Assembly: GCF_009882945.1 (NCBI RefSeq)
Contig: NZ_WTUY01000001.1
Coordinates: forward strand, 266-64,265
Length of the DNA: 64,000 nt
Source: Alcanivorax sp. DP30
Lineage (GTDB): Bacteria > Pseudomonadota > Gammaproteobacteria > Pseudomonadales > Alcanivoracaceae
Reading direction: 5' to 3'
The position numbers and the translations under genes are program-made. Below the pieces are notes generated by a model. The model made no database searches. It had not been told where the DNA came from and worked only from the letters and a program-made list of their open reading frames with translations. Below, in pieces: positions 1 through 64,000 of this stretch. Each line of letters begins with the position of its first letter. The first letter of the stretch is position 1.

Positions 1-19
1 AGCCAAGATCACCGAGTAA
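1..19 (+). CDS. tuf: Elongation factor Tu, C-terminal end only (partial)
   Basis: Bases 2-19 read Ala-Lys-Ile-Thr-Glu-stop, matching the usual C-terminus of gammaproteobacterial EF-Tu (…VVAKI-x-E). A rho-independent terminator follows 24 bases later. The str operon (rpsL-rpsG-fusA-tuf) normally lies directly upstream of rpsJ, and rpsJ is present further on, which supports the call. Only five codons are visible, so the identification rests on this short tail plus context. Confidence 0.65.
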
Positions 20-40
20 TTCGTTACCCGGTCATCAGAG

Positions 41-67
41 AAAGGGTCGCTTAGGCGGCCCTTTTTT
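41..67 (+). terminator. Rho-independent terminator after tuf
   Basis: The stem GGGTCGC (44-50) pairs with GCGGCCC (55-61) with one G-U pair, loop TTAG, followed by six T (62-67). AAA at 41-43 can extend the stem into the T run. It would end str-operon transcription before the alginate genes. Confidence 0.85.
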
Positions 68-691
68 ATGGCTCATCAAGGGTTAGACAAAGTGTTACAG
101 CGTCAGCAGCCGGTCAGTTGATGCTAATCCCGGCCCCCTCCTTCCTCTGCCAGTTCGGCTTCTCGCTGAAACCACCTTGCGGCGAAAACCCGTAACGGAC
201 AATCACGACAAACTATGCCGACCCGACGGGAGCCTGACAGCCTCAAGGCTGAACTTTGGGTGCGCGTGCATTTAACGTCAGGGGTTTGGTATTGCCCTGC
301 GTGCATGCTCACGGCAAAGAGGCAAAAGAGCGGCTTTGTTCTGATCCGCTAAAGCTGTTTTCCGGTCCCAGTCCGGGGGCATCCAGGCTTATGCATTTGT
401 TAATAGTTTTTGGCTATCCTCAGTGACGGAATGGAATTCTGGCTTTGTGACGCAGTTTGCGAAATCGGGTCAGTAAAATTGGGAAATCAAAAAAAATTAG
501 CCATTAGTGTTATCTCTGCGTCTGATTTTCTTGTCTCTAGGGCTTAATTCTCGAAAAAACTGCTAGTAAGACTGTTCCCTTTTAGTGTTACCCCTCTACA
601 CATTCTTTCGCGCCCGGCGTTAGATGGGCTTTCAAGGATGGAGTTGCTTCTCGGTCATTGCGAAATGGCCGCTAACTACTGGGGAAAGGGA
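68..691. other. Long intergenic leader upstream of algD
   Basis: About 620 bases without a credible gene separate the tuf terminator from algD. In Pseudomonas the algD promoter region is also long and carries far-upstream regulator sites. No good AlgU (GAACTT-N16/17-TCTGA), sigma-54 or sigma-70 promoter could be picked out by eye. The stretch 480-560 is AT-rich. A 62-codon open frame on the - strand (124-312) has no ribosome-binding site and was not accepted. Confidence 0.5.
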
Positions 692-2005
692 ATGTCCACT
701 ATTTCAATTTTTGGGCTGGGCTACGTTGGCGCAGTCTGCACCGCATGCTTCGCCAAAAAAGGCCACACAGTAATCGGCATGGATGTCAGCGAGGGCAAGG
801 TTGCCCAGGTTCGGCGGGGTGAGTCTCCTATTGTGGAGGATCAGCTGGGAGAGTTGCTGTCAGAGGGTGTGGCCGCTGGCCGCATTACGGCAACTACCAA
901 TGCCAGACAGGCCGTCGCTGACAGCCAGGTCTCCTTTGTCTGCGTGGGGACGCCAAGCGATGAAAGTGGCTTCCTTAATACCCGTTATCTCAAGGCGGTG
1001 TGTGAGGATATTGGTCTGGCATTACGCAGTAAAGACGATGTTCACCTGGTGGTGATTCGCAGCACAGTGCTACCCGGTTTGGTACGTGGTGAGCTTTTGC
1101 CGATTCTGGAAGAAGCGTCTGGCAAAAAAGCTGGCGTTGATTTTCTGCTGGCGGTGAATCCGGAGTTTCTGCGTGAATCCACTGCCATCTACGATTTCTT
1201 CAACCCTCCCATGACTGTTGTCGGTGGCATGAATGAGGATGCATCCGATGCCTTGGCTGCTCTCTATGAAGGACTGGATGCACCGCTGGTGAAGATGGCA
1301 CTGGAAGAGGCTGAACTGGTCAAGTATGCCTGTAACTCCTGGCATGCCACCAAGGTATCGTTCGCCAACGAGATCGGAAATATCGCCAAACAGGCCGGTG
1401 TTGACGGGCGCCGGGTCATGGAAGTGGTTTGCATGGACAACAAGCTGAACCTGTCCAGCTACTACATGAAGCCCGGTTTCGCTTACGGTGGTTCCTGTCT
1501 GCCCAAGGACGTACGCGCCCTTAATGCCTGGTGCGCCAAGGTGTCACTGCCGTCTCCGCTATTGGCATCACTGTCCAGCAGTAATGACAATCAGGTGGAG
1601 CGTGCCATAACCATGATCCGTGAATCGGGCATGAAGAAGGTGGGCATGCTTGGCCTGAGCTTCAAGCCAGGTACAGATGATTTACGCGAGAGCCCACTGG
1701 TAAGTCTCGCCGCCCGACTGGTTGCGGAAGGGTATCAGCTGGCTATCTACGACACTAATGTCAGCTATGCCAGCCAGCACAGTCCCGTGGCTGAGCAGTT
1801 GTGGAGCAGCTATGGAGAGCTGTTCAAATGTCTGGTGAATGACATGGATCAGCTGGTGGACGACAGCGAAGTGGTGGTGGTGGGTCACGCGATTCCCACC
1901 TTCAAGGCCGTAGCGGACACCGTCAATAGTGGTCGGTTGCTGATTGATCTGTGTGGCTATCTGCCGGGTGTTTCCAGTGCTGACCGCCAGGGTATTTGCT
2001 GGTAA
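692..2005 (+). CDS. algD: GDP-mannose 6-dehydrogenase AlgD
   Basis: 437 residues. It oxidises GDP-mannose to GDP-mannuronate with two NAD+, the committing step of alginate synthesis, in the cytoplasm. The N-terminus carries the NAD-binding motif GLGYVGAVC (residues 8-16). The catalytic cysteine sits in GGSCLPKD (Cys about 269), and the C-terminus ends GICW exactly as in Pseudomonas AlgD. ATG 692 was chosen because it follows GGGGAAAGGG at a proper distance and gives the family N-terminus MSTISIFGLGYVG; an upstream in-frame ATG at 638 would add 18 unrelated residues. First gene of the + strand alginate operon, five bases before alg8. Confidence 0.96.
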   Translation: MSTISIFGLGYVGAVCTACFAKKGHTVIGMDVSEGKVAQVRRGESPIVEDQLGELLSEGVAAGRITATTNARQAVADSQVSFVCVGTPSDESGFLNTRYLKAVCEDIGLALRSKDDVHLVVIRSTVLPGLVRGELLPILEEASGKKAGVDFLLAVNPEFLRESTAIYDFFNPPMTVVGGMNEDASDALAALYEGLDAPLVKMALEEAELVKYACNSWHATKVSFANEIGNIAKQAGVDGRRVMEVVCMDNKLNLSSYYMKPGFAYGGSCLPKDVRALNAWCAKVSLPSPLLASLSSSNDNQVERAITMIRESGMKKVGMLGLSFKPGTDDLRESPLVSLAARLVAEGYQLAIYDTNVSYASQHSPVAEQLWSSYGELFKCLVNDMDQLVDDSEVVVVGHAIPTFKAVADTVNSGRLLIDLCGYLPGVSSADRQGICW

Positions 2006-2010
2006 CGGCC

Positions 2011-3477
2011 ATGAAGAATTTCGGCGAATGGCTGTTATGGCTATCTGTAGTCATGGGTCTGGGGCTTCTGATCGAGCCGGACTATCTCGATAGTGGCGAC
2101 AAGAAATTTATCTTGCTGATCGGTGCCATTGGATTATGGCGCTATTCCATTGGTGGCATGCATTTGTTGCGGGGCCTGTGGTTTATGCGGGTTACCTTTC
2201 CTGGCATGCGGCGAACGATTGACCGTAATCCCGATGCATATGCGCCCAGCCATGTTTATCTGGTCGTGACCAGCTTTCGTATTCCGGCCGACACTACCTG
2301 GAACGTTTATGCCAGTGTGTTCAGGGAAGCCTTGAATTGCGGTGTGCCGGCCACGGTTGTGGTGTCCATCGTAGAGCGTGCGGACGAAAACCTGATTCGC
2401 CAGTGTCATCGTGAGTTTGATCCGCAGGGGAGCGTAAAACTGATCATTTGCCGTGCCCGTGGCACGGGCAAACGGGATGGGCTGGCGCTGGCCTTCCGGG
2501 CGGTGAGCCGCACCATGCCGGATCGTGACGCGGTAGTGGGGGTGGTGGATGGCGATACCATGTTGGCGCCGGATTGTGTGCGGGATTCCGTCTGTTTTTT
2601 CGGGTTGATGCCGAATCTGGGCGGGCTAACCACCAACGAGCAATGTGTGGTGCGGGGCAGTCGCGTGATGCGTGACTGGCACACCATGCGCTTTGCTCAA
2701 CGGCATCTGAACATGTGTTCCATGGCGCTATCGCACCGTGTGTTGACCATGACCGGGCGCATGTCCTTTTTCAGGGCGGCGGTACTGACTGCCCCGGAGT
2801 TTATTGCCGATGTGGAATCGGATCATTTGCAGCATTGGCGACTGGGAAAATTCCGCTTTCTCACGGGTGATGACAAATCCAGCTGGAACTCACTGATGAC
2901 ATTGGGCTGGGACACTTTCTATGTGCCGGATGCGCACACTCTGACGGTGGAGCATCCACCTCATCATCGTTTTGTGCCTGCCACCCTGCAGTTGATGTTT
3001 CGCTGGTATGGCAATTCCCTGCGCCAGAATTTACGAGCCACCCGTTTGGGCTGGCGAAGATTGGGGCTGTTTACCACATTTGTCTTGTACGACCAGCGCA
3101 TCAGCATGTGGACCTGCCTGATCGGGTTAACAGCCGCGTTTATGTTGGCATCGCTGCAAAACTGGCAGTTATTTCTCGTCTACCTGTTCTGGATCTCGTT
3201 ATCCCGAACCTTCGTTGCCCTTTTACTGACAGTGACCTGTCATCCGGTAGGGCCGTTGTATCCGGTACTGCTGTATTACAACCAGGTGGTGGGATCGCTG
3301 GTCAAGATTTTCGCGTTGTTTCATCTCGACAGGCAAAGCTGGACGCGGCAGAAAACGACGCTTTCAAATCAGAATGCTGGCTTTGATGTGGTACTCAACC
3401 GCATCAGCTCAAAAACCATGCTGTTTTCAGCAGCTAGTCTGTTTGTTTGCTTGATGATGCTGCTGACAGGTAGCTAG
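2011..3477 (+). CDS. alg8: Alginate polymerase Alg8 (family 2 glycosyltransferase)
   Basis: 488 residues. Inner-membrane polymerase that joins mannuronate from GDP-mannuronate into polymannuronate. Two N-terminal membrane segments are followed by a cytoplasmic GT2 domain with the DxD motif in VVDGDTM (Asp about 180 and 182), a TGDDK motif near residue 285 and an acceptor-site R-W near 330, then three or more C-terminal membrane segments. ATG 2011 fits the family N-terminus; a TTG at 1996 overlapping algD is the alternative. It is expected to act with Alg44, whose PilZ domain senses c-di-GMP. Confidence 0.95.
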   Translation: MKNFGEWLLWLSVVMGLGLLIEPDYLDSGDKKFILLIGAIGLWRYSIGGMHLLRGLWFMRVTFPGMRRTIDRNPDAYAPSHVYLVVTSFRIPADTTWNVYASVFREALNCGVPATVVVSIVERADENLIRQCHREFDPQGSVKLIICRARGTGKRDGLALAFRAVSRTMPDRDAVVGVVDGDTMLAPDCVRDSVCFFGLMPNLGGLTTNEQCVVRGSRVMRDWHTMRFAQRHLNMCSMALSHRVLTMTGRMSFFRAAVLTAPEFIADVESDHLQHWRLGKFRFLTGDDKSSWNSLMTLGWDTFYVPDAHTLTVEHPPHHRFVPATLQLMFRWYGNSLRQNLRATRLGWRRLGLFTTFVLYDQRISMWTCLIGLTAAFMLASLQNWQLFLVYLFWISLSRTFVALLLTVTCHPVGPLYPVLLYYNQVVGSLVKIFALFHLDRQSWTRQKTTLSNQNAGFDVVLNRISSKTMLFSAASLFVCLMMLLTGS

Positions 3478-3533
3478 TAACGCCGCGTCTGCAAGTTTGG
3501 GGATAAGCAGGAGTGGCCACGGAGGGAAGGTTC

Positions 3534-4670
3534 ATGGAAGAGAAAAAGGTTCGTCAGGTACACGAGTCCCAGGAAGAACGTCAACATGTACGCGTCAGGT
3601 TGCAGGGAAGCCTGCGGCTGCGCATGCAGAGCCCGGTGAAGGGGATTTTTTCACTGGAGGACGTGTCGCTGGGTGGATTGTCGTTTGTTGCCGGCCAAGT
3701 CAATCTGACACCGGGCACGCTCTGCCACGGTGAAATTGTTTTTCGCCTGGGGCGGGCAAACCTGTCCATGCCGGTGAGCTTCAAGGTGATCTACCAGGAA
3801 GACAGTAATCAGCGGGTGGGTGGGCAGTACACTGTGATTGACCAGCAGAATACGGATCTGCTGAGGCTTTTGATCAGCAATTATCTGGCCGGTGAGCTCA
3901 CCGAGCTGGATGACGTGATTGATAACATGAAGCGGGAAAACTATGTGGCCACCCGCAAAGGCAAGCAAAAGCCAACGGCAAGAGGCTGGCTCGACCGGGC
4001 CCGGGCACTGTTCGGCAGCTTGCTGTTTTTCATTGTGGGCTTGCTGGCGTTTCTGGTGGTTGCCTACAAGCTTTATCAGCATGCCTTCCTGACACGGGCG
4101 GATGATGCCTGGGTCTCCTTGCCGGGCAAGACAGTGATGATGCCGGAGAATGGCTATGTGCAGCTTCTGCTGCCGGAAGGGGCGACCCAGGTAGAGCGTG
4201 GCCAGCCGTTACTCACCGTTTCGTCCCGACTGGTGGCGCGCCTGAATAATGGTGTGTTGCTCGATAACCTGGATCCGAAACAAGTGAGGGCACTGGTCGA
4301 TGCGGCGGTTTTTGAGGTCACATTGAATAGCCCCTGTGACTGTGACATTGCCGATTTGATGGTACGCGATGGCGAGTTCGTCCAGGAGGATACGGCTTTG
4401 ATTCGGCTGGTTGATCCCAGCGGTCCGAACCTGGTGACCGCATTGTTTGAAGGTAATGCAGATTCACTGGGTGCGGCAGTTGGCGATGCCGTTACGGTTC
4501 GCTTTATGGATGGGCACACCGATGCGGGGGCGACGATTAGCCAATTGGTTCGCGATGAGGAAAGCGGTTTGCTGCGCATGCAGATCGTGACCCAGCGAGA
4601 ACTGTCCACGTCGGATCAGAATCAGCCTGTCAGTGTCACGGTGCATCCGGCATGGTTTCCCGTCTTGTAA
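3534..4670 (+). CDS. alg44: Alginate polymerisation co-factor Alg44 (PilZ, c-di-GMP receptor)
   Basis: 378 residues. N-terminal PilZ domain with the c-di-GMP motifs RQHVR (RxxxR) and DVSLGG ([D/N]xSxxG) spaced as in the family. One transmembrane segment near residues 160-185 (LLFFIVGLLAFLVVAY) is followed by a periplasmic HlyD-like part. In Pseudomonas this protein activates Alg8 when c-di-GMP binds and contacts the periplasmic complex. ATG 3534 follows GGAGGGAAGG, a strong Shine-Dalgarno sequence; a GTG at 3513 is less likely. Its 3' end overlaps algK by 19 bases. Confidence 0.94.
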   Translation: MEEKKVRQVHESQEERQHVRVRLQGSLRLRMQSPVKGIFSLEDVSLGGLSFVAGQVNLTPGTLCHGEIVFRLGRANLSMPVSFKVIYQEDSNQRVGGQYTVIDQQNTDLLRLLISNYLAGELTELDDVIDNMKRENYVATRKGKQKPTARGWLDRARALFGSLLFFIVGLLAFLVVAYKLYQHAFLTRADDAWVSLPGKTVMMPENGYVQLLLPEGATQVERGQPLLTVSSRLVARLNNGVLLDNLDPKQVRALVDAAVFEVTLNSPCDCDIADLMVRDGEFVQEDTALIRLVDPSGPNLVTALFEGNADSLGAAVGDAVTVRFMDGHTDAGATISQLVRDEESGLLRMQIVTQRELSTSDQNQPVSVTVHPAWFPVL

Positions 4671-5998
4671 TCCTTTGCCTGCTGGGAGGCTTGTCGGCCT
4701 GTCAGATGCCGGCGGATACCAACACCGCCCGGTATATGCTGGCCCAGGGCAATACCATGCAGGCACGGGAGCAGCTTCGTGAGCTGGCAGAAGCCGGAGA
4801 TTCGGCCGCACAGGTGGAATATGGCAAGTTACTGGCTGCGCAACAGGGCGCCGATCCGGCGGAAGCGATGGTCTGGTATCAACGTGCCTGGCAACAGCAT
4901 GATTACCGTGCAGGGCCTGCCAGTTTGCGCCTCTTCAAGCGTTATCAAGGAAGCATGGCGTTCGGGGAAGACCGGGCCAGAGAGCTGCTTGTGCCGCTTC
5001 GTCCACGGGAAAGTGAAGAGGATTTGCGGTTGGCACTCGATGTAGTTGCACTCTATCCCGGTGCGGCAACGGATCAGCAGTGGCAAGAATGGCTTCGTTT
5101 GTATCGCCGCAGCTGTGTGATGGAGTGTTATTTCGAAACCTATGCCGGTCGCTATGCTCAACACAAAGGGGATATTGCGCAGGCGGAAGCGTTTTATGCC
5201 CAGGCCCTGCATCGTGATCCAAGGGCCGTGGAATACCTGCAGGACATGCATTGGCAGAATGGGACGCCAGAAAGCTTTGTCGCCCTGATGCAGGACCTTG
5301 AAGGGGATGTGTCTCTGGACGGGGCGTATTGTCTGCGTGTGGCCACCCTGATCAAGGCAAATGCTACCACCGCAGAGCATGATCCTTCAGTGATGCGATG
5401 GCTGCAGCGAGCGGCGGATAACGGAGAGCCGCAGGCCTTGTCAGAGCAGCTGCGCTACATGCTGTCCTGGCCAAATTTTTACTCCCATCGTGATTTTAAC
5501 TCCAAGGTGGCGGAACTGATGCCGCTGGACCCGGCGGTGGCAACGTTTTTTCGTGCCCAGGGGGACATGCAGTGGGCCTGGTATGCGTTGAGGCCGGAAC
5601 GTGCCAGAGACGATCTGGAAAAGCTGGTGAGTCAGGGAATGGCACAGGCGCTGATGCCGCTGGGCACACTGTATCAAAGTGGGTTTCTGGGGGAGGCGGA
5701 CATGGAACGTGCGGTGATGTACTACACGCGGGCGGCGGAAGCCGGGATGGCGGAGGGAGATGCGTCGTTATCGTCCTTGTATGCCACCGGGAGGGGGATA
5801 ATGCGTGATCCGATTCGCGCATATGCGCACAAGGAGGCCAGCAAGGTATTGCTGCCCCGCACTGCTCGCCAGGAGAGCGATGAGAGGCTGATATTACCGG
5901 AAAGTCTGCAGCCCGCTGCAGACCAGGCCGCGGAAAAACTGATCGCACAACGTCGTCGTTGGCTAGAGGAGCAGTTCCATGTCGCGATTACGTATTAG
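4652..5998 (+). CDS. algK: Alginate export lipoprotein AlgK (Sel1/TPR repeats)
   Basis: 448 residues. The signal peptide ends in the lipobox LSAC (Cys 17), so the mature protein is an outer-membrane lipoprotein. The rest is alpha-helical Sel1/TPR-like repeats, for example A-x-G-x(7)-LG-x-LY near residues 330-350 and 365-385. AlgK scaffolds the periplasmic complex and helps place the AlgE porin. It starts inside the end of alg44 and overlaps algE by 20 bases, indicating translational coupling. Confidence 0.92.
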   Translation: MVSRLVILCLLGGLSACQMPADTNTARYMLAQGNTMQAREQLRELAEAGDSAAQVEYGKLLAAQQGADPAEAMVWYQRAWQQHDYRAGPASLRLFKRYQGSMAFGEDRARELLVPLRPRESEEDLRLALDVVALYPGAATDQQWQEWLRLYRRSCVMECYFETYAGRYAQHKGDIAQAEAFYAQALHRDPRAVEYLQDMHWQNGTPESFVALMQDLEGDVSLDGAYCLRVATLIKANATTAEHDPSVMRWLQRAADNGEPQALSEQLRYMLSWPNFYSHRDFNSKVAELMPLDPAVATFFRAQGDMQWAWYALRPERARDDLEKLVSQGMAQALMPLGTLYQSGFLGEADMERAVMYYTRAAEAGMAEGDASLSSLYATGRGIMRDPIRAYAHKEASKVLLPRTARQESDERLILPESLQPAADQAAEKLIAQRRRWLEEQFHVAITY

Positions 5999-7358
5999 TG
6001 CTGTTGCCATTCTGTCAGTGCTGCCCATCATGAGCGCCTTCGCCGATCCCCTGCCGCGTCACACCTATGATCAGCGGCTGTATTTCAGTGCCGGTGAGGC
6101 TCCGGAGTACGCCAAGTTATTCCTCGATGATGAAACCGAGCCCAATGGTTTGATTCGCTATGAGCCCCGTTACTACTGGCGCAGTGGTGATACCGAGTGG
6201 CATCGCTGGGACGCTCAGGTACGCGCCAAGCTGCTGTTGGCGGTGGGGAGGCCAAGTAGCCTGCAGACGGACGATAACGGTCGTATCCGTGAGGATGAAC
6301 ATTATGCGGAACTGCGGGATATCTGGGTGCGTCGCCGGATGTTGTTTGGTTCGCCCTCCCTGTCCCTGGCGCTGGGTCGCCAATCCTACAAGGACGTGGA
6401 GGGGGTGATCTGGGATCTGCCGCTGGAAAGTCTCAATCTGGATTATCAGTCCAGCCGTTGGCGGGCGCATCTGGTTGCCGGCCAGCAGATGACAACCTTC
6501 CGATCCGATGATTCAGACCTGGATCCGCGAGACGAGGATATTTTCAGGGTGCTGGCGGGTGTGGGAAAGCAATGGATGCCGGGCCACTGGTGGGAACTGC
6601 AGCTGCATTATCAGGATGATCGTTCCGGAAACCAGATGAAACGGCTGGAAGATCTGTTGGATGTGCGCGATTTCACCGGCTACTGGGCCGGGGTCCGGTT
6701 GCACGGCGAGAGCGGGCATGCTCCGGCAATCGGGTATACGGTCAACGGATTATTCCAGGAAGGTGATCTGCAGCGCTATATGGTCGATGGCCAGGGAAGT
6801 CGTCTGGAAAGCGAAGACCGGGTGCAGGGCTATTTTATCCAAAGTGAGTTGTATGGCCGCATCGACAGCTTGAGTTGGCGTCCGGCTCTGGGGTTGCGGG
6901 CAGGCACCACGGATGAGCCGGACTATGCGGTAAACGACAGTTATTTCCAGAGCAGGGTGCAAAGTAACCGACGTCCTGGCGTAGCGGATCTTTCCACCGG
7001 AGTGCTGGGAGATTTGCTCGACTATGAAATGAAGAATCTGTCCTTTGCTGCCGTCTGGTACCGGCAGCAGTTATGGCCCCGTGCCGAGCTGGAAGTGCTG
7101 GCTGGCTCGCTGCAGCGGTTGAATACCTCGATCAGGGTCAACAGTCCGATCAGCAATCCATTGGTGGATGGCGAATCGCATCTTGGCAATGTGGTGAATG
7201 TGGCGTTGGGGTGGCAATCGTTTCCGCTGGCGCTGTCCGAGCGGCGACAGATGCAGGTGTCGGCAAGGCTAAGCTATTCGGCGTTTGAAATGGGCGATGC
7301 CTATCAGCGGGCGGAGCAGATTCACCAGATCCTGTTTGTTATCGCAGGGAGGTGGTGA
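5979..7358 (+). CDS. algE: Outer-membrane alginate porin AlgE
   Basis: 459 residues (Pseudomonas AlgE about 490). Signal peptide with likely cleavage after SAFA (about residue 22). The mature part alternates polar and hydrophobic residues with many Tyr/Trp/Arg, typical of the 18-strand barrel through which alginate leaves the cell. Examples are the conserved region RYEPRYYW and LxLALGRQSYKDVEGVIWD. The last residue is Trp rather than the usual Phe. It follows algK with a 20-base overlap, as in Pseudomonas. Confidence 0.93.
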   Translation: MSRLRISAVAILSVLPIMSAFADPLPRHTYDQRLYFSAGEAPEYAKLFLDDETEPNGLIRYEPRYYWRSGDTEWHRWDAQVRAKLLLAVGRPSSLQTDDNGRIREDEHYAELRDIWVRRRMLFGSPSLSLALGRQSYKDVEGVIWDLPLESLNLDYQSSRWRAHLVAGQQMTTFRSDDSDLDPRDEDIFRVLAGVGKQWMPGHWWELQLHYQDDRSGNQMKRLEDLLDVRDFTGYWAGVRLHGESGHAPAIGYTVNGLFQEGDLQRYMVDGQGSRLESEDRVQGYFIQSELYGRIDSLSWRPALGLRAGTTDEPDYAVNDSYFQSRVQSNRRPGVADLSTGVLGDLLDYEMKNLSFAAVWYRQQLWPRAELEVLAGSLQRLNTSIRVNSPISNPLVDGESHLGNVVNVALGWQSFPLALSERRQMQVSARLSYSAFEMGDAYQRAEQIHQILFVIAGRW

Positions 7359-7360
7359 CC

Positions 7361-8779
7361 ATGGTGTTTTCATCCAACCTTTTTGTTTTTCTTTTTCTGC
7401 CGCTCTTCCTGGCCGCGTATTACCTGACGCCAACCCGGTGGCGTAACTGGACGATCCTGATTGGCAGTTATCTGTTCTATGCCTGGTGGCGCCCGGACTT
7501 CCTGCTGTTGTTTGTGGCTATTACCCTCTGGAATTATCTCTTTGCTCTGGCGATCCAGAAGTACCGGTCCCATCCGCGCTGTTTTTATTGGCTGGTGGTC
7601 GGAGTACTGGGGGATTTGGCGGCGCTAGGTTACTTCAAGTACGCCAACTTTGGAGTGGAAAGCATCAGTGCCCTGATGGTGTCTGTGGGGCTGAATCCAT
7701 TCTTTCTGGAAAAGATTATTCTGCCCCTGGGTATTTCATTTTATACCTTCCAGGCGTTGGCTTACCTGGTGGATGTATATCGAGGGGATGCCCGGCCCAC
7801 ACGCAGTTTTATCAATTTTGCGGCCTTTATCTCGTTTTTCCCGCAACTGATCGCCGGCCCTATTCTCCGCTACCGCAACCTTGAACGTCAGTTCGAACAG
7901 CGCACCCACTCCATGGAGTTGTTTTCGCTGGGGGCAAGTCGTTTTCTGCTGGGGTTTATCAAGAAGGTGCTGATCGCAGACAGTATTGCGCCGGTAGCGG
8001 CCTACCTGATGGCCACACCTGAACCAGGATTGATTGATGGCGTGTTTGCGGTAGTGATTTCGACGCTGCAACTGTATTTCGATTTTTCCGGTTACTCCGA
8101 CATGGCCATTGGGCTGGGCATGATGATGGGGTTCAAGTTTCAGGAAAATTTCAATCAGCCCTTTGTCTGTCAGAGTGTCACGGAGTTCTGGCAGCGCTGG
8201 CATATCACCTTGTCGCAATGGTTGCGGGACTACTTGTACCGGCCGTTGAAGAAAACGTTGGGCTGGCCGGTATCGGCGGCCACATTTACCACTTTGACGC
8301 TGGCAGGCCTGTGGCATGGTGCGGATCTAGCGTTCGTGCTGTGGGGGGCCGCCCTGGGGGGCATGATGGTGCTGGAACGGCGTCTCGGCTGGGCGACTAC
8401 CATGTCGACGCCCTATTCCCTGTGGAAGAACTACCGCACCCAAGCCTTTCTGTGGTTCATCTGGCCGCTGTTCCTGGTAGGGAATGTGGATGGCGCCTGG
8501 AACATCATGTCCGGTCTGCTGGGCCTGAACGGTTGGGGTAGCCTGGATAACCTGATGTTGTGGGTTTCTCCCGTGACCTTGCTGTTCTGCCTCGTTGCCC
8601 TGTGCTGGGATAGGGCCAGTGCGTATTACAACAAGCGTTTCTATCTGGGGCTGGACAATAGCAACATTTTCCAGAGCGTGAGTGGTTGGCGTATACCCGT
8701 ATTGTGGTGCGGTTTTTTCCTGGCGGTGACGCGGCTATCCGCTGAGTCCTTTTCACCTTTTCTGTATTTTCAGTTTTAA
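7361..8779 (+). CDS. algI: Alginate O-acetyltransferase AlgI (MBOAT family)
   Basis: 472 residues, polytopic inner-membrane protein beginning MVFSSNLFVFLFLPLF, nearly the Pseudomonas N-terminus. The MBOAT histidine lies in GLWHGADLAFVLWG. AlgI carries acetyl groups across the membrane to AlgJ and AlgX for O-acetylation of mannuronate. ATG 7361 follows GGGAGGTGG. Unlike Pseudomonas, where algG-algX-algL come between algE and algI, algI here follows algE directly with a three-base gap. Confidence 0.95.
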   Translation: MVFSSNLFVFLFLPLFLAAYYLTPTRWRNWTILIGSYLFYAWWRPDFLLLFVAITLWNYLFALAIQKYRSHPRCFYWLVVGVLGDLAALGYFKYANFGVESISALMVSVGLNPFFLEKIILPLGISFYTFQALAYLVDVYRGDARPTRSFINFAAFISFFPQLIAGPILRYRNLERQFEQRTHSMELFSLGASRFLLGFIKKVLIADSIAPVAAYLMATPEPGLIDGVFAVVISTLQLYFDFSGYSDMAIGLGMMMGFKFQENFNQPFVCQSVTEFWQRWHITLSQWLRDYLYRPLKKTLGWPVSAATFTTLTLAGLWHGADLAFVLWGAALGGMMVLERRLGWATTMSTPYSLWKNYRTQAFLWFIWPLFLVGNVDGAWNIMSGLLGLNGWGSLDNLMLWVSPVTLLFCLVALCWDRASAYYNKRFYLGLDNSNIFQSVSGWRIPVLWCGFFLAVTRLSAESFSPFLYFQF

Positions 8780-8791
8780 CAGGAGGTTGCC

Positions 8792-9931
8792 ATGATCCCG
8801 ATGAAACAGGCATCTCTGCTGAATGGCTGGCTTTTTCTGGCTGTCATCTTCGCCGGTTTTTTATCGTTGCTGTATCCGGTGGGGCATTTCTTTGTCACCG
8901 AGCCTGCCGCCTGGCAGCAGTTTCGCCAAGGCGAGCTGGTGCGCAAGCTTGAACGGCGAGTGGATGAAGAGTTTGTTCTCAGAAAGCCGTCCATAGCTTT
9001 CTGGGCGGATACCAGTTTTCTGCTGTTCAAGGCGGGGCGGCCTGGCGTGTTGGTTGGAGAGAAAGACTGGCTATTCAGCCGGGAAGAATATTATTACGAC
9101 AGCCGCAGCGAGCGTTTTCTGGCAGATAACCTTGCTCAGCTGGCTGCGACCGTTTGCGTGCTGGAAGGGTTAGGGAAGCAGGTGCTGCTGGTGCCGGTGC
9201 CTGCAAAGCGACGGCTTTATGCGCAATGGAGTGCGCGACCGGTCTCTACTGGAATGGATGCCCTGTACCAGCGCATTACCGGCGCGCTCAGCGATTCGCA
9301 TATTGCATGGGTCGATACTCTTGGGTTGATGCAACGTGCGGCGTCGCAGGGCGCGGTCTTCATGCGTACAGATACCCATTGGAGTCCCCTTGGTGCTCAG
9401 GTAGTGGCTGCCGGCGTTGCCTTAAATCTTTCCTTGCCCGGTTCCCATCACTATGAAACCCGTGAACTTCGGGTTGAACCCTATGAGGGTGATCTGTTGC
9501 GTTATCTGCCCACCAGTGAGGGGGTCGGGCCTGTGCGTAAGGAGCCTTTGATGCGCTATGAGACGGCAGCGGTGGATCAGATGCTGGATGCGCAAGCCCT
9601 GCTGGGAGATGACCTGCCGCCTGTGGCTCTGGTAGGCACGAGCTACAGTGCTATGGATGAGTGGCATTTTTCGGGCTTTCTCAAGCAGCAGCTCAGTGAA
9701 GATGTGCTGGTTTACGCATTGGAGGCGCAGGGACCGTTTGCCGCTATGCGTGAGTTTCTCGATGGACCTGCTGCCAGGGATGAGCGGGTGAGGTATGTGC
9801 TCTGGGAAGTACCAGAACGGGCACTGATTCAATCAATGGAACCGATTGTGAGGGAAGAACATCATGCGTGCATGGATCGCGATACTGGTCATGCTGCTGA
9901 GCTTGCCGGTGTGGGCAGCCCAGGACGGTAA
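8792..9931 (+). CDS. algJ: Alginate O-acetyltransferase AlgJ (SGNH-like)
   Basis: 379 residues. An N-terminal signal anchor (residues about 12-30) places it on the periplasmic face. The SGNH-type catalytic residues are visible: Asp194 and His196 in MRTDTHWSP and Ser284 in VGTSYSAMD. It takes acetyl groups delivered by AlgI. The last 22 codons overlap the start of algF by 68 bases in a different frame, an unusually long overlap; the C-terminal tail HHACMDRDTGH… does not look like family sequence. RBS AGGAGG is well placed before ATG 8792. Confidence 0.92.
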   Translation: MIPMKQASLLNGWLFLAVIFAGFLSLLYPVGHFFVTEPAAWQQFRQGELVRKLERRVDEEFVLRKPSIAFWADTSFLLFKAGRPGVLVGEKDWLFSREEYYYDSRSERFLADNLAQLAATVCVLEGLGKQVLLVPVPAKRRLYAQWSARPVSTGMDALYQRITGALSDSHIAWVDTLGLMQRAASQGAVFMRTDTHWSPLGAQVVAAGVALNLSLPGSHHYETRELRVEPYEGDLLRYLPTSEGVGPVRKEPLMRYETAAVDQMLDAQALLGDDLPPVALVGTSYSAMDEWHFSGFLKQQLSEDVLVYALEAQGPFAAMREFLDGPAARDERVRYVLWEVPERALIQSMEPIVREEHHACMDRDTGHAAELAGVGSPGR

Positions 9932-10490
9932 CGAGGGCCTCTATGAAATGGCCGCGCCACCGGATTCGGCATTTATCCGGGTGGTCAACATTACGGACGG
10001 GCAGGTGGCTGTGGAGATGGATGACTGGCGGCAGTCGCTTTCTCCGCGCCAGGCCGGTGACTATCTGTACCGCCCTGTGGGCAAGGCGCAGATAAGCGTT
10101 GCGGGCAAGCCCTTTGCGTTCGAGTTTGAGGCGCGTTCGGTGCAAACGCTGGTGTTTGATGGGGCGTCATTGGTCAAACATGAGGACATCTACTTCAACA
10201 ACCGGCTGAAAGCCTTGCTGGTGATGTACAACCTGTCGGACCAGTCTGCCAGCCTGCAGACCCTCAACGGGGCAGTGAATGTGATTGGTCCGTTGCTGGC
10301 GGGCAATAGTGGTGAGCGTGAGATCAACGGCGTCAAGGTGGCGCTGAAAGTGGCGCTGGACAGTGGCTCCGAATTGCCGCTGGAAGAGGTGGTTTTGCAG
10401 CGTGGCCGCATCTATACCGTGCTTGTGACACCGGGAAGCGGGGGTGTGCAGGCCCACCTGGAGGAAAGCCATGTGGCAACGACCCCTTGA
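9864..10490 (+). CDS. algF: Alginate acetylation adaptor AlgF
   Basis: 208 residues (Pseudomonas AlgF 216). Signal peptide MRAWIAILVMLLSLPVWA, then a periplasmic beta-rich protein beginning with GLYEMAAPPDSAFIRVVN, a well-kept AlgF stretch. AlgF is needed for acetylation and is thought to link AlgJ and AlgX. AGGGAAG precedes ATG 9864 inside algJ. Its 3' end overlaps algX by 20 bases. Confidence 0.93.
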   Translation: MRAWIAILVMLLSLPVWAAQDGNEGLYEMAAPPDSAFIRVVNITDGQVAVEMDDWRQSLSPRQAGDYLYRPVGKAQISVAGKPFAFEFEARSVQTLVFDGASLVKHEDIYFNNRLKALLVMYNLSDQSASLQTLNGAVNVIGPLLAGNSGEREINGVKVALKVALDSGSELPLEEVVLQRGRIYTVLVTPGSGGVQAHLEESHVATTP

Positions 10491-11934
10491 TCAGCTTTGT
10501 TGTCTGGCGGCCTGCCTGTTACTGGTGGTGGCTAGTGTCGCGTCCGCTGCTGGTCTGACGGAAACGGCGGAGGCGAGCGGCGACAATTCTCAGGAAGAGC
10601 CGCGGGCACTGAAAGGTGCTTTCCTGCAGCCTCCCTTTACCTGTCCCGCGCTCACCGATCCGGCCACCTACGCGGAGGGAACCATGAGTGCCATGCGGCA
10701 ATTGGTTGCCGGCAAGCCCTTCTGGTTTTTTCGCACAGAGGTCGATCTGCAGGAGTCCTTTCCGATGGATGAGGCGGCCCAGCAGGCATTTGCTGAACTG
10801 GTAGACCGGCTTGCCCAACGCGGTGTCAGCCTGGTTGTCATGCTACAGCCAACCCGTGGATTGATGCATGCGCAAGAATTGGAGCCGCCCTGGAGTGCGC
10901 GGTACTCGCTGGCGGCAGCACGCCGTTCATTTCTCCACAAGGCTCAGTTGTTGCGGGCCTTGGGTGCCAGCGTTGCGGATATGGAGCCAGTGTTGCGGGG
11001 CGAGCATGAACAGGAATATTTTTTTCGCCGTGACCACCACTGGACGCCCTATGGTGCCCAGGTCAGCGCCCGGCAGGTGGCAGATGTGATGCTGGCGGAC
11101 CCTGGCATCGATGAAATCACACAAGTCAGATATCAGACTCAACCGGATATTCTGTTGCGAAAGATGGGCACCTTGAATGCAGCAGTTGCCATGGTGTGTG
11201 GCAACTCCTACGGTTTTCAGTGGGTCAGGGGGAGCATTACCGTCCCGGAACAGGGCACCGATAGCGCCGATGCCCTGTTTGGTGATGTGGCCGCCCCTGC
11301 CATCGCCCTGGTCGGCACCAGTAACTCGGACATTCGGGATGACCGTTACAAGAACTACAATTTCCATGGTTTTCTGCAGCAATACCTGAGCCGCGATGTG
11401 GTGAACTTTGCCATGACCGGTGGTGGGGCCACTGGATCACTGCAGGATATCCTGTTGTCGGAGGCGTTTCAGGATGGGCAGTTTCGTTATCTGATTTGGG
11501 AATTGCCGGTGAGCTACCCGCTCGCAGATCAGGAAACATGGCGTCAATTGTTACCCGCGGCTTCTGGTGGCTGCACCAATCGTGCCTTGTTGGCAAGCCA
11601 GACCACCACGGTGCCGGTATCGGCAGTGGATGATCGTATCGAAGTCCTTGCCAATGCCGGTGAGCGCCGCCGGTTGACGGCAGGCAAGTCGCATCTTTTG
11701 CTGGAGATGAACTACTCGGACAGCAACTTCAAGGATTTCTATGTGTTGGCTTATTACGATGACGGCCAGCGTGAAAAGATTCGTATTCGTCGTCCGGCCA
11801 GGCTGGACACGGGGCGCTTTCTGCTGCGTCTGGATCCGCCGAGCCGGCATGGAAATTTGTTGTCTGTGTTGCTGGAATTCGAACAGCCCCAGCCGGTGGC
11901 CATGACGGTGGAGACATCCTTGTGCGATTACTGA
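10471..11934 (+). CDS. algX: Alginate acetyltransferase AlgX (SGNH domain plus CBM)
   Basis: 487 residues. Signal peptide to about residue 28, an SGNH hydrolase-like domain with Asp188-His190 in RRDHHWTPYGAQ and Ser284 in VGTSNSD, then a beta-sandwich carbohydrate-binding region from about residue 350. AlgX acetylates polymannuronate in the periplasm and is part of the export complex. ATG 10471 follows GGAGGAAA; a GTG at 10444 lies further inside algF and was not used. It resembles AlgJ but is longer and has the C-terminal binding domain. Confidence 0.93.
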   Translation: MWQRPLDQLCCLAACLLLVVASVASAAGLTETAEASGDNSQEEPRALKGAFLQPPFTCPALTDPATYAEGTMSAMRQLVAGKPFWFFRTEVDLQESFPMDEAAQQAFAELVDRLAQRGVSLVVMLQPTRGLMHAQELEPPWSARYSLAAARRSFLHKAQLLRALGASVADMEPVLRGEHEQEYFFRRDHHWTPYGAQVSARQVADVMLADPGIDEITQVRYQTQPDILLRKMGTLNAAVAMVCGNSYGFQWVRGSITVPEQGTDSADALFGDVAAPAIALVGTSNSDIRDDRYKNYNFHGFLQQYLSRDVVNFAMTGGGATGSLQDILLSEAFQDGQFRYLIWELPVSYPLADQETWRQLLPAASGGCTNRALLASQTTTVPVSAVDDRIEVLANAGERRRLTAGKSHLLLEMNYSDSNFKDFYVLAYYDDGQREKIRIRRPARLDTGRFLLRLDPPSRHGNLLSVLLEFEQPQPVAMTVETSLCDY

Positions 11935-12995
11935 GCGGGGTGTTGTTGGGATTGGTGGCGGGTTGCTCCCAGGCCGCCTTGATTCCGTTGTTTGATGCTC
12001 AGCGTCTGCCGACTGCGGAGCCGGACGCCACGGCGTTGCGGCGCTGTCAGGCTATGGCGTCGGGTTACCCTCCCTACGCCGGTGCACTGGCGATGGGTAG
12101 CAAATATGATCAGTCCCGATCCAGCAAGGATGAACTGGATGAGAGCGCTGCCAGCCAGTATCAGCAGCAGGTAGAAGGCATCTATCAGTATCTGGCCTTC
12201 CTGGGCCAGATAGGCGAATACATGCGCAGTGAGCGACCTGCCATACGCTCCGCGGCCCAGGTGTGTTTTAACGAGGCGTTGGCGCCATGGGCTGAATCCA
12301 TGGCGTTGACGCAGCCCGGTGCCAGTAAGCAGGGAGAGGCGGTGCGCAAATGGTTCCTGTCTGCGCTGGCCACTAACATGATGAAGGCGCGAGCCCTGAC
12401 AGCCTGGGAGATAAATGACGGCCAGCGCCGTTGGCTCGCTGCCCTGGCAGACCGGGTACAGGCCCATGCGTCGCCACGGCGCCAACGGATGGATTTGTAC
12501 AACAACCATGATTACTGGTCGTCGTGGGCGGTGATGGCATCGGCATTGGTGCTGGATGATCCGGCGCGTTTGTCTTGGGCCGAGCGGGGATACTGGCTGG
12601 CTATCAGTCAGATTACCCCTGGCAATAAGGGCGGGGTTCTGCTGCCGCTGGAAGCGGCCAGGGGAAAGCGGGCGGAAGAGTATCATGCTTTTGCATTGAC
12701 ACCGCTGGTGCTGATGGCTGAGGCGGGTACCCGTAACGGTTTGCCTCTCTATGAAGGACGAGGCGAGCAGCTGCATGCGCTTGCAGAGCAGGTTGTGCAT
12801 TTCTGGCGGAAGGATGGACAGGGGGTTCGCTTCAAGCAGAAGCAGATTGTGATTGATGATCACAAAATGGCCTGGTGGCCAGTCTATGCCCACCGGTTTG
12901 CCGACCGTCTGCCTCTTCCCGAGGGAGGGGCAGACCGTTTCGGGTCCCGCTTTACCGGAGGTTCGCTAGCGGGATTGTGGGTAGAGCTTCGGTAA
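11922..12995 (+). CDS. algL: Periplasmic alginate lyase AlgL (PL5 family)
   Basis: 357 residues. Beta-eliminating lyase that clears stray alginate from the periplasm and belongs to the export complex. The family signature NNHDYW (residues 194-199, catalytic His196), Lys61 in GSKYD, and Arg250/Tyr254 in GKRAEEYH match the Pseudomonas active site. The start is GTG 11922, overlapping the algX stop by 13 bases. The N-terminal LVAGC would fit a lipobox, so the protein may be lipid-anchored. The 3' end overlaps the convergent algG-like gene by 44 bases. Confidence 0.93.
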   Translation: MRLLSGVLLGLVAGCSQAALIPLFDAQRLPTAEPDATALRRCQAMASGYPPYAGALAMGSKYDQSRSSKDELDESAASQYQQQVEGIYQYLAFLGQIGEYMRSERPAIRSAAQVCFNEALAPWAESMALTQPGASKQGEAVRKWFLSALATNMMKARALTAWEINDGQRRWLAALADRVQAHASPRRQRMDLYNNHDYWSSWAVMASALVLDDPARLSWAERGYWLAISQITPGNKGGVLLPLEAARGKRAEEYHAFALTPLVLMAEAGTRNGLPLYEGRGEQLHALAEQVVHFWRKDGQGVRFKQKQIVIDDHKMAWWPVYAHRFADRLPLPEGGADRFGSRFTGGSLAGLWVELR

Positions 12996-14241
12996 ATTCG
13001 ACGGCTACCGTTTGTCCTCGAAGCAACGGCGGCAGCAATTCCGCTTCTCTGGCGGCCAGATTGCCGGCCAGATATTTCCCCTGATTACTGTTGTGGCGGA
13101 GGCTGATGCCGTTCAGAAGCAACTCGCCTTCCCCGTTCGTCTGCAGTGCTGCCAGTCGGTTATGGTGCAGTCTGAGCTGGGAGAGGGTGGCGCTAATGCG
13201 TTGTGAGGACTGGATGGCAATGGCATAGCGCTGGTTGGTGGAGATGTCAGCCTGCTCGAGGGTGACTTCCATGCTGCCGTCCAGGCGCAACCCGTCGCTG
13301 CCATTGTCGCGGAGAACCAGTGCTTGCAGAGTCGTGGCTTGCTTTCCTCTTTCCGCCTTGATCTGGACACCATATTCAAGATTGTTGCTGCTCCGCAGCT
13401 GGCTGATCTGAACCGGGCCGGTGTGGTTCTCCAGCAACACGCCGCTGCCTTGATTGTCACCCACATCTATTTCTGACATGACCAGCGAGGCGCTGCCTTC
13501 GGCACGCAGGCCATGTCCTGAGGAGCGGTAGATCTGCAGCCTTTCAATGCGTGCCGGGCTGTTCTGCAGCACGACCCCCTGCTCCCGGCTGTCGGTGATA
13601 GACAGGTCATTGATTTGTACGCGGCTGCCAGGTTCCGCATCGACCCCGCGGTAAAGGTTCTGGAGTTGGTTGTTGGCAAGATACAGCTGCGCGGCCGCAG
13701 CACCGCTCTGGTAGCGATGACGTGCCACACTGATGCCGTTAGCGCGGTAGTCGGCGCGACCCAGCCCGTTCAGTGTGCTGTCCTGAATACGGGTGACGGA
13801 ACCGCCCCAGCCGTGAATAAAGCCGCTGTTCTGGTTGCCATTACTGGCTAGATGACTATTGGTGATGACCAGCTCACCGCGATTGATCAGGCAGCCGCCG
13901 TGACGTCCCTCAATAAACAGGTCGTCGTTTATCAGATTCAGCCGGGTGCCGGGGCCAATGACCAGGGGGTAGTGCAAGATCCAGCCCGATTCTGTGCGGC
14001 TCAGCGCATGGGAATCAAGCTGACCGGCCAATTTGGCAAGGTCGTAGTCGCCGCCATTGAGAACGATGGCTTGGGGATGGCCGCGCTGGTAACGGGCAAT
14101 CTGGCGGAACAGGCCGTTGGCCGCAAAGGTTTCGAGCGGCCAGTTGCTTGCCTCATTGGCATAAATCGGTGTCAGCCTGACACTGGCCAGGCCGGTCTGG
14201 CAAAACAGTGACAGTAGCAGAACGGCAAGGATCGCTTTCAT
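12952..14241 (-). CDS. algG: AlgG-like right-handed beta-helix protein lacking the DPHD epimerase motif
   Basis: 429 residues, shorter than Pseudomonas AlgG (about 540). Signal peptide ends near residue 19. The rest is parallel beta-helix repeats. The stretch FIHGWGGSVTRIQDSTLNGLG and following aligns with the AlgG core, and LYRGVDAEPGS lies where AlgG has VYGIDPHDRS. Thus the catalytic DPHD has become DAEP (residues 201-204, bases 13630-13641) and the catalytic His is absent. AlgG also protects the polymer as part of the export complex, so a structural role is still possible. Last gene of the - strand algA-algC-algG unit; its ATG directly follows the algC stop. Confidence 0.72.
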   Translation of the reverse strand: MKAILAVLLLSLFCQTGLASVRLTPIYANEASNWPLETFAANGLFRQIARYQRGHPQAIVLNGGDYDLAKLAGQLDSHALSRTESGWILHYPLVIGPGTRLNLINDDLFIEGRHGGCLINRGELVITNSHLASNGNQNSGFIHGWGGSVTRIQDSTLNGLGRADYRANGISVARHRYQSGAAAAQLYLANNQLQNLYRGVDAEPGSRVQINDLSITDSREQGVVLQNSPARIERLQIYRSSGHGLRAEGSASLVMSEIDVGDNQGSGVLLENHTGPVQISQLRSSNNLEYGVQIKAERGKQATTLQALVLRDNGSDGLRLDGSMEVTLEQADISTNQRYAIAIQSSQRISATLSQLRLHHNRLAALQTNGEGELLLNGISLRHNSNQGKYLAGNLAAREAELLPPLLRGQTVAVEFTEALPTIPLANLR

Positions 14242-15606
14242 TCATGCACTCCGCAGCAGGCTGCTCAGTTCCCGGGTCTTGCTGGCCAGCAGTTCCGGGT
14301 TTGAGCGGGTTTCCACATTCAGTCTGACCAGGGGTTCTGTATTGGAGGCTCGGACATTGAAGCGCCAATCACTGAACTCCAGGCTGACCCCGTCGGTGTC
14401 GTCCTGATTCAGAGCGATGTGAGCATACTGCTCGAGGATCCTGCGAAGCGCTTCGCCGCTATTGGGCACGGAAAAGTTGATCTCGCCGGATACCGGATAG
14501 CGTTGCGCCCGGTCGCGCACCAGCGCAGACAGGGTTTGGCCGGAGTCTGCAAGCAGCCGCGACAGATGCAGCCAGGGCAAAATGCCGGAATCACAGTAAT
14601 GAAAGTCGCGAAAATAGTGGTGACCACTCATTTCGCCTCCATAGAGGGCGTTGTCCTTGCGCATGCGCTCTTTAATGAACGCGTGGCCGGTCTTGCTCTG
14701 CATGGGCTGGCCGCCCGCTTCCAGCACGGTGTCGATGGTACTCCAGGTCAGTCGAGGGTCGTGAATAATGGTGCTGCCTGGCTGCCGGGCAAGCAGGGTG
14801 TTAGCGAGCAGGCCAATGATGTAATAGCTCTCGACAAAGTTGCCGTGCTCTTCAAAAAAGAAGCAGCGATCGAAATCACCGTCAAAGGCGACGCCCAGCT
14901 GGGCGCCATGTCGAATCACTGCCTGGCTGGTTTCCGCACGGTTTTCCGGCAACAGCGGGTTGGGGACACCGTTGGGGAAGGTGCCATCGGGGGTGTCATG
15001 GTAGCGGTGTAGCAAAGGTCTGATGCCGCGTTCATTAAGGGATTCAAGCAGGACGTCCAGTGCCGGGCCTATGGCGCCATTGCCTGCGTTGCTCACCATG
15101 CAGAAGCCATCCAGTGGCTGGCAATCCACCAGTCGCAGCAGATGCTGTATATAGGGACGCTTGTCGGTCTTGCGCTTGCGGCTGCCGCGCAAGCCTTTGT
15201 CTGGAAAGCGGTTGGCGAGCACCTGGTCGCGAATCTCGAACAGCCCGGTGTCGCCACTGATGGGGCGAGCGCCACGACGCACCAGCTTCATGCCGTTGTA
15301 GTCCGCCGGGTTATGACTGGCGGTGATCTGCACGCCGCCGTCGGCTTCGTGGTACACGGTGTTGAAATAGACCTCCTCGGTACCGCTCAGTCCGATATCA
15401 ACAACCTCTGCGCCACTACTCATGATGCCCTCGCAGAGCGCATTGCTCAGGGCGGGAGAACTCAGGCGCATGTCTGCACCAACAACAATGCGGCTGGCTT
15501 TCAGCCAGTCGGCCATGGCCCGGCCAATGCGCCAGGCCATGTCTTCGTCGAGCTCATCGCCAACCCTGCCGCGAATGTCGTAGGCTTTAAAACAGGACGC
15601 ACTCAT
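14242..15606 (-). CDS. algC: Phosphomannomutase AlgC/ManB
   Basis: 454 residues. Interconverts mannose 6-phosphate and mannose 1-phosphate. The phosphoserine loop TASHNP (Ser97), the metal-binding loop DGDFDR (242-247), the sugar-binding loop GEMSGHH (324-330) and the phosphate loop RASNTEP (419-425) are all intact. It overlaps algA by four bases (ATGA). In Pseudomonas aeruginosa algC lies far from the alginate operon; here it is inside the locus. The sequence also resembles enterobacterial ManB/CpsG. Confidence 0.93.
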   Translation of the reverse strand: MSASCFKAYDIRGRVGDELDEDMAWRIGRAMADWLKASRIVVGADMRLSSPALSNALCEGIMSSGAEVVDIGLSGTEEVYFNTVYHEADGGVQITASHNPADYNGMKLVRRGARPISGDTGLFEIRDQVLANRFPDKGLRGSRKRKTDKRPYIQHLLRLVDCQPLDGFCMVSNAGNGAIGPALDVLLESLNERGIRPLLHRYHDTPDGTFPNGVPNPLLPENRAETSQAVIRHGAQLGVAFDGDFDRCFFFEEHGNFVESYYIIGLLANTLLARQPGSTIIHDPRLTWSTIDTVLEAGGQPMQSKTGHAFIKERMRKDNALYGGEMSGHHYFRDFHYCDSGILPWLHLSRLLADSGQTLSALVRDRAQRYPVSGEINFSVPNSGEALRRILEQYAHIALNQDDTDGVSLEFSDWRFNVRASNTEPLVRLNVETRSNPELLASKTRELSSLLRSA

Positions 15607-17039
15607 GAGGGCAGTTGAGCCACTTTCTCGGCGGCGTCCTCACGGTGATAGCGGTCGCTGATCCGGATGATGTCGTCCTCGCCCAGATAGGTGCCGGACT
15701 GGACCTCGATCAGCTCCAGGGGAATGCGTCCGGGATTCTCCAGCGAGTGCACTTCGCCAATGGGAATAAAGGTGGATTGGTTCTCTGACACCAGAAAGGT
15801 GTTTGCGCCACAGGTCACCCGGGCGGTTCCGGAGACCACAATCCAGTGTTCGGCGCGGTGGTGGTGCATCTGGACAGACAGTTGTTCGCCGGGTTTCACG
15901 GTGATGTGTTTCACCTGATAGCGATTCCCCTTGTCGACCGAGTCGTACTTGCCCCAGGGGCGGTGTACCAGGCGATGGTTCTCGGTCTCCGGGCGTTTTC
16001 GAGACTTGAGGGTGTCGGTGATGCGCTTTACTTCCTGTGCCTGGCTCTTGTGGGCCACCAGAATGGCATCCGGGGTGTCGATGACCACAAGATCATCCAC
16101 GCCAAGCAGGGCAACCAGTCGCTCATCGCTCATGGCCAGATTGTTTCTGCTGTCATGGGCAATGATGTCGCCGCGTAAGTGGTTGCCATCGCCATCCTTG
16201 TCCAGATGGTCCCACAGGGATTGCCATGATCCCAGGTCGTTCCACAGCAGGCCGACCGGGACGACGGCTCCCATGGAGGTGTGCTCCATGACAGCGTAAT
16301 CAATGGACAGGTCTTCACAGCGGGCAAAGCTGGTTTCGTCCAGGCGGATAAAGTCCAGGTCTGCCTTGCCCTGTAAAAGTGAATGGGTGCAGTGGGCCAG
16401 CATCTGAGGATGGTATTCCCGTAATTCCTGCAGGTAGCGTTCCGCCCGGAACAGGAACATGCCACTGTTCCATAGATAGTTTCCGTCATCGAGGAACTGT
16501 TGGGCGGTGGCAGCGTCGGGTTTTTCCACAAAGCGTTCTATCAGGTGGTGTTTGCCGCGTGATTCGCCCATACATATATAGCCATAGCCAGTTTCCGGCT
16601 GGTTAGGTTGTATGCCGAAGGTGACTAGCAGGCCTGAGTCGGCGGCCTGGCTGCCAGCACTGATGGCCGCCTCCAATGCTTCGGGATTGCGGATGGCATG
16701 ATCTGCCGGGCAGACAAAGATGTTGGCGTTCGTGTCGCGCTGACGGGCCTGCAGTGCAGCCAGTGCGACTGCGGGTGCAGTGTTGCGGCCACAGGGCTCC
16801 AGCAGGATATCGGCTTCTATACCGATGTCATTCAACTGTTCCGCCACCAGAAAACGATGCTCCTGATTGCAGACCACTATAGGGCGAACAGCGCGCAAGT
16901 CCGCTGGCAGGCGCCGTAGTGTGGCCTGTAACATGCTGAATTCACCATTTAGGCGCAATAGCTGTTTAGGGTAATGAGCGCGAGACAGCGGCCACAGGCG
17001 CGAGCCATTGCCGCCGGCAATAATGACTGGAATAAGCAT
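15603..17039 (-). CDS. algA: Bifunctional phosphomannose isomerase/GDP-mannose pyrophosphorylase AlgA
   Basis: 478 residues (Pseudomonas AlgA 481). Makes mannose 6-phosphate from fructose 6-phosphate and GDP-mannose from mannose 1-phosphate plus GTP. The N-terminal nucleotidyltransferase has GGNGSRLWPLSR and PKQ, with FVEKP in the middle; the C-terminal cupin isomerase domain has RPWGKYDSVD and QMHHHRAEHW. ATG 17039 follows AAGGAAGGG and gives MLIPVIIAGG; an upstream in-frame start at 17096 lacks support. First gene of the - strand unit. Confidence 0.95.
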   Translation of the reverse strand: MLIPVIIAGGNGSRLWPLSRAHYPKQLLRLNGEFSMLQATLRRLPADLRAVRPIVVCNQEHRFLVAEQLNDIGIEADILLEPCGRNTAPAVALAALQARQRDTNANIFVCPADHAIRNPEALEAAISAGSQAADSGLLVTFGIQPNQPETGYGYICMGESRGKHHLIERFVEKPDAATAQQFLDDGNYLWNSGMFLFRAERYLQELREYHPQMLAHCTHSLLQGKADLDFIRLDETSFARCEDLSIDYAVMEHTSMGAVVPVGLLWNDLGSWQSLWDHLDKDGDGNHLRGDIIAHDSRNNLAMSDERLVALLGVDDLVVIDTPDAILVAHKSQAQEVKRITDTLKSRKRPETENHRLVHRPWGKYDSVDKGNRYQVKHITVKPGEQLSVQMHHHRAEHWIVVSGTARVTCGANTFLVSENQSTFIPIGEVHSLENPGRIPLELIEVQSGTYLGEDDIIRISDRYHREDAAEKVAQLPS

Positions 17040-17751
<712 letters not shown>

Positions 17752-17796
17752 CAACGGGCGGGTTAATAACCGCGACAGGTTGTGAAGAGGTAAACA

Positions 17797-18432
17797 ATGG
17801 CGATTGGTGTGATCGGTCGAAAATGTGGCATGACTCGCGTGTTCACTGAAGAAGGTGTCAGTGTTCCTGTGACCGTCATCGAGGTGACCCCGAATCGGGT
17901 TGCTCAGGTTAAGACCGAAGAATCAGATGGCTATCAGGCCGTGCAGGTAACGGTGGGTGAGCGCCGTGCCAGCCGTGTGACCAAGGCTCAGGCCGGTCAC
18001 TTTTCCAAGGCTGGTGTCGAAGCAGGTCGTGGCGTTTGGGAGTTTCGTGCTGAAGCAGGTGAGCTGCAGCCGGGTTCCGAAGTGACCGTTGAGGGTTTTG
18101 AGGCGGGTCAGATCATTGATGTGACCGGCACCTCCAAGGGTAAGGGTTTTGCTGGCGGCGTTAAGCGCTGGAACTTCAGCACCCAGGATATGACCCATGG
18201 TAACTCTCTGTCTCACCGTGCTCCGGGTTCCATTGGTCAGAACCAAACCCCGGGTCGCGTGTTCAAGGGCAAGAAGATGGCTGGCCATCTGGGTGCTGAA
18301 CGCGTGACTGTCCAGAATCTGGAAGTGGTGCGTGTAGACGCTGAGAAGAATCTGTTGCTGGTTAAAGGTGCGGTCCCCGGTGCTACCGGTGGTGATGTGA
18401 TCGTGCGTCTGGCAGTGAAGGCGAAGGCCTGA
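17797..18432 (+). CDS. rplC: 50S ribosomal protein L3
   Basis: 211 residues. An early 23S rRNA-binding protein next to the peptidyl transferase centre. Starts [16 protein letters not shown]. The central loop holds [22 protein letters not shown]-type sequence, where the Gln of GQNQ is the residue methylated in Escherichia coli L3. GAGG precedes the ATG. Second gene of the S10 operon, 45 bases after rpsJ. Confidence 0.97.
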
Positions 18433-18446
18433 AAGAGGAATAGAGG

Positions 18447-19049
18447 ATGAATCTCAATACTGCCTCTGGAGGTACCGTTAGCGTTTCCGAAGTCGCCTTC
18501 GGCAAAGACTTTAACGAGCCTCTGGTTCATCAGGTTGTAACTGCGTTTCTGGCTGGTGCCCGTCAGGGTTCCAAGGCTCAGAAAAACCGTTCCGATGTGA
18601 GTGGTGGTGGTCGCAAGCCGTGGCGTCAGAAGGGCACTGGTCGTGCTCGTGCTGGCACCATTCGCAGCCCGATCTGGCGTGGCGGCGGCAAGACTTTTGC
18701 TGCTACCAACCGTGACTTCTCTCAGAAGGTGAACCGCAAGATGTATCGTGGCGCGCTGCAGTGCATCGTGTCCGAGCTGGTTCGCCAGGAGCGCCTGGTT
18801 GTTGTTGACGAATTTACTGTCGATGCACCGAAAACCAAGGCTGTTGCGGCGAAGCTGAAAGATCTGCAGCTGAGCAATGTGCTGATCGTGACTGACAATC
18901 TGGATGAGAACCTGTTCCTGGGTTCCCGCAATCTGCCGAAGGTAGATGTGCGCGACGCACAAGGCGTTGATCCGGTCAGCCTGATCGCTTTTGAAAAGGT
19001 GCTGATCACCGTGCCGGCTCTGAAGAAACTTGAGGAGGCACTGGCATGA
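18447..19049 (+). CDS. rplD: 50S ribosomal protein L4
   Basis: 200 residues. Assembly protein whose loop lines the exit tunnel; in enterobacteria it also represses the S10 operon. The tunnel loop is recognisable as [19 protein letters not shown] followed by SPIWRGGG. The stop overlaps the start of rplW by four bases (ATGA), so the two are translationally coupled. Confidence 0.97.
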
Positions 19050-19342
19050 ATCAAGAGCGCATCCTGACTGTGCTGCGTGCACCGCACGTTTCTGAAAAAG
19101 CGACAGTTAATGCTGACGAAAATGGCACCTTTGTATTCAAAGTGGCCAAAGATGCGAACAAGCTGGAAATCAAAAAGGCTGTTGAGGCGCTTTTTGAGGT
19201 GAAGGTTAAGTCTGTTCGTACCGCCAACGTGAAAGGCAAGTCCAAATTCTTTGGTCGCGTCGCTGGCAAGCGCGCTGACTGGAAGAAGGCCTATGTTTCC
19301 CTTGTGGAAGGCCAGGACATTGACTTCCTCGGCGCAGAGTAA
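19046..19342 (+). CDS. rplW: 50S ribosomal protein L23
   Basis: 98 residues. Sits at the tunnel exit and serves as the docking point for trigger factor and SRP. Typical features are the N-terminal [16 protein letters not shown] and [17 protein letters not shown]. Starts within the rplD stop codon region and ends 18 bases before rplB. Confidence 0.97.
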
Positions 19343-19360
19343 GGAAGGGAGTAAGGAATA

Positions 19361-20185
19361 ATGGCGATTGTAAAGTGCAAGCCGACTTCTCCGGGCCGCC
19401 GCTTTGTAGTCAAGGTGGTCAACGAAGATCTGCACAAAGGTGCTCCCTACGCGCCTCTGGTAGAAGCCAAGAGCAAGAACGGCGGTCGTAACAACAATGG
19501 TCGAATCACTACCCGTCATAAAGGTGGTGGTCACAAGCAGAAGTACCGCGTTATCGACTTCCGTCGTAACAAGGACGGTATTCCTGGCGTTGTTGAGCGT
19601 CTGGAGTATGATCCGAACCGTTCTGCGCACATTGCCCTGGTCAAGTACCTGGATGGTGAGCGTCGTTACATTCTGGCTCCCAAGGGCCTGAAGGCAGAAG
19701 ATCGTATCCAGTCCGGCGAAGATGCGCCGATCAAGGTTGGAAACGCGCTGCCGCTGCGTAACATTCCGCTGGGTTCCACGGTTCATAACGTGGAAATGAA
19801 GCCTGGCAAGGGTGGCCAGATTGCTCGATCCGCCGGTACTTCCGTGCAGGTTCTGGCAAAAGATGGTCAGTACGCGACCCTGCGTCTCCGCTCCGGTGAG
19901 ATGCGCAAGGTTCACGCTGACTGCAAGGCGACCCTGGGTGAAGTATCCAACAGTGAGCATAGCTTGCGCTCACTGGGTAAAGCGGGCGCCACGCGCTGGC
20001 GGGGTGTACGTCCCACTGTACGTGGTGTGGCGATGAACCCGGTAGACCACCCTCATGGTGGTGGTGAAGGGCGTACTTCTGGTGGTCGTCATCCGGTTAC
20101 CCCTTGGGGTGTACCGACTAAGGGCCACAAGACCCGTACAAACAAGCGCACTACCAAGATGATTGTGCGCGACCGTCGTAAGTAA
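19361..20185 (+). CDS. rplB: 50S ribosomal protein L2
   Basis: 274 residues. One of the most conserved 50S proteins, needed for subunit joining and peptidyl transfer. The signature [13 protein letters not shown], containing the essential His, is present near residue 225, followed by [12 protein letters not shown] and a basic C-terminus. It lies in the standard place between rplW and rpsS. Confidence 0.98.
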
Positions 20186-20207
20186 GGGATAGAGAGAGGT
20201 TCAGGCT

Positions 20208-20483
20208 GTGCCACGTTCACTCAAAAAAGGTCCTTTTGTGGATCACCACCTGCTAGGCAAGGTGGAAGATGCGGTGGAAGCCGGCTCCCGTAAGCCGATT
20301 AAAACCTGGTCCCGTCGCTCCATGATTATTCCGGAGATGGTGGGTCTGACGATTGCTGTTCACAATGGCAAACAGCATGTGCCGGTGATGGTTTCCGAGC
20401 ACATGGTGGGCCACAAGCTGGGCGAATTCGCCCTGACCCGCACATACCGCGGGCATGTCGTGGACAAAAAGGCTAAGCGATAA
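20208..20483 (+). CDS. rpsS: 30S ribosomal protein S19
   Basis: 91 residues. Head protein of the 30S subunit bound with S13. Starts at GTG 20208 with [15 protein letters not shown], the family N-terminus, and contains [20 protein letters not shown]. The GTG start is preceded by AGAGAGGTT. Ten bases before rplV. Confidence 0.97.
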
Positions 20484-20493
20484 GGTGACAGCC

Positions 20494-20838
20494 ATGGCTA
20501 CTGAAGTTGCAGCCCGTCTGCGCGGTGCAAGAATTTCGGCTCAGAAAGCCCGCCTCGTAGCGGACCAGGTCCGAGGCCTGGAAGTCGAGAAGGCGCTGAA
20601 TCTTCTGGAATTCAGCCCCAAGAAGGCGGCAAAAATCGTTAAGAAAGTGCTGGAGTCCGCAATTGCAAACGCGGAAAACAACGACGGCGCTGACGTTGAC
20701 GAGCTGAAGGTATCCACAATTTTTGTGGACGAAGGCATGACCATGAAGCGTATCCGTCCGCGGGCGAAAGGCCGCGCTGATCGGATCCTCAAGCGTACTT
20801 GCCACATTACTGTGAAAGTCTCGGAAGGTCAGGAGTAA
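20494..20838 (+). CDS. rplV: 50S ribosomal protein L22
   Basis: 114 residues. Its long beta hairpin lines the exit tunnel, where macrolide-resistance changes map in relatives. The start [22 protein letters not shown] at ATG 20494 was preferred over an in-frame ATG at 20455, which lies inside rpsS. The hairpin contains [19 protein letters not shown]. Four bases separate it from rpsC. Confidence 0.96.
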
Positions 20839-20842
20839 CCAG

Positions 20843-21541
20843 ATGGGTCAGAAAGTTCATCCGGTCGGTATTCGCCTTGGCATTGTCAAAGAGCATAACT
20901 CGCTCTGGTATGCCGGACCGAAGTCTTATTCAGACTGCCTGGTTACCGACCTGCAGGTTCGTGAGTTCCTGTTCAAGCGTCTGAAGAATGCCTCGGTGAG
21001 CCGTGTCAAGATCGAGCGTCCGTCCGAAAACGTACGCATCACGATCGCTACCGCTCGTCCGGGTATCGTAATCGGTAAGAAAGGCGAAGATGTCGAGCGC
21101 CTGCGCCGCGATGTGGCCGCCAAAATGGGTGTGCCGGTTCATATCAACATCGAGGAAGTGCGCAAGCCCGACCTGGATGCGCGTCTGGTAGGCGACAATG
21201 TCGCTGGTCAGCTGGAGCGTCGTGTGATGTTCCGTCGTGCGATGAAGCGTGCCGTGCAGAACGCCATGAAGTCTGGCGCTGAAGGTATCAAGATTCAGCT
21301 GTCCGGTCGTCTGGGTGGTGCAGAGATTGCGCGTACCGAATGGTACCGCGAAGGCCGAGTGCCACTGCATACCTTGCGTGCTGACATCGACTACGCAAGC
21401 GTACGTGCTGAGACCACTTACGGCACCATCGGTATCAAGGTGTGGATCTTCCGTGGCGAAGTGCTTGGCGGCATGGAGCAGGTTCAGCAGGAAGAGCAGC
21501 AGAAGCAGTCCAAGGGCGCGAAGAAGCGCGGCCGCGGTTAA
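20843..21541 (+). CDS. rpsC: 30S ribosomal protein S3
   Basis: 232 residues. Forms part of the mRNA entry channel. Starts [20 protein letters not shown]. The KH domain motif [14 protein letters not shown] is present near residue 73, and the C-terminal domain has [17 protein letters not shown]. It ends in a Gln- and Lys-rich tail. Standard position before rplP. Confidence 0.97.
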
Positions 21542-21554
21542 AGGGTAACGAACG

Positions 21555-21968
21555 ATGTTGCAGCCGAAGCGTACCAAATTCCGGAAAGTTCATAAGGGCC
21601 GCAACCGTGGCCTGGCAGAGCGGGGCAGCAAAGTGTCTTTTGGCACTATTGGTCTGCAGGCAACTGGTCGCGGTCGAATTACCGCACGCCAGATTGAAGC
21701 CGCCCGTCGTGCCATGACTCGTCACATCAAGCGTGGCGGGAAGATTTGGATCCGGGTTTTCCCGGACAAGCCGATCACCCAGAAGCCGCTCGAAGTGCGG
21801 ATGGGTAAAGGTAAAGGTTCTGTAGAGTATTGGGTTGCCCAGATTCAGCCGGGCAAAATGCTTTACGAAATGGAAGGTGTTTCTGAAGATGTGGCGCGTG
21901 AAGCGTTCCGTCTGGCCGCGGCGAAGCTGCCGGTAAGCACCCGTGTCGTAACTCGGACGGTGATGTAA
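21555..21968 (+). CDS. rplP: 50S ribosomal protein L16
   Basis: 137 residues. Binds near the A-site tRNA. Starts [19 protein letters not shown] and contains [20 protein letters not shown] and [18 protein letters not shown], both typical. Three bases separate its stop from rpmC. Confidence 0.97.
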
Positions 21969-21971
21969 GCC

Positions 21972-22163
21972 ATGAAAGCGAGCGAGCTGAGAGATAAAAG
22001 TGTTGAAGAGCTGCAGCAGGAGCAAATCAACCTGCTTGAGCAACAGTTCAAGCTGCGTATGAAGTCCGCTTCCGGTCAGCTTTCCAAAACCCACGAGCTT
22101 GGGATGGTTCGCCGTGACATTGCGCGTGTTAAGACCATTCTGAAACAGAAGCAGGGTAACTAG
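21972..22163 (+). CDS. rpmC: 50S ribosomal protein L29
   Basis: 63 residues, two helices, at the tunnel exit next to L23. Contains [21 protein letters not shown] and the typical C-terminal V(R)[10 protein letters not shown]. The start lies three bases after rplP and the stop two bases before rpsQ, so expression is surely polycistronic. Confidence 0.97.
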
Positions 22164-22165
22164 TC

Positions 22166-22429
22166 ATGGCAGAGGCAAAAATGCGCCGGACCGCTACCGG
22201 CAAGGTGATCTCCAACAAGGGTGAGAAAACTATCACTGTGTTGGTTGAGCGCCGGGTTCAGCACCCGATTTACGGCAAGATCATCAAGCGTTCCAGCAAG
22301 CTGATGGCGCACGATGAGCAAAACCAGTGTAACGAAGGTGACCTGGTAACCATCGAGGAATGCCGTCCGATGTCCAAGCGTAAGACCTGGACATTGGTAA
22401 ATGTAGTCGAACAAGCCAACAAGGCTTAA
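22166..22429 (+). CDS. rpsQ: 30S ribosomal protein S17
   Basis: 87 residues, OB-fold protein that binds 16S rRNA early. Contains [27 protein letters not shown] and the conserved [18 protein letters not shown]. Last gene of the S10 operon; a 50-base gap precedes rplN, the first gene of the spc group. Confidence 0.97.
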
Positions 22430-22479
22430 CGGACCGTTGCTGTGGCTGCCTGTAGAGGCAGAGTTGGAGAGATTTAGCG

Positions 22480-22848
22480 ATGATTCAGACCGAAAGCATG
22501 CTCGAAGTTGCCGATAACAGCGGCGCCCGTCGAGTACAGTGCATCAAAGTGCTGGGTGGTTCACACCGCCGCTATGCAGGCATTGGTGACATCATCAAGG
22601 TCACAGTCAAGGAAGCGATTCCGCGCGGCCGTGTTAAGAAAGGTGATGTAATGACCGCCGTGGTTGTACGTACCCGTAAAGGTGTGCGTCGCCCCGATGG
22701 TTCTTTGATTCGTTTCGACGAAAATGCCGCGGTGTTGTTGAACAACAACAAAGCACCGATCGGTACCCGGATCTTCGGCCCGGTAACGCGCGAGCTGCGT
22801 ACCGAGCAGTTTATGAAGATCATCTCCCTGGCACCTGAAGTTCTATAA
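22480..22848 (+). CDS. rplN: 50S ribosomal protein L14
   Basis: 122 residues. Lies at the subunit interface. Starts [20 protein letters not shown] and ends [10 protein letters not shown]…[10 protein letters not shown], both highly conserved. First gene of the spc group. The 50-base gap from rpsQ shows no clear promoter or terminator, so read-through from the S10 operon is likely. Confidence 0.97.
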
Positions 22849-22863
22849 AGGCGGGTGAAGGTA

Positions 22864-23172
22864 ATGCTTAAGATCAAGCGTGATGACGAAGTCATCGTAA
22901 TTGCGGGCAAGGACAAAGGTAAGCGTGGCACCGTTCAGCAGGTTCTGGACAATGGTCGCGTTATCGTTGGCGGCGTTAACATGGTGAAAAAGCATGTTAA
23001 AGCCAACCCTAACCGTGGTACTCAAGGCGGCATCGTAGAACAGGAAGCGGCTCTGCATGCTTCTAACGTTGCCATCTGGAACCCCAAGACGCAGAAAGCG
23101 GATCGTGTGGGCTTCCGGTTTGAAGACGACAAGAAAGTCCGTTTCTTCAAGTCCAACGGCGAAACGCTGTAG
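22864..23172 (+). CDS. rplX: 50S ribosomal protein L24
   Basis: 102 residues. Assembly initiator with a KOW motif, [24 protein letters not shown] 22864 was chosen ([10 protein letters not shown]) with GGTGAAGG upstream; a GTG three codons earlier is possible. Contains [18 protein letters not shown], a characteristic L24 stretch. Confidence 0.96.
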
Positions 23173-23185
23173 GTTTAGGTGACCC

Positions 23186-23725
23186 ATGAGTGATCTGAAA
23201 AAGATTTATAAAGACGAAATCGTACCCAAGCTGAAAGAAGAGCTGGGTCTCGATAACATCATGGAAGTGCCGAAGATCACCAAGATCACCCTGAATATGG
23301 GTGTTGGTGAAGCTTCAGCCGACCGTAAGGCGATGGACGGTGCTCTTGCCGACATGACTGCCATTTCCGGTCAGAAGCCCCTGGTAACCAAGGCTCGCAA
23401 GTCTGTTGCCGGCTTCAAAATCCGTGAAGGTTGGCCGATCGGCTGCAAGGTAACCCTGCGCAACGATCGCATGTACGAATTCCTGGAGCGCCTGGTTTCC
23501 ATCGCGATCCCGCGTATTCGTGACTTCCGTGGTTTGAATGCGAAATCCTTCGATGGCCGTGGTAACTATTCCATGGGTCTTCGTGAGCAGATCGTGTTCC
23601 CGGAAATCGATTTTGACAAGGTCGACAAGCTTCGTGGTCTGGATATCACCATCACCACTGATGCCAAGACCGATGATCAGGCACGGGCGCTGCTGCGCGC
23701 CTTCAACTTCCCGCTGAAGGGCTAA
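23186..23725 (+). CDS. rplE: 50S ribosomal protein L5
   Basis: 179 residues. Binds 5S rRNA and contacts the P-site tRNA. Contains [36 protein letters not shown] and [20 protein letters not shown]. In Escherichia coli the S8 repressor site of the spc operon overlaps the rplE start; whether it is kept here was not tested. Confidence 0.97.
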
Positions 23726-23736
23726 GAGGATTTGTC

Positions 23737-24042
23737 ATGGCTAAAGAATCCATGAAAAACCGGGAAGCAAAACGCGCCAAACTGGTTAAGCGTTTTGCCG
23801 CCAAGCGTGCAGCGCTTAAGGCGATCATCCAGGATCCCAATGCAGAACCTGAAGCGAAGTGGGATGCCCAGCTTCAGCTGCAAAAGATGCCGCGCGATTC
23901 CTCGCCGGTGCGTCAGCGTAACCGCTGCCGCCTCACCGGTCGTCCGCACGGTTACTACCGCAAGTTCGGCCTGAGCCGGATCATGCTGCGTGAAGCAGCT
24001 ATGCGCGGTGATGTCCCCGGTCTGGTTAAAGCCAGCTGGTAA
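23737..24042 (+). CDS. rpsN: 30S ribosomal protein S14 (zinc-free form)
   Basis: 101 residues, the long form without the zinc ribbon: only one Cys is present, in [19 protein letters not shown]. The C-terminus [24 protein letters not shown] is typical. Eleven bases after rplE; 37 bases before rpsH. Confidence 0.97.
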
Positions 24043-24079
24043 GCCAAGAAACAGGCATGAGTAGCGGAGCGATTGCGGC

Positions 24080-24472
24080 ATGAGCATGCAAGATACCCTG
24101 GCGGATATGTTTACCCGTATCCGTAACGCCCAAATGGCCAAGAAAGTACAGGTCGAGATTCCTGCCTCCAAGGCAAAGGAAGCTGTTGCCAAAGTACTTC
24201 TGGATGAGGGCTACATCGCTGGATACAAAGTCAGCGAAGACAAGAAACCGGTAATGACGGTTGATTTGAAGTATTTCGAAGGTAATCCGGTGATCGACAA
24301 GATCGCTCGTGTTAGCCGTCCTGGTCTGCGTGTTTACAAGAGCGCTGGCGAGATCCCTAAGGTTAAGGGCGGCCTCGGCGTGATGATCGTATCCACCAAC
24401 CAGGGCATTATTTCTGACCGCGCAGCACGCAAAGCCAATGTTGGTGGCGAGCTGATCTGCGAAGTGTCCTAA
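24080..24472 (+). CDS. rpsH: 30S ribosomal protein S8
   Basis: 130 residues. Central-domain 16S rRNA-binding protein and, in enterobacteria, repressor of the spc operon. Starts [20 protein letters not shown]. The C-terminal signature includes the [20 protein letters not shown] stretch, and the protein ends GELICEVS. Confidence 0.97.
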
Positions 24473-24502
24473 CAGAAGCGGCGTAGACGGGTTAGGTGCA
24501 GC

Positions 24503-25036
24503 ATGTCTAGAGTAGCAAAAAGTCCGGTAAATCTGCCGAAGGGCGTCGAGATCAAGGTCGACGGCCAGAAAGTTGCCCTGAAGGGTGGCAAAGGCAGCCT
24601 GGAGCACGAAGTACACGAGCTGGTTGCAGTGTCTGTTGAAGACGGTGTGGTTTCCGTGAAGCCCCACGAAGAGTCTCAAAAGGCATGGGCCCTGGCCGGT
24701 ACCACGCGTGCTCTGTTGAACAACATGGTAACCGGTGTTGCCGAAGGTTTTGAGCGCAAGCTTCAGCTCCTCGGTGTAGGTTATCGTGCGCAGGCTCAGG
24801 GTAAGGTTCTTAACCTGACTCTCGGTTTCTCCCACCCGGTTGCTTACGAGCTGCCTGAGGGGATTACTGCCGAAACTCCGAGCCAGACAGAGATCGTTAT
24901 CAAGGGCATTGACAAGCAGCTGGTAGGTCAGGTTGCAGCCAATGTTCGGGCCTTCCGTCCGCCTGAGCCCTACAAGGGTAAAGGGGTGCGCTATGCTGAT
25001 GAGCAAGTGCGCCGTAAGGAAGCCAAGAAGAAATAA
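24503..25036 (+). CDS. rplF: 50S ribosomal protein L6
   Basis: 177 residues, two related domains near the factor-binding site. Starts [17 protein letters not shown]. The C-terminal signature [26 protein letters not shown] is seen (residues about 152-177). Thirty bases after rpsH. Confidence 0.97.
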
Positions 25037-25053
25037 TCGTCGAGATTAATGCC

Positions 25054-25404
25054 ATGAAAGACAAAAAAGTTGCACGTCTGCGCAGGGCAAAACGTACTCG
25101 CCTGAAGATCCGTGAACTGGGCGAAGTTCGTCTCTGCGTAAATCGTACTCCGCGTCATATCTATGCGCAGGTAATCTCTGCGAATGGTGGCCAGGTACTG
25201 GCTTCCGCTAGCACTGTAGAGAAGGATCTGCGTGCTGAAGCTACCGGTAACACTGACGCAGCGGCCAAAGTGGGCCAGCTGATCGCTCAGCGTGCCAAAG
25301 AAGCGGGCGTTGAGCGCGTTGCCTTTGACCGTTCCGGTTTTAAATATCACGGTCGCGTAAAGGCGCTGGCTGACGCAGCGCGTGAAAACGGGCTTGAATT
25401 CTAA
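25054..25404 (+). CDS. rplR: 50S ribosomal protein L18
   Basis: 116 residues. Helps bind 5S rRNA together with L5. Contains [30 protein letters not shown] and ends with the typical [26 protein letters not shown] region. Seventeen bases after rplF. Confidence 0.97.
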
Positions 25405-25416
25405 GGGTGCTTGGTT

Positions 25417-25914
25417 ATGTCGAAAGTTGATCCCAACGAAGGTCTGCAGGAAAAGCTGGTTCAGGTAAACCGGGTTGCTAAAGTAGTTAAAGGCGGCCGT
25501 ATCTTCGGTTTTACCGCGCTGACTGTAGTGGGTGACGGCAAGGGCAAGGTTGGCTTTGGTCGTGGCAAGGCGCGTGAAGTGCCGGCCGCTATCCAGAAAG
25601 CCCTGGAAGCTGCTCGCCGCAACATGATTCAGGTGGAGCTAAACGGCACCACCATCCAGCACCCGATGAAGGCCCGTCACGGCGCCTCCAAGGTGTACAT
25701 GCAGCCGGCCGATGAAGGTACCGGTGTGATTGCCGGCGGTGCGATGCGCGCCGTACTGGAAGTCGCAGGCGTTCAGAATGTACTGGCCAAGTGTTATGGC
25801 TCCACCAACCCGGTAAACGTGGTTCGGGCGACCTTTAACGGCCTGAAGACCATGGCGTCTCCGGAGTCTGTGGCCGCCAAGCGTGGCAAGTCTGTCGAAG
25901 ACATTCTGAACTAA
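25417..25914 (+). CDS. rpsE: 30S ribosomal protein S5
   Basis: 165 residues. Part of the mRNA entrance and accuracy centre. Contains [32 protein letters not shown] (residues about 18-50). ATG 25417 follows AAGGGTG; a TTG two codons upstream is less likely. In Escherichia coli spectinomycin resistance maps to the loop in this region. Confidence 0.96.
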
Positions 25915-25937
25915 GCGCAGATAACGGAATCGTTACG

Positions 25938-26120
25938 ATGGCTGAAAAGATCAAGGTAAAGCTGGTTAAGAGCACCAACGGCCGGCTGGAAAAGCATAAG
26001 GCCTGTGTGCGCGGTCTCGGTCTGCGCCGCATCGGTCATACCGTTGAAGTTGAAGATACCCCGTCTGTACGCGGCATGATCAACAAGGTCGCGTACATGG
26101 TACAGGTAGAGGGAGAATAA
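25938..26120 (+). CDS. rpmD: 50S ribosomal protein L30
   Basis: 60 residues, the usual length. Contains [27 protein letters not shown] and ends [17 protein letters not shown]. Its stop is three bases before rplO. Confidence 0.96.
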
Positions 26121-26123
26121 GTG

Positions 26124-26558
26124 ATGCGTCTGAATGATCTGCATCCTGCCGAAGGTTCCCGCCCGAGCGCCAAGCGTGTTGGTCGTGGTATCGGTTCCGG
26201 CCTGGGCAAGACTGGTGGTCGTGGTCACAAGGGTCAAAAGTCCCGCTCCGGCGGTACGGTGAAGCCCGGCTTCGAAGGTGGTCAGATGCCGCTGCAGCGT
26301 CGTGTGCCGAAATTCGGCTTCACGTCCAAGCTGGCAATGGGTACTGCTGAAGTTCGCCTGGCTGAACTGGCCAAGGTAGAAGGCGACGTGATCGATCTGG
26401 CTTCCCTGAAGGCAGCCAACGTGGTTCGTCGTGATATGAAGCGCGCCAAGATTGTTCTGCAGGGCGGCATTGATCGCGCTGTGACTATCCGTGGTGTGGC
26501 TATCACCAAAGGTGCCCGCGAAGCGGTTGAGAAGGCCGGCGGTAAAGTCGAAGAATAA
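26124..26558 (+). CDS. rplO: 50S ribosomal protein L15
   Basis: 144 residues. Starts [22 protein letters not shown], with the Gly-rich stretch [21 protein letters not shown] and [15 protein letters not shown] 26124 was used; GTG 26121 directly before it would only add one residue. Eleven bases before secY. Confidence 0.96.
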
Positions 26559-26569
26559 GGCGACGCTTT

Positions 26570-27952
26570 ATGGCGAAGAATCGCGCTCAGACATTGAATG
26601 GTGGCGCGCCGAAAGTAGACAGCAACGCAACGCGTGAGCTGTGGCGGCGAATCGGTTTTCTGTTGGGCGCCCTGGTGGTGTTCCGGATCGGGGCACATAT
26701 CCCGGTCCCGGGCATGAACCCGGATGCGTTGCAACAGATGTTCAACAATAACCGGGACACCATTCTTGGCCTGTTCAACATGTTCTCCGGGGGATCCCTG
26801 GAGCGCATGAGTATTTTTGCGCTGGGCATTATGCCCTACATTACTGCCAGTATCGTCATTCAGTTGATGACGGCAGTAGTACCGACCCTGGAGCAGCTTC
26901 GTAAGGAAGGTGAACAGGGGCGCCGCAAAATCACTCAGTACACCCGGTATTTGACCGTTGTATTGGGTGCCATTCAGTCCTTCGGCGTTTGCGCAGGTCT
27001 GAAGAGCCAGGGTATTACCCTGCTGCCGGAAGTGGCGACCACCATGCAGGTGGCCAGCTTCTACTTCGTGGCAGTAACGAGCCTTCTGACTGGTACCGTA
27101 TTCCTGATGTGGCTGGGTGAGCAGATTACCGAGCGAGGTATTGGCAATGGTATTTCCATGCTGATCTTTGCTTCCATCGTGGCAGGCTTGCCCGGTGCTG
27201 TGGCCCAGACTTTCGAGTCCGCCCGTACCGGTGATTTGAGTCTGATCATGATGCTGTTCGTGTTCCTGGTAGCACTGGCCGTTATCTTCGGTGTGGTGTT
27301 TGTGGAACGCGGACAACGCCGGATTACGGTGAACTATGCACGTCGCCAACAAGGTCGTCGTGTGTACGCAGCGCAGCAGAGTCATCTGCCGCTGAAAGTG
27401 AACATGGCAGGTGTTATTCCGGCTATCTTTGCCAGCTCTATTCTGTTGTTTCCGGCTTCGCTGACCCAGTGGTTCAGTGATTCCAACCCGGATTCCTGGT
27501 GGGGCCAGTCATTGCGTAGCGTGAGTGATGCCTTGTTGCCGGGTACGCCGCTGTATGTACTGCTGTTTACCCTGTCAATCGTGTTCTTTTGCTACTTTTA
27601 TACAGCGCTGGTGTTCAATCCGAAGGATGTCGCTGACAACCTGAAGAAGTCCGGCGCCTATATTCCGGGTATCCGCCCGGGCGAGCAGTCCGCTCGCTAT
27701 ATCGACACCGTGATGGGCCGTCTGACCCTGATCGGCGCGGTATACATGACGCTGGTGTGTCTGTTGCCACTGGGTCTGCAAGCTGTTGCCAACGTGCCCT
27801 TCTATTTGGGCGGCACCTCTCTGCTGATCGTTGTGGTGGTAGTCATGGACTTCTGGTCGCAGGTAAATTCGCACCTGACGTCCACCCAGTACGAGAAGTT
27901 GATGAAGAAAGCCAACCTGAAAGGGTATGGCGGCACCGGACTGGTGCGTTAA
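26570..27952 (+). CDS. secY: Preprotein translocase subunit SecY
   Basis: 460 residues, the pore subunit of the SecYEG channel. Ten transmembrane segments are recognisable, beginning with [20 protein letters not shown] (the plug-side segment). [22 protein letters not shown] and the cytoplasmic loop [20 protein letters not shown] are typical. It exports the many signal-peptide proteins encoded in this window, including AlgE, AlgF and AlgX. Standard position between rplO and rpmJ. Confidence 0.97.
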
Positions 27953-27969
27953 CGAACGAGGCGAGTGCG

Positions 27970-28086
27970 ATGAAAGTTCAGGCTTCTGTGAAGAAGATCT
28001 GCCGTAACTGCAAAGTGATCCGTCGTAAGGGTCGCGTCATGGTGATCTGCAGTGCCGAACCCCGGCACAAGCAGCGCCAGGGTTAA
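27970..28086 (+). CDS. rpmJ: 50S ribosomal protein L36 (zinc-binding form)
   Basis: 38 residues: [20 protein letters not shown] and a basic tail. Cys11, Cys14, Cys27 and His33 form the zinc site, so this is the C+ paralogue. A longer in-frame stretch reaching back into secY is not part of the gene. The 17-base gap after secY contains GAACGAGGCGAG as a ribosome-binding region. Confidence 0.95.
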
Positions 28087-28112
28087 GGTTCAGTCTTCTT
28101 TTAAGTGTTTGG

Positions 28113-28141
28113 TTGAAATTCAGTCGGCGTAGCGCTAGACT
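28113..28141 (+). promoter_or_regulatory. Possible sigma-70 promoter of the alpha operon
   Basis: TTGAAA (28113-28118), a 17-base spacer and TAGACT (28136-28141) lie in the 115-base gap between rpmJ and rpsM. The expected start is near 28148. A hairpin GCGCCA-TAGAGCC-TGGCGC (28155-28173) lies in the resulting leader, where the S4 repressor acts in Escherichia coli; homology to that site was not established. Confidence 0.5.
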
Positions 28142-28201
28142 CTGCCGCCTTTCGGCGCCATAGAGCCTGGCGCACCCGTTTTGTGAATCGGAGATATTCG
28201 G

Positions 28202-28558
28202 ATGGCCCGTATTGCAGGCGTTAACATCCCGGAAAATAAGCACACGGTGATTTCTCTCACCTACATCTTCGGGGTCGGTCGTACCCGTGCACAGCAGATC
28301 TGTGCCGCGGCCGGTATTGAGGAAACCGCTAAGGTTCGTGACCTGAGCGGTGAGCAGCTTGACGTCATTCGTGGCGAAGTTGCCAAGTTCTCTACCGAGG
28401 GTGACCTGCGCCGGGAAATCAACATGAACATCAAGCGTCTGATGGACCTCGGTTGTTACCGTGGTATTCGCCATCGTCGCGGCCTGCCGCTTCGCGGTCA
28501 GCGCACCAAAACCAATGCACGGACTCGTAAAGGTCCGCGTAAACCGATTCGCAAGTAA
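28202..28558 (+). CDS. rpsM: 30S ribosomal protein S13
   Basis: 118 residues. Contacts the P-site tRNA and the 50S subunit. Starts [21 protein letters not shown]. The C-terminal basic tail contains [24 protein letters not shown] sits eight bases before the ATG. First gene of the alpha group. Confidence 0.97.
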
Positions 28559-28593
28559 GCTGAAACGTCAGCGGCTGGATTTGGATAGGCATT

Positions 28594-28992
28594 ATGGCTA
28601 AGTCAAAGAAAGATAGTGGCGCACGTCGCAAGAAGGTAACGCGCAGCGTAGCGGACGGCATCGCTCACGTGCACGCTTCCTTCAACAACACCATCATCAC
28701 CATTACTGATCGTCAGGGCAACGCACTGTCCTGGGCGACTTCTGGTGGCGCTGGTTTCCGTGGTTCCCGTAAGAGCACCCCGTTTGCTGCCCAGGTGGCT
28801 GCTGAAAACGCGGGTAATGCTGCCAAGGACTACGGTCTTAAGAATCTTGAAGTGCGCGTCAAGGGCCCTGGCCCGGGTCGTGAATCTTCCATTCGTGCCC
28901 TGAATGGTTGTGGCTACAAGATTACCCATATTGAGGACGTTACGCCGATTCCGCACAACGGTTGCCGTCCGCCTAAAAAGCGTCGCGTGTAA
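28594..28992 (+). CDS. rpsK: 30S ribosomal protein S11
   Basis: 132 residues. Platform protein near the mRNA exit. Contains [23 protein letters not shown] and the C-terminal [23 protein letters not shown]. Thirty-five bases after rpsM. Confidence 0.97.
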
Positions 28993-29008
28993 CGGGAGTT
29001 AGAGCAAG

Positions 29009-29635
29009 ATGGCAAGATACATCGGTCCCAAGTGCAAGCTTTCCCGTCGTGAAGGCACTGATTTGTACCTGAAGAGTGGTATTCGTCCGCTCGATTCCAA
29101 GTGTAAGGCTGAGCAGGCTCCTGGTCAGGCTGCAGGTGGCCGTCGTCCGGCACGTCTGTCCGACTACGGTGTTCAGCTGCGCGAGAAGCAGAAAGTTCGT
29201 CGTACCTACGGTGTACTGGAAAAGCAGTTCCGTAGCTACTACAAGAAGGCAGCTTCCTCTAAAGGTGCAACCGGCGAAGTCCTGCTGCAACTTCTGGAAG
29301 GTCGTCTGGATAACGTGGTTTACCGCATGGGCTTCGGCTCTACTCGCTCTGAAGCGCGTCAGCTGGTTAGCCACCGTGCCATCCTGGTTAACGGTCAGTC
29401 TGTTAACGTGGCCTCTTACCAGGTGAAGCCGGGTGACGTGATCAACGTTCGCGAGAAGTCCAAGAACCAGTTGCGCGTCAAGAACGCCATGGAACTGGCT
29501 CAGCAGCGTGGTTTCGTGCCGTGGATCGAGGTGGACGAGAAGAAGCTGGAAGGGACTTTCAAGTCCAAGCCAGAGCGTATCGACCTGCCTGCCGAGATCA
29601 ACGAAAACCTGATCGTCGAGCTGTACTCCAAGTAA
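29009..29635 (+). CDS. rpsD: 30S ribosomal protein S4
   Basis: 208 residues. Primary 16S rRNA binder and accuracy protein; in enterobacteria also the alpha operon repressor. Contains the S4 domain [24 protein letters not shown] (residues about 95-118) and a conserved N-terminus [19 protein letters not shown]. Sixteen bases after rpsK. Confidence 0.97.
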
Positions 29636-29655
29636 GGACTGCCTGAGGGATCTCT

Positions 29656-30663
29656 ATGACCGCCGTGAACGACTTTCTCACGCCCCGCTCGATCGCGGTC
29701 AACGCGATCAACCAGACCCACGCCAAAGTGGTTCTGGAACCGCTGGAGCGTGGTTTTGGCCACACCCTGGGGACTGCGCTGCGTCGCATCCTGATCTCCA
29801 GCATGCCCGGCTGCGCGATCACCGAAGTGGAGATCGAGGGCGTACAACACGAATACTCCTCCATTGAGGGTGTTCAGGAAGATGTGATCAACATCCTGCT
29901 GAACCTCAAGGGCGTTGCCCTGAAGATGGAAGACCGTGAAGAAGCTACTCTGGAGCTGGTCAAGAAAGGCCCCGGGGCAGTGACTGCGGATGACATTCAG
30001 CGTGATCACAGTGTTGAGATCGTCAACCCTGATCACCTGATCTGCACCATTACCGGCGACACCGAACTGCGTGTGAAGCTGAAAGTGCAGAAGGGTCGTG
30101 GCTACGAAGCCGCTGATTCCCGTCAGACTGATGAAGACGAGACTCGTGGCATTGGCCGCCTGCAGCTGGATGCCAGCTACAGCCCGGTTCGTCGCGTAGC
30201 CTACGTGGTTGAAGCTGCACGTGTTGAGCAGCGCACCGACCTGGACAAGCTGGTTATCGATCTGGAAACAGACGGAACCATTGATCCGGAAGAAGCGATT
30301 CGTCGTGCTGCCACTATTCTGCAGCAGCAGATCGCCGTCTTTGTGGATCTGGAACAGGACGCCAAGCCTGAGCCGAAGCAAGAGCGTGAAGAGATCGATC
30401 CGATCCTGCTGCGCCCGGTAGATGACCTTGAACTGACCGTTCGTTCTGCCAACTGTTTGAAGGCGGAAAACATCTACTACATCGGCGATTTGGTACAGCG
30501 TACCGAGGTTGAGTTGCTGAAGACCCCGAATCTGGGTAAGAAGTCTCTCACCGAGATCAAGGACGTGCTGGCCTCCAAGGGCTTGTCGCTGGGTATGCGT
30601 CTCGAGAACTGGCCGCCGGTCAGCCTTCGTGACGACGACCGGCTGAACACCAAATTGCGCTAA
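29656..30663 (+). CDS. rpoA: RNA polymerase alpha subunit
   Basis: 335 residues. The N-terminal domain (about 1-235) dimerises and nucleates RNA polymerase assembly; it contains [23 protein letters not shown]. The C-terminal domain (from about 250) binds UP elements and activators, with the helix-hairpin-helix stretch [19 protein letters not shown]. Between rpsD and rplQ as in most gammaproteobacteria. Confidence 0.98.
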
Positions 30664-30713
30664 GTTAGTTGTTGTGGACGCTGTGAAGCGCCCCTGAACA
30701 TAGGAACAGAATC

Positions 30714-31097
30714 ATGCGTCATCGCAAAAGCGGCAGAAAACTGAATCGGAACAGCTCTCATCGTCAGGCGATGTTCCGTAACATGGCCGTGTCTCTGCTG
30801 GAGCACGGGGCGATCAAGACTACTCTGCCCAAGGCTAAAGAGCTGCGTCGTGTGGCTGAGCCGCTGATCACCCTGGCCAAGGAAGATTCCGTAGCCAACC
30901 GTCGTCTGGCTTTCAGCCGCACCCGTTCCAAGGAAGTGGTTGGCAAGCTGTTCAACGAACTGGGCCCGCGCTACAAGAGCCGTCCTGGTGGCTACGTGCG
31001 TATCCTCAAGATGGGCTTCCGTGCCGGTGATAATGCACCGATGGCCTATGTCGAGCTGGTAGACCGTCCAGAGGTTGCCGAAGCAGACGCTGAATAA
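30714..31097 (+). CDS. rplQ: 50S ribosomal protein L17
   Basis: 127 residues. Starts [21 protein letters not shown] and contains [26 protein letters not shown]. Last gene of the ribosomal cluster, followed 20 bases later by a strong terminator. Confidence 0.97.
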
Positions 31098-31116
31098 GCG
31101 ATTTGTTGCAGTGACC

Positions 31117-31147
31117 AAAAAAACCGGGCTTAACGCCCGGTTTTTTT
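31117..31147 (+). terminator. Rho-independent terminator of the ribosomal supercluster
   Basis: CCGGGC (31124-31129) pairs with GCCCGG (31135-31140), loop TTAAC, flanked by seven A and seven T that extend the stem. It works in either orientation and closes the rplQ transcript. Confidence 0.93.
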
Positions 31148-31154
31148 ATGCCTG

Positions 31155-31182
31155 TTGCACAGCCTTGACTCTGTACTATGCT
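31155..31182 (+). promoter_or_regulatory. Possible promoter of the DOPA-dioxygenase-like gene
   Basis: TTGCAC (31155-31160), a 16-base spacer and TATGCT (31177-31182) lie just after the ribosomal terminator and about 110 bases before the next gene. Match is moderate. Confidence 0.35.
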
Positions 31183-31296
31183 GGGTAACAGCCCCTCAAG
31201 GCCTCCGGCGTGGTTTTGTGCCTCTTTCCTGGCGGCCGTCGCGGGTTGCCAGCCTTGAGCTGTGGAGGCTGTCTGGAGCGGCTACAGGCGAGAGTT

Positions 31297-31632
31297 ATGG
31301 CAATAAAGGGATTCCACGCACACGTCTACTTCGATGAGAATACATTCAGCCAGGCGGCGGCATTGTGCCAGTCTGCGCACCTCAACTTCGATCTGCCCAT
31401 GGGGCAGATGCACAGAAAGCCGGTCGGCCCGCATCCCAGCTGGAGTTGCCAGCTAACGGTACCCCGCAGGCTGGCGGGAGAGGTGATCCCCTGGCTGATG
31501 GCTAGCCGCAACGGACTGACCATCTTCATTCATGGCCTCAGTGGCGATGACTTGCGCGACCATACCGAACTGGTTATGTGGCTAGGGGAAAGTCAGCCGC
31601 TGGATTTGAGCATGTTCCAGTACTCGGCCTGA
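31297..31632 (+). CDS. DOPA 4,5-dioxygenase family protein
   Basis: 111 residues. The start AIKGFHAHVYFDE, the middle KPVGPHPSWSCQLTV and the end GLTIFIHGLSGDDLRDHTELVMWLG fit the small DOPA-dioxygenase-like family. Several His residues (7, 9 and later ones in PVGPHP, IHG and DHT) could bind metal. In bacteria the true substrate of these proteins is unknown. ATG 31297 was taken because the family motif starts just after it. It stands alone between the ribosomal terminator and a convergent small gene. Confidence 0.75.
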   Translation: MAIKGFHAHVYFDENTFSQAAALCQSAHLNFDLPMGQMHRKPVGPHPSWSCQLTVPRRLAGEVIPWLMASRNGLTIFIHGLSGDDLRDHTELVMWLGESQPLDLSMFQYSA

Positions 31633-31675
31633 AGCCAATAATTCCAGTCGCGTCTAAAGATCAGCTGTCTTTCTG

Positions 31676-32059
31676 CTAGTTTTGCGCCACTACGCGTCCC
31701 CTGTACATCAAGGTCTTGCCTGTTTTTTTCAGGTGTTTGCTGGCGCTGCTGTCTGGACCTTGTTGTTCATGGTTGTCCACTGCCTGCCCACGATAGAAAC
31801 GGACCGGCAAAGGGGCCGGGGGCGTGACCAGTTCATCCGGGCCTTCAAGTTCTATCAACGCCAGACGTATTTCTCCGTAAAGACGCTGCATTCCCTGTGA
31901 GCGGGTTCGGCCAGCGTAATGGGCCAGTCTGTGTCGCAGCTCGGGATCGGTGAGAGAGAGGTTGGCATCAAATTCCGCACGAATCAGTCGCCTGCACTGA
32001 TTAACCAGATTGACAATGTTGTACTGCATTAACCAACGGTGATCGGTAGTGCTGCTCAT
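31676..32059 (-). CDS. Uncharacterised 127-residue protein with two YRG motifs
   Basis: 127 residues. AGGAG lies ahead of ATG 32059 at a good distance. The N-terminal part (about 1-75) is helical and charged (NLVNQCRRLIRAEFDANLSL). The C-terminal part holds VRFYRGQAV and LMYRGRVV, two short copies of a hydrophobic-Y-R-G pattern, which recalls the small DUF4278 repeat but is too short to assign. No signal peptide. Function unknown. Confidence 0.65.
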   Translation of the reverse strand: MSSTTDHRWLMQYNIVNLVNQCRRLIRAEFDANLSLTDPELRHRLAHYAGRTRSQGMQRLYGEIRLALIELEGPDELVTPPAPLPVRFYRGQAVDNHEQQGPDSSASKHLKKTGKTLMYRGRVVAQN

Positions 32060-32196
32060 CACATACTCCTCAGACTGGGTCTGTGCCTTGCGATTAACAG
32101 AATATAAAGCAGAATTCGTGCCACTCTGAGCAGGGCTGGAAACCCCGTCTGGGCGCCCCAAAAAAGTACCCGTGGCCACGATGGTGCGGGGCTGCG

Positions 32197-32451
32197 TTAT
32201 TGTGAGGCGTGTCGCAGGGTTTCATGCTGTTTGCATAGAAGGCGGTTGTGGTCAGCCAATCCGGTAACGCCAGCCTGACGCACCCGAAAATCCAGCAGCG
32301 TAGCGTTGTTGGTATCTGTTGTGACGAGCCTGGATAGATGCGGAGCGCCCTGGCCAGAGAGTTGCCATATCTGCAAACCTGTGGCCTGGGCTTCGTACCA
32401 CCAGGCGATGGTTGTCACGAACGAAGGCCGCACCTTGATGAATCTTGCCAT
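32197..32451 (-). CDS. Possible small protein downstream of uvrA
   Basis: 84 residues, starting 21 bases after the uvrA stop on the same strand, with CAAGG about nine bases ahead of the ATG. The sequence (for example IAWWYEAQATGLQIWQLSGQG) contains several Trp and no obvious low-complexity bias. No family was recognised. It may be read through from uvrA or be a chance frame; codon use does not decide. Confidence 0.4.
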   Translation of the reverse strand: MARFIKVRPSFVTTIAWWYEAQATGLQIWQLSGQGAPHLSRLVTTDTNNATLLDFRVRQAGVTGLADHNRLLCKQHETLRHASQ

Positions 32452-32472
32452 CTGGCGATGCCTTGCACGCTG

Positions 32473-35304
32473 TCACTTCAGCATCGTTTTCAGGAACCGC
32501 CCGGTATGGCTGCCCTTCACTTTGGCGACTTCTTCGGGTGTGCCTTCGGCGATAATCTCGCCGCCGCCATCGCCGCCTTCCGGGCCCAGGTCCACAACCC
32601 AATCGGCCGTCTTGATGACGTCCAGGTTGTGCTCGATGACAGCCACGGTGTTGCCATGGTCAGCCAGTCGGTTGAGCACGTCCAGTAGCAGCTGGATATC
32701 GTGAAAGTGCAAGCCGGTAGTCGGTTCGTCGAGAATATAGAGCGTGTTGCCGGTGTCGCGGCGTGACAGTTCCTTGGCCAGCTTGACCCGTTGGGCTTCA
32801 CCGCCGGACAGGGTGGTGGCGGCCTGGCCGAGCTTGATGTAACTGAGGCCCACGTCGATCAGGGTCTGCAACTTGCGGGCGAGTGCAGGTACGGCATCGA
32901 AGAATTCACGGCCGGCTTCAATGGTCAGGTCCAGCACCTCGAAGATGTTCTTGCCCTTGTAGGTGATCTCCAGGGTTTCCCGGTTATAGCGTTTGCCTTC
33001 ACAGACTTCACAGGGCACGTAGATATCCGGCAAGAAGTGCATCTCGACCTTGATGACACCGTCGCCCTGACAGGCCTCGCAGCGCCCGCCCTTGACGTTA
33101 AAGCTGAAGCGTCCTGGTTTGTACCCGCGAGCACGGGCTTCCTGGGTCCCGGCGAACAGTTCACGAACCGGGGTGAAGATGCCGGTGTAGGTGGCCGGGT
33201 TGGAGCGCGGGGTTCGGCCAATGGGGCTTTGGTCGATATCCACGACCTTGTCGAAATGCTCGAGACCCTCAATAGCTTCGTGAGGGCCTGCCTTGAGGGT
33301 GGTTGCCTTGTTCAGTTTGGTGGCTGCCAATGGATAAAGCGTGCTGTTGATCAGGGTGGATTTACCGGAACCTGACACCCCGGTGATACAGGTCAGCAGT
33401 CCGACGGGCAGATTGAGAGGGTGTCCTTTGAGATTGTTGCCGCTGGCCCCGAGCAGGGTGAGCCACTTGTCGTCCTTGTTCTGGCGGCGCTTGTTCGGCA
33501 CGGCGATCTGCTTTCGGCCGGAAAGGTAGTCGCCGGTGAGCGAGTCCGGGTTGTCCGCAACCTGCTGGGCGCTGCCTTGGGCCACCACGGTGCCACCATG
33601 GACGCCGGCGCCAGGGCCGATATCGATGACATGGTCGGCAAGGCGAATGGCATCCTCGTCGTGTTCCACCACCAGTACGGTGTTGCCGAGATCGCGCAGG
33701 CGGGTCAGGGTGTTGAGCAGGCGTTCGTTGTCGCGCTGATGGAGGCCGATGGAGGGTTCGTCCAGTACATACATGACGCCCACGAGGCCTGCGCCGATCT
33801 GGCTCGCCAGGCGAATGCGCTGGGCTTCTCCGCCGGACAGGGTTTCTGCGCTCCGTTCCAGGGTCAGGTATTCGAGGCCCACGTTGACCAGGAACTGGAG
33901 GCGATCGCGAATTTCCTTGAGAATCTTGTCGGCAATCTCGCCCTTGCTACCCGGCAGATTGAGTTCACTGAAATAGTTGTGGGCCTTGCCAACGGCCAGG
34001 CGCACCACATCCGGCAGGGTGGTTTGTTCGATAAATACATGTCGGGCGGCCTCGCGCAAGCGGGAGCCATTACAGCTGGGGCAGCTGGAGGTGGACATAT
34101 AGTTGAGCAGGTCTTCACGCACCGCGTCGGATTCGGTCTCCCGGTAGCGGCGCTCCATATTGGGAATGATGCCCTCAAACGGATGGTTGCGCTTGATGAT
34201 GTCGCCACGATCGTTGAGGTAGCGGAACTCGATGCTTTCCTTGCCGGTGCCGTAAAGGATCTTCTTGCGGGTGGCCTTGTCCAGTTCCTGAAAGGGCAGG
34301 TCCATGTCGAAACCAATGCTCTGTGACAGCGAGTTGAGCATCTGGAAATAGTAGACGTTGCGGCGATCCCATCCGCGGATGGCGCCTTCGGACAGTGACA
34401 GCTCCTCGGAATTGATGACCTTGTCTTCGTCGAAGAACTGTTTCATGCCGAGGCCGTCACAGCTGGGGCAGGCGCCGGCCGGATTGTTGAAGGAGAACAG
34501 CCGCGGTTCCAGTTCAGGAATGGAGTAGCCACAGTGGGAGCAGGCAAACTTGGCGGAGAAGGTGATTTCCTCACTGTCGCTCTCTGCACTCTCCATGGGG
34601 GCAATGATGGCGATGTCGTCGGCCAGATTGAGCGCGGTTTCGAAGGATTCCGCAAGACGGTTTTGCATGTCGTCACGGACCTTGAAGCGATCGACCACCA
34701 CTTCGATGGTGTGCTTCTTGTTCTTTTCCAGATCTGGGGTGTCGTCCATGTCGTAGATGCGGCCATCCACCCGAACGCGGATAAAGCCCTGGGCGCGCAA
34801 TTCTTCGAACAGGTGCAGGTGCTCGCCTTTCTTCTCGCGAATCACCGGGGCAAGCAGCATCAGCTTGCTGCCTTCTTCCATGGCCAGCACCTGGTCCACC
34901 ATCTGGCTGATGGTCTGTGCTGCCAGCGGGGTGTCATGCTCTGGGCAGCGGGGTTCGCCAACGCGGGCGAACAGCAGGCGCAGGTAATCGTAGATCTCGG
35001 TGATGGTGCCCACGGTGGAGCGAGGATTGTGGCTGGTAGACTTCTGCTCGATAGAAATGGCCGGGCTGAGCCCCTCGATGTGATCCACATCGGGCTTTTC
35101 CATCATCGAAAGAAACTGGCGGGCATAGGTGGAGAGGGACTCCACATAACGGCGCTGCCCTTCGGCATAGAGGGTGTCGAATGCCAGTGAGGATTTCCCC
35201 GAGCCGGACAGGCCGGTAATCACCACCAGCTTGTCCCGGGGAATATCCAGGTCCACGTTCTTCAGGTTATGGGTGCGTGCCCCGCGAACCAGAATGGTAT
35301 CCAT
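32473..35304 (-). CDS. uvrA: Excinuclease ABC subunit A
   Basis: 943 residues, normal length. ATPase that finds bulky DNA damage and loads UvrB in nucleotide excision repair. Two ABC cassettes: Walker [10 protein letters not shown] near residue 32 and [10 protein letters not shown] near 645, with ABC signatures LSGGEAQR in each half. Zinc-finger Cys pairs ([10 protein letters not shown]…CPSCDGLG and CEACQGDG…CEVCEG) are present. A LexA box lies just upstream, so SOS induction is likely. The start is ATG 35304 with AGGGG before it. Confidence 0.97.
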
Positions 35305-35320
35305 CTACTGCCCCTGAGTA

Positions 35321-35336
35321 CTGTCAAAATGAACAG
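35321..35336 (-). promoter_or_regulatory. LexA (SOS) box of uvrA
   Basis: Read on the - strand, CTGTTCATTTTGACAG fits CTGT-N8-ACAG perfectly. TATACT, a -10-like hexamer (35340-35345), lies directly upstream, so the box would cover the transcription start, 17-32 bases before the uvrA ATG. This is the classical position for LexA repression. Confidence 0.8.
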
Positions 35337-35378
35337 GGCAGTATAGGGGAAATACTGTGAAGGGGAAAAGAAAGGTGA

Positions 35379-35454
35379 TTGACCACAGAGATCACATACG
35401 GCCCCAGGGAGAGCCGGGTGCTGTTCGGTTCTCTCTGCGGCCTCTGCGGTGGAA
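35379..35454. repeat. Imperfect inverted repeat, possible dispersed element
   Basis: TTGACCACAGAG (35379-35390) faces CTCTGCGGTGGAA (35442-35454), with a second CTCTGCGG at 35433-35440. The pattern accaCAGAG…CTCTGcGGTGG resembles dispersed inverted repeats known from many proteobacteria. It lies between the end of the CsgD-like gene and the uvrA promoter and might end transcription of the former. Confidence 0.4.
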
Positions 35455-35459
35455 AGGTC

Positions 35460-36110
35460 TTAAAGGTTTTCCTGGGCCCAGTTCACTGCCTGCAGACGGT
35501 TGGAGGCGTTGATCTTCTTGAAGATGTTGTAGATGTGGGTCTTGATGGTGTGCGGGCTCAGGTTGAGGCTGCTGGCGATTTCGGAGTTCTTGGCGCCGGT
35601 GGCCATGACTTTGAGCACTTCCACTTCCCGGTCGGTGAGGTTGACCTCGCTGCGGGAGAAGGTTTTGTTAAAGGTGCGGCTCTTCATCAGGTAGGTTTGC
35701 AGTACCGCGCGGGGGAACCACAGCTCGCCGTCAAAGATGGCCTTGATGCCTTTGCTCAGCATTGCCTGGGGGCAGTCGAACTGGAAGCCGCCATTTACCA
35801 TGGGCAGGCCGGCCAGTTTTGACAGGGATTCCTCATCATCCACGTTGAAGACGGCAATCAGGACATCGTTTTCCACTTCCTGGTCGGCTTCCAGCAGGTG
35901 AGCAATCACTTCATTCACGTCCACGCTGTGGTAATCCACCAGAAACAGGTTCTGGTCTTTGGTGCGCAGGGTCTCCACCGTGATGTCATGCACGAAGGGG
36001 ATAGAGTGCGTGGCAACCTCTTCCTTTACCAGGAACTCGGTGAGCAGTGCATTTTGCAGCTGTTGGCCGCCGACTACATAGACCTGCTGGCTTTGTTGTT
36101 GGGTATTCAT
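35460..36110 (-). CDS. CsgD/VpsT-type LuxR-family biofilm regulator
   Basis: 216 residues, the length of Escherichia coli CsgD. The receiver-like N-terminal domain (1-120) lacks a normal phospho-acceptor pattern. The LuxR-type helix-turn-helix (about 155-216) has LTDREVEVLKVMATGAKNSE and HTIKTHIYNIFKKI, ending AVNWAQENL as CsgD ends AVSWANDNL. WFPR at residues 131-134 (bases 35709-35720) lies where VpsT has its c-di-GMP-binding W-[FLM]-[TS]-R motif. ATG 36110 was chosen; upstream in-frame ATGs exist. In relatives these proteins control matrix genes. Confidence 0.8.
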   Translation of the reverse strand: MNTQQQSQQVYVVGGQQLQNALLTEFLVKEEVATHSIPFVHDITVETLRTKDQNLFLVDYHSVDVNEVIAHLLEADQEVENDVLIAVFNVDDEESLSKLAGLPMVNGGFQFDCPQAMLSKGIKAIFDGELWFPRAVLQTYLMKSRTFNKTFSRSEVNLTDREVEVLKVMATGAKNSEIASSLNLSPHTIKTHIYNIFKKINASNRLQAVNWAQENL

Positions 36111-36457
36111 TGTCCTGTCCATGACTGCTTGGGTGTCTGCCGCGTTGCATATGGCTGGTTCAGAATGACTGAAGTCGGCATGGCATAACTGCAAACCACC
36201 CTAGGCATTAGCCTAAGAAAAAAAACTTATCAGCATGTGAATCTATCACCGCTTTGACGGGGGTTCAATTTACTGGGGCAGCCTTTTCACGAAGTTTACG
36301 AATTTTATTCCCGTGATTGTGACCGGATAGCCGCTGGGGGCGGATGCCTGGCAGGGTGGGATGATGTTCTGTCGGAACGGGAATCTGCTACACTGCACGC
36401 CCCCCAGACAGTAGCGAATGGCCAGAAGGCCGGACCGGCAGGAGTTTTCAGGTTTCA
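36111..36457. other. Divergent intergenic region between the CsgD-like gene and the MFS gene
   Basis: About 350 bases, AT-rich near 36210-36300. A palindrome TAGGC-ATTA-GCCTA (36202-36215) lies about 90 bases upstream of the regulator start and could be an operator. No clear promoter hexamers were picked for either gene. Confidence 0.4.
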
Positions 36458-37825
36458 ATGACAGCCCCATCTTCCAATGCGCTGCAGCGTACCGAGCTGA
36501 AAACCACCGGTTACATGGCTACCATCTTCGCCCTGCGAATGTTCGGCTTGTTCATGATTCTGCCGATCTTTGCGGTGTACGGAAAAGAGCTGGAAGGCGC
36601 CTCACCACTGCTGATTGGCACCGCCATTGGTGCCTACGGCCTGATGCAGGCCATGTTGCAGATTCCTTTTGGCATGATGTCCGATCGCTTCGGGCGCCGC
36701 CCGCTGTTGTTGATCGGGCTTGTGTTGTTCATCGCAGGTGGCGTTGTGGCGGCCATGAGTGACCATATTTACGGGGTTATCGCTGGCCGTGCGCTGCAGG
36801 GCGCCGGTGCCATCGCCAGTGTGATCATGGCGCTGATTGGTGATGTGGTCAGTGAGAAGAACCGGACCCGGGCCATGGCGTTGATCGGTATGTCAGTGGG
36901 TGGGTCCTTTATCCTTGCCCTGATTCTGGGGCCTTTGCTGGCGGCCTGGTTGGGCCTGTCGGGCTTGTTCTGGGCTACCTCCCTGCTGGGGGGGCTGGCC
37001 TTGCTGGTGGCCTTCGTGGTGCCGGCGCCGAAGAGTCATCAGGGTGAGCTATTGCCTGCAGGTGAGCGCTTCCGACGCGTATTGCGGAACAAGACATTGC
37101 TGCGGTTTGATGTAGGCATTTTCACACTTCATGTGATCATGACTGCGTCCTTTGTGGTGGTGCCGGCGCTGCTTTCCGAGCGGCTCGGCATGAGCCTGCA
37201 GAGCCACAGCCTGCTGTACCTGGGGGTTCTGGTCGCCGGGTTTGTGGCCATGGTGCCGCTGGTGATCCGGGCGGAACGTCGTGGCGCTGTGCCCGTTAAA
37301 AGGCTGGCCATTGTATTGCTGGGCATCTCACAGCTGCTGCTGGCCCTGGCAGGGGCTGAGCTATGGCACTATGTGCTTGCCTTGCTGGTGTTCTTTGCTG
37401 CGTTCAATCTGCTGGAGGCGCTGCTGCCTTCGCTGGTAGGGCGGGCGGCGCCAGCGGGCACTCGCGGTACTGCCATGGGGGTATATTCCAGCTCCCAGTT
37501 TATGGGGGTGTTTGTGGGTGGCCAGTTGGGCGGGGCCCTGTATCAGTGGTTTGGCCCGCAGGCTGTGTTTCTTGGCTGTTTGGCCCTGGCGATAATCTGG
37601 TTGCTGGTATTGTCCGGCCTGAAGGAATTGCCGAGGCTGGAAAACCGGGTGCTCCAGTTGCAGCCCGGTCAGGACTGGCAGGTACTGAGTCGCCAATTAC
37701 ATCGCGTGCCTGGTGTGGAAGAGGTGGTGGTTGTGGAAGAGCAGGCCATGGTGCTGCTCAAAATTGATACAGGCGCTCTGGATGAGAGCCAGTTGCAGGG
37801 ACTCGCCGTCGTAGGTCAAAGCTGA
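36458..37825 (+). CDS. YajR-like major facilitator transporter
   Basis: 455 residues, twelve predicted membrane segments and the MFS loop 2-3 motif GMMSDRFGRRPLLL. The N-terminal half has GRALQGAGA of drug/H+ antiporters. A soluble C-terminal tail of about 60 residues (from about 395, ending in VPGVEEVVVVEEQAMVLLKI) is compatible with the ferredoxin-like YAM domain of Escherichia coli YajR, which has 454 residues. Substrate unknown. The uvrA-MFS-ssb order is common in pseudomonads. Confidence 0.85.
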   Translation: MTAPSSNALQRTELKTTGYMATIFALRMFGLFMILPIFAVYGKELEGASPLLIGTAIGAYGLMQAMLQIPFGMMSDRFGRRPLLLIGLVLFIAGGVVAAMSDHIYGVIAGRALQGAGAIASVIMALIGDVVSEKNRTRAMALIGMSVGGSFILALILGPLLAAWLGLSGLFWATSLLGGLALLVAFVVPAPKSHQGELLPAGERFRRVLRNKTLLRFDVGIFTLHVIMTASFVVVPALLSERLGMSLQSHSLLYLGVLVAGFVAMVPLVIRAERRGAVPVKRLAIVLLGISQLLLALAGAELWHYVLALLVFFAAFNLLEALLPSLVGRAAPAGTRGTAMGVYSSSQFMGVFVGGQLGGALYQWFGPQAVFLGCLALAIIWLLVLSGLKELPRLENRVLQLQPGQDWQVLSRQLHRVPGVEEVVVVEEQAMVLLKIDTGALDESQLQGLAVVGQS

Positions 37826-37920
37826 CACAATGGCGGACTGAGCCCTGCTTCGACAATGAAGCTGGGGGGCTGCCGGCCAGGCCCCCTGAATACTGACCAT
37901 AAGAGTCACGGAGAGAAACA

Positions 37921-38454
37921 ATGGCGCGCGGCGTTAACAAGGTAATTCTGATTGGCAATCTGGGTGCGGATCCGGAAACACGTTTCATGCCCAGTGGTGG
38001 TGCGGTAACCAATATTCGTCTGGCCACCAGTGAATCCTGGAAGGATAAGCAGAGCGGCCAGATGCAGGAACGCACGGAATGGCACCGGGTGGTGTTCTTC
38101 AACAAGCTTGGCGAAATTGCCGGCGAATACCTCAAGAAAGGCTCCAAGGTCTTCATCGAAGGCTCGATCCGTACCCGCAAGTGGCAGGGACAGGATGGCC
38201 AGGACCGTTACACCACGGAAATCGTGGCCAACGACATGCAGATGCTGGATGGCCGTGGTGAAGGCGGCGGTCAGGGCGGTGGCGGCTTCGCTCCCCAGGG
38301 CAATCAAGGCAACCAGGGTGGTCAGGGTAATGCCGGCGGTTACGGCAACAACGATAACTTCGGTGGCGGTGGTAATGCTCCGCAATCCAACCCGAATCAA
38401 GGCGGAAGTTTCAGTGGTCCCGCGGACGATTTTGACGACGACATTCCGTTCTAA
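37921..38454 (+). CDS. ssb: Single-stranded DNA-binding protein
   Basis: 177 residues. OB-fold domain (about 1-112) beginning [19 protein letters not shown], then a Gly/Gln/Asn-rich linker, and the acidic tip DDFDDDIPF that recruits replication and repair partners. GGAGAGAAAC precedes the ATG. Its stop is nine bases before gspN, so the secretion gene may be partly read from the ssb transcript. Confidence 0.97.
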
Positions 38455-38463
38455 GGCGGCCTG

Positions 38464-39204
38464 ATGCCTCGCAAGTGGATACTGGCACTGTTGTTCGTTG
38501 TCAGTCTGACGGTGTTTCTGGTGATTCTGATGCCGGCGGCGGTGCTTATTGAGCGGGTGCCGGCCCTGCGCCCCGGTGGTGCACCGCTGGTGCTGGAGTC
38601 GCCACGGGGGCCTTGGTGGAATGCCCAGGTCAACTGGCGCTGGCAACAGCACCAGGGTGTGCTGGACTGGCAGCTGGATTGGCATGGCCTGACGCCGGGT
38701 TTGAACCTCGCGGCACGGACCACCCGTGGCGATGAGGCTCGTATCAAGGGCTGGCTGGGCGGCTCCGGCCAGCACGACTGGTCTGTGGAGCAGCTGCGTC
38801 TGGCCTTGCCGGTGGCACTGATAGCCGAGCGAATTCCCCAGGGTAATGCGGATGGCCGAGTGGATGCGACCGTCATGGCTCTGGCAGTGTCTGATGGGCA
38901 GATTGAAGAGGCTCGAGCCACGCTGCAGTACAGTGGAGGGACGGTGACCTGGGGCAATAATGGCTCCGCCACCGTGCCGGTGTTGCAGGGCAAGGTCAGC
39001 ATGGACTCTGGCGTGCCGACCCTGGTGGTGACCGACCCTGACAACACTCTGCTGTTGAACGCCCGTCTGGAAGAAGGGCGTTTTAATCTGGCAGTGATGC
39101 GCGCCTGGCCGCAACTGTTGGGAGTCAGCAAGGGTGGAAACGCTGATGATGTGGTGTTCCAGATGTCGCAGCCTTTCACCTTGATCGGTGGCCGAGCCAA
39201 GTAA
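38464..39204 (+). CDS. gspN: Type II secretion protein GspN
   Basis: 246 residues. One N-terminal membrane segment (residues 5-28) and a periplasmic domain with PRGPWWNAQV and repeated beta strands, typical of GspN (T2SS protein N), an accessory inner-membrane protein linked to GspC. It is followed by gspC and gspD, which supports the call. The ATG is only nine bases from the ssb stop. Confidence 0.82.
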   Translation: MPRKWILALLFVVSLTVFLVILMPAAVLIERVPALRPGGAPLVLESPRGPWWNAQVNWRWQQHQGVLDWQLDWHGLTPGLNLAARTTRGDEARIKGWLGGSGQHDWSVEQLRLALPVALIAERIPQGNADGRVDATVMALAVSDGQIEEARATLQYSGGTVTWGNNGSATVPVLQGKVSMDSGVPTLVVTDPDNTLLLNARLEEGRFNLAVMRAWPQLLGVSKGGNADDVVFQMSQPFTLIGGRAK

Positions 39205-39329
39205 AGAAAAGCCTGTGATTAGTAACACGACAGAGCAATAAATTGCTTTATGCTCCTGTATCCTTTTGGGTCGGGGCATGTTTAAACCGCGCCAACGATA
39301 TAGAAATAATGATAAGGAAGAGCGGGACA

Positions 39330-40187
39330 GTGAAGTCGCAGTTGTCAGAAATCGGGAAGTGGGGCAAGCCGGTTCGCGGGATGATCGCCGCGGTACTGGT
39401 TGTTGCGCTGGCCTGGCTGTTGGCGGAAACCGTCTGGCTTTTGATGTACGGCCCCAACCAACCGATTCCCGAATCCGAGCGAACTCGCCTGCAAGTCTCC
39501 GGTGGTAGCCAGAGTAGCAGTCTTTCCCAGCATCAGGTGGACAGCTGGCAATTGTTCGGAGAATACCAGGCGGTCGCCTCCGCCAAAGATGATGCCCCCA
39601 CGGATGCTCCCGAGACCCGCCTGCGGCTTGAGTTGCTGGGGGTATTCCAAAGCCCGGTTCCTGAACTCTCTACTGCCATCATTGCCGAGAAAGGCAAGGA
39701 AGGGGCATTGTTCCATGTGGGGGACAGCATTCCCGGTAATGCCAGTCTGGAAGAGGTCTATCCGGACAGGGTGATCCTGCGCCGGGCCGGACGTCTTGAG
39801 ACCCTGCGCTGGTCGGAAACCGCGCTGGGCGGGGTCAGCGAAGTGGCACAGCCGGCGCCGTCCCGTGCCCGTGATCAGGTGGTGCAACAGCAGGAAGGCG
39901 GTCCCGATGATATGGAGCGCCAGCGCCGAACGATCATCAGCCAACTGGCCCTGCGCCCGGTGGCGCAAGGCAGTAACCAGGGGTACAAGCTGGGCAAGCG
40001 GGCACCCAAGCAGCTATTGAGTCAGGTTGGCCTTGAGGCCGACGATGTAATTTTGTCCGTAAACGGCCACGGCCTGGGAACCGAAGAAGGCGATATCGCT
40101 GCGCTGGAGTCCTATAAGCAGACCCAGCAGGCCAGTATTGTGGTTCAGCGTGGCGACCAGCAATTTACCGTGAATTATCCGCCCTAG
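39330..40187 (+). CDS. gspC: Type II secretion protein GspC
   Basis: 285 residues from GTG 39330, which follows AAGGAAGAG at a good distance; ATG 39309 is the alternative. One membrane segment (about 17-38), then the periplasmic HR domain (RLRLELLGVFQSP…ALFHVGDSIPG) that binds the GspD secretin, and a C-terminal PDZ-like domain (LLSQVGLEADDVILSVNG). It links the inner-membrane platform to the outer-membrane pore. Directly precedes gspD. Confidence 0.88.
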   Translation: MKSQLSEIGKWGKPVRGMIAAVLVVALAWLLAETVWLLMYGPNQPIPESERTRLQVSGGSQSSSLSQHQVDSWQLFGEYQAVASAKDDAPTDAPETRLRLELLGVFQSPVPELSTAIIAEKGKEGALFHVGDSIPGNASLEEVYPDRVILRRAGRLETLRWSETALGGVSEVAQPAPSRARDQVVQQQEGGPDDMERQRRTIISQLALRPVAQGSNQGYKLGKRAPKQLLSQVGLEADDVILSVNGHGLGTEEGDIAALESYKQTQQASIVVQRGDQQFTVNYPP

Positions 40188-40199
40188 ATGGTGTTAATA

Positions 40200-42260
40200 A
40201 TGTCCATTATCAGAGCATCCGTGCTTAAAACCCTGTTGGCGGCCTGTTTGTCAGTGTTTGTACTGTCAGCCCAGGCCCAGGTTGAGGCCAGTGACGATGG
40301 CAAGAGCTGGACGGTGAATATCCGCAATGCGGACATTCAGGCGTTTATCAGCCAGATCGCGGACATGACAGGCAAGAATTTTGTGGTCGATCCCCGCGTC
40401 CGGGCCCGGGATGTGACGGTGGTGTCCACCAAGGCGTTGTCTGCCGATGAGGTTTACGAGCTGTTCCTGTCTGTGCTGCAGGTGCATGGTTATGCTGCAG
40501 TGCCTGCGGGCGACATTATCAAGATCGTGCCTAACACCACCGCCAAGCAAAGTAATCTGCCGCTGGTGGGCAAGGGACAGCTTGGCGGCGAGGAACTGGT
40601 TACCCGGGTTATTCCCGTGGAGAACTCCCCGGTAGAGGAATTGGTGCCGGTGTTGCGCCCGCTGGTGCCTCAGTATGGTCATCTGGCGGCGGTCGGTTCT
40701 GCCAATGCGTTGATCATCAGTGACCACCTGGACAATATCCGCCGGATGGAGGCGATTATTTCCAGCCTGGATAACGCGGAATCCGAGGATGTGCAGGTTA
40801 TCAAGCTGGAGCATGCGTTTGCTGGCGACATGGTGAAGATGCTGGAAACCCTGACGCCGCAGACTGCTTCCCGGCGCAGCAAGGCGAAAGAAGGGGCGGT
40901 GACGGTGGTGGCCGATGAGCGCACCAATCGTCTGATTATCAAGGGCGACCGAATTACCCGAGAGCGTATGGCGCGCATGGTGCGGAGTCTGGATACTCCG
41001 GACAGTGCCAGTAGTGGCGTTCAGGTGGTTCGCTTGACTCACGGTGATGCAAAAACCCTGGCGGACATCCTCAAGAATTTTGCGGATGGTGCGTCTGCTG
41101 CCAAATCGGGCAGTGATGGCAAAGCGGCGGTGACGTCTTCCTCTGCTTCATCCGGCAAGGTTTCAATCCAGGCTGATGAGTCCCTGAATGCGCTGGTCAT
41201 TCGGGCCGAGCCGGGCATGATGAAAGAGCTGCAGTCGATCATCAGTCAGCTGGATGTGCGTCGTGCGCAAATCCTGATTGAGGCTGCCATCGTGGAAGTC
41301 ACCGGTGAAAATGCCAAGTCCCTGGGCTTCCAGTATGTGGGCGGCAGCGATGAATCTGGTGTGGGCGCGGTGAATTTCAATAATGCCGGCCTGAGCGTGA
41401 ATTCCATCCTGCAGGCTCTGGCCACGGATGATCCCACCGGACTTTCCCTGGGCGACGGGGTGGCCGTGGGGCTGGGCGAAACGGATTCCAACGGTGATCT
41501 GAAGTGGGGGGCATTGATGCAGGCGCTGGCTTCCTCCACGGATGTAAACCTGCTCTCTACACCAAGTATTCTGACACTGGATAATGAAGAAGCCTCCATC
41601 ATTGTGGGGGAGAACGTGCCGTTCGTAACAGGGCAAAGCACCAGTACGGGGTCGGGGGTTTCCAACCCGTTCACTACCATCCAGCGTGAGGATGTGGGTT
41701 TGACGCTCAAGGTGACGCCGCACGTGGCGGGGCTGTCCACCATTCGCCTTGAGCTGGAGCAGGAAAATTCCGCAGTCAAGGAGTCGTCCGGTGAAGCTGT
41801 GGATATTGTTACCACCACTCGCAAGCTGCAAAGTACGGTGCTGGCGGACGATGGCGAGACCATTGCCCTGGGTGGCCTGATCAAGGATGACATCCGCAAG
41901 GTAGTGCGCAAGGTGCCGCTGCTGGGAGATATCCCCCTGCTTGGGTTCCTGTTCCGTTCCACATCCACGTCCCGACAGAAAAGTAACCTGATGGTATTTC
42001 TCCGTCCGACCATTCTTGCCGACAACGATCGTCTGGTGGAAATGAGTCGTGAGAAGTATATGGGTATTACTGCCCTGCAGTTTGCGGTGAACCGTGACGG
42101 TGAGCTGGAGCAGGTGGTGAAGTATCCGCTGCCGGCCCAGGTGGAGAATGTCTTTGATGGCCGCAAGCCGGTGGATCAGGCATTTCGCGATGCCTATGAA
42201 GCTGATCATGTTGCCGGAGAGGAAGAGGCTGAAGCTGCGGAGGCTGAAGCAGAACAGTAA
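40200..42260 (+). CDS. gspD: Type II secretion secretin GspD
   Basis: 686 residues from ATG 40200; ATG 40188, right after the gspC stop, is possible. Signal peptide ending SAQA. Four N domains (N0 near 25-100 with WTVNIRNADIQAFISQIADMTGKNF, then N1-N3 with NALII, LEHAFAGDMV, VRLTHGDAKTLADIL). The secretin core includes VPLLGDIPLLGFLFR near residue 575. Acidic Glu/Ala C-terminus. Forms the outer-membrane pore of type II secretion, used in relatives for lipases and other exoenzymes. The other gsp genes are not in this window. Confidence 0.93.
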   Translation: MSIIRASVLKTLLAACLSVFVLSAQAQVEASDDGKSWTVNIRNADIQAFISQIADMTGKNFVVDPRVRARDVTVVSTKALSADEVYELFLSVLQVHGYAAVPAGDIIKIVPNTTAKQSNLPLVGKGQLGGEELVTRVIPVENSPVEELVPVLRPLVPQYGHLAAVGSANALIISDHLDNIRRMEAIISSLDNAESEDVQVIKLEHAFAGDMVKMLETLTPQTASRRSKAKEGAVTVVADERTNRLIIKGDRITRERMARMVRSLDTPDSASSGVQVVRLTHGDAKTLADILKNFADGASAAKSGSDGKAAVTSSSASSGKVSIQADESLNALVIRAEPGMMKELQSIISQLDVRRAQILIEAAIVEVTGENAKSLGFQYVGGSDESGVGAVNFNNAGLSVNSILQALATDDPTGLSLGDGVAVGLGETDSNGDLKWGALMQALASSTDVNLLSTPSILTLDNEEASIIVGENVPFVTGQSTSTGSGVSNPFTTIQREDVGLTLKVTPHVAGLSTIRLELEQENSAVKESSGEAVDIVTTTRKLQSTVLADDGETIALGGLIKDDIRKVVRKVPLLGDIPLLGFLFRSTSTSRQKSNLMVFLRPTILADNDRLVEMSREKYMGITALQFAVNRDGELEQVVKYPLPAQVENVFDGRKPVDQAFRDAYEADHVAGEEEAEAAEAEAEQ

Positions 42261-42281
42261 TCCGTGGGGTCTTCGGCCAAT

Positions 42282-42311
42282 AAAAAACGCGCCCTGGTGG
42301 CGCGTTTTTTT
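42282..42311 (+). terminator. Rho-independent terminator after gspD
   Basis: ACGCGCC (42287-42293) pairs with GGCGCGT (42299-42305), loop CTGGT, with A run before and T run after. Ends the ssb/gsp transcript. Confidence 0.9.
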
Positions 42312-42366
42312 ATGCGGCTTCGCCGACGGGAGCATTACACCTTTGCCAGCATCGTCTTGGATAGAT

Positions 42367-42398
42367 CGCGCCTTGCCTGCCGCGGCAGGCAAGGCGCG
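42367..42398. repeat. 32-base perfect palindrome
   Basis: CGCGCCTTGCCTGCCG (42367-42382) is followed with no loop by its exact reverse complement (42383-42398). No T run follows on either strand, so it is not an ordinary terminator. It lies between the gspD terminator and the convergent TPR-lipoprotein gene. Confidence 0.8.
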
Positions 42399-42492
42399 CC
42401 AGACCATCCACTCCCGGTCAGGTCTCCATGTTGTTCATCAATGGTGGGCAAACGGTTCTCGGGGTGAGAGGCAGAAAGGTGCATGCGATTCA

Positions 42493-42522
42493 GCGTCAGG
42501 CGTGATGTATGACGCCTGACGC
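42493..42522. repeat. Inverted repeat at the 3' end of the lipoprotein gene
   Basis: GCGTCAGGCGT (42493-42503) and ACGCCTGACGC (42512-42522) form an 11-base perfect stem with an 8-base loop, six bases past the stop of the - strand lipoprotein gene. No T run follows, but it may stabilise or end that transcript. Confidence 0.6.
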
Positions 42523-42527
42523 GTTAT

Positions 42528-43544
42528 CTACGACTGCTGCAGGCTTTTCAGGTTGGAAAGTACCCGACGGCTGCGCTCCAGTTTCTTGTTGAGCTCTTCG
42601 TCGTTGGGGTATAGCGGCGCCAGCTGTTTCCAGATTCGGTAGGCTTCCTTGTACTGGCCGCGGGCATAAAGGGCTTCGCCAGTGTTCATTTCTTCGTTGA
42701 AGCGGCGACGAGACCATTGTTCGAGCCGGTCGCGGTGTTTGCTCAGTATCGGGTTGCCTTTGTGTCGGTCCAGAAAACGCCGGGCGGCCAGCAGGGAGTC
42801 CATGGTGCCGTTACGCTGGTAGCGGGCCATGAGTTGCTCGGCTTCGGTCTGGAGTGCCTGGTTGCGCTTGGCGCGGGCACGCTGATCCGCACTGTTGAGT
42901 ACTTGCTGAGCCCTGGCCAGTTGAGGTGACGGTTCCTGATCCGGCGCCAGCTGCTGGGCGTAGCGAAGCAGGTCCCTGGCCTGGTGCCATTTCTGTTGTT
43001 CGGCGAAATATTCCCCGAGCCGGTTCAGGTCGGCCACCAGCAGTTCTCGCTCTTCATCCAGGCGTTGTTTTTCGGCCACGGCGCGGCTGTCGTGAAAATT
43101 GGCGAGGGTATCGGAGAGTCGGGCGCTTTCCAGCATGGCTTCTGCCTGCTCGGCACGGCGGTCCGCGAGCAGTTCGTTGAGCTGGCGGCCTTCAAGGATG
43201 GCCAGTGACGCAGTCAGCTCATCAATGGCGTAGGGGGCTACCACCTTGTCACGATTTTCTTCCAGCAGGCCAAAGGCATCGGCCCATTGCTGACGGCGAC
43301 CATAGGCTTCCGCTTCCTGCATCAGGTGCTGGCGATATTCGTCGCTGGCCTGAAGGATGCCGGCGTACTGTTCCTGTAGCAGGGGATATTGCTTGTGGGA
43401 TTCGGGGGTGGCGTCGATGACTTCGATAGCACGGGCGTAGTTCTGTTCGTTCAGTGCTGCGATGACGTCTTCTTCCGGGTTGCCGAGGCTGGCGCAGCCG
43501 CTGATCACGGAGGCGGCCAGCAGCAGGCTACTCGCCTTGTGCAC
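42528..43544 (-). CDS. TPR-repeat lipoprotein
   Basis: 338 residues. Signal peptide with lipobox ISGC (Cys17), so a lipoprotein, probably of the outer membrane. The rest is helical with TPR-like repeats, such as NYARAIEVIDATPE, KWHQARDLLRYAQQLAP and QYKEAYRIWKQLAPLYPNDEELN. No enzyme motif. It overlaps the cyclase gene by 17 bases and is translated after it, so it may work with that membrane signalling protein. Function unknown. Confidence 0.75.
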   Translation of the reverse strand: MHKASSLLLAASVISGCASLGNPEEDVIAALNEQNYARAIEVIDATPESHKQYPLLQEQYAGILQASDEYRQHLMQEAEAYGRRQQWADAFGLLEENRDKVVAPYAIDELTASLAILEGRQLNELLADRRAEQAEAMLESARLSDTLANFHDSRAVAEKQRLDEERELLVADLNRLGEYFAEQQKWHQARDLLRYAQQLAPDQEPSPQLARAQQVLNSADQRARAKRNQALQTEAEQLMARYQRNGTMDSLLAARRFLDRHKGNPILSKHRDRLEQWSRRRFNEEMNTGEALYARGQYKEAYRIWKQLAPLYPNDEELNKKLERSRRVLSNLKSLQQS

Positions 43545-45024
43545 GTTGTTGCTCCTCCGTATTCAGTCTGGCCAGGAATTGGGCAATGCGTTGCTCCATC
43601 AGGGTTTCCGACAGGGCGTGTACGCCGTCAATGCGGAAGGTGCCCACCGGCTCGGACTTGCCGCGGATACGCATGGCCCCGTACTCCGTGGCGCGTACCC
43701 GGGAGCCGATATTGGGATTGCCGAGCAGGGGCGAGGCGGCAATGATTTCGTTGCCCGCGGCCATGTTGGACAGCCGCGAGGCCAGGTTTACGGCATCGCC
43801 TACCACGGTGTACTGCATGCGATCCCGGGAGCCCAGATTGCCGGCCAGCATGGCCCCTGAGTTGATGCCAATGCGGAATTCCACGGTGGTTTGATTGCGG
43901 GCGCGGCGGAACTCGTTAAGCCGTTCCACCAGGCGCTGGATCATCACGGCACAGCACAGGCCGTGGAACAGATGTTCGTCATCCTTTTCCGGCACGCCAA
44001 ATACGATCATGGCGCAGTCGCCCATGTATTTGTCGATGGTGCCGCGGTAGAAGCTGGTGGCGGTGGTGATGGCATCGAAGTAGACATTGAGCATGTCGGC
44101 GATGGCTTCCGGCGCCAGGGTCTCGGATAGCCGGGTAAAGCCGACGATATCGGCAAACACCACGGTGGCCTGGACATCCCTGCCACCGAGTTGCACCTGG
44201 TCCAGGTCTGCCATCATGTTGCGCGCCACGGAGGGGCTGACAAAACGCTGAAGAACCTTCTCTACCTGATCCTTTTCCAGCATGCCGTGGGCCATGGTGT
44301 TGTAGGCCTCAATCAGGCCACCGATTTCGTCGTTGCGGCGATCCTGGATGCGGTAGTTCAGGTCGCCCTTGCGCATGGCGCTGGTGGCGGCAAGCAGGTC
44401 CTGAATCGGCTGGGCCAGGCGGCGACTGATGAAGAATGCCACGATGATGGCGATCACGCTCATGATCAGGGTGGCGGTTATCATGGTGTCCTGTACGGCC
44501 TGGCGAGCGGCCATGATGGGCCGGTCCGACAGGGAAATGGCGGAGTAGCCGGCGGCGGTATCTCCCACCTTGATGGTGTAGTAATAGGTGGTGATCGGCT
44601 CCCCTTGCAGTTCCCAGCGCTTGATCTGTTCACTCAGCGGGGTGGCGGCGAGAGGCAGGATGCCGGCCTTGTCAGTCAGGTTGCCTTCCCGGTCGAACAG
44701 GGCGGCGCCGCGGACGCTTTCGCTGCGAGTCAGGTTATTGAGTTGTACCTTGAGCAGGAAGGTGTCATCGGCCAGCAGCGGCTCGCGAGCCGTATTGGCC
44801 AGTTGCTGGGCAATGGCCACGCCGAAGGTGTCCGCCTGGTCGCGCATGCGGCTGAGCTGGTTGTTGAGTAGCAGGGTGCCGAGCACGGTCATGCCGCAGA
44901 GGATCAGCAGGGAAATGGACAGCCCGAGCTTCCAGGCTACAGGGAAGTAGTCTGGGACGTAGGGCGCCAATAACTCTCCGAGGCGACTTCGAGCAGGTTG
45001 CTGTGGTTCGGCTGGTTCAGTCAC
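43528..45024 (-). CDS. Membrane-bound class III adenylate cyclase with HAMP domain
   Basis: 498 residues. Two membrane segments (about 31-53 and 180-200) enclose a periplasmic sensor region; a HAMP domain (about 200-255) leads to the cyclase domain (about 280-470). Metal-binding Asp292 (FADIVGFT) and Asp336 (DKYMGD), base-selecting Lys332 and Asp410, and transition-state Asn413/Arg417 (GDAVNLASRL) are present, so it should make cAMP from ATP. It resembles pseudomonad membrane cyclases. Operon with the TPR lipoprotein. Confidence 0.87.
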   Translation of the reverse strand: MTEPAEPQQPARSRLGELLAPYVPDYFPVAWKLGLSISLLILCGMTVLGTLLLNNQLSRMRDQADTFGVAIAQQLANTAREPLLADDTFLLKVQLNNLTRSESVRGAALFDREGNLTDKAGILPLAATPLSEQIKRWELQGEPITTYYYTIKVGDTAAGYSAISLSDRPIMAARQAVQDTMITATLIMSVIAIIVAFFISRRLAQPIQDLLAATSAMRKGDLNYRIQDRRNDEIGGLIEAYNTMAHGMLEKDQVEKVLQRFVSPSVARNMMADLDQVQLGGRDVQATVVFADIVGFTRLSETLAPEAIADMLNVYFDAITTATSFYRGTIDKYMGDCAMIVFGVPEKDDEHLFHGLCCAVMIQRLVERLNEFRRARNQTTVEFRIGINSGAMLAGNLGSRDRMQYTVVGDAVNLASRLSNMAAGNEIIAASPLLGNPNIGSRVRATEYGAMRIRGKSEPVGTFRIDGVHALSETLMEQRIAQFLARLNTEEQQRAQGE

Positions 45025-45198
45025 GGTCCATCCCTGTTATTCCCGTAACGTGATTGGTGCAGACTTGCCTGAGGCAGGTCATGCTGTCAAATTCATGATA
45101 AGTCAGTCATGTTTCTTATGCTAACAATAGCATTTTCGTCGTGCTGGGTAAGTAGCCCTGAACAGGGATTTTTCAGCTGCTCAAATCAGGAAAAAAGT
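45025..45198. promoter_or_regulatory. Divergent control region with palindromes
   Basis: Between the cyclase and the hydrolase lie a hairpin GACTTGCC-TGA-GGCAGGTC (about 45062-45080) and the perfect inverted repeat ATGCTA-ACAA-TAGCAT (45118-45133). The latter is about 65 bases upstream of the hydrolase ATG and suits an operator. No clear -35/-10 pair was assigned. Confidence 0.4.
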
Positions 45199-46164
45199 AT
45201 GGCGTTTATACGAGAGCGCAAGGTGTCAGCCAATGGGCTGGACATGTTCATCGCCGAGGCTGGTGAGACTGGGCAGCCCCTGGTGTTATGTCTGCATGGT
45301 TTCCCGGAATGCTGGGCGTCCTGGCGTTACCAGCTGCCCATGCTGGCCCAGTCTGGTTACTACGCGGTGGCCCCGGATCTACGGGGCTACGGGGAGACTG
45401 GCGGTTCCGGGCAGGTGGATGGGTACCGCATGTCGATATTGGTTGAGGATGTGCATGCGCTGGTCCAGGCGCTGGGCTATGAGCGGGCGATTCTGGTGGG
45501 TCATGACTGGGGATGTGCCCTGTCCTGGCAGGTGGCCAGGCAATACCCTCAGGCTGTTGAAGCGGTGGTTGGCATGTCTGTCCCCTATGGCGGCCCGGCG
45601 CCCGAGGCGCCCACTGACGCCATGAAACGTCTGTTCGAGGATCGCTTTTTCTACATGCTCTATTTCCAGCAGCCAGCCCTGCCCGAGCAGGAGCTGGAAA
45701 AGGATGTCCGCGATTCCCTTCGCAAGATTTTCCATTCCCTGTCTGCCGACGGGATTGCCGAATACCGGGTGGGCAAGAATGACAGCGGTCTGCTCGATTC
45801 CATGAGTGCTCCGGATCAGCCGCCGCGCTGGATGCGTGAGGAGGATCTGGATTATTACACCGAGCGTTATCAGCGCAGTGGTTTTACCGGACCGGTCAAC
45901 TGGTACCGGGCCATGGATCTGTCCTGGCAGGAGAGCCGGGATGACGATAACTGGCAGCTGACCATGCCGGTGTTGTTTATTGGCGGCCTGCAGGATCCTG
46001 TGTTGATGTTCAATCAGAAGGCGTTGCAGCGCATGCCGGACTATGTGCCGGATCTGCGCACTGTGTTGCTGGATCAGTGTGGCCACTGGATCCAGATGGA
46101 GCAGGCGGCGGAAGTGAATCGTGAAATCCTGGCGTTTCTGGAGGAAGTGAATGACCAAGCTTGA
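45199..46164 (+). CDS. Alpha/beta hydrolase, epoxide hydrolase family
   Basis: 321 residues from ATG 45199, with GGAAAAAAG upstream. HGFPE (oxyanion region), nucleophile Asp103 in VGHDWGC, acid Asp in GLQDPV near 269, and His296 in CGHWIQ form the triad of epoxide hydrolases; haloalkane dehalogenases share this fold. Tyr residues in the cap would open the epoxide. A role in detoxifying epoxides from alkene oxidation would suit a hydrocarbon user, but the substrate is not shown. Overlaps the next gene by 14 bases. Confidence 0.85.
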   Translation: MAFIRERKVSANGLDMFIAEAGETGQPLVLCLHGFPECWASWRYQLPMLAQSGYYAVAPDLRGYGETGGSGQVDGYRMSILVEDVHALVQALGYERAILVGHDWGCALSWQVARQYPQAVEAVVGMSVPYGGPAPEAPTDAMKRLFEDRFFYMLYFQQPALPEQELEKDVRDSLRKIFHSLSADGIAEYRVGKNDSGLLDSMSAPDQPPRWMREEDLDYYTERYQRSGFTGPVNWYRAMDLSWQESRDDDNWQLTMPVLFIGGLQDPVLMFNQKALQRMPDYVPDLRTVLLDQCGHWIQMEQAAEVNREILAFLEEVNDQA

Positions 46165-46645
46165 TCCCACCAACTTTCACCGGGTGGGCGAATTCCACCG
46201 TTCCTTTTCCCTGCCGGTAGAGCCATTGCCTGTGGTGCCGGATGATCGCACCGTGCGCTTGCGTCTTGCCCTGTTGCTGGAAGAATTTCATGAACTGGCG
46301 GAAGCCACCTGTCAGTCACCGGATGCGGATCAACAGGCGTTTCTGGATACCCTGGCGCAGGCCCGCGAGCAGCTGGAACAGCTCAAGGGCTTTGAGGTTG
46401 ATCTGGTGGCGGTGGCGGACGCACTTACCGATATCAACTACGTGACCTACGGCGCGGGCCATACCTTTGGTATTGACCTGGACGCGACCTGCGAGGAAGT
46501 ACATCGCAGTAACATGAGCAAGCTGGGCGCGGACGGAAAGCCGGTGAAAGATGCTCGTGGCAAGGTGCTCAAGGGTCCGGACTATTCGCCGCCATCCCTG
46601 GAGCGGGTGCTGGCGGCGCAGGGAGCTAACGTCAGCGGCGAGTGA
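46151..46645 (+). CDS. MazG-like / PRA-PH family nucleotide pyrophosphohydrolase
   Basis: 164 residues. All-alpha NTP pyrophosphatase fold with the metal motif EEFHEL (residues about 44-49) and DALTDINYVTYGAGHTFGID (about 95-115). The C-terminal EVHRSNMSKLGADGKPV and GKVLKGPDYSPPSLE are typical of this family, which hydrolyses nucleoside triphosphates to monophosphates, perhaps damaged nucleotides. Start lies inside the hydrolase gene. Confidence 0.8.
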   Translation: MTKLDPTNFHRVGEFHRSFSLPVEPLPVVPDDRTVRLRLALLLEEFHELAEATCQSPDADQQAFLDTLAQAREQLEQLKGFEVDLVAVADALTDINYVTYGAGHTFGIDLDATCEEVHRSNMSKLGADGKPVKDARGKVLKGPDYSPPSLERVLAAQGANVSGE

Positions 46646-46785
46646 CGAGTTGCGAGGCGCGGGTTTCGAGAGGCAAAACCCTTTCGAGTTTTGGCTTTTA
46701 ATGTTTTCGCTACTCGCTGACTCCCGGATCGCTTGCAGGCAAGCTCCCACAACGGTTTTGCCTTTCGTACCTCGAAACTCGTTCC
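46642..46785. repeat. Inverted-repeat element enclosing a REP-like hairpin
   Basis: Imperfect terminal inverted repeats (about 46642-46680 and 46754-46785, sharing CGAGTT-CGAGG and AGGCAAAACC/GGTTTTGCCT) enclose GCTTGC-AG-GCAAGC (46731-46744) followed by TCCCACAA. The latter looks like pseudomonad REP sequences (stem with GCAAGC then CTCCCACA). It exactly fills the gap between two convergent genes and probably also blocks read-through. Confidence 0.6.
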
Positions 46786-47762
46786 TATACCTGCAACTCC
46801 ACCCCCGGCGGCACCTGATCGGTGAGAATCTCGAAGGCGCCGCCGTGGGCGCTGTGCAGTACCCGCTCCGGCTTGCCTTTTTGCCGGAAGGTGGCGGTGA
46901 CCCTGGCCAGTTTGCTGTTGAGGCAGAACTTGTTGCCTCCTGGCGGGTTGTAGTAGGTCAGCGCCGCCACCCGATCCGGGGTGGTATCCATCTGAATCAT
47001 TAGTCGGGCATCCCGGTTGCGCGTCTCCAGGCTCCACTCGAAAGGGCGGTAGTGTGCCCGGGCTTTCAGGGCGGTGCCGATGGTATTGAACAGGAAGCGC
47101 TCTCCGTCCAGGCACAGGGCGGCGATGGAAAGTTTCGGGCTGTACACCGGCCCCAGCCGGATCTGCGCAGTGGCGCATTCCAGAAACGCCTCCGGTGCAT
47201 TATCGAAGCCGGCAACCTGGCCCCAGGCATAGCGATCAGTGTGCTGGCTGCCCCAGTTGTGGTTTTCGCTGCCGCGCCAGCCATCCAGATTGATGATTTC
47301 ACCGTTCACGTTGAGGGTGCCGTGCAGCTGGATCATGGGACGGCTGACCAGGGATTTGGCCTTGGGTAGCGGGCGCTCGTAAAAAGAAGCTGGCAGAAAC
47401 AGTAGTGACGCTTCGCCATCGTTGTAGTGAAGGTCCCACTGCAGGGTCTGGCCGCGGTGCTGGAGTTGGCCGGTCAGTTTGCCAGGCTCTATATGATTAT
47501 CGCCGGCGTCTACCCGCATGGCGTCACTGGCATAGTGGCAATCGTCCAGCGGGAATTCCTGTTTGGCTGCCACGGTGCGTTGCTGTTCACCATCAAACCA
47601 CATGGCCCAGACTTCCCCGAGCGCGGGGCGGTTGTCCGCTGCACGGAACAGGGTGTAACGGATCCAGAGTGCCTGGGGGCGCAGGGGATGATTGGCACGC
47701 ACAAACCAGGATTCGTAATGTCCGCCCGTGGCCGGCGCCTGCAGACCGTAATAGGGAATCAT
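46785..47762 (-). CDS. Uncharacterised protein, possibly lipocalin/CrtC-like
   Basis: 325 residues. Starts MIPYYGLQAPATGGHYESWF at ATG 47762, overlapping the previous stop as ATGA. No signal peptide or membrane segment. Beta-rich, with the stretch SENHNWGSQHTDRYAWGQV (about residue 180-200), a His/Trp-rich pattern seen in tocopherol-cyclase-like and CrtC/AttH lipocalin families that bind hydrophobic molecules. The assignment is tentative. Third gene of the GMC oxidoreductase operon. Confidence 0.6.
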   Translation of the reverse strand: MIPYYGLQAPATGGHYESWFVRANHPLRPQALWIRYTLFRAADNRPALGEVWAMWFDGEQQRTVAAKQEFPLDDCHYASDAMRVDAGDNHIEPGKLTGQLQHRGQTLQWDLHYNDGEASLLFLPASFYERPLPKAKSLVSRPMIQLHGTLNVNGEIINLDGWRGSENHNWGSQHTDRYAWGQVAGFDNAPEAFLECATAQIRLGPVYSPKLSIAALCLDGERFLFNTIGTALKARAHYRPFEWSLETRNRDARLMIQMDTTPDRVAALTYYNPPGGNKFCLNSKLARVTATFRQKGKPERVLHSAHGGAFEILTDQVPPGVELQV

Positions 47763-48202
47763 GGTGTCAGGTCTCCATAGGCCCGGTCTTCGCTGACCAG
47801 TCGCAACGCCTTGAACGGGAAGGCCACCATGCTGTCGCGGTAGGCTACCTCTGCCGTGCCGATGGTCTGGCGGTCCCTGCTCAGGGTCAGCGGGCAGGTA
47901 ATCAGGGAGGCAATCAGGCCGTTGCGGCCATAGTGTTTCTTGCCTTCGGCCCGCACCCGTCCCCATTTGGGGTGGTCGAAAGTCAGCCAGTAATGGGGGC
48001 CGGAAAGCTGGATGGTCAGTTCGCCTTCACAGGGAAGGGGCAGGTCGCCAAGGGTCACCGTGCCCTGAAAATAGCGTGGTGCGGTGAGGCTCAGCATCTG
48101 GGTGGTGAAGGCGCGAATATCGAAGGCAAAGTCCTGCTTTGCCTCGCCGTCCAGTTGTAACCAGCCGCTCATGCGTTCTTTCAACAATAGTCCCAGGCTC
48201 AT
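47759..48202 (-). CDS. Uncharacterised GMC-associated protein
   Basis: 147 residues. ATG 48202 overlaps the GMC stop (ATGA) and has AGGAG seven bases upstream. Beta-rich, with FQGTVTLGDLPLPCEGELTI, YWLTFDHPKWGR and GKKHYGRNG. This pattern recalls the extra domain found next to cholesterol-oxidase-like GMC enzymes, which is not certain. It could be a separate subunit or chaperone of the oxidoreductase. Function unknown. Confidence 0.6.
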   Translation of the reverse strand: MSLGLLLKERMSGWLQLDGEAKQDFAFDIRAFTTQMLSLTAPRYFQGTVTLGDLPLPCEGELTIQLSGPHYWLTFDHPKWGRVRAEGKKHYGRNGLIASLITCPLTLSRDRQTIGTAEVAYRDSMVAFPFKALRLVSEDRAYGDLTP

Positions 48203-50160
48203 GCGCATTCTCCTTGTTGGTGGGTGGCCAGCTGATCGTCGTTTTCGCTTAGCAAGCGCTCGGCCAGCCGGCTGGCGGCGCGGCTGGCCAGAGTCATGAT
48301 GGTGACCTGGGGGTTGGCACCCAGGCTGGACGGGACGCAGGAGCCATCCATGACGGACAGCCCAGCGTAACCGAATACCTGGTGCAGGGGGTCACAGACA
48401 CCCTGTTCCGGGCTGGCACCCAGTCGGGCGGTACCCAGTGGATGGTAGGCAGTGATCAGGAAGTCCGCGGGTTTGTGGCGCTGTTTCATGAAGCGGGCCA
48501 GGTCCGCCTTGCTGGTCAGCGTTGCGATATGGTGTGGGCCGGGGATCTGTACTTCCCTGGCGCCGGCATCAAGATACCAGTGGGCCAGGGTTTCGATGCC
48601 GCGCAGGAACAGGCGAAAATCCTGCCGGTTCATGCGGTAGCGGATCAGCGGCACTCCCCGGCTGGGACCACGGTAAACCCGGCCTTCGCTGGTGTCGCGG
48701 ATCATGAACCCGAAGTAGGCTGTGTGCGGATAATTTTCGGTGTGCCGAATCCACTCACGGCCATAGAGATTGCTGAATAACCCATGGCCAGCCAGGGGCA
48801 CGGTGCCGCCCTCGAACATCAGCCCTTCTTCAGCCAGATCCGACACCCCGAAGCCCTGGGGGATACAGCTGCTATTGCCCAGTGTCTGATCGGGGAACAG
48901 GCCGTTGACCACCCCGGCGGGATGCAGGGTCAGGTGCCGGCCCAGATGACGGTTGCGGATGCCTTGTTGTTTGAGAAATTGCGGGGTAAAGAGGGTGCCC
49001 ATGGCCACCACCACATGCCGGGCCTGAATCGACAGGCGGACCGGCTGACCCTGAGATCCGGTGCCGGAAGCGGTGACGCCGGTGATGGTGTTGCCCCGGC
49101 GTCTCAGTGAGTCAGCCCGGAAGCCGCAATACAGGAAGGCGCCACGTTCCAGGGCGCGGGGAATATAGCTCACGTTGGTGGATTGTTTGGCGTCGGTGGG
49201 GCAGCCGAACTGGCACAGTCCCTGGCCGTCGCACCCTTCCGCGTTGCGCATCAGGCCGTGACGCTGCTGGAAGCCGTTGGCGGCGGCCCCCCGATCGATG
49301 ATGTCGCCAATGGGGCCCACGGCGTCAGCAGACGCGCGTTGCACCTTGAGCATGGTTTCCACCTGCTGGAACCAGGGCGCCATGCTGTCCGCATCGAACG
49401 CTCCCAGCCCATCGGCCTGCCACTGATCCAGTATCGCCTGGGGGGTGCGCATGCAGGTGCCGGAATTGATGGTGGTGGTGCCGCCCACATTGCAGCCCAC
49501 AGGCACGGGGATGGTGGCGTTGCCGGTGGCCACGGTGGCCCCGCTGCTGCGATAGAGTTTGGGAATGATGTCGCTGAGCTTGCCGCTGAAATCGCGGCGG
49601 TCGTAATAGTGGCCTTCTTCCAGAATGACCACGGCCAGCCCCCGGCACGCCAGTTCATAGGCGGCGGCAGCACCGCCGGCGCCGCTGCCGATAACCACCA
49701 CATCGGCCTCCAGCCGCTGGTCTTCAGGGCAATCTTTGGCCGCACAGATCTGCTGTTGCCAGCGGAAGCGTTCCAGCTGGGCGGGCACCTGAACCGGCGG
49801 GCGGCAGTCGGTGGCCCGGGCGGTGTCTTCGTCGAGCAGATACAGCGCCTTGAAGGGCAGGCAAAGTACTCGCAACAACTTGCCTGATACCGGTGTGCGG
49901 CCCAGTTTTTCAATAAAGCGGCTTTGCTGCAGCGGGCTGGCCTGGCGAAACGCGCGGCCATGGGCCAGTCGGTAGCGTTGATTCAGCCAGGTCAGTCCTG
50001 CCAGCAGGGTGCGGCGCAGGCGGGCGTGGCCCGACAGTTGCTGGTCCAGGGTGGTGAGCAGTGCGTCCACATCGGCGGCAGGCAGCTTGTCCCCGGCCGG
50101 GAAAAGGGCCTGGCAGAGCGCAATGGCGACCGGGTGCTGGCGGAGTGTTGTGGTTTTCAT
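48199..50160 (-). CDS. GMC-family oxidoreductase, fatty-alcohol-oxidase-like
   Basis: 653 residues from ATG 50160; an in-frame start at 50337 would run through hairpins and was rejected. After about 150 helical residues comes the FAD motif VVVIGSGAGGAAAAYEL (155-170), then NVGGTTTINSGTC and, at the C-terminus, AYHPLGTARLG (active-site His) and VMDGSCVPSSLGANPQVT (second active-site region). The long N-terminal extension and CxxxxxCQFGCPTDAK region match plant- and yeast-type long-chain alcohol oxidases more than choline dehydrogenase. It lies next to a fatty acyl-CoA reductase. No clear Shine-Dalgarno sequence. Confidence 0.82.
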   Translation of the reverse strand: MKTTTLRQHPVAIALCQALFPAGDKLPAADVDALLTTLDQQLSGHARLRRTLLAGLTWLNQRYRLAHGRAFRQASPLQQSRFIEKLGRTPVSGKLLRVLCLPFKALYLLDEDTARATDCRPPVQVPAQLERFRWQQQICAAKDCPEDQRLEADVVVIGSGAGGAAAAYELACRGLAVVILEEGHYYDRRDFSGKLSDIIPKLYRSSGATVATGNATIPVPVGCNVGGTTTINSGTCMRTPQAILDQWQADGLGAFDADSMAPWFQQVETMLKVQRASADAVGPIGDIIDRGAAANGFQQRHGLMRNAEGCDGQGLCQFGCPTDAKQSTNVSYIPRALERGAFLYCGFRADSLRRRGNTITGVTASGTGSQGQPVRLSIQARHVVVAMGTLFTPQFLKQQGIRNRHLGRHLTLHPAGVVNGLFPDQTLGNSSCIPQGFGVSDLAEEGLMFEGGTVPLAGHGLFSNLYGREWIRHTENYPHTAYFGFMIRDTSEGRVYRGPSRGVPLIRYRMNRQDFRLFLRGIETLAHWYLDAGAREVQIPGPHHIATLTSKADLARFMKQRHKPADFLITAYHPLGTARLGASPEQGVCDPLHQVFGYAGLSVMDGSCVPSSLGANPQVTIMTLASRAASRLAERLLSENDDQLATHQQGECA

Positions 50161-50284
50161 GTGTGTCAGTATAGGGCCATGGAGCCCGCTGGCTTGACCC
50201 TGGCTACCCCTGAAAGCGGTGGCGCAGGGCAAAACGAAAAAAAACTGATATGCATCAAGGCGGGAGGGGAGTGGCTGGGAGACT

Positions 50285-50368
50285 ATAGCTGCGGGACATG
50301 GTCCCGCTGCGTATGCTTCCGGTAGTCTCCGGAACATTTAAGGCCCCGCTTGCGGGGCCTTTTCTTTA
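50285..50368 (+). ncRNA. Candidate small RNA: three hairpins ending in a terminator
   Basis: On the + strand GCGGGAC-ATG-GTCCCGC (50291-50307), TTCCGG-TAGTCT-CCGGAA (50317-50334) and AGGCCCCGC-TT-GCGGGGCCT (50341-50360) follow one another, the last with a TTTCTTTA tail. No + strand gene ends here. A weak extended -10 (TGATATGCAT, 50246-50255) could start it. The tail orientation argues against it being the end of a - strand gene. Confidence 0.45.
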
Positions 50369-50390
50369 TTGATGCACTGGACGCCACCAA

Positions 50391-50417
50391 AAAAAGAAAC
50401 CGGCGTTGCGCCGGTTT
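50391..50417 (-). terminator. Rho-independent terminator of the fatty acyl-CoA reductase gene
   Basis: AAACCGGCG (50397-50405) pairs with CGCCGGTTT (50409-50417), loop TTG. Read on the - strand it is followed by TTTCTTTTTTT-like sequence (50389-50396 and on), as expected for the gene ending at 50453. Confidence 0.85.
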
Positions 50418-50452
50418 CCGTTTCCATCAATGGCGTCATACGCCAGACATTC

Positions 50453-52459
50453 TCACCAATGAATCCCCTTGAAGAGCCGTGAAAAGGCGGCCTGCTCGCG
50501 GCTGATTTTCTTGGGTGTGTTTTCCTTGCCGCCCAGGGCGGCAGCGGAATCCGAGAACAGCTTGTAGCCGGTGTTCATGATGGTCTCGGTGACCTTGGGA
50601 GTGAGGAAATGCATCACCTGACCCATGATCCCCAGTTGGGTGGCAATGCGCTTGGGCTGGCGCACAATGGCGTCGCAGATCATGTCCGCCGCCTGGGTCG
50701 GGCTGATGGTCGGCACATGGTTGTAGATCTTGGTGGGGGCGATCATCGGCGTGCGGACCAGTGGCATATTGATAGTGGTAAAGCGAATGCCCTCGTGGGC
50801 CAGTTCGCTGGAGGCGCAGCGGGTGAATGCATCCAGTGCCGCTTTTGACGCCACATAGGCCGAGAAGCGCGGTGCGTTGGTGAGCACCCCGATGCTGGAG
50901 ATATTGATCACATGGCCGCCGCCACGCTCGATCATGCTTGGCATCAGCTGCATGATCAGTCGCAGGGCCCCGAAGTAATTCAGTTGCATGGTGCGCTCGT
51001 AATCGTGGAAACGCTCGAAGGAGTGCACTACGGAGCGACGGATGGATCGCCCGGCGTTGTTCACCAGTACATCCACATGACCATGATCGGCAATCACCTG
51101 TTGCACCAGCTGATCCACGCTGTTCAGATCGGACACGTCGCAGCTGTAGGCCTGGGCCGTGCCGCCGAGCTGGTCAATCTCGTGGAGGGTCTCGTCGAGT
51201 TTTTCCACGGTACGGGCCACCACCAGCACGGTGGCGCCGGCGCGGGCCAGCTTCAGGGCGGTGGCCTTGCCGATACCGGAAGTGGCACCGGTGACCATGA
51301 CCACCTTGCCTTCCACTTTTTCGGGCAGGGTGGGCAGTGGCTGCAGTTCGTCCTTGCGTTCGCCGCGGTCCGGGTCCAGATGGTTTTCCCAGAAGTCCCA
51401 CAGCTGCTGGATGTAGCCTTGCAGCTCCGGCGCATCAATGCCGCTGTCGGCCAGCGCTGCCTTGGCCCGGCGGTTGTCGTACTCGGTGGGAAAGGTGAGG
51501 AACTGCATGGCGGACGGCGGAATATCCAGGTTTTCCAGCGCCGCATTGAGCACCATCTTCGGGGTCATGGCGCTGACCCCCTTCTTGACGAAACCGGGCA
51601 CCGAGTTGAACAGGCTGTTATCCAGCTTGAGCGGCCAGCGCGGGGCCTGGGCCGCCCCGGCAATCACGTCCATTATTTCGCCCAGGCTGTAGGAGCGGTC
51701 GGCGGTGAGGTGGAAGCATTGGCCGTTTCCGTCTTCCTGGTGGGCAATGTGGTCCAGCGCATCAGCGACGAAATCCACCGGGACGATGTTGAACTTGCCA
51801 CCCTCGATACCGACCAGGGGCATCCAGTTGGGCAGTACATCCTTCAGTTTCTGGATGAATTTGAACAGATAGTAGGGGCCGTCGACCTTGTCCATTTCCC
51901 CGGTTTCGGAATGGCCTACCACCATGGATGGTCGGTAGATGCGCCAGGGCAGCTTGCTCTCCTGGCGCACCAGAGCTTCGGATTCATGCTTGGTGAGCAG
52001 GTAGGGATCATCCAGACCGGTGGCTTCCTCGAACATGTCTTCGCTGAAGGTGCCGTCGTAGAGGCCGGCGGCCGCAATGGAGGAAACATGGTGGAAGCAG
52101 CCCGCCTTGAGCTTTTCGGCCAGCTTGAGGGTCTGCCGGGTGCCTTCGATGTTGGTGTAGCGTTGGGAGTTTTCATCGGCCGTCAGATCGTAGATCGCGG
52201 CCAAATGAAAGAAGTGATCAATCTGGCCAGTCATGTCATCCAGGTCACGCTTGCTCACGCCCAGCAACTTTTCATTGATGTCGCCCTGGATGGCAACCAG
52301 TTGATCGGCGCTGACGCCCAGGCGGCGGCGCAGTGCATCCAGTTTGTATTCGGATCCGGAACGAACCAGTGCAAACACGCGGGCATCGTCATGCTTGAGC
52401 AGACGTGCAACCAGAAAACGACCAATGAAACCTGTGGCACCGGTAACGAAGTAGTTCAT
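50453..52459 (-). CDS. Fatty acyl-CoA reductase, two-domain, alcohol-forming
   Basis: 668 residues. N-terminal extended SDR/male-sterility-type domain with GATGFIG (7-13) and YLLTK (Tyr153, Lys157), then a classical SDR domain with GATSGIG (391-397) and YVASK (Tyr535, Lys539). It closely follows the Marinobacter enzyme that reduces fatty acyl-CoA to fatty alcohol in two NADPH steps for wax-ester synthesis (about 660 residues, same C-terminal GIxW). AAGGGGCT precedes the ATG. A divergent TetR gene and palindromic sites lie upstream, so it is probably regulated there. Confidence 0.93.
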   Translation of the reverse strand: MNYFVTGATGFIGRFLVARLLKHDDARVFALVRSGSEYKLDALRRRLGVSADQLVAIQGDINEKLLGVSKRDLDDMTGQIDHFFHLAAIYDLTADENSQRYTNIEGTRQTLKLAEKLKAGCFHHVSSIAAAGLYDGTFSEDMFEEATGLDDPYLLTKHESEALVRQESKLPWRIYRPSMVVGHSETGEMDKVDGPYYLFKFIQKLKDVLPNWMPLVGIEGGKFNIVPVDFVADALDHIAHQEDGNGQCFHLTADRSYSLGEIMDVIAGAAQAPRWPLKLDNSLFNSVPGFVKKGVSAMTPKMVLNAALENLDIPPSAMQFLTFPTEYDNRRAKAALADSGIDAPELQGYIQQLWDFWENHLDPDRGERKDELQPLPTLPEKVEGKVVMVTGATSGIGKATALKLARAGATVLVVARTVEKLDETLHEIDQLGGTAQAYSCDVSDLNSVDQLVQQVIADHGHVDVLVNNAGRSIRRSVVHSFERFHDYERTMQLNYFGALRLIMQLMPSMIERGGGHVINISSIGVLTNAPRFSAYVASKAALDAFTRCASSELAHEGIRFTTINMPLVRTPMIAPTKIYNHVPTISPTQAADMICDAIVRQPKRIATQLGIMGQVMHFLTPKVTETIMNTGYKLFSDSAAALGGKENTPKKISREQAAFSRLFKGIHW

Positions 52460-52526
52460 GTTTAGCCCCTTGTAGCTTCCCTGCTGCCGGAATGCGACCG
52501 GCAGTCATATGTTGTAGCGCTTTCTG

Positions 52527-52556
52527 ATAATGCGCCGCCAATGTGGCAGGTGACAA
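52527..52556 (-). promoter_or_regulatory. Possible promoter of the fatty acyl-CoA reductase gene
   Basis: On the - strand TTGTCA (52556-52551), an 18-base spacer and CATTAT (52532-52527) precede the gene by about 70 bases. The first palindrome (52567-52580) sits just upstream of its -35. Confidence 0.45.
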
Positions 52557-52566
52557 ATCTCCTTGC

Positions 52567-52688
52567 CTTACATTTGTAAGGTGAATTCTGGTTTAGCTAA
52601 CACTTGTTTGTCAAAGATTATTTTGTAACCGCGTAGTTGTTGCCAGATGAACAGTTTTCATGGGATTATTAAGCCTAACAGTTGTTAG
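52567..52688. promoter_or_regulatory. Three related palindromes, candidate TetR operators
   Basis: CTTACA-TT-TGTAAG (52567-52580), CTAACA-CT-TGTTTG (52597-52610) and CTAACA-GT-TGTTAG (52675-52688) share the form CTWACA-N2-TGTWAG. They lie between the divergent fatty acyl-CoA reductase and tetR genes; the third ends 11 bases before the tetR start. This fits autoregulation and control of the reductase. Confidence 0.6.
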
Positions 52689-52698
52689 TGGTACGGTT

Positions 52699-53331
52699 AT
52701 GGCAGAGACAGTGAGGCAGCGTCAGAAGCGGCAGACCCGGGAGCGAATCCTGGAGGCTGCGCGCACCTTGATGGAGGGAGGGCGCGGCCTGGACAGCCTG
52801 GGGCTGCGAGAGGTTGCGCGGGAGTGCGGGCTGGCGGCCACCTCCATCTATAACCATTTCCCCGACATGGAAGCGCTGGGGCTGGCATTGATTGACTCCT
52901 GCTGCTTCCGGCTGCGCTCTGCCATGGAGTACGAGCGGCGCAGCATGATCGAGATCGGCCCGGCCCAGGCGGTCAATGAGTTGGTGGGGCGCTTCGTCCG
53001 TTATCTCAATGATCATGGCAACGATTTTCGGTTGCTGGTACAGCAGCGCCTTGGCAGCCATGACCGTTACCGGCTGCGCATTCAGCGGGAGCTGCAGCTG
53101 CTGGTGGATGAGCTGGCGGAGGATGTTCGTCAGGCAGTGGCTGCCCGCGGCGGCGATGCTGTTCCTGCCGAACAGGAAGCAGAAGCGGCCATTGCGATCA
53201 TGTTTGGGGCGGGGATATCCATGCTCGACAGCAGCGCCGCCGCTCGCAAGGTGCTGGCGGATCATGCCCGGCTCCAGCTTCAGATGTTGGTGTTAGGGGG
53301 GCGCGCCATGGCCTCAGGCGAACGGCTGTAA
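52699..53331 (+). CDS. TetR-family transcriptional regulator
   Basis: 210 residues from ATG 52699; an ATG at 52660 would put the third palindrome inside the gene. N-terminal DNA-binding domain RERILEAARTLMEGG…LGLREVARECGLAATSIYNHF, typical of TetR, followed by a helical ligand domain. Divergent from the fatty acyl-CoA reductase, which it probably controls; an acyl-CoA or fatty acid ligand is likely but not shown. A hairpin TGCCC-TATAAGG-GGGCA (53374-53390) follows the gene without a T run. Confidence 0.85.
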   Translation: MAETVRQRQKRQTRERILEAARTLMEGGRGLDSLGLREVARECGLAATSIYNHFPDMEALGLALIDSCCFRLRSAMEYERRSMIEIGPAQAVNELVGRFVRYLNDHGNDFRLLVQQRLGSHDRYRLRIQRELQLLVDELAEDVRQAVAARGGDAVPAEQEAEAAIAIMFGAGISMLDSSAAARKVLADHARLQLQMLVLGGRAMASGERL

Positions 53332-53448
53332 GCTTGGGAACTGTGATCTGTTTCATGGGTTTTGAACCATGTTTGCCCTATAAGGGGGCAGGTTTGGTGA
53401 GTGCATACTCGCAAGGATGATGGGCGCGCCACAAGTCAGGAGGTGGCA

Positions 53449-53766
53449 ATGGCATTCGATTCAAGAGACCCCTACGATGCAGCGGCGTTGTACGACATGT
53501 GGCTCAACTGCAGCCGCTGTCCGACCACGTTTGATTTTGAGCCAGGCGGAGACATCAACCTCGATTATTACCATCGCATAGGCCAGCGTGCCCGTGCCGA
53601 GCATTGGGCTGTACTGCCTGCTCCCAGTCAGGGGGGAGAGTTGGTGTTCACGATCCTTTGTCCTGTCTGTGCTGCCCGGTTGGGGGTGGAGGGGGTTGAG
53701 GGTCGCCTGGATGGCACCGAACCGGTCATCGACCAGATTTGCGAAGCCATGCTCAAGGTTTCCTGA
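53449..53766 (+). CDS. Small Cys-rich protein of unknown function
   Basis: 105 residues from ATG 53449, which has AGGAGG five bases ahead. NCSRC (residues 21-25) and CPVC (about 71-74) form a pair of CxxC motifs that could hold zinc, as in zinc-ribbon proteins. No signal peptide. It lies between tetR and the nitroreductase with about 120 bases on each side. Function unknown. Confidence 0.65.
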   Translation: MAFDSRDPYDAAALYDMWLNCSRCPTTFDFEPGGDINLDYYHRIGQRARAEHWAVLPAPSQGGELVFTILCPVCAARLGVEGVEGRLDGTEPVIDQICEAMLKVS

Positions 53767-53889
53767 CCAACTTTTCTCCCCTTCATGACGGTGAGCGTTC
53801 CTGTCATCGCACCGTTTCTTCTGTATCGCTAGACTGCCGGGATTGGCAATTTGCCGTCCCATCCGGTTCTACGCAGTCAGGAGTGATCC

Positions 53890-54567
53890 ATGAACGCCGA
53901 TTCCATTACCCTTGCCGATGCCCTCAGGCAGCGCCGTTCCGTGCGCGGTTTTCTGGACAAGCCAGTACCCCAGGCCGTGCTCGATGAGGTGTTCGCCCTG
54001 GCCCAGCATGCTCCTTCCAACTGCAATATCCAGCCCTGGCAGGTGTGGGTGGCCAGCGGGCAGGCCCGCGATACCCTCCGGGATCGCATGGTGGAAAAGG
54101 TCAGTCAGGGGGTTCCGTTCGAGCCGGATTACGACAGCCTTCCCCGCTTCGAAGGGGTTTATCGTGACCGACAGGTGGATTGTGCCATGGCGCTGTACGG
54201 CAGCATGGGCATTGCCCGTGAAGACCGGGAGGGCCGCCGTCAGGCAGAGCTGCGCAATTTCCAGTTGTTCGATGCGCCCCATGTGGCCTTTATTGGTATG
54301 GAGAAGGCGTTTGGCGTGACTGTGGCACTGGATGTGGGCATGTATGTCCAGTCTCTGCTGCTGACATTGAGTGCCTATGGCTTAGGTGCTTGCGCCCAGG
54401 GCAGCATGCGTTACTACCCGGCGGATGTGCGCGAAATACTGGGTATTGCGGATAGTACCGCCATCGTGCTGGGAATCAGCTTTGGCTATGAAGATCCCTC
54501 CATCGCCGCCAACAAGACCCGGGTAGGGCGGGTATCTGTGCAGGATTCTGTTCGTTTCTGCGACTGA
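53890..54567 (+). CDS. Nitroreductase-family flavoprotein
   Basis: 225 residues. FMN-binding motifs RRSVRGF (about 15-21) and APSNCNIQPWQVWVA (about 41-55), and the conserved GLGACAQGSMRYYP (about 165-178). Such enzymes reduce nitroaromatics, quinones or flavins with NAD(P)H; the natural substrate is not known. GGAG lies ahead of ATG 53890. Monocistronic by spacing. Confidence 0.88.
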   Translation: MNADSITLADALRQRRSVRGFLDKPVPQAVLDEVFALAQHAPSNCNIQPWQVWVASGQARDTLRDRMVEKVSQGVPFEPDYDSLPRFEGVYRDRQVDCAMALYGSMGIAREDREGRRQAELRNFQLFDAPHVAFIGMEKAFGVTVALDVGMYVQSLLLTLSAYGLGACAQGSMRYYPADVREILGIADSTAIVLGISFGYEDPSIAANKTRVGRVSVQDSVRFCD

Positions 54568-54646
54568 GCTGTTGGGGGAAGGGTGCCGGCAGACGTGTGA
54601 AAAATGTGCTATCATGGTCGTTTTCCTCTAGCGGTTCCCCTCCTCC

Positions 54647-55009
54647 ATGATCATTGTTAAAGGCACGTTCCCCATCAAGGCAGATCTCCAGCCTGAAGCG
54701 CTGGATCTGGTCCAGGATCTGGCTTGTGCGTCTCGCAAGGAGTCGGGCTGCCTGTCCTATGAGGTTTACGTGCAGGCTGATGATCCCCGGGTGATTATGG
54801 TCTGGCAGCAGTGGAGCAATCTGGACGCGTTGGAAATCCACTTCGGCTCTGATCATGTGGATGCCTTTCTGGATGCCATCCCTGACATGATTGACGGCGA
54901 GGTTCTCTCTGCCCGTTATGACGTGAGCAGTGTCGACGGGGAGCCCATTGTTGAAGACGTTCAGGACATTGCCCCGCTGGTGCTGGCGGGTAACATCACC
55001 ATTCACTGA
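54647..55009 (+). CDS. Antibiotic biosynthesis monooxygenase (ABM)-family protein
   Basis: 120 residues. Starts MIIVKGTFPIKADLQPEALDL and contains KESGCLSYEVYVQADDPRVIMVWQQWSNLDALEIHF, the pattern of dimeric ferredoxin-like ABM proteins such as YgiN quinol monooxygenase. His in IHFGSDH is typical. Possible quinone-linked role beside the nitroreductase; this is context only. Confidence 0.78.
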   Translation: MIIVKGTFPIKADLQPEALDLVQDLACASRKESGCLSYEVYVQADDPRVIMVWQQWSNLDALEIHFGSDHVDAFLDAIPDMIDGEVLSARYDVSSVDGEPIVEDVQDIAPLVLAGNITIH

Positions 55010-55113
55010 TCGATTGTTCAGCATGCTTCATGCAACACGCGAGTGTCGTTTCTGACCCGTGCCTGATGCGCCTGTACTGAGGTACCCTGTGAGACCCTGG
55101 TGCAGGAGCCTTC

Positions 55114-56043
55114 ATGAAAACCCGAATTGATTCCGTTGAAGATATCACCCGCAGTTTTGCCGAGCAGGGCTATATCTGCAGTGACCAGATTGCGCTGGCT
55201 GTTTATCTGGCTGCCCAGCTGCACAAGCCCGTGCTGGTGGAGGGGCCGCCCGGTGTGGGCAAAACCGAACTTGCCAAGGCGGCCGCTGCTTTTCTGGAAG
55301 CGCCGCTGATTCGCCTGCAGTGCTATGAAGGGCTGGATGAAAGCCGTGCACTGTACGAATGGAAGTATGGCAAGCAGCTGCTCTATACCCAGCTACTTCG
55401 CGACAAGCTGGGCGGCATGCTGGCGGATACAGATAGTCTGGACGCCAGCATGGCGCGTCTCGGGGATCTGGGTGAAGCCTTCTACAGCGAGACCTTTCTC
55501 GAGCCGCGGCCGTTGCTGCAGGCGCTGCGTAGCGAAGAGCCTGCGGTGTTGTTGATTGACGAGATCGACAAGGCGGATCAGGAGTTCGAAGCTTTCCTGC
55601 TTGAACTGTTATCGGATTTTCAGATTTCCATTCCCGAGATGGGCACCGTCACTGCCCGCCATCAGCCGCTGGTGCTGCTCACCAGTAATGACCAGCGGGA
55701 ATTGTCCGATGCGCTCAAGCGGCGCTGTTTGCATCTCTATATCCCCTATCCGGAAGCGGCCCATGAGGCGGCCATCGTGGCCGCCCGTGTCCCGGAGCTG
55801 GAGTCCGAGCTGCGCGAACAGCTGGTGGCGTTCATTCAGTATCTTCGCGAACAGGAAATGAAAAAGCTGCCGGCAATTTCCGAAACCCTGGACTGGGCGC
55901 GGGCGCTGGTGTTGCTGCATGCAGACAGCCTTGATCAGGCCGTGGTGGCGGATACCTTGAACCTGGTGCTGAAGACCGAGCAGGATGTGACTCTGGCCCG
56001 GGAACTGCTGCCGGCCTGGCTTCGCAAGTTCGGTAAGCGCTGA
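55114..56043 (+). CDS. MoxR-family AAA+ ATPase
   Basis: 309 residues. Walker A GPPGVGKT (44-51), Walker B LLIDEIDKAD (about 149-158), sensor region LTSNDQRELSDALKRRC. MoxR ATPases act as chaperones, often inserting metal cofactors or activating complexes with a VWA partner. The stop overlaps the start of the following VWA gene, the usual pairing. Closest type appears to be the CoxD-like/APE2220 branch. Confidence 0.9.
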   Translation: MKTRIDSVEDITRSFAEQGYICSDQIALAVYLAAQLHKPVLVEGPPGVGKTELAKAAAAFLEAPLIRLQCYEGLDESRALYEWKYGKQLLYTQLLRDKLGGMLADTDSLDASMARLGDLGEAFYSETFLEPRPLLQALRSEEPAVLLIDEIDKADQEFEAFLLELLSDFQISIPEMGTVTARHQPLVLLTSNDQRELSDALKRRCLHLYIPYPEAAHEAAIVAARVPELESELREQLVAFIQYLREQEMKKLPAISETLDWARALVLLHADSLDQAVVADTLNLVLKTEQDVTLARELLPAWLRKFGKR

Positions 56044-57422
56044 TGCTGTCACGCCGGTTGTCCGAGTTTGTGCAGGCCCTGCGCGGTGCCGGCCTGCGTA
56101 TTTCGCCAGATGAGGCCACCATTGCCATGCAGGCTGTGGCGCTGGTGGGTTACGACTCCCGGCGGCGTTTTCACGATGTGCTGTCTATAAGTCTGGTCAA
56201 GGAAGAGCAGCACCGGGCGGCCTTTGAGGAAACCTTCGCCCGGTACTTCGAGGGCGAGAGGCGGCAAGCAGACAAGGCAGGAGATGAAGAGGTGGCCGCC
56301 GGCATGCCAGAGGCACTGGGACCTGGTGACGCAGAGGCATCGGGTGATGCTGATGGTGAATCGGCCAGCCCGGAACTGGATGCGCTGCTCTCGGCCAGTG
56401 CCGACCAGTTGCAGCAGCGCATGGCTGAGGCCGCCGCCGCCATGGACTTTACGCAAATGCAGGTGATTACCCAGCAGGGCCTCTACACGCGGCGGTTACT
56501 CATGAACATGGGGATGGGCGCCGTGGATGATCGGGTGCTGCAATTGTCACGCGGTGGTGCGGCTGCTGAAGCCCGGGCGGATGGGTTGCGCCAGTGGCGA
56601 GGGCAGGTGCGTGAGCAGGCGGCCAGCCTGGTGCGGCGACAATTTCTGTTGCATGGGGCGGCCCGCGGTCGGGAGCTGCGTGAACAGACCATGCGTCAGG
56701 TGGCGTTTCGGGATTTGCGTGAATTTCGCGAGGTCAAATCCCTGGTGCGCAAGATGGCGAGGCGGCTGGCCAGCGCCCACCAGCGGCGCATGAAGGTGGC
56801 CAGGCGGGGGCAGCTGGATGCCCGACGCACTCTGGGGCGGAGCATTCGTCACGATGGAGTGCCTGCCTCGTTGGTATGGCGTCGCAAGCCACCACAAAAA
56901 AGTCGAGTGATGGTGATCTGTGATGTCTCCAGTTCAGTAAGTGATGCAGCCCGGTTTCTGCTGCAGTTTTTGTACGCATTAAATGATGTGCTGCCACGGG
57001 TCCGAAGCTTCGCCTTTGCGTCCCGTTTTGATGAGATCAGCGAGGATTTCCTGCGCTTCCCTCCAGATGTGGCAGTAGCGCGGGTGCTGGACAGGTTGTC
57101 TGGCAGTGGGACGGATTACGGGGAGATGCTGGAAGGCTTTCTCCGTCTGTGTGAGGGGCCGCTGGATCGCCATACCACGGTGATCATTCTGGGTGATGCG
57201 CGCAATAACTACCTGCCGGAAAGGGCCGAGCTACTGGGCCAGATCCGGCGACGTGTAAAACAGGTCTGGTGGCTCAACCCGGAGTCGCGCAGTCAATGGA
57301 ATAGTGGCGATGCAGTCATGGCCAGTTACCTGCCCCACTGTCGGGTGGCCAGACGTTGCGCCAACCTTGAAGACCTGGAGCGGGTGGTGGACGGGCTGCT
57401 GGGCAGCCTGCGTCCGGCTTGA
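56043..57422 (+). CDS. VWA domain protein, CoxE-like
   Basis: 459 residues. N-terminal helical region with an acidic low-complexity insert (about 75-110), then a C-terminal von Willebrand A domain with the MIDAS residues DVSSSVS (about 299-305), SGTDYGE and LGDARNN. Partner of the MoxR ATPase just upstream (overlap TGATG). In CO dehydrogenase systems this pair matures the enzyme; here no such target is nearby. Ends 24 bases from the convergent kinase gene. Confidence 0.88.
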   Translation: MLSRRLSEFVQALRGAGLRISPDEATIAMQAVALVGYDSRRRFHDVLSISLVKEEQHRAAFEETFARYFEGERRQADKAGDEEVAAGMPEALGPGDAEASGDADGESASPELDALLSASADQLQQRMAEAAAAMDFTQMQVITQQGLYTRRLLMNMGMGAVDDRVLQLSRGGAAAEARADGLRQWRGQVREQAASLVRRQFLLHGAARGRELREQTMRQVAFRDLREFREVKSLVRKMARRLASAHQRRMKVARRGQLDARRTLGRSIRHDGVPASLVWRRKPPQKSRVMVICDVSSSVSDAARFLLQFLYALNDVLPRVRSFAFASRFDEISEDFLRFPPDVAVARVLDRLSGSGTDYGEMLEGFLRLCEGPLDRHTTVIILGDARNNYLPERAELLGQIRRRVKQVWWLNPESRSQWNSGDAVMASYLPHCRVARRCANLEDLERVVDGLLGSLRPA

Positions 57423-57446
57423 GACAGGGGCTGGCTGTGCCGCTAT

Positions 57447-59861
57447 TCAGGTGCCCCGCCCGGAGAGACGGATGTCCGGGTCGCGGAGAACCCGCTTCAG
57501 TGTCATCAGCAGGCGTTCACTGTTGATGGGTTTGGCCAGGTGGCCGACCATGCCGGCATCGTGGCACGCCTGAATCTTGTCCGGCACCGCATGGGCGGTG
57601 AGGGCGATAATGGGCACGCGGGGCAGGCGTCCTTCTTTCTGCAGCTTGAGAATGGCGCGCGATGTTTCGAACCCGTCCATCTCCGGCATTTCGCAATCCA
57701 TCAGTATCAGGTCAAAGGACTCCGCTTCGGACAGCAATACGGCGATGGCCTCCATGCCGCTTTCCGCCACTTCAGTGGTGTAACCCAGTTTCTTGCAAAG
57801 CCCTTCCGCGACCATCAGATTGATGTGGTTGTCGTCCACAATCAGCAGCCGGCCGCCAGAGCGGGTAATATCGGTAACTTCCGGTACGGACGGGAGTTGC
57901 GTGCCGGCTTCGGTGACAGGAAGTGGTAAGCGGAACCAGAATCGCGAGCCTTCATTTCTGCGGCTGGTAACACCAATCTCTCCCCCCATTATTTCTACCA
58001 GCTGTTTGCAAATAGCCAGCCCCAGACCCGTGCCGCCGTAACGTCGGCTGGTGGAACTGTCGCCCTGCTGGAAGTGGTCGAACAGGTTGGTCAGTTGGTC
58101 GGCAGAAATGCCGATGCCGGTGTCCACCACTTCAAAAAACACATAGTCGCCATTGTCCTTGTCGCGTTGTGCGCTGAGCGTGATGCTGCCGTTGTTTGTG
58201 AATTTGACGGCATTGCTGATGAGGTTGACCAGAATCTGACGCAGCCGCACTGGATCGCCGATACAGAACTGGCCAAGTTCAGCGTCCAGTTCGTTGGTCA
58301 GGGAATTGGAGTGTACCCGTGCCTTGTGCTGAAACAGTGCCGGTACATCGTTAATCACCTCATGCAGATTGAAGCGGGTCTGTTCGATTGGCATCTTGCC
58401 GGCTTCGATGCGGGAGTAATCAAGGATGTCGTTGATCAGGTTGAGCAGGCTGTTGCCGGATTGCTCAATGATATTCAGATTGTGTTGCTGCTCATTATTG
58501 AGCGGCGAGTTTTTCAGCATGTCCACGGTGCCGATGATGCCGTTCAGCGGGGTGCGGATTTCGTGGCTCATGACGGCCAGAAATTCGCTGCGCGCGCTAA
58601 GCGCGCTGTTGAGTTCCCGGGTGCGCTCTTCGACCCGTTGTTCCAGCGCCTCATTGGCTTCGCGCTGGATACGGGCATTCTCGCTTTTCAGTACTGTCAT
58701 GCGATGGGCAAGGGCGAAAGACAGTAGCACCGCTTCGAGAAAGGTGCCTAGCTGCATGATGTTCTCGATCATCCAGCTTGCGTCTATCAACTGGAAAGTC
58801 TTGAGGATGAACACCGAGGTGGCGATGGCGACAGACAGGAATGCGAGCAGGAAATACCGTGCCGGGCTGTAGCCCTGGAAGATCAGGCTCGCCGACAGTA
58901 CCACCATGATGAAGGGCCATGGCAGGGCGGCTGCGCTGGTGATCTGGATGCTGTAGTGGAAGCTGAGCAGGGTGAACGGTATCGACACCAGCGCGAGAGC
59001 GGTGACCCAGCGGATTACGCGACTCATTCTTGGCAGTCGCGAACGCAGCTCCAGGAAATGCATCACGAACAGCATTGAAAAGGCCAGGGTCAGCAGGTTG
59101 AGCACTGGCAGTGAATAGTGATTCCACATCGGGAAGTCCGGCCATAGCCACTGGTAGCTGAGTCCCTCCCGGGTGAAGAGGTTAAGGCCGAAGGTGCCTA
59201 GATACAGTACATAGAGCAGGTAGCTGGGTTCGCGGATGGAAAAGAAAAGCAGCAGGTTGAACATGCACATGGCGATGATTGCGCCATAGTAGATGCCGTG
59301 AAGGAGAGAAATCTGGTTGTCCTGCTGACTGAATGCTACCGGTGTCTTGATGCTGACCGGCATTTCAATCACGTTGTCGCCCTGTGCGCGCATCAACAGA
59401 TAGCTGCGGTCCTGGGGCGGGAAGCTCTGCAAACTAATCAGGTGGTAATGACGAAATTCCCGCTCGTTGAAGGGGATGCGATCGCCCATGCGTTGATGAT
59501 CAATGGCATTGCCGTTGCGATCAAACAGGTAGATATCCAGATAATCCAGATGGGGGCGAGCAATACGCAGGAACCAGTAAGGGAACCGGGTATTGTTGTC
59601 CAGGGTGATCAGAAACCATTGCAGGCCATCCTGGAATCCCAGTGAGGGGTATTGGCTGTCCAGGGTTGTGCCTGCTCCTTCACGCAGTATCTGGAAGGCT
59701 GTGCTGGGAGTCAGGCGATGGTCCGGGTCGGCGAGCCACTGCATGCCGATGGCGCCCTGATACTCATGTTTGTCTTCCGTCAGGGTAAGACTGTGGCCCA
59801 GTAATGGCAGCATGAGAGCCATCACTATGAGCCCCATTGGCAAGACGCGTCCCATTATCAT
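57447..59861 (-). CDS. Hybrid sensor histidine kinase with 7TM sensor
   Basis: 804 residues. Signal peptide, an extracytoplasmic 7TMR-DISM2-like sensor domain (about 25-175), seven membrane segments (about 185-385), a coiled coil, the kinase core with phospho-acceptor His433 ([11 protein letters not shown]), ATPase boxes ([21 protein letters not shown]) and a C-terminal receiver with Asp722 ([12 protein letters not shown]). No separate response regulator is adjacent; output may go through a phosphorelay elsewhere. The signal is unknown; the DISM2 fold often binds carbohydrates. Confidence 0.92.
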
Positions 59862-60063
59862 TCCCGATCCTGTTATTGGCAGTTATCTGGACCTGTCTGG
59901 TCTTGGGATTGATTCAATGCTAGTCACGGCTACTCTGCGAAGCCCTGAATACAGGGGGCCGGACAAGTTCTGGATCCGATTTTACAGAATTTACCGGAAT
60001 AACAGGAACATTGCGCCTATCTGTGTTTCGAATTTACTGACTGAATTGGAAAAGGAGTCTCGA

Positions 60064-60615
60064 ATGAAAGTCTGGATGCGTGGTGCACTGGTGTTGTCCT
60101 GTTCGCTTGTGGCTGGTCAGGAGGCCTGGGCGACGGGCCCGTATGTCGGGGGCAGCTATAGCCAGATTCAATACGACAATGAAGAGTTTGACACCGATAC
60201 CCTGAAAATTGATGCAGCGACAGTGAATGCCGGCTTTGAAGTGACGGATTTTCTGGCGCTGGAAGCCCGCGGTGGTGTGGGCCTGAATGAGGATTCCCAG
60301 GGCATTGCTGATTTTGAGCTGGATCACCTCTACGGTGGTTATGTGAAACTGGGTGCGCCCATCAGCGACACTGTTCGCCCCTATGTGATTGGGGGTTATA
60401 CCAAGGCGAAAGGTACGGTTTCCGCGGATGGTGAAGTTGCCGGCGTGACGTATTCGTTCAGCGACAGTGAAAACTTCGAGGATGAGTCCTGGGGTGCTGG
60501 TCTGGACATGAATATCACCGACACCCTGGGTGCCAACCTGGAATACATGCGCTACATCGATACCGACGAGGAAGAGATTTCCGGTATCAGCGTAGGGCTT
60601 CGCTCAGCCTTCTGA
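60064..60615 (+). CDS. Outer-membrane beta-barrel protein (OmpA-like small porin fold)
   Basis: 183 residues from ATG 60064 after AAAAGGAGTC. Signal peptide ending EAWA. Eight-strand barrel pattern (GPYVGGSYSQIQYD at start, repeated LEARGGVGLN, GYVKLGAP, PYVIGGYTKAKG, LEYMRYIDT) and a final Phe, typical of outer-membrane insertion. The role is unknown; acidic loops (DNEEFDTD, TDEEEI) are notable. Monocistronic with its own terminator. Confidence 0.85.
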   Translation: MKVWMRGALVLSCSLVAGQEAWATGPYVGGSYSQIQYDNEEFDTDTLKIDAATVNAGFEVTDFLALEARGGVGLNEDSQGIADFELDHLYGGYVKLGAPISDTVRPYVIGGYTKAKGTVSADGEVAGVTYSFSDSENFEDESWGAGLDMNITDTLGANLEYMRYIDTDEEEISGISVGLRSAF

Positions 60616-60644
60616 TTGCACTGACAATCACAATCTTACCGATG

Positions 60645-60686
60645 AAAAAGGCCCGGCTACCTCAACAGGTGGCCGGGCCTTTTTTT
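60645..60686 (+). terminator. Rho-independent terminator after the barrel protein gene
   Basis: GGCCCGGC (60650-60657) pairs with GCCGGGCC (60672-60679), extended by ACCT/AGGT, with an A run before and seven T after. It also points usefully at the end of the convergent kinase-like gene. Confidence 0.9.
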
Positions 60687-60706
60687 GGGGGCGTCAGGAA
60701 GTGGGG

Positions 60707-62044
60707 TCAAGCGCTGGCGCGGTTTGAACCGTTCAGGGCTTTTTCCAGGTTTGGCCTGAAAGCCGCATTGACGCCCAGATTCATGAGTGTCCAGTAGTGG
60801 CCGCTGACCACCCGTTCGATGAGCAGGGTTCGCGGTGACGGCTGGAACTTCATCATCTGTTCCAGCGGGGTCTTGCGTACCTGCTTCATAATGTCTGTAT
60901 GCAGGTGCGAACTGGCGAAATCGAAAGGCTCGCTGGAAAAGGCACGCAACAGCATCTCGATCCAGGTGGCGTAAAACTGGTCACTGACCTGCCCCTCCTG
61001 TTTGCGGGCGCCGAGAGTTTGCAGCAGGGCATCAAGCTGCCCCCAGTCCTGTTGCAGGGCCGCTTCAACGATGTCCCTGATCAGGTCGGCATCGGCGCCA
61101 GGAAGCCGTTTTACGGCGCCGAAGTCATACATCACGATGCTGCCGTCGGGACGAAAAGCAAAGTTGCCGGGGTGTGGATCGCAATGAACGGTGCGGAACC
61201 GGAAGATCTGCTCGCCGATGGCATCAAACAGACGCTCGCCAAGTAGATTCCGGGTGGTCTGGTCAAATCCGTTCTGGTCGTTGGCCTGCTCCAGCGGGGT
61301 GCCGGTTTCCAGGCTCAGGGTCAGCACTTTTTCGCTGGAGAGGGTGTCGTACACGGTCGGGATGATCAGCCATGGCTGATGCTGGTGGAACTCCCTGAAC
61401 TGGTTCAGGTTGCTGGCTTCCTGATGATAGTCCAGCTCTTCTTCCAGCTGATTGCGAATTTCGCGGAAAACGCCATCCAGGGCGGCTTCATCTACCTTGA
61501 GCAGGCTGCCAAGGCGAAGGATTCGGCGCAGGTGCTTCATGTCGGAATCGATAGACTCCTTGACCGCGGGGTACTGAATCTTGACCACCACGTCGTCGCC
61601 TTCGTGGGTGGTAGCCCGGTGTACCTGCCCAATGGAAGCAGCAGCGAAGGGTGTTTCCTCGAAGCTGGCGAACAGTTCGCCGATGGTGTTTCCCAGTTCC
61701 CGCTCAAGCTGGCGACGGATGACATGGAACGGCATGGGGGCCGAGGCGTTCTGCAGCACCTTCAGCTGCTCACTGATCTCCCGGGGCAGGATATCCTGCA
61801 TCTGCGAGGCGATCTGCCCCACTTTCATCACCGCACCTTTCATTTCTCCCAGCGTGGCGGCAACCTCTTTGCCGATATGTTGCATCAGCTTTTCACGGTC
61901 TGCGGCCTTGGCACTGTCCGACTGGAACAGCCCTTTCACCTGATGCCCTGCCACGCGAGTCGCGATAGAGGTGGTCATGCCAGTCAGCCGGAACAGGCGT
62001 CCGGTGGTGGTGGTGGGGCGTTTGCGGCGGCGTGAGTCAGCCAT
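60707..62044 (-). CDS. ABC1/UbiB-family atypical kinase
   Basis: 445 residues. KxGQ motif KVGQIASQM (74-82), Ala-rich loop AAASIGQVH in place of a Gly-rich loop, EEELDYHQEA, catalytic HCDPHPGNF and metal-binding YDFG. No C-terminal membrane segments, so it is not UbiB of Escherichia coli itself but the shorter ADCK-like branch. Such proteins support coenzyme Q or other lipid metabolism. It precedes the phasin in position but on its own transcript. Confidence 0.88.
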   Translation of the reverse strand: MADSRRRKRPTTTTGRLFRLTGMTTSIATRVAGHQVKGLFQSDSAKAADREKLMQHIGKEVAATLGEMKGAVMKVGQIASQMQDILPREISEQLKVLQNASAPMPFHVIRRQLERELGNTIGELFASFEETPFAAASIGQVHRATTHEGDDVVVKIQYPAVKESIDSDMKHLRRILRLGSLLKVDEAALDGVFREIRNQLEEELDYHQEASNLNQFREFHQHQPWLIIPTVYDTLSSEKVLTLSLETGTPLEQANDQNGFDQTTRNLLGERLFDAIGEQIFRFRTVHCDPHPGNFAFRPDGSIVMYDFGAVKRLPGADADLIRDIVEAALQQDWGQLDALLQTLGARKQEGQVSDQFYATWIEMLLRAFSSEPFDFASSHLHTDIMKQVRKTPLEQMMKFQPSPRTLLIERVVSGHYWTLMNLGVNAAFRPNLEKALNGSNRASA

Positions 62045-62262
62045 GGTCTCTCTCGTAGCGGTCTGTTGGCGTTGTTATAACCGTTAACTTAGCGCCGATG
62101 GGTGAAGGCTGTACAGGGCTGGAGAGGACAGATCCATTGACCGCGATGGTAAGGAGTCAGCGCAGGATAGACAGGTTGCGAGTTTGAGTGGCGAAAAGAT
62201 GTTGCGGTGTGATTGAGCAGGATGAGGCGCTCTGACCTGAGACGAGGAGGGCGAATGGCACA

Positions 62263-62290
62263 AAAGAAAGGGGCCAAAGATGGCCCCTAA
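62263..62290 (-). terminator. Rho-independent terminator of the phasin gene
   Basis: GGGGCC (62270-62275) pairs with GGCCCC (62282-62287), loop AAAGAT. On the - strand it is followed by TTTCTTTT. Located 31 bases beyond the phasin stop. Confidence 0.85.
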
Positions 62291-62320
62291 AAGGAGAGTA
62301 ACAACAGAAAGGGTTCAGAA

Positions 62321-62749
62321 TCAGCTACGGTTCTGACCGGCAGAAACCAGTTCGTTGAACAGTTTCTCGCCTTCTTCACGTGCGGTGGCAACGGCGCCCA
62401 GGCCGGCCAGCACGAATTCATTGGTTTCTTCCGCTTTTTCGCCGCGTTCTTTCTTGCCGGCGGTAACCAGCTTCTCGTAGAAGGCCTGACGCTTTTCCGG
62501 AGCGTTGTCGAGCAGTTCGCGGGCAGCCAGCAGGGCGCCGCGACCGGCCAGCAGGGCCTTCGGCTTGCCTTCGGCTTCTTCACCGAATGCTTCGGTGCCA
62601 GTGGAAACGTACTTGTTCAACAGCTCTTCGGAGTTTTCTTCGGCCTTGTCATAGGCACCCAGGCCTGCCAGGTACAGTTTGTTGCCCAGTTCCTTGGCGC
62701 GGTTAACCAGAGTTTCGCTTTGTTCGCGCAGATCTTTCAGCTCGCCCAT
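62321..62749 (-). CDS. Phasin-family granule-associated protein with three repeats
   Basis: 142 residues from ATG 62749, with AAGGAAG upstream; earlier in-frame ATGs (to 62953) are not needed. Helical, charged, with three copies of a phasin-like unit: YLAGLGAYDKAEEN…LLNKYVSTG, LLAGRGALLAAREL…FYEKLVTAG and VLAGLGAVATAREEG…LFNELVSAG. The family coats polyhydroxyalkanoate or lipid granules; in a wax-ester accumulator it may cover lipid bodies. Its terminator is listed separately. Confidence 0.8.
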   Translation of the reverse strand: MGELKDLREQSETLVNRAKELGNKLYLAGLGAYDKAEENSEELLNKYVSTGTEAFGEEAEGKPKALLAGRGALLAARELLDNAPEKRQAFYEKLVTAGKKERGEKAEETNEFVLAGLGAVATAREEGEKLFNELVSAGQNRS

Positions 62750-62860
62750 GATGCATACTTCCTTAAATTGTCCGGTGTAAAAATGTGCAGCAGTAAAACG
62801 CGCTGCGTGTTGGGAAGAGTAAGTGGGATTGGCTGTTAGGGGTGCCATATTTGTCAGACA

Positions 62861-62866
62861 ATTATA
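62861..62866 (-). promoter_or_regulatory. Candidate -10 of the phasin promoter
   Basis: TATAAT on the - strand, about 110 bases upstream of the phasin ATG. The -35 is not convincing, so this is only a candidate. The 285-base gap between phasin and the next + strand gene holds no other gene. Confidence 0.35.
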
Positions 62867-63034
62867 CATAGGGGCAATGGTCATCATGTTCCAAGGTGTG
62901 ATATCCATCAAAGTCAGTACGCCAAACAACGCATGGTCGTTATTTCTTCCCATGCGTACACTGGCAAGAAAGAACTGAGGAGGCTTTGGTTGCGCAAGGC
63001 GTTATTCAGGGATTCGTGAGAGCAGAGGACAAGA

Positions 63035-63415
63035 ATGATAGAAAAATTCATCGCCAAAGTGCCGTCGCGGATCTGGGCCGAAGGGCGTCCAGGCAAAGTG
63101 AAGCAGTGGGAAGCCGAGTTCAATGTGGCCTCCTGGGTCAGGGTTGCGGGTGCTGCGGGGCAGGTGCAGCTGGTTGTGCGCTATGTGGACAGGACTAACG
63201 ACCGGGCCGTATTGGTCGATACCGCTGAAGTGACCGGTGAAGGAAGTGCGTTGCTGTCCGGATCAATCCGCTTGCGGCTGAGTGCCGAGGTGGAGCAGGT
63301 GCAGGTGTCCCTTCGTCTTGCGGACCCCGCTATGAACTTCGTCGTGGAAGAGCTGTTTATGCAGCGCCGAGGCTCTGAGCTGGGCGCGTCGGACAAGCTG
63401 ATTTCCAACTTCTGA
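63035..63415 (+). CDS. Uncharacterised 126-residue protein
   Basis: 126 residues, starting MIEKFIAKVPSRIWAEGRPG at ATG 63035 with GAGGA upstream. Predicted beta-rich (QVQLVVRYVDRT, SIRLRLSAEVEQVQVSLRL) and ending VEELFMQRRG…KLISNF. No signal peptide or known motif. Codon use is like the neighbours. Function unknown; convergent with the small gene at 63421. Confidence 0.7.
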   Translation: MIEKFIAKVPSRIWAEGRPGKVKQWEAEFNVASWVRVAGAAGQVQLVVRYVDRTNDRAVLVDTAEVTGEGSALLSGSIRLRLSAEVEQVQVSLRLADPAMNFVVEELFMQRRGSELGASDKLISNF

Positions 63416-63420
63416 TTGTC

Positions 63421-63627
63421 TCAGCCTTGCAGGAAGCAGTGCTGCGCTGCCGCCTGCCCGGTGTCTTCCCGGGTGGGCTTTTCGTCTTGTCCGGAAACCG
63501 GCGCGGCACAGTCCTGCTCGATCTGTAATGACTCTGGCCACTGCTGAAAATCCAGCCCGGTGAGCCGGTTCAGGTTTTCCAGTGCTGTGTCTGGCCGCAA
63601 TGTGCTGAGTTTTAGTATCTTGCTCAT
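63421..63627 (-). CDS. Small protein of unknown function
   Basis: 68 residues beginning MSKILKLSTLRPDTALENLN. GGGGACAG lies ahead of the ATG. The first 35 residues look like a folded segment (LNRLTGLDFQQWPESL); the rest is polar and may be disordered. No family recognised. Ends five bases from the convergent 126-residue gene. Confidence 0.45.
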   Translation of the reverse strand: MSKILKLSTLRPDTALENLNRLTGLDFQQWPESLQIEQDCAAPVSGQDEKPTREDTGQAAAQHCFLQG

Positions 63628-63785
63628 GACTGTCCCCGTTTACCTGCAGAGATAAAAGCGAGAACCGTGCCAGTCTTTGTGATGGGTTTTTTTTAATAAT
63701 TTCAGTCGGTTGCTGCCATGCTGGCGGGGCCTGCTCCGTCTGTGGGCCAGTCCCCGGCAGCATGTGACAATTTTTGTAACCTGCG

Positions 63786-64000
63786 TCAGTCCAGGAAAAA
63801 GTCTGGCAGTAGCTTGTCATCTTCCAGGTTGGGATCAACCCGGTAGACACTGAAATCGCGGGTGCCGGTTTCTCTCAGTATCTCCTCGTCAATGAAGAAG
63901 CATCCGCTGGCCGTCGATACTGGTCGGGTGACGATGGCATAGGCGGCATCCGCCATGATGGATGGCTGGCGAGCCGCCTGTACCGCAGGCACGCCGCCCA
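63786..64000 (-). CDS. Short-chain dehydrogenase/reductase, C-terminal part (partial, HSDL2-like)
   Basis: The visible 71 residues include PSIMADAAYAIVTRP, GCFFIDEEILRETG and the ending LLPDFFLD, which match the C-terminus of HSDL2-type SDR proteins. The N-terminal part with the NAD(P) motif and Tyr-Lys site lies beyond base 64000. The frame is open to the window edge, so no start is given. Confidence 0.8.
   Translation of the reverse strand, partial: GGVPAVQAARQPSIMADAAYAIVTRPVSTASGCFFIDEEILRETGTRDFSVYRVDPNLEDDKLLPDFFLD

Follow-up and report, generated by a model that had tools for sequence, protein, structure and literature searches.

Gene content of the locus

The window, that is, the whole 64,000-nucleotide stretch of Alcanivorax sp. 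DP30 DNA analysed here, carries an alginate-type gene cluster with the following members (positions in the window, then strand).

638 to 2005, +: algD-type GDP-mannose 6-dehydrogenase, 522.8 bits to 1MFZ
1996 to 3477, +: alg8-type polymerase (glycosyltransferase 2)
3513 to 4670, +: alg44-type PilZ/HlyD co-polymerase
4652 to 5998, +: algK-type protein; AlgK profile score 60 bits, under the cut-off of 700
5979 to 7358, +: algE-type export porin (Pfam Alginate_exp)
7352 to 8779, +: algI-type MBOAT acyltransferase
8792 to 9931, +: algJ-type protein (Pfam ALGX)
9864 to 10490, +: algF (Pfam AlgF, 244 bits)
10444 to 11934, +: algX-type acetyltransferase, 242.7 bits to AlgX 4KNC
11922 to 12995, +: algL-type lyase (Pfam Alginate_lyase; 88.5 bits to AlgL 4OZV)
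12952 to 14241, -: AlgG-like (Epm-type) beta-helix protein of 429 aa, apparently without an epimerase active site (homology searches, predicted model)
14242 to 15606, -: algC-type phosphomannomutase, 609.7 bits to the CpsG profile (cut-off 801)
15603 to 17096, -: algA-type mannose-1-phosphate guanylyltransferase/mannose-6-phosphate isomerase, TIGR01479 at 691 bits (cut-off 373)

The algD-type product matches the P. aeruginosa GDP-mannose dehydrogenase at 522.8 bits, the next solved enzyme being a UDP-glucose enzyme at 256.8 bits. The DHHWTP and GTSNS motifs are retained in AlgX (alignment to 4KNC), and NNHxYW is retained in AlgL (alignment to 4OZV). Based on the closeness of algD and the retained AlgX and AlgL motifs, the cluster should, by homology, make an acetylated mannuronate polymer.

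The algL and AlgG-like genes are convergent, and their 3' ends overlap by 44 bases (12952-12995). The genes of ribosomal proteins L3, L4 and L2 (NCBIfam; 17797-20185) directly adjoin the cluster, an uncommon setting for an exopolysaccharide locus. Promoter-like sites occur at the chance level (2 versus 2.2 expected) and terminator-like sites number 11 versus 5.3 expected (sd 2.3); neither was used in the interpretation.

The AlgG-like protein and its predicted fold

The original prediction described a beta-helix protein beside the alginate cluster, encoded on the other strand and aligning to AlgG at FIHGWGGS; gene, strand, location and alignment are all correct. This motif belongs to the N-terminal part that the protein has in common with AlgG:

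13798 to 13821, -: FIHGWGGS (aa 141-148)

The shared features of this region include Q52, N120, W145 and glycines, and the N-terminus itself is signal-like and hydrophobic as judged by eye. Residue H55 (window 14077-14079) is invariant in 38 of 38 Epm-type proteins and occurs in just 3 of 17 AlgGs. With the starts as chosen, the protein (429 aa) is 75-132 residues shorter than the 17 canonical AlgGs (504-561 aa), a range that brackets the difference of about 110 residues given previously. Homology to AlgG is detected by phmmer against an AlgG structure (E 5.6e-6) and by profile-profile comparison, with probabilities of 99.5% for the Alcanivorax sequences alone and 99.9% for all relatives. The score against the NCBIfam AlgG model NF038177 is 44.5 bits, below the cut-off of 700, which is also missed by 5 of the 17 AlgGs counted as canonical by their DPHD (414-583 bits).

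Structure prediction followed by alignment with AlgG, one of the checks proposed for this gene, predicts the beta-helix of AlgG for most of the protein. The full-length model (29 alignment rows, 6 of them canonical AlgG) has a pLDDT of 90.6 and superposes on AlgG 4NK6 with a Z of 43.9 over 360 residues at 2.1 Å. Its four best structural matches are all AlgG (Z 43.7-43.9), and Foldseek gives an E of 1.2e-13. The second-best structural family is that of the AlgE-type epimerases (2PYG/2PYH, 5LW3), with Z values of 30.8 and 30.2, the 30.8 being that of AlgE4. The C-terminal half is less surely aligned to AlgG than the N-terminal half.

Position equivalent to the AlgG active site

The catalytic motif of AlgG is D317-P318-H319-D320, and two tetrapeptides of the AlgG-like protein come into question as its counterpart:

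13630 to 13641, -: DAEP (aa 201-204), which shares the coil phase of DPHD yet lies one coil ahead of it, outside the active-site position
13561 to 13572, -: VLQN (aa 224-227), predicted equivalent of D317-P318-H319-D320, the coil being supported by a structural fit

The numbering of D317 agrees with the title of PDB entry 4NK8; the numbers of H319, D320 and Arg345 are those given by the alignment, Arg345 being the residue that neutralises the carboxylate. The numbering of Tyr314 and the use of an arginine by AlgG follow passages of PMC4444821.

MAFFT, applied to 38 relatives and 17 AlgGs, places the segment LYRGVDAEPG on the WYGFYCYE coil of AlgG and VLQN one coil further, on DPHD. The AlgG segment YGIDPHDRS is thereby paired with QGVVLQNS in Alcanivorax and with, for example, YAIDISNS, YAIDVRDS or YGIDLGNS in relatives of other genera. 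A profile of all relatives compared with AlgG gives the identical pairing; an Alcanivorax-only profile gives the identical coil, with DPHD three residues further, on NSPA. Since the structural ranges of the whole-length model left the register unsettled, a fragment (aa 100-262) was modelled from 30 sequences, with no canonical AlgG among them, to a pLDDT of 95.9. All 163 of its 163 residues align with 4NK6 175..359 at 1.5 Å, and the residue offset rises along the fit from 75 to 97. Because no model residue is left unaligned, the offset can only grow, and D317 must pair with one of residues 220-242; placing VLQN on D317 needs an offset of 93, and placing DAEP there needs 116.

DAEP as the replacement of DPHD is ruled out by the MAFFT alignment, the profile alignments and the structural fit of the fragment. 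Local phmmer alignments do set GVDAEPGSR against GIDPHDRSH, but they are non-significant (i-Evalue 19-25), and we consider it extremely improbable that this register is the correct one. The original prediction, which had DAEP at 13630-13641 in place of DPHD, thus gave exact coordinates for the tetrapeptide but lay one helical coil early. On both alignment and model, the best equivalent of DPHD is predicted to be VLQN at 13561-13572.

Loss of the catalytic residues

Two further positions of the active site are assigned from the same alignment:

13579 to 13581, -: Q221, putative equivalent of AlgG Tyr314
13495 to 13497, -: G249, putative equivalent of AlgG Arg345 (Gly in 36 of 38 relatives, Asp in 2)

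Residues were counted in 55 rows, namely 38 relatives (9 Alcanivorax, 26 from genus g60 and 3 from other genera) and 17 canonical AlgGs. The histidine was previously said to be lost, and it is indeed absent, being present in 17/17 AlgGs versus 0/38 Epm-type relatives; the place of the loss, on the other hand, is VLQN and not DAEP. In Alcanivorax the former His319 position is variable (Gln in five, Ser in two, Tyr and Gly in one each). Similarly, Arg345 is found in 17/17 AlgGs versus 0/38 relatives. The Tyr314 column holds Gln in 9/9 Alcanivorax sequences, and Tyr in 28 of the 29 other Epm-type proteins with Phe in the remaining one. The Asp317 column holds Val in 9/9 Alcanivorax sequences, and Asp is retained in all 29 relatives outside that genus. 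In addition, the catalytic turn has two residues fewer than that of AlgG in 38/38 aligned relatives, and the Y-G-x-DPH motif of AlgE-type epimerases does not occur in the AlgG-like protein. Four of the 30 fetched g60 sequences were dropped from the alignment because their matches finished in a stop; these four have DVRDS at the site, in agreement with the counts.

Judged from these columns, the Alcanivorax protein has lost the equivalents of Tyr314, D317, H319 and Arg345. A recent mutation within Alcanivorax is ruled out: the site is degenerate in 38/38 relatives, and the proteins of the order fall into separate score groups (described below).

Distribution, selection and gene order

Of 17 Alcanivorax genomes, 10 carry the Alg8 of this cluster. 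Nine of these 10 also have the AlgG-like gene, and in the tenth the contig ends inside algL. A profile search of 390 genomes of the order returned nine matches at 545-654 bits and 17 canonical AlgGs at 131-183 bits, with none between. Two of the nine carriers, G220 and G398, also have a canonical AlgG, and the other seven do not. In genus g60, presumably Pseudomonas, the gene is present in 47 of 398 genomes; 17 of these matches were not fetched, one of them a partial, 81-residue piece (G756). A canonical AlgG was looked for in just two of the 47 g60 carriers, G220 and G398, and is present in both.

The AlgG-like gene is free of internal stops in 9/9 Alcanivorax. Its dN/dS is 0.13 in the closest pair (against L003, with dN 0.078 and dS 0.592) and 0.14, 0.18 and about 0.21-0.22 in the other three pairs computed; purifying selection therefore acts on the gene. 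These values also bear on whether it might be a functionless, decaying leftover, as the missing catalytic residues and the low NF038177 score could suggest. The intact frames, the dN/dS of 0.13-0.22 and the presence of the gene in every cluster whose stretch extends to that point all speak against decay, and there is next to no likelihood of it.

The gene order also differs from that of alg clusters. Clusters from other genera, 14 in all, show the order D-8-44-K-E-I-J-F-X-L-G over the part covered by the fetched stretches, and algA follows algD in three of them. The Alcanivorax G gene lies inverted behind algL, next to algC-algA. The canonical clusters compared, seven in number, place the AlgG gene after algE, or after algK where algE was not called. 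The ORF filter missed some cluster genes, and the algL genes of L100 and L101 were recovered by tblastn. Trees of AlgI and AlgX part the DPHD-less clusters from canonical alg (24 rows versus 7) with SH-aLRT values of 100 and 98, respectively; they are quick, midpoint-rooted trees, with a long-branch warning for AlgI and one very long AlgX row (L109). The AlgG-like proteins are a separate conserved lineage rather than decayed AlgGs, and the clusters that they belong to have a gene order of their own; the original prediction had not recognised this.

Groove residues and the possibility of another activity

Beyond the lost site, the groove retains conserved positions of its own, the clearest of which is the following:

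13504 to 13506, -: R246, a near-invariant Arg (37 of 38 relatives, the other having His), replacing the Ile of 17/17 AlgGs

AlgG has Tyr at position 295, a column occupied by Lys in 9/9 Alcanivorax and by Arg in 27 of the 29 other relatives. By these two positions the groove has not simply been abandoned, and the conservation of R246 and of Lys/Arg295 would fit the binding of an anionic chain in it; they could also be part of a new activity. In Alcanivorax, the polar or charged groove positions R246, E271, Y290, Q293, K295, D316 and R319 are invariant, and this could equally mean a new enzyme activity.

In 26 of 26 aligned g60 sequences (within L060-L089), the motif E-L-x-H lies one coil ahead of the lost DPHD, and such a conserved pair could be reactive.

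The active site may thus have been moved or rebuilt, so that the polymer is still modified (by epimerase, lyase or other action) through residues other than DPHD, for example those one coil earlier (D-A-E in Alcanivorax, E-L-x-H in g60) or the set R246/E271/K295/D316/R319. The coil phase of DAEP, the invariance of E203 in 9/9 Alcanivorax, the invariance of Glu and His in columns 201 and 205 of the 26 g60 sequences, and the invariant groove residues further along in Alcanivorax are all consistent with such a site. No family-wide set emerges, however: the E/H pair is missing from Alcanivorax and from the three other-genus members, one of the four dropped g60 rows (L076) has Arg for His, and the sole family-wide histidine found is H55, in the N-terminal part. 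A rebuilt site is accordingly unlikely, although it retains a real chance. Slightly less probable is the broader proposal that the Epm-type relatives of AlgG are a family that exchanged C5-epimerisation for another activity on polymannuronate, carried out in the same groove with the reactive residues possibly shifted by one coil.

Search for another epimerase

It had also been suggested that epimerisation might take place outside the cell through another enzyme, and extracellular epimerisation by AlgE-type enzymes does occur in Azotobacter, according to passages of PMC4444821. The genome (24 contigs, completeness 100) was searched accordingly. The AlgG profile matched only the AlgG-like gene. 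Two other beta-helix proteins, on contigs C20 and C21, scored above the Pfam cut-off; no DPH was seen in either, the second (L023, 1021 residues) having been read over 812 residues and covered by the DNA pattern for the rest. A DNA pattern for Y-G/A-x-DPH had no match in this genome. The pattern matched the AlgG gene in 8/8 AlgG genomes, and the reversed pattern, used as a control, gave chance matches too, up to 2 per strand, in that set of genomes. In other Alcanivorax genomes there were four matches, in frames of 44-77 codons. By AlgG, beta-helix and pectate-lyase profiles and by the DNA pattern, no plausible other epimerase was found in this genome. With no DPH-containing beta-helix protein found, it is very unlikely that guluronate is put in by another, extracellular AlgE-type epimerase, and the search leaves this part of the original prediction without a candidate.

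The two beta-helix proteins, L021 (C20:81437-81997) and L023 (C21:251203-251691), have lipoprotein-like N-termini (by eye) and a common YG[IL]YPVES coil.

Proposed role of the AlgG-like protein

Based on the results presented above, a scheme may be drawn from homology. AlgA, AlgC and AlgD would make GDP-mannuronate, which Alg8-Alg44 would polymerise; AlgI, AlgJ, AlgF and AlgX would acetylate the polymer; AlgL would clear stray chain from the periplasm, and AlgK-AlgE would let the polymer out. The AlgG-like protein probably uses Arg246 and Lys/Arg295 of its groove to bind the chain as it passes, and it may guide or protect the chain with no conversion of mannuronate to guluronate. Since the epimerase active site appears to be lost, the product of the cluster is predicted to be unepimerised, acetylated polymannuronate. 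A conserved non-catalytic relative of AlgG that guides or protects such a polymer is, in our judgement, the probable state of affairs. A retained non-catalytic protein with an unepimerised product had been one of the options offered at the outset, and it is the best supported by the fold kept, the histidine lost and the lack of a match in the epimerase search.

Work on AlgG itself offers a partial parallel. According to the title of Gimmestad et al. 2003, polymer formation needs the AlgG protein and not its epimerase activity, and mutants without AlgK, AlgX or AlgG yield unsaturated oligomers, the expected product of AlgL (passages of PMC4444821). On the other hand, in P. aeruginosa AlgK was not pulled down by AlgG, in a blot that according to its legend was not repeated (passages of PMC9734138). 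This negative pull-down leaves the place in an export complex unsettled even for AlgG, and it counts against a role as a scaffold within such a complex.

Polymannuronate as a natural product

A 2015 review states that AlgG is encoded by every alginate-producing bacterium and that a natural producer of mannuronan had yet to be identified (passages of PMC4444821). A 1996 report that P. corrugata alginate is polymannuronic acid (cited in passages of PMC5890197) and a title (Lim et al. 2014, cited in PMC5851621) that presents P. alkylphenolia as a platform for poly-beta-D-mannuronates stand against the latter statement. For Alcanivorax, no polymer chemistry was found in open-licence papers, nor, among open-licence PMC papers, was any report found of a missing active site in the AlgG-like protein of an epm cluster. 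In Alcanivorax borkumensis SK2, the smooth S type has more polysaccharide and a higher activity of the algA promoter (passages of PMC6440734).

Clusters of the Epm type would give a genetic reason for polymannuronate products. They extend the list of candidate producers to oil degraders of the sea and to roughly one in eight of the sampled g60 genomes, and they offer a natural test of whether the need for AlgG is structural rather than enzymatic. Gelling with the calcium of seawater should likewise differ for a polymannuronate that lacks guluronate blocks.

Comparison with known systems

The Alcanivorax cluster can be likened to the epm cluster of Pseudomonas alkylphenolia as described, and its G gene is inverted beside algC-algA. 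The P. alkylphenolia cluster reportedly has 11 genes, including epmG, and makes a substituted polymannuronic acid, and homologous clusters are said to occur in Alcanivorax and Marinobacter. On this description, the present cluster is probably a member of the epm kind. The epm cluster (Lee et al. 2014) is termed alginate-like in passages of PMC5890197.

The AlgE-type enzymes (2PYG/2PYH, 5LW3) share the beta-helix fold, but they are secreted and modular, whereas the AlgG-like protein is a single-domain protein without DPH, encoded in a polymer cluster. With AlgG (4NK6, NF038177) it has in common the right-handed beta-helix, the N-terminal region and the setting in an alginate-type cluster. Unlike AlgG, it lacks DPHD and Arg345 and has a catalytic turn two residues shorter, and its gene closes the cluster behind algL instead of following algE or algK.
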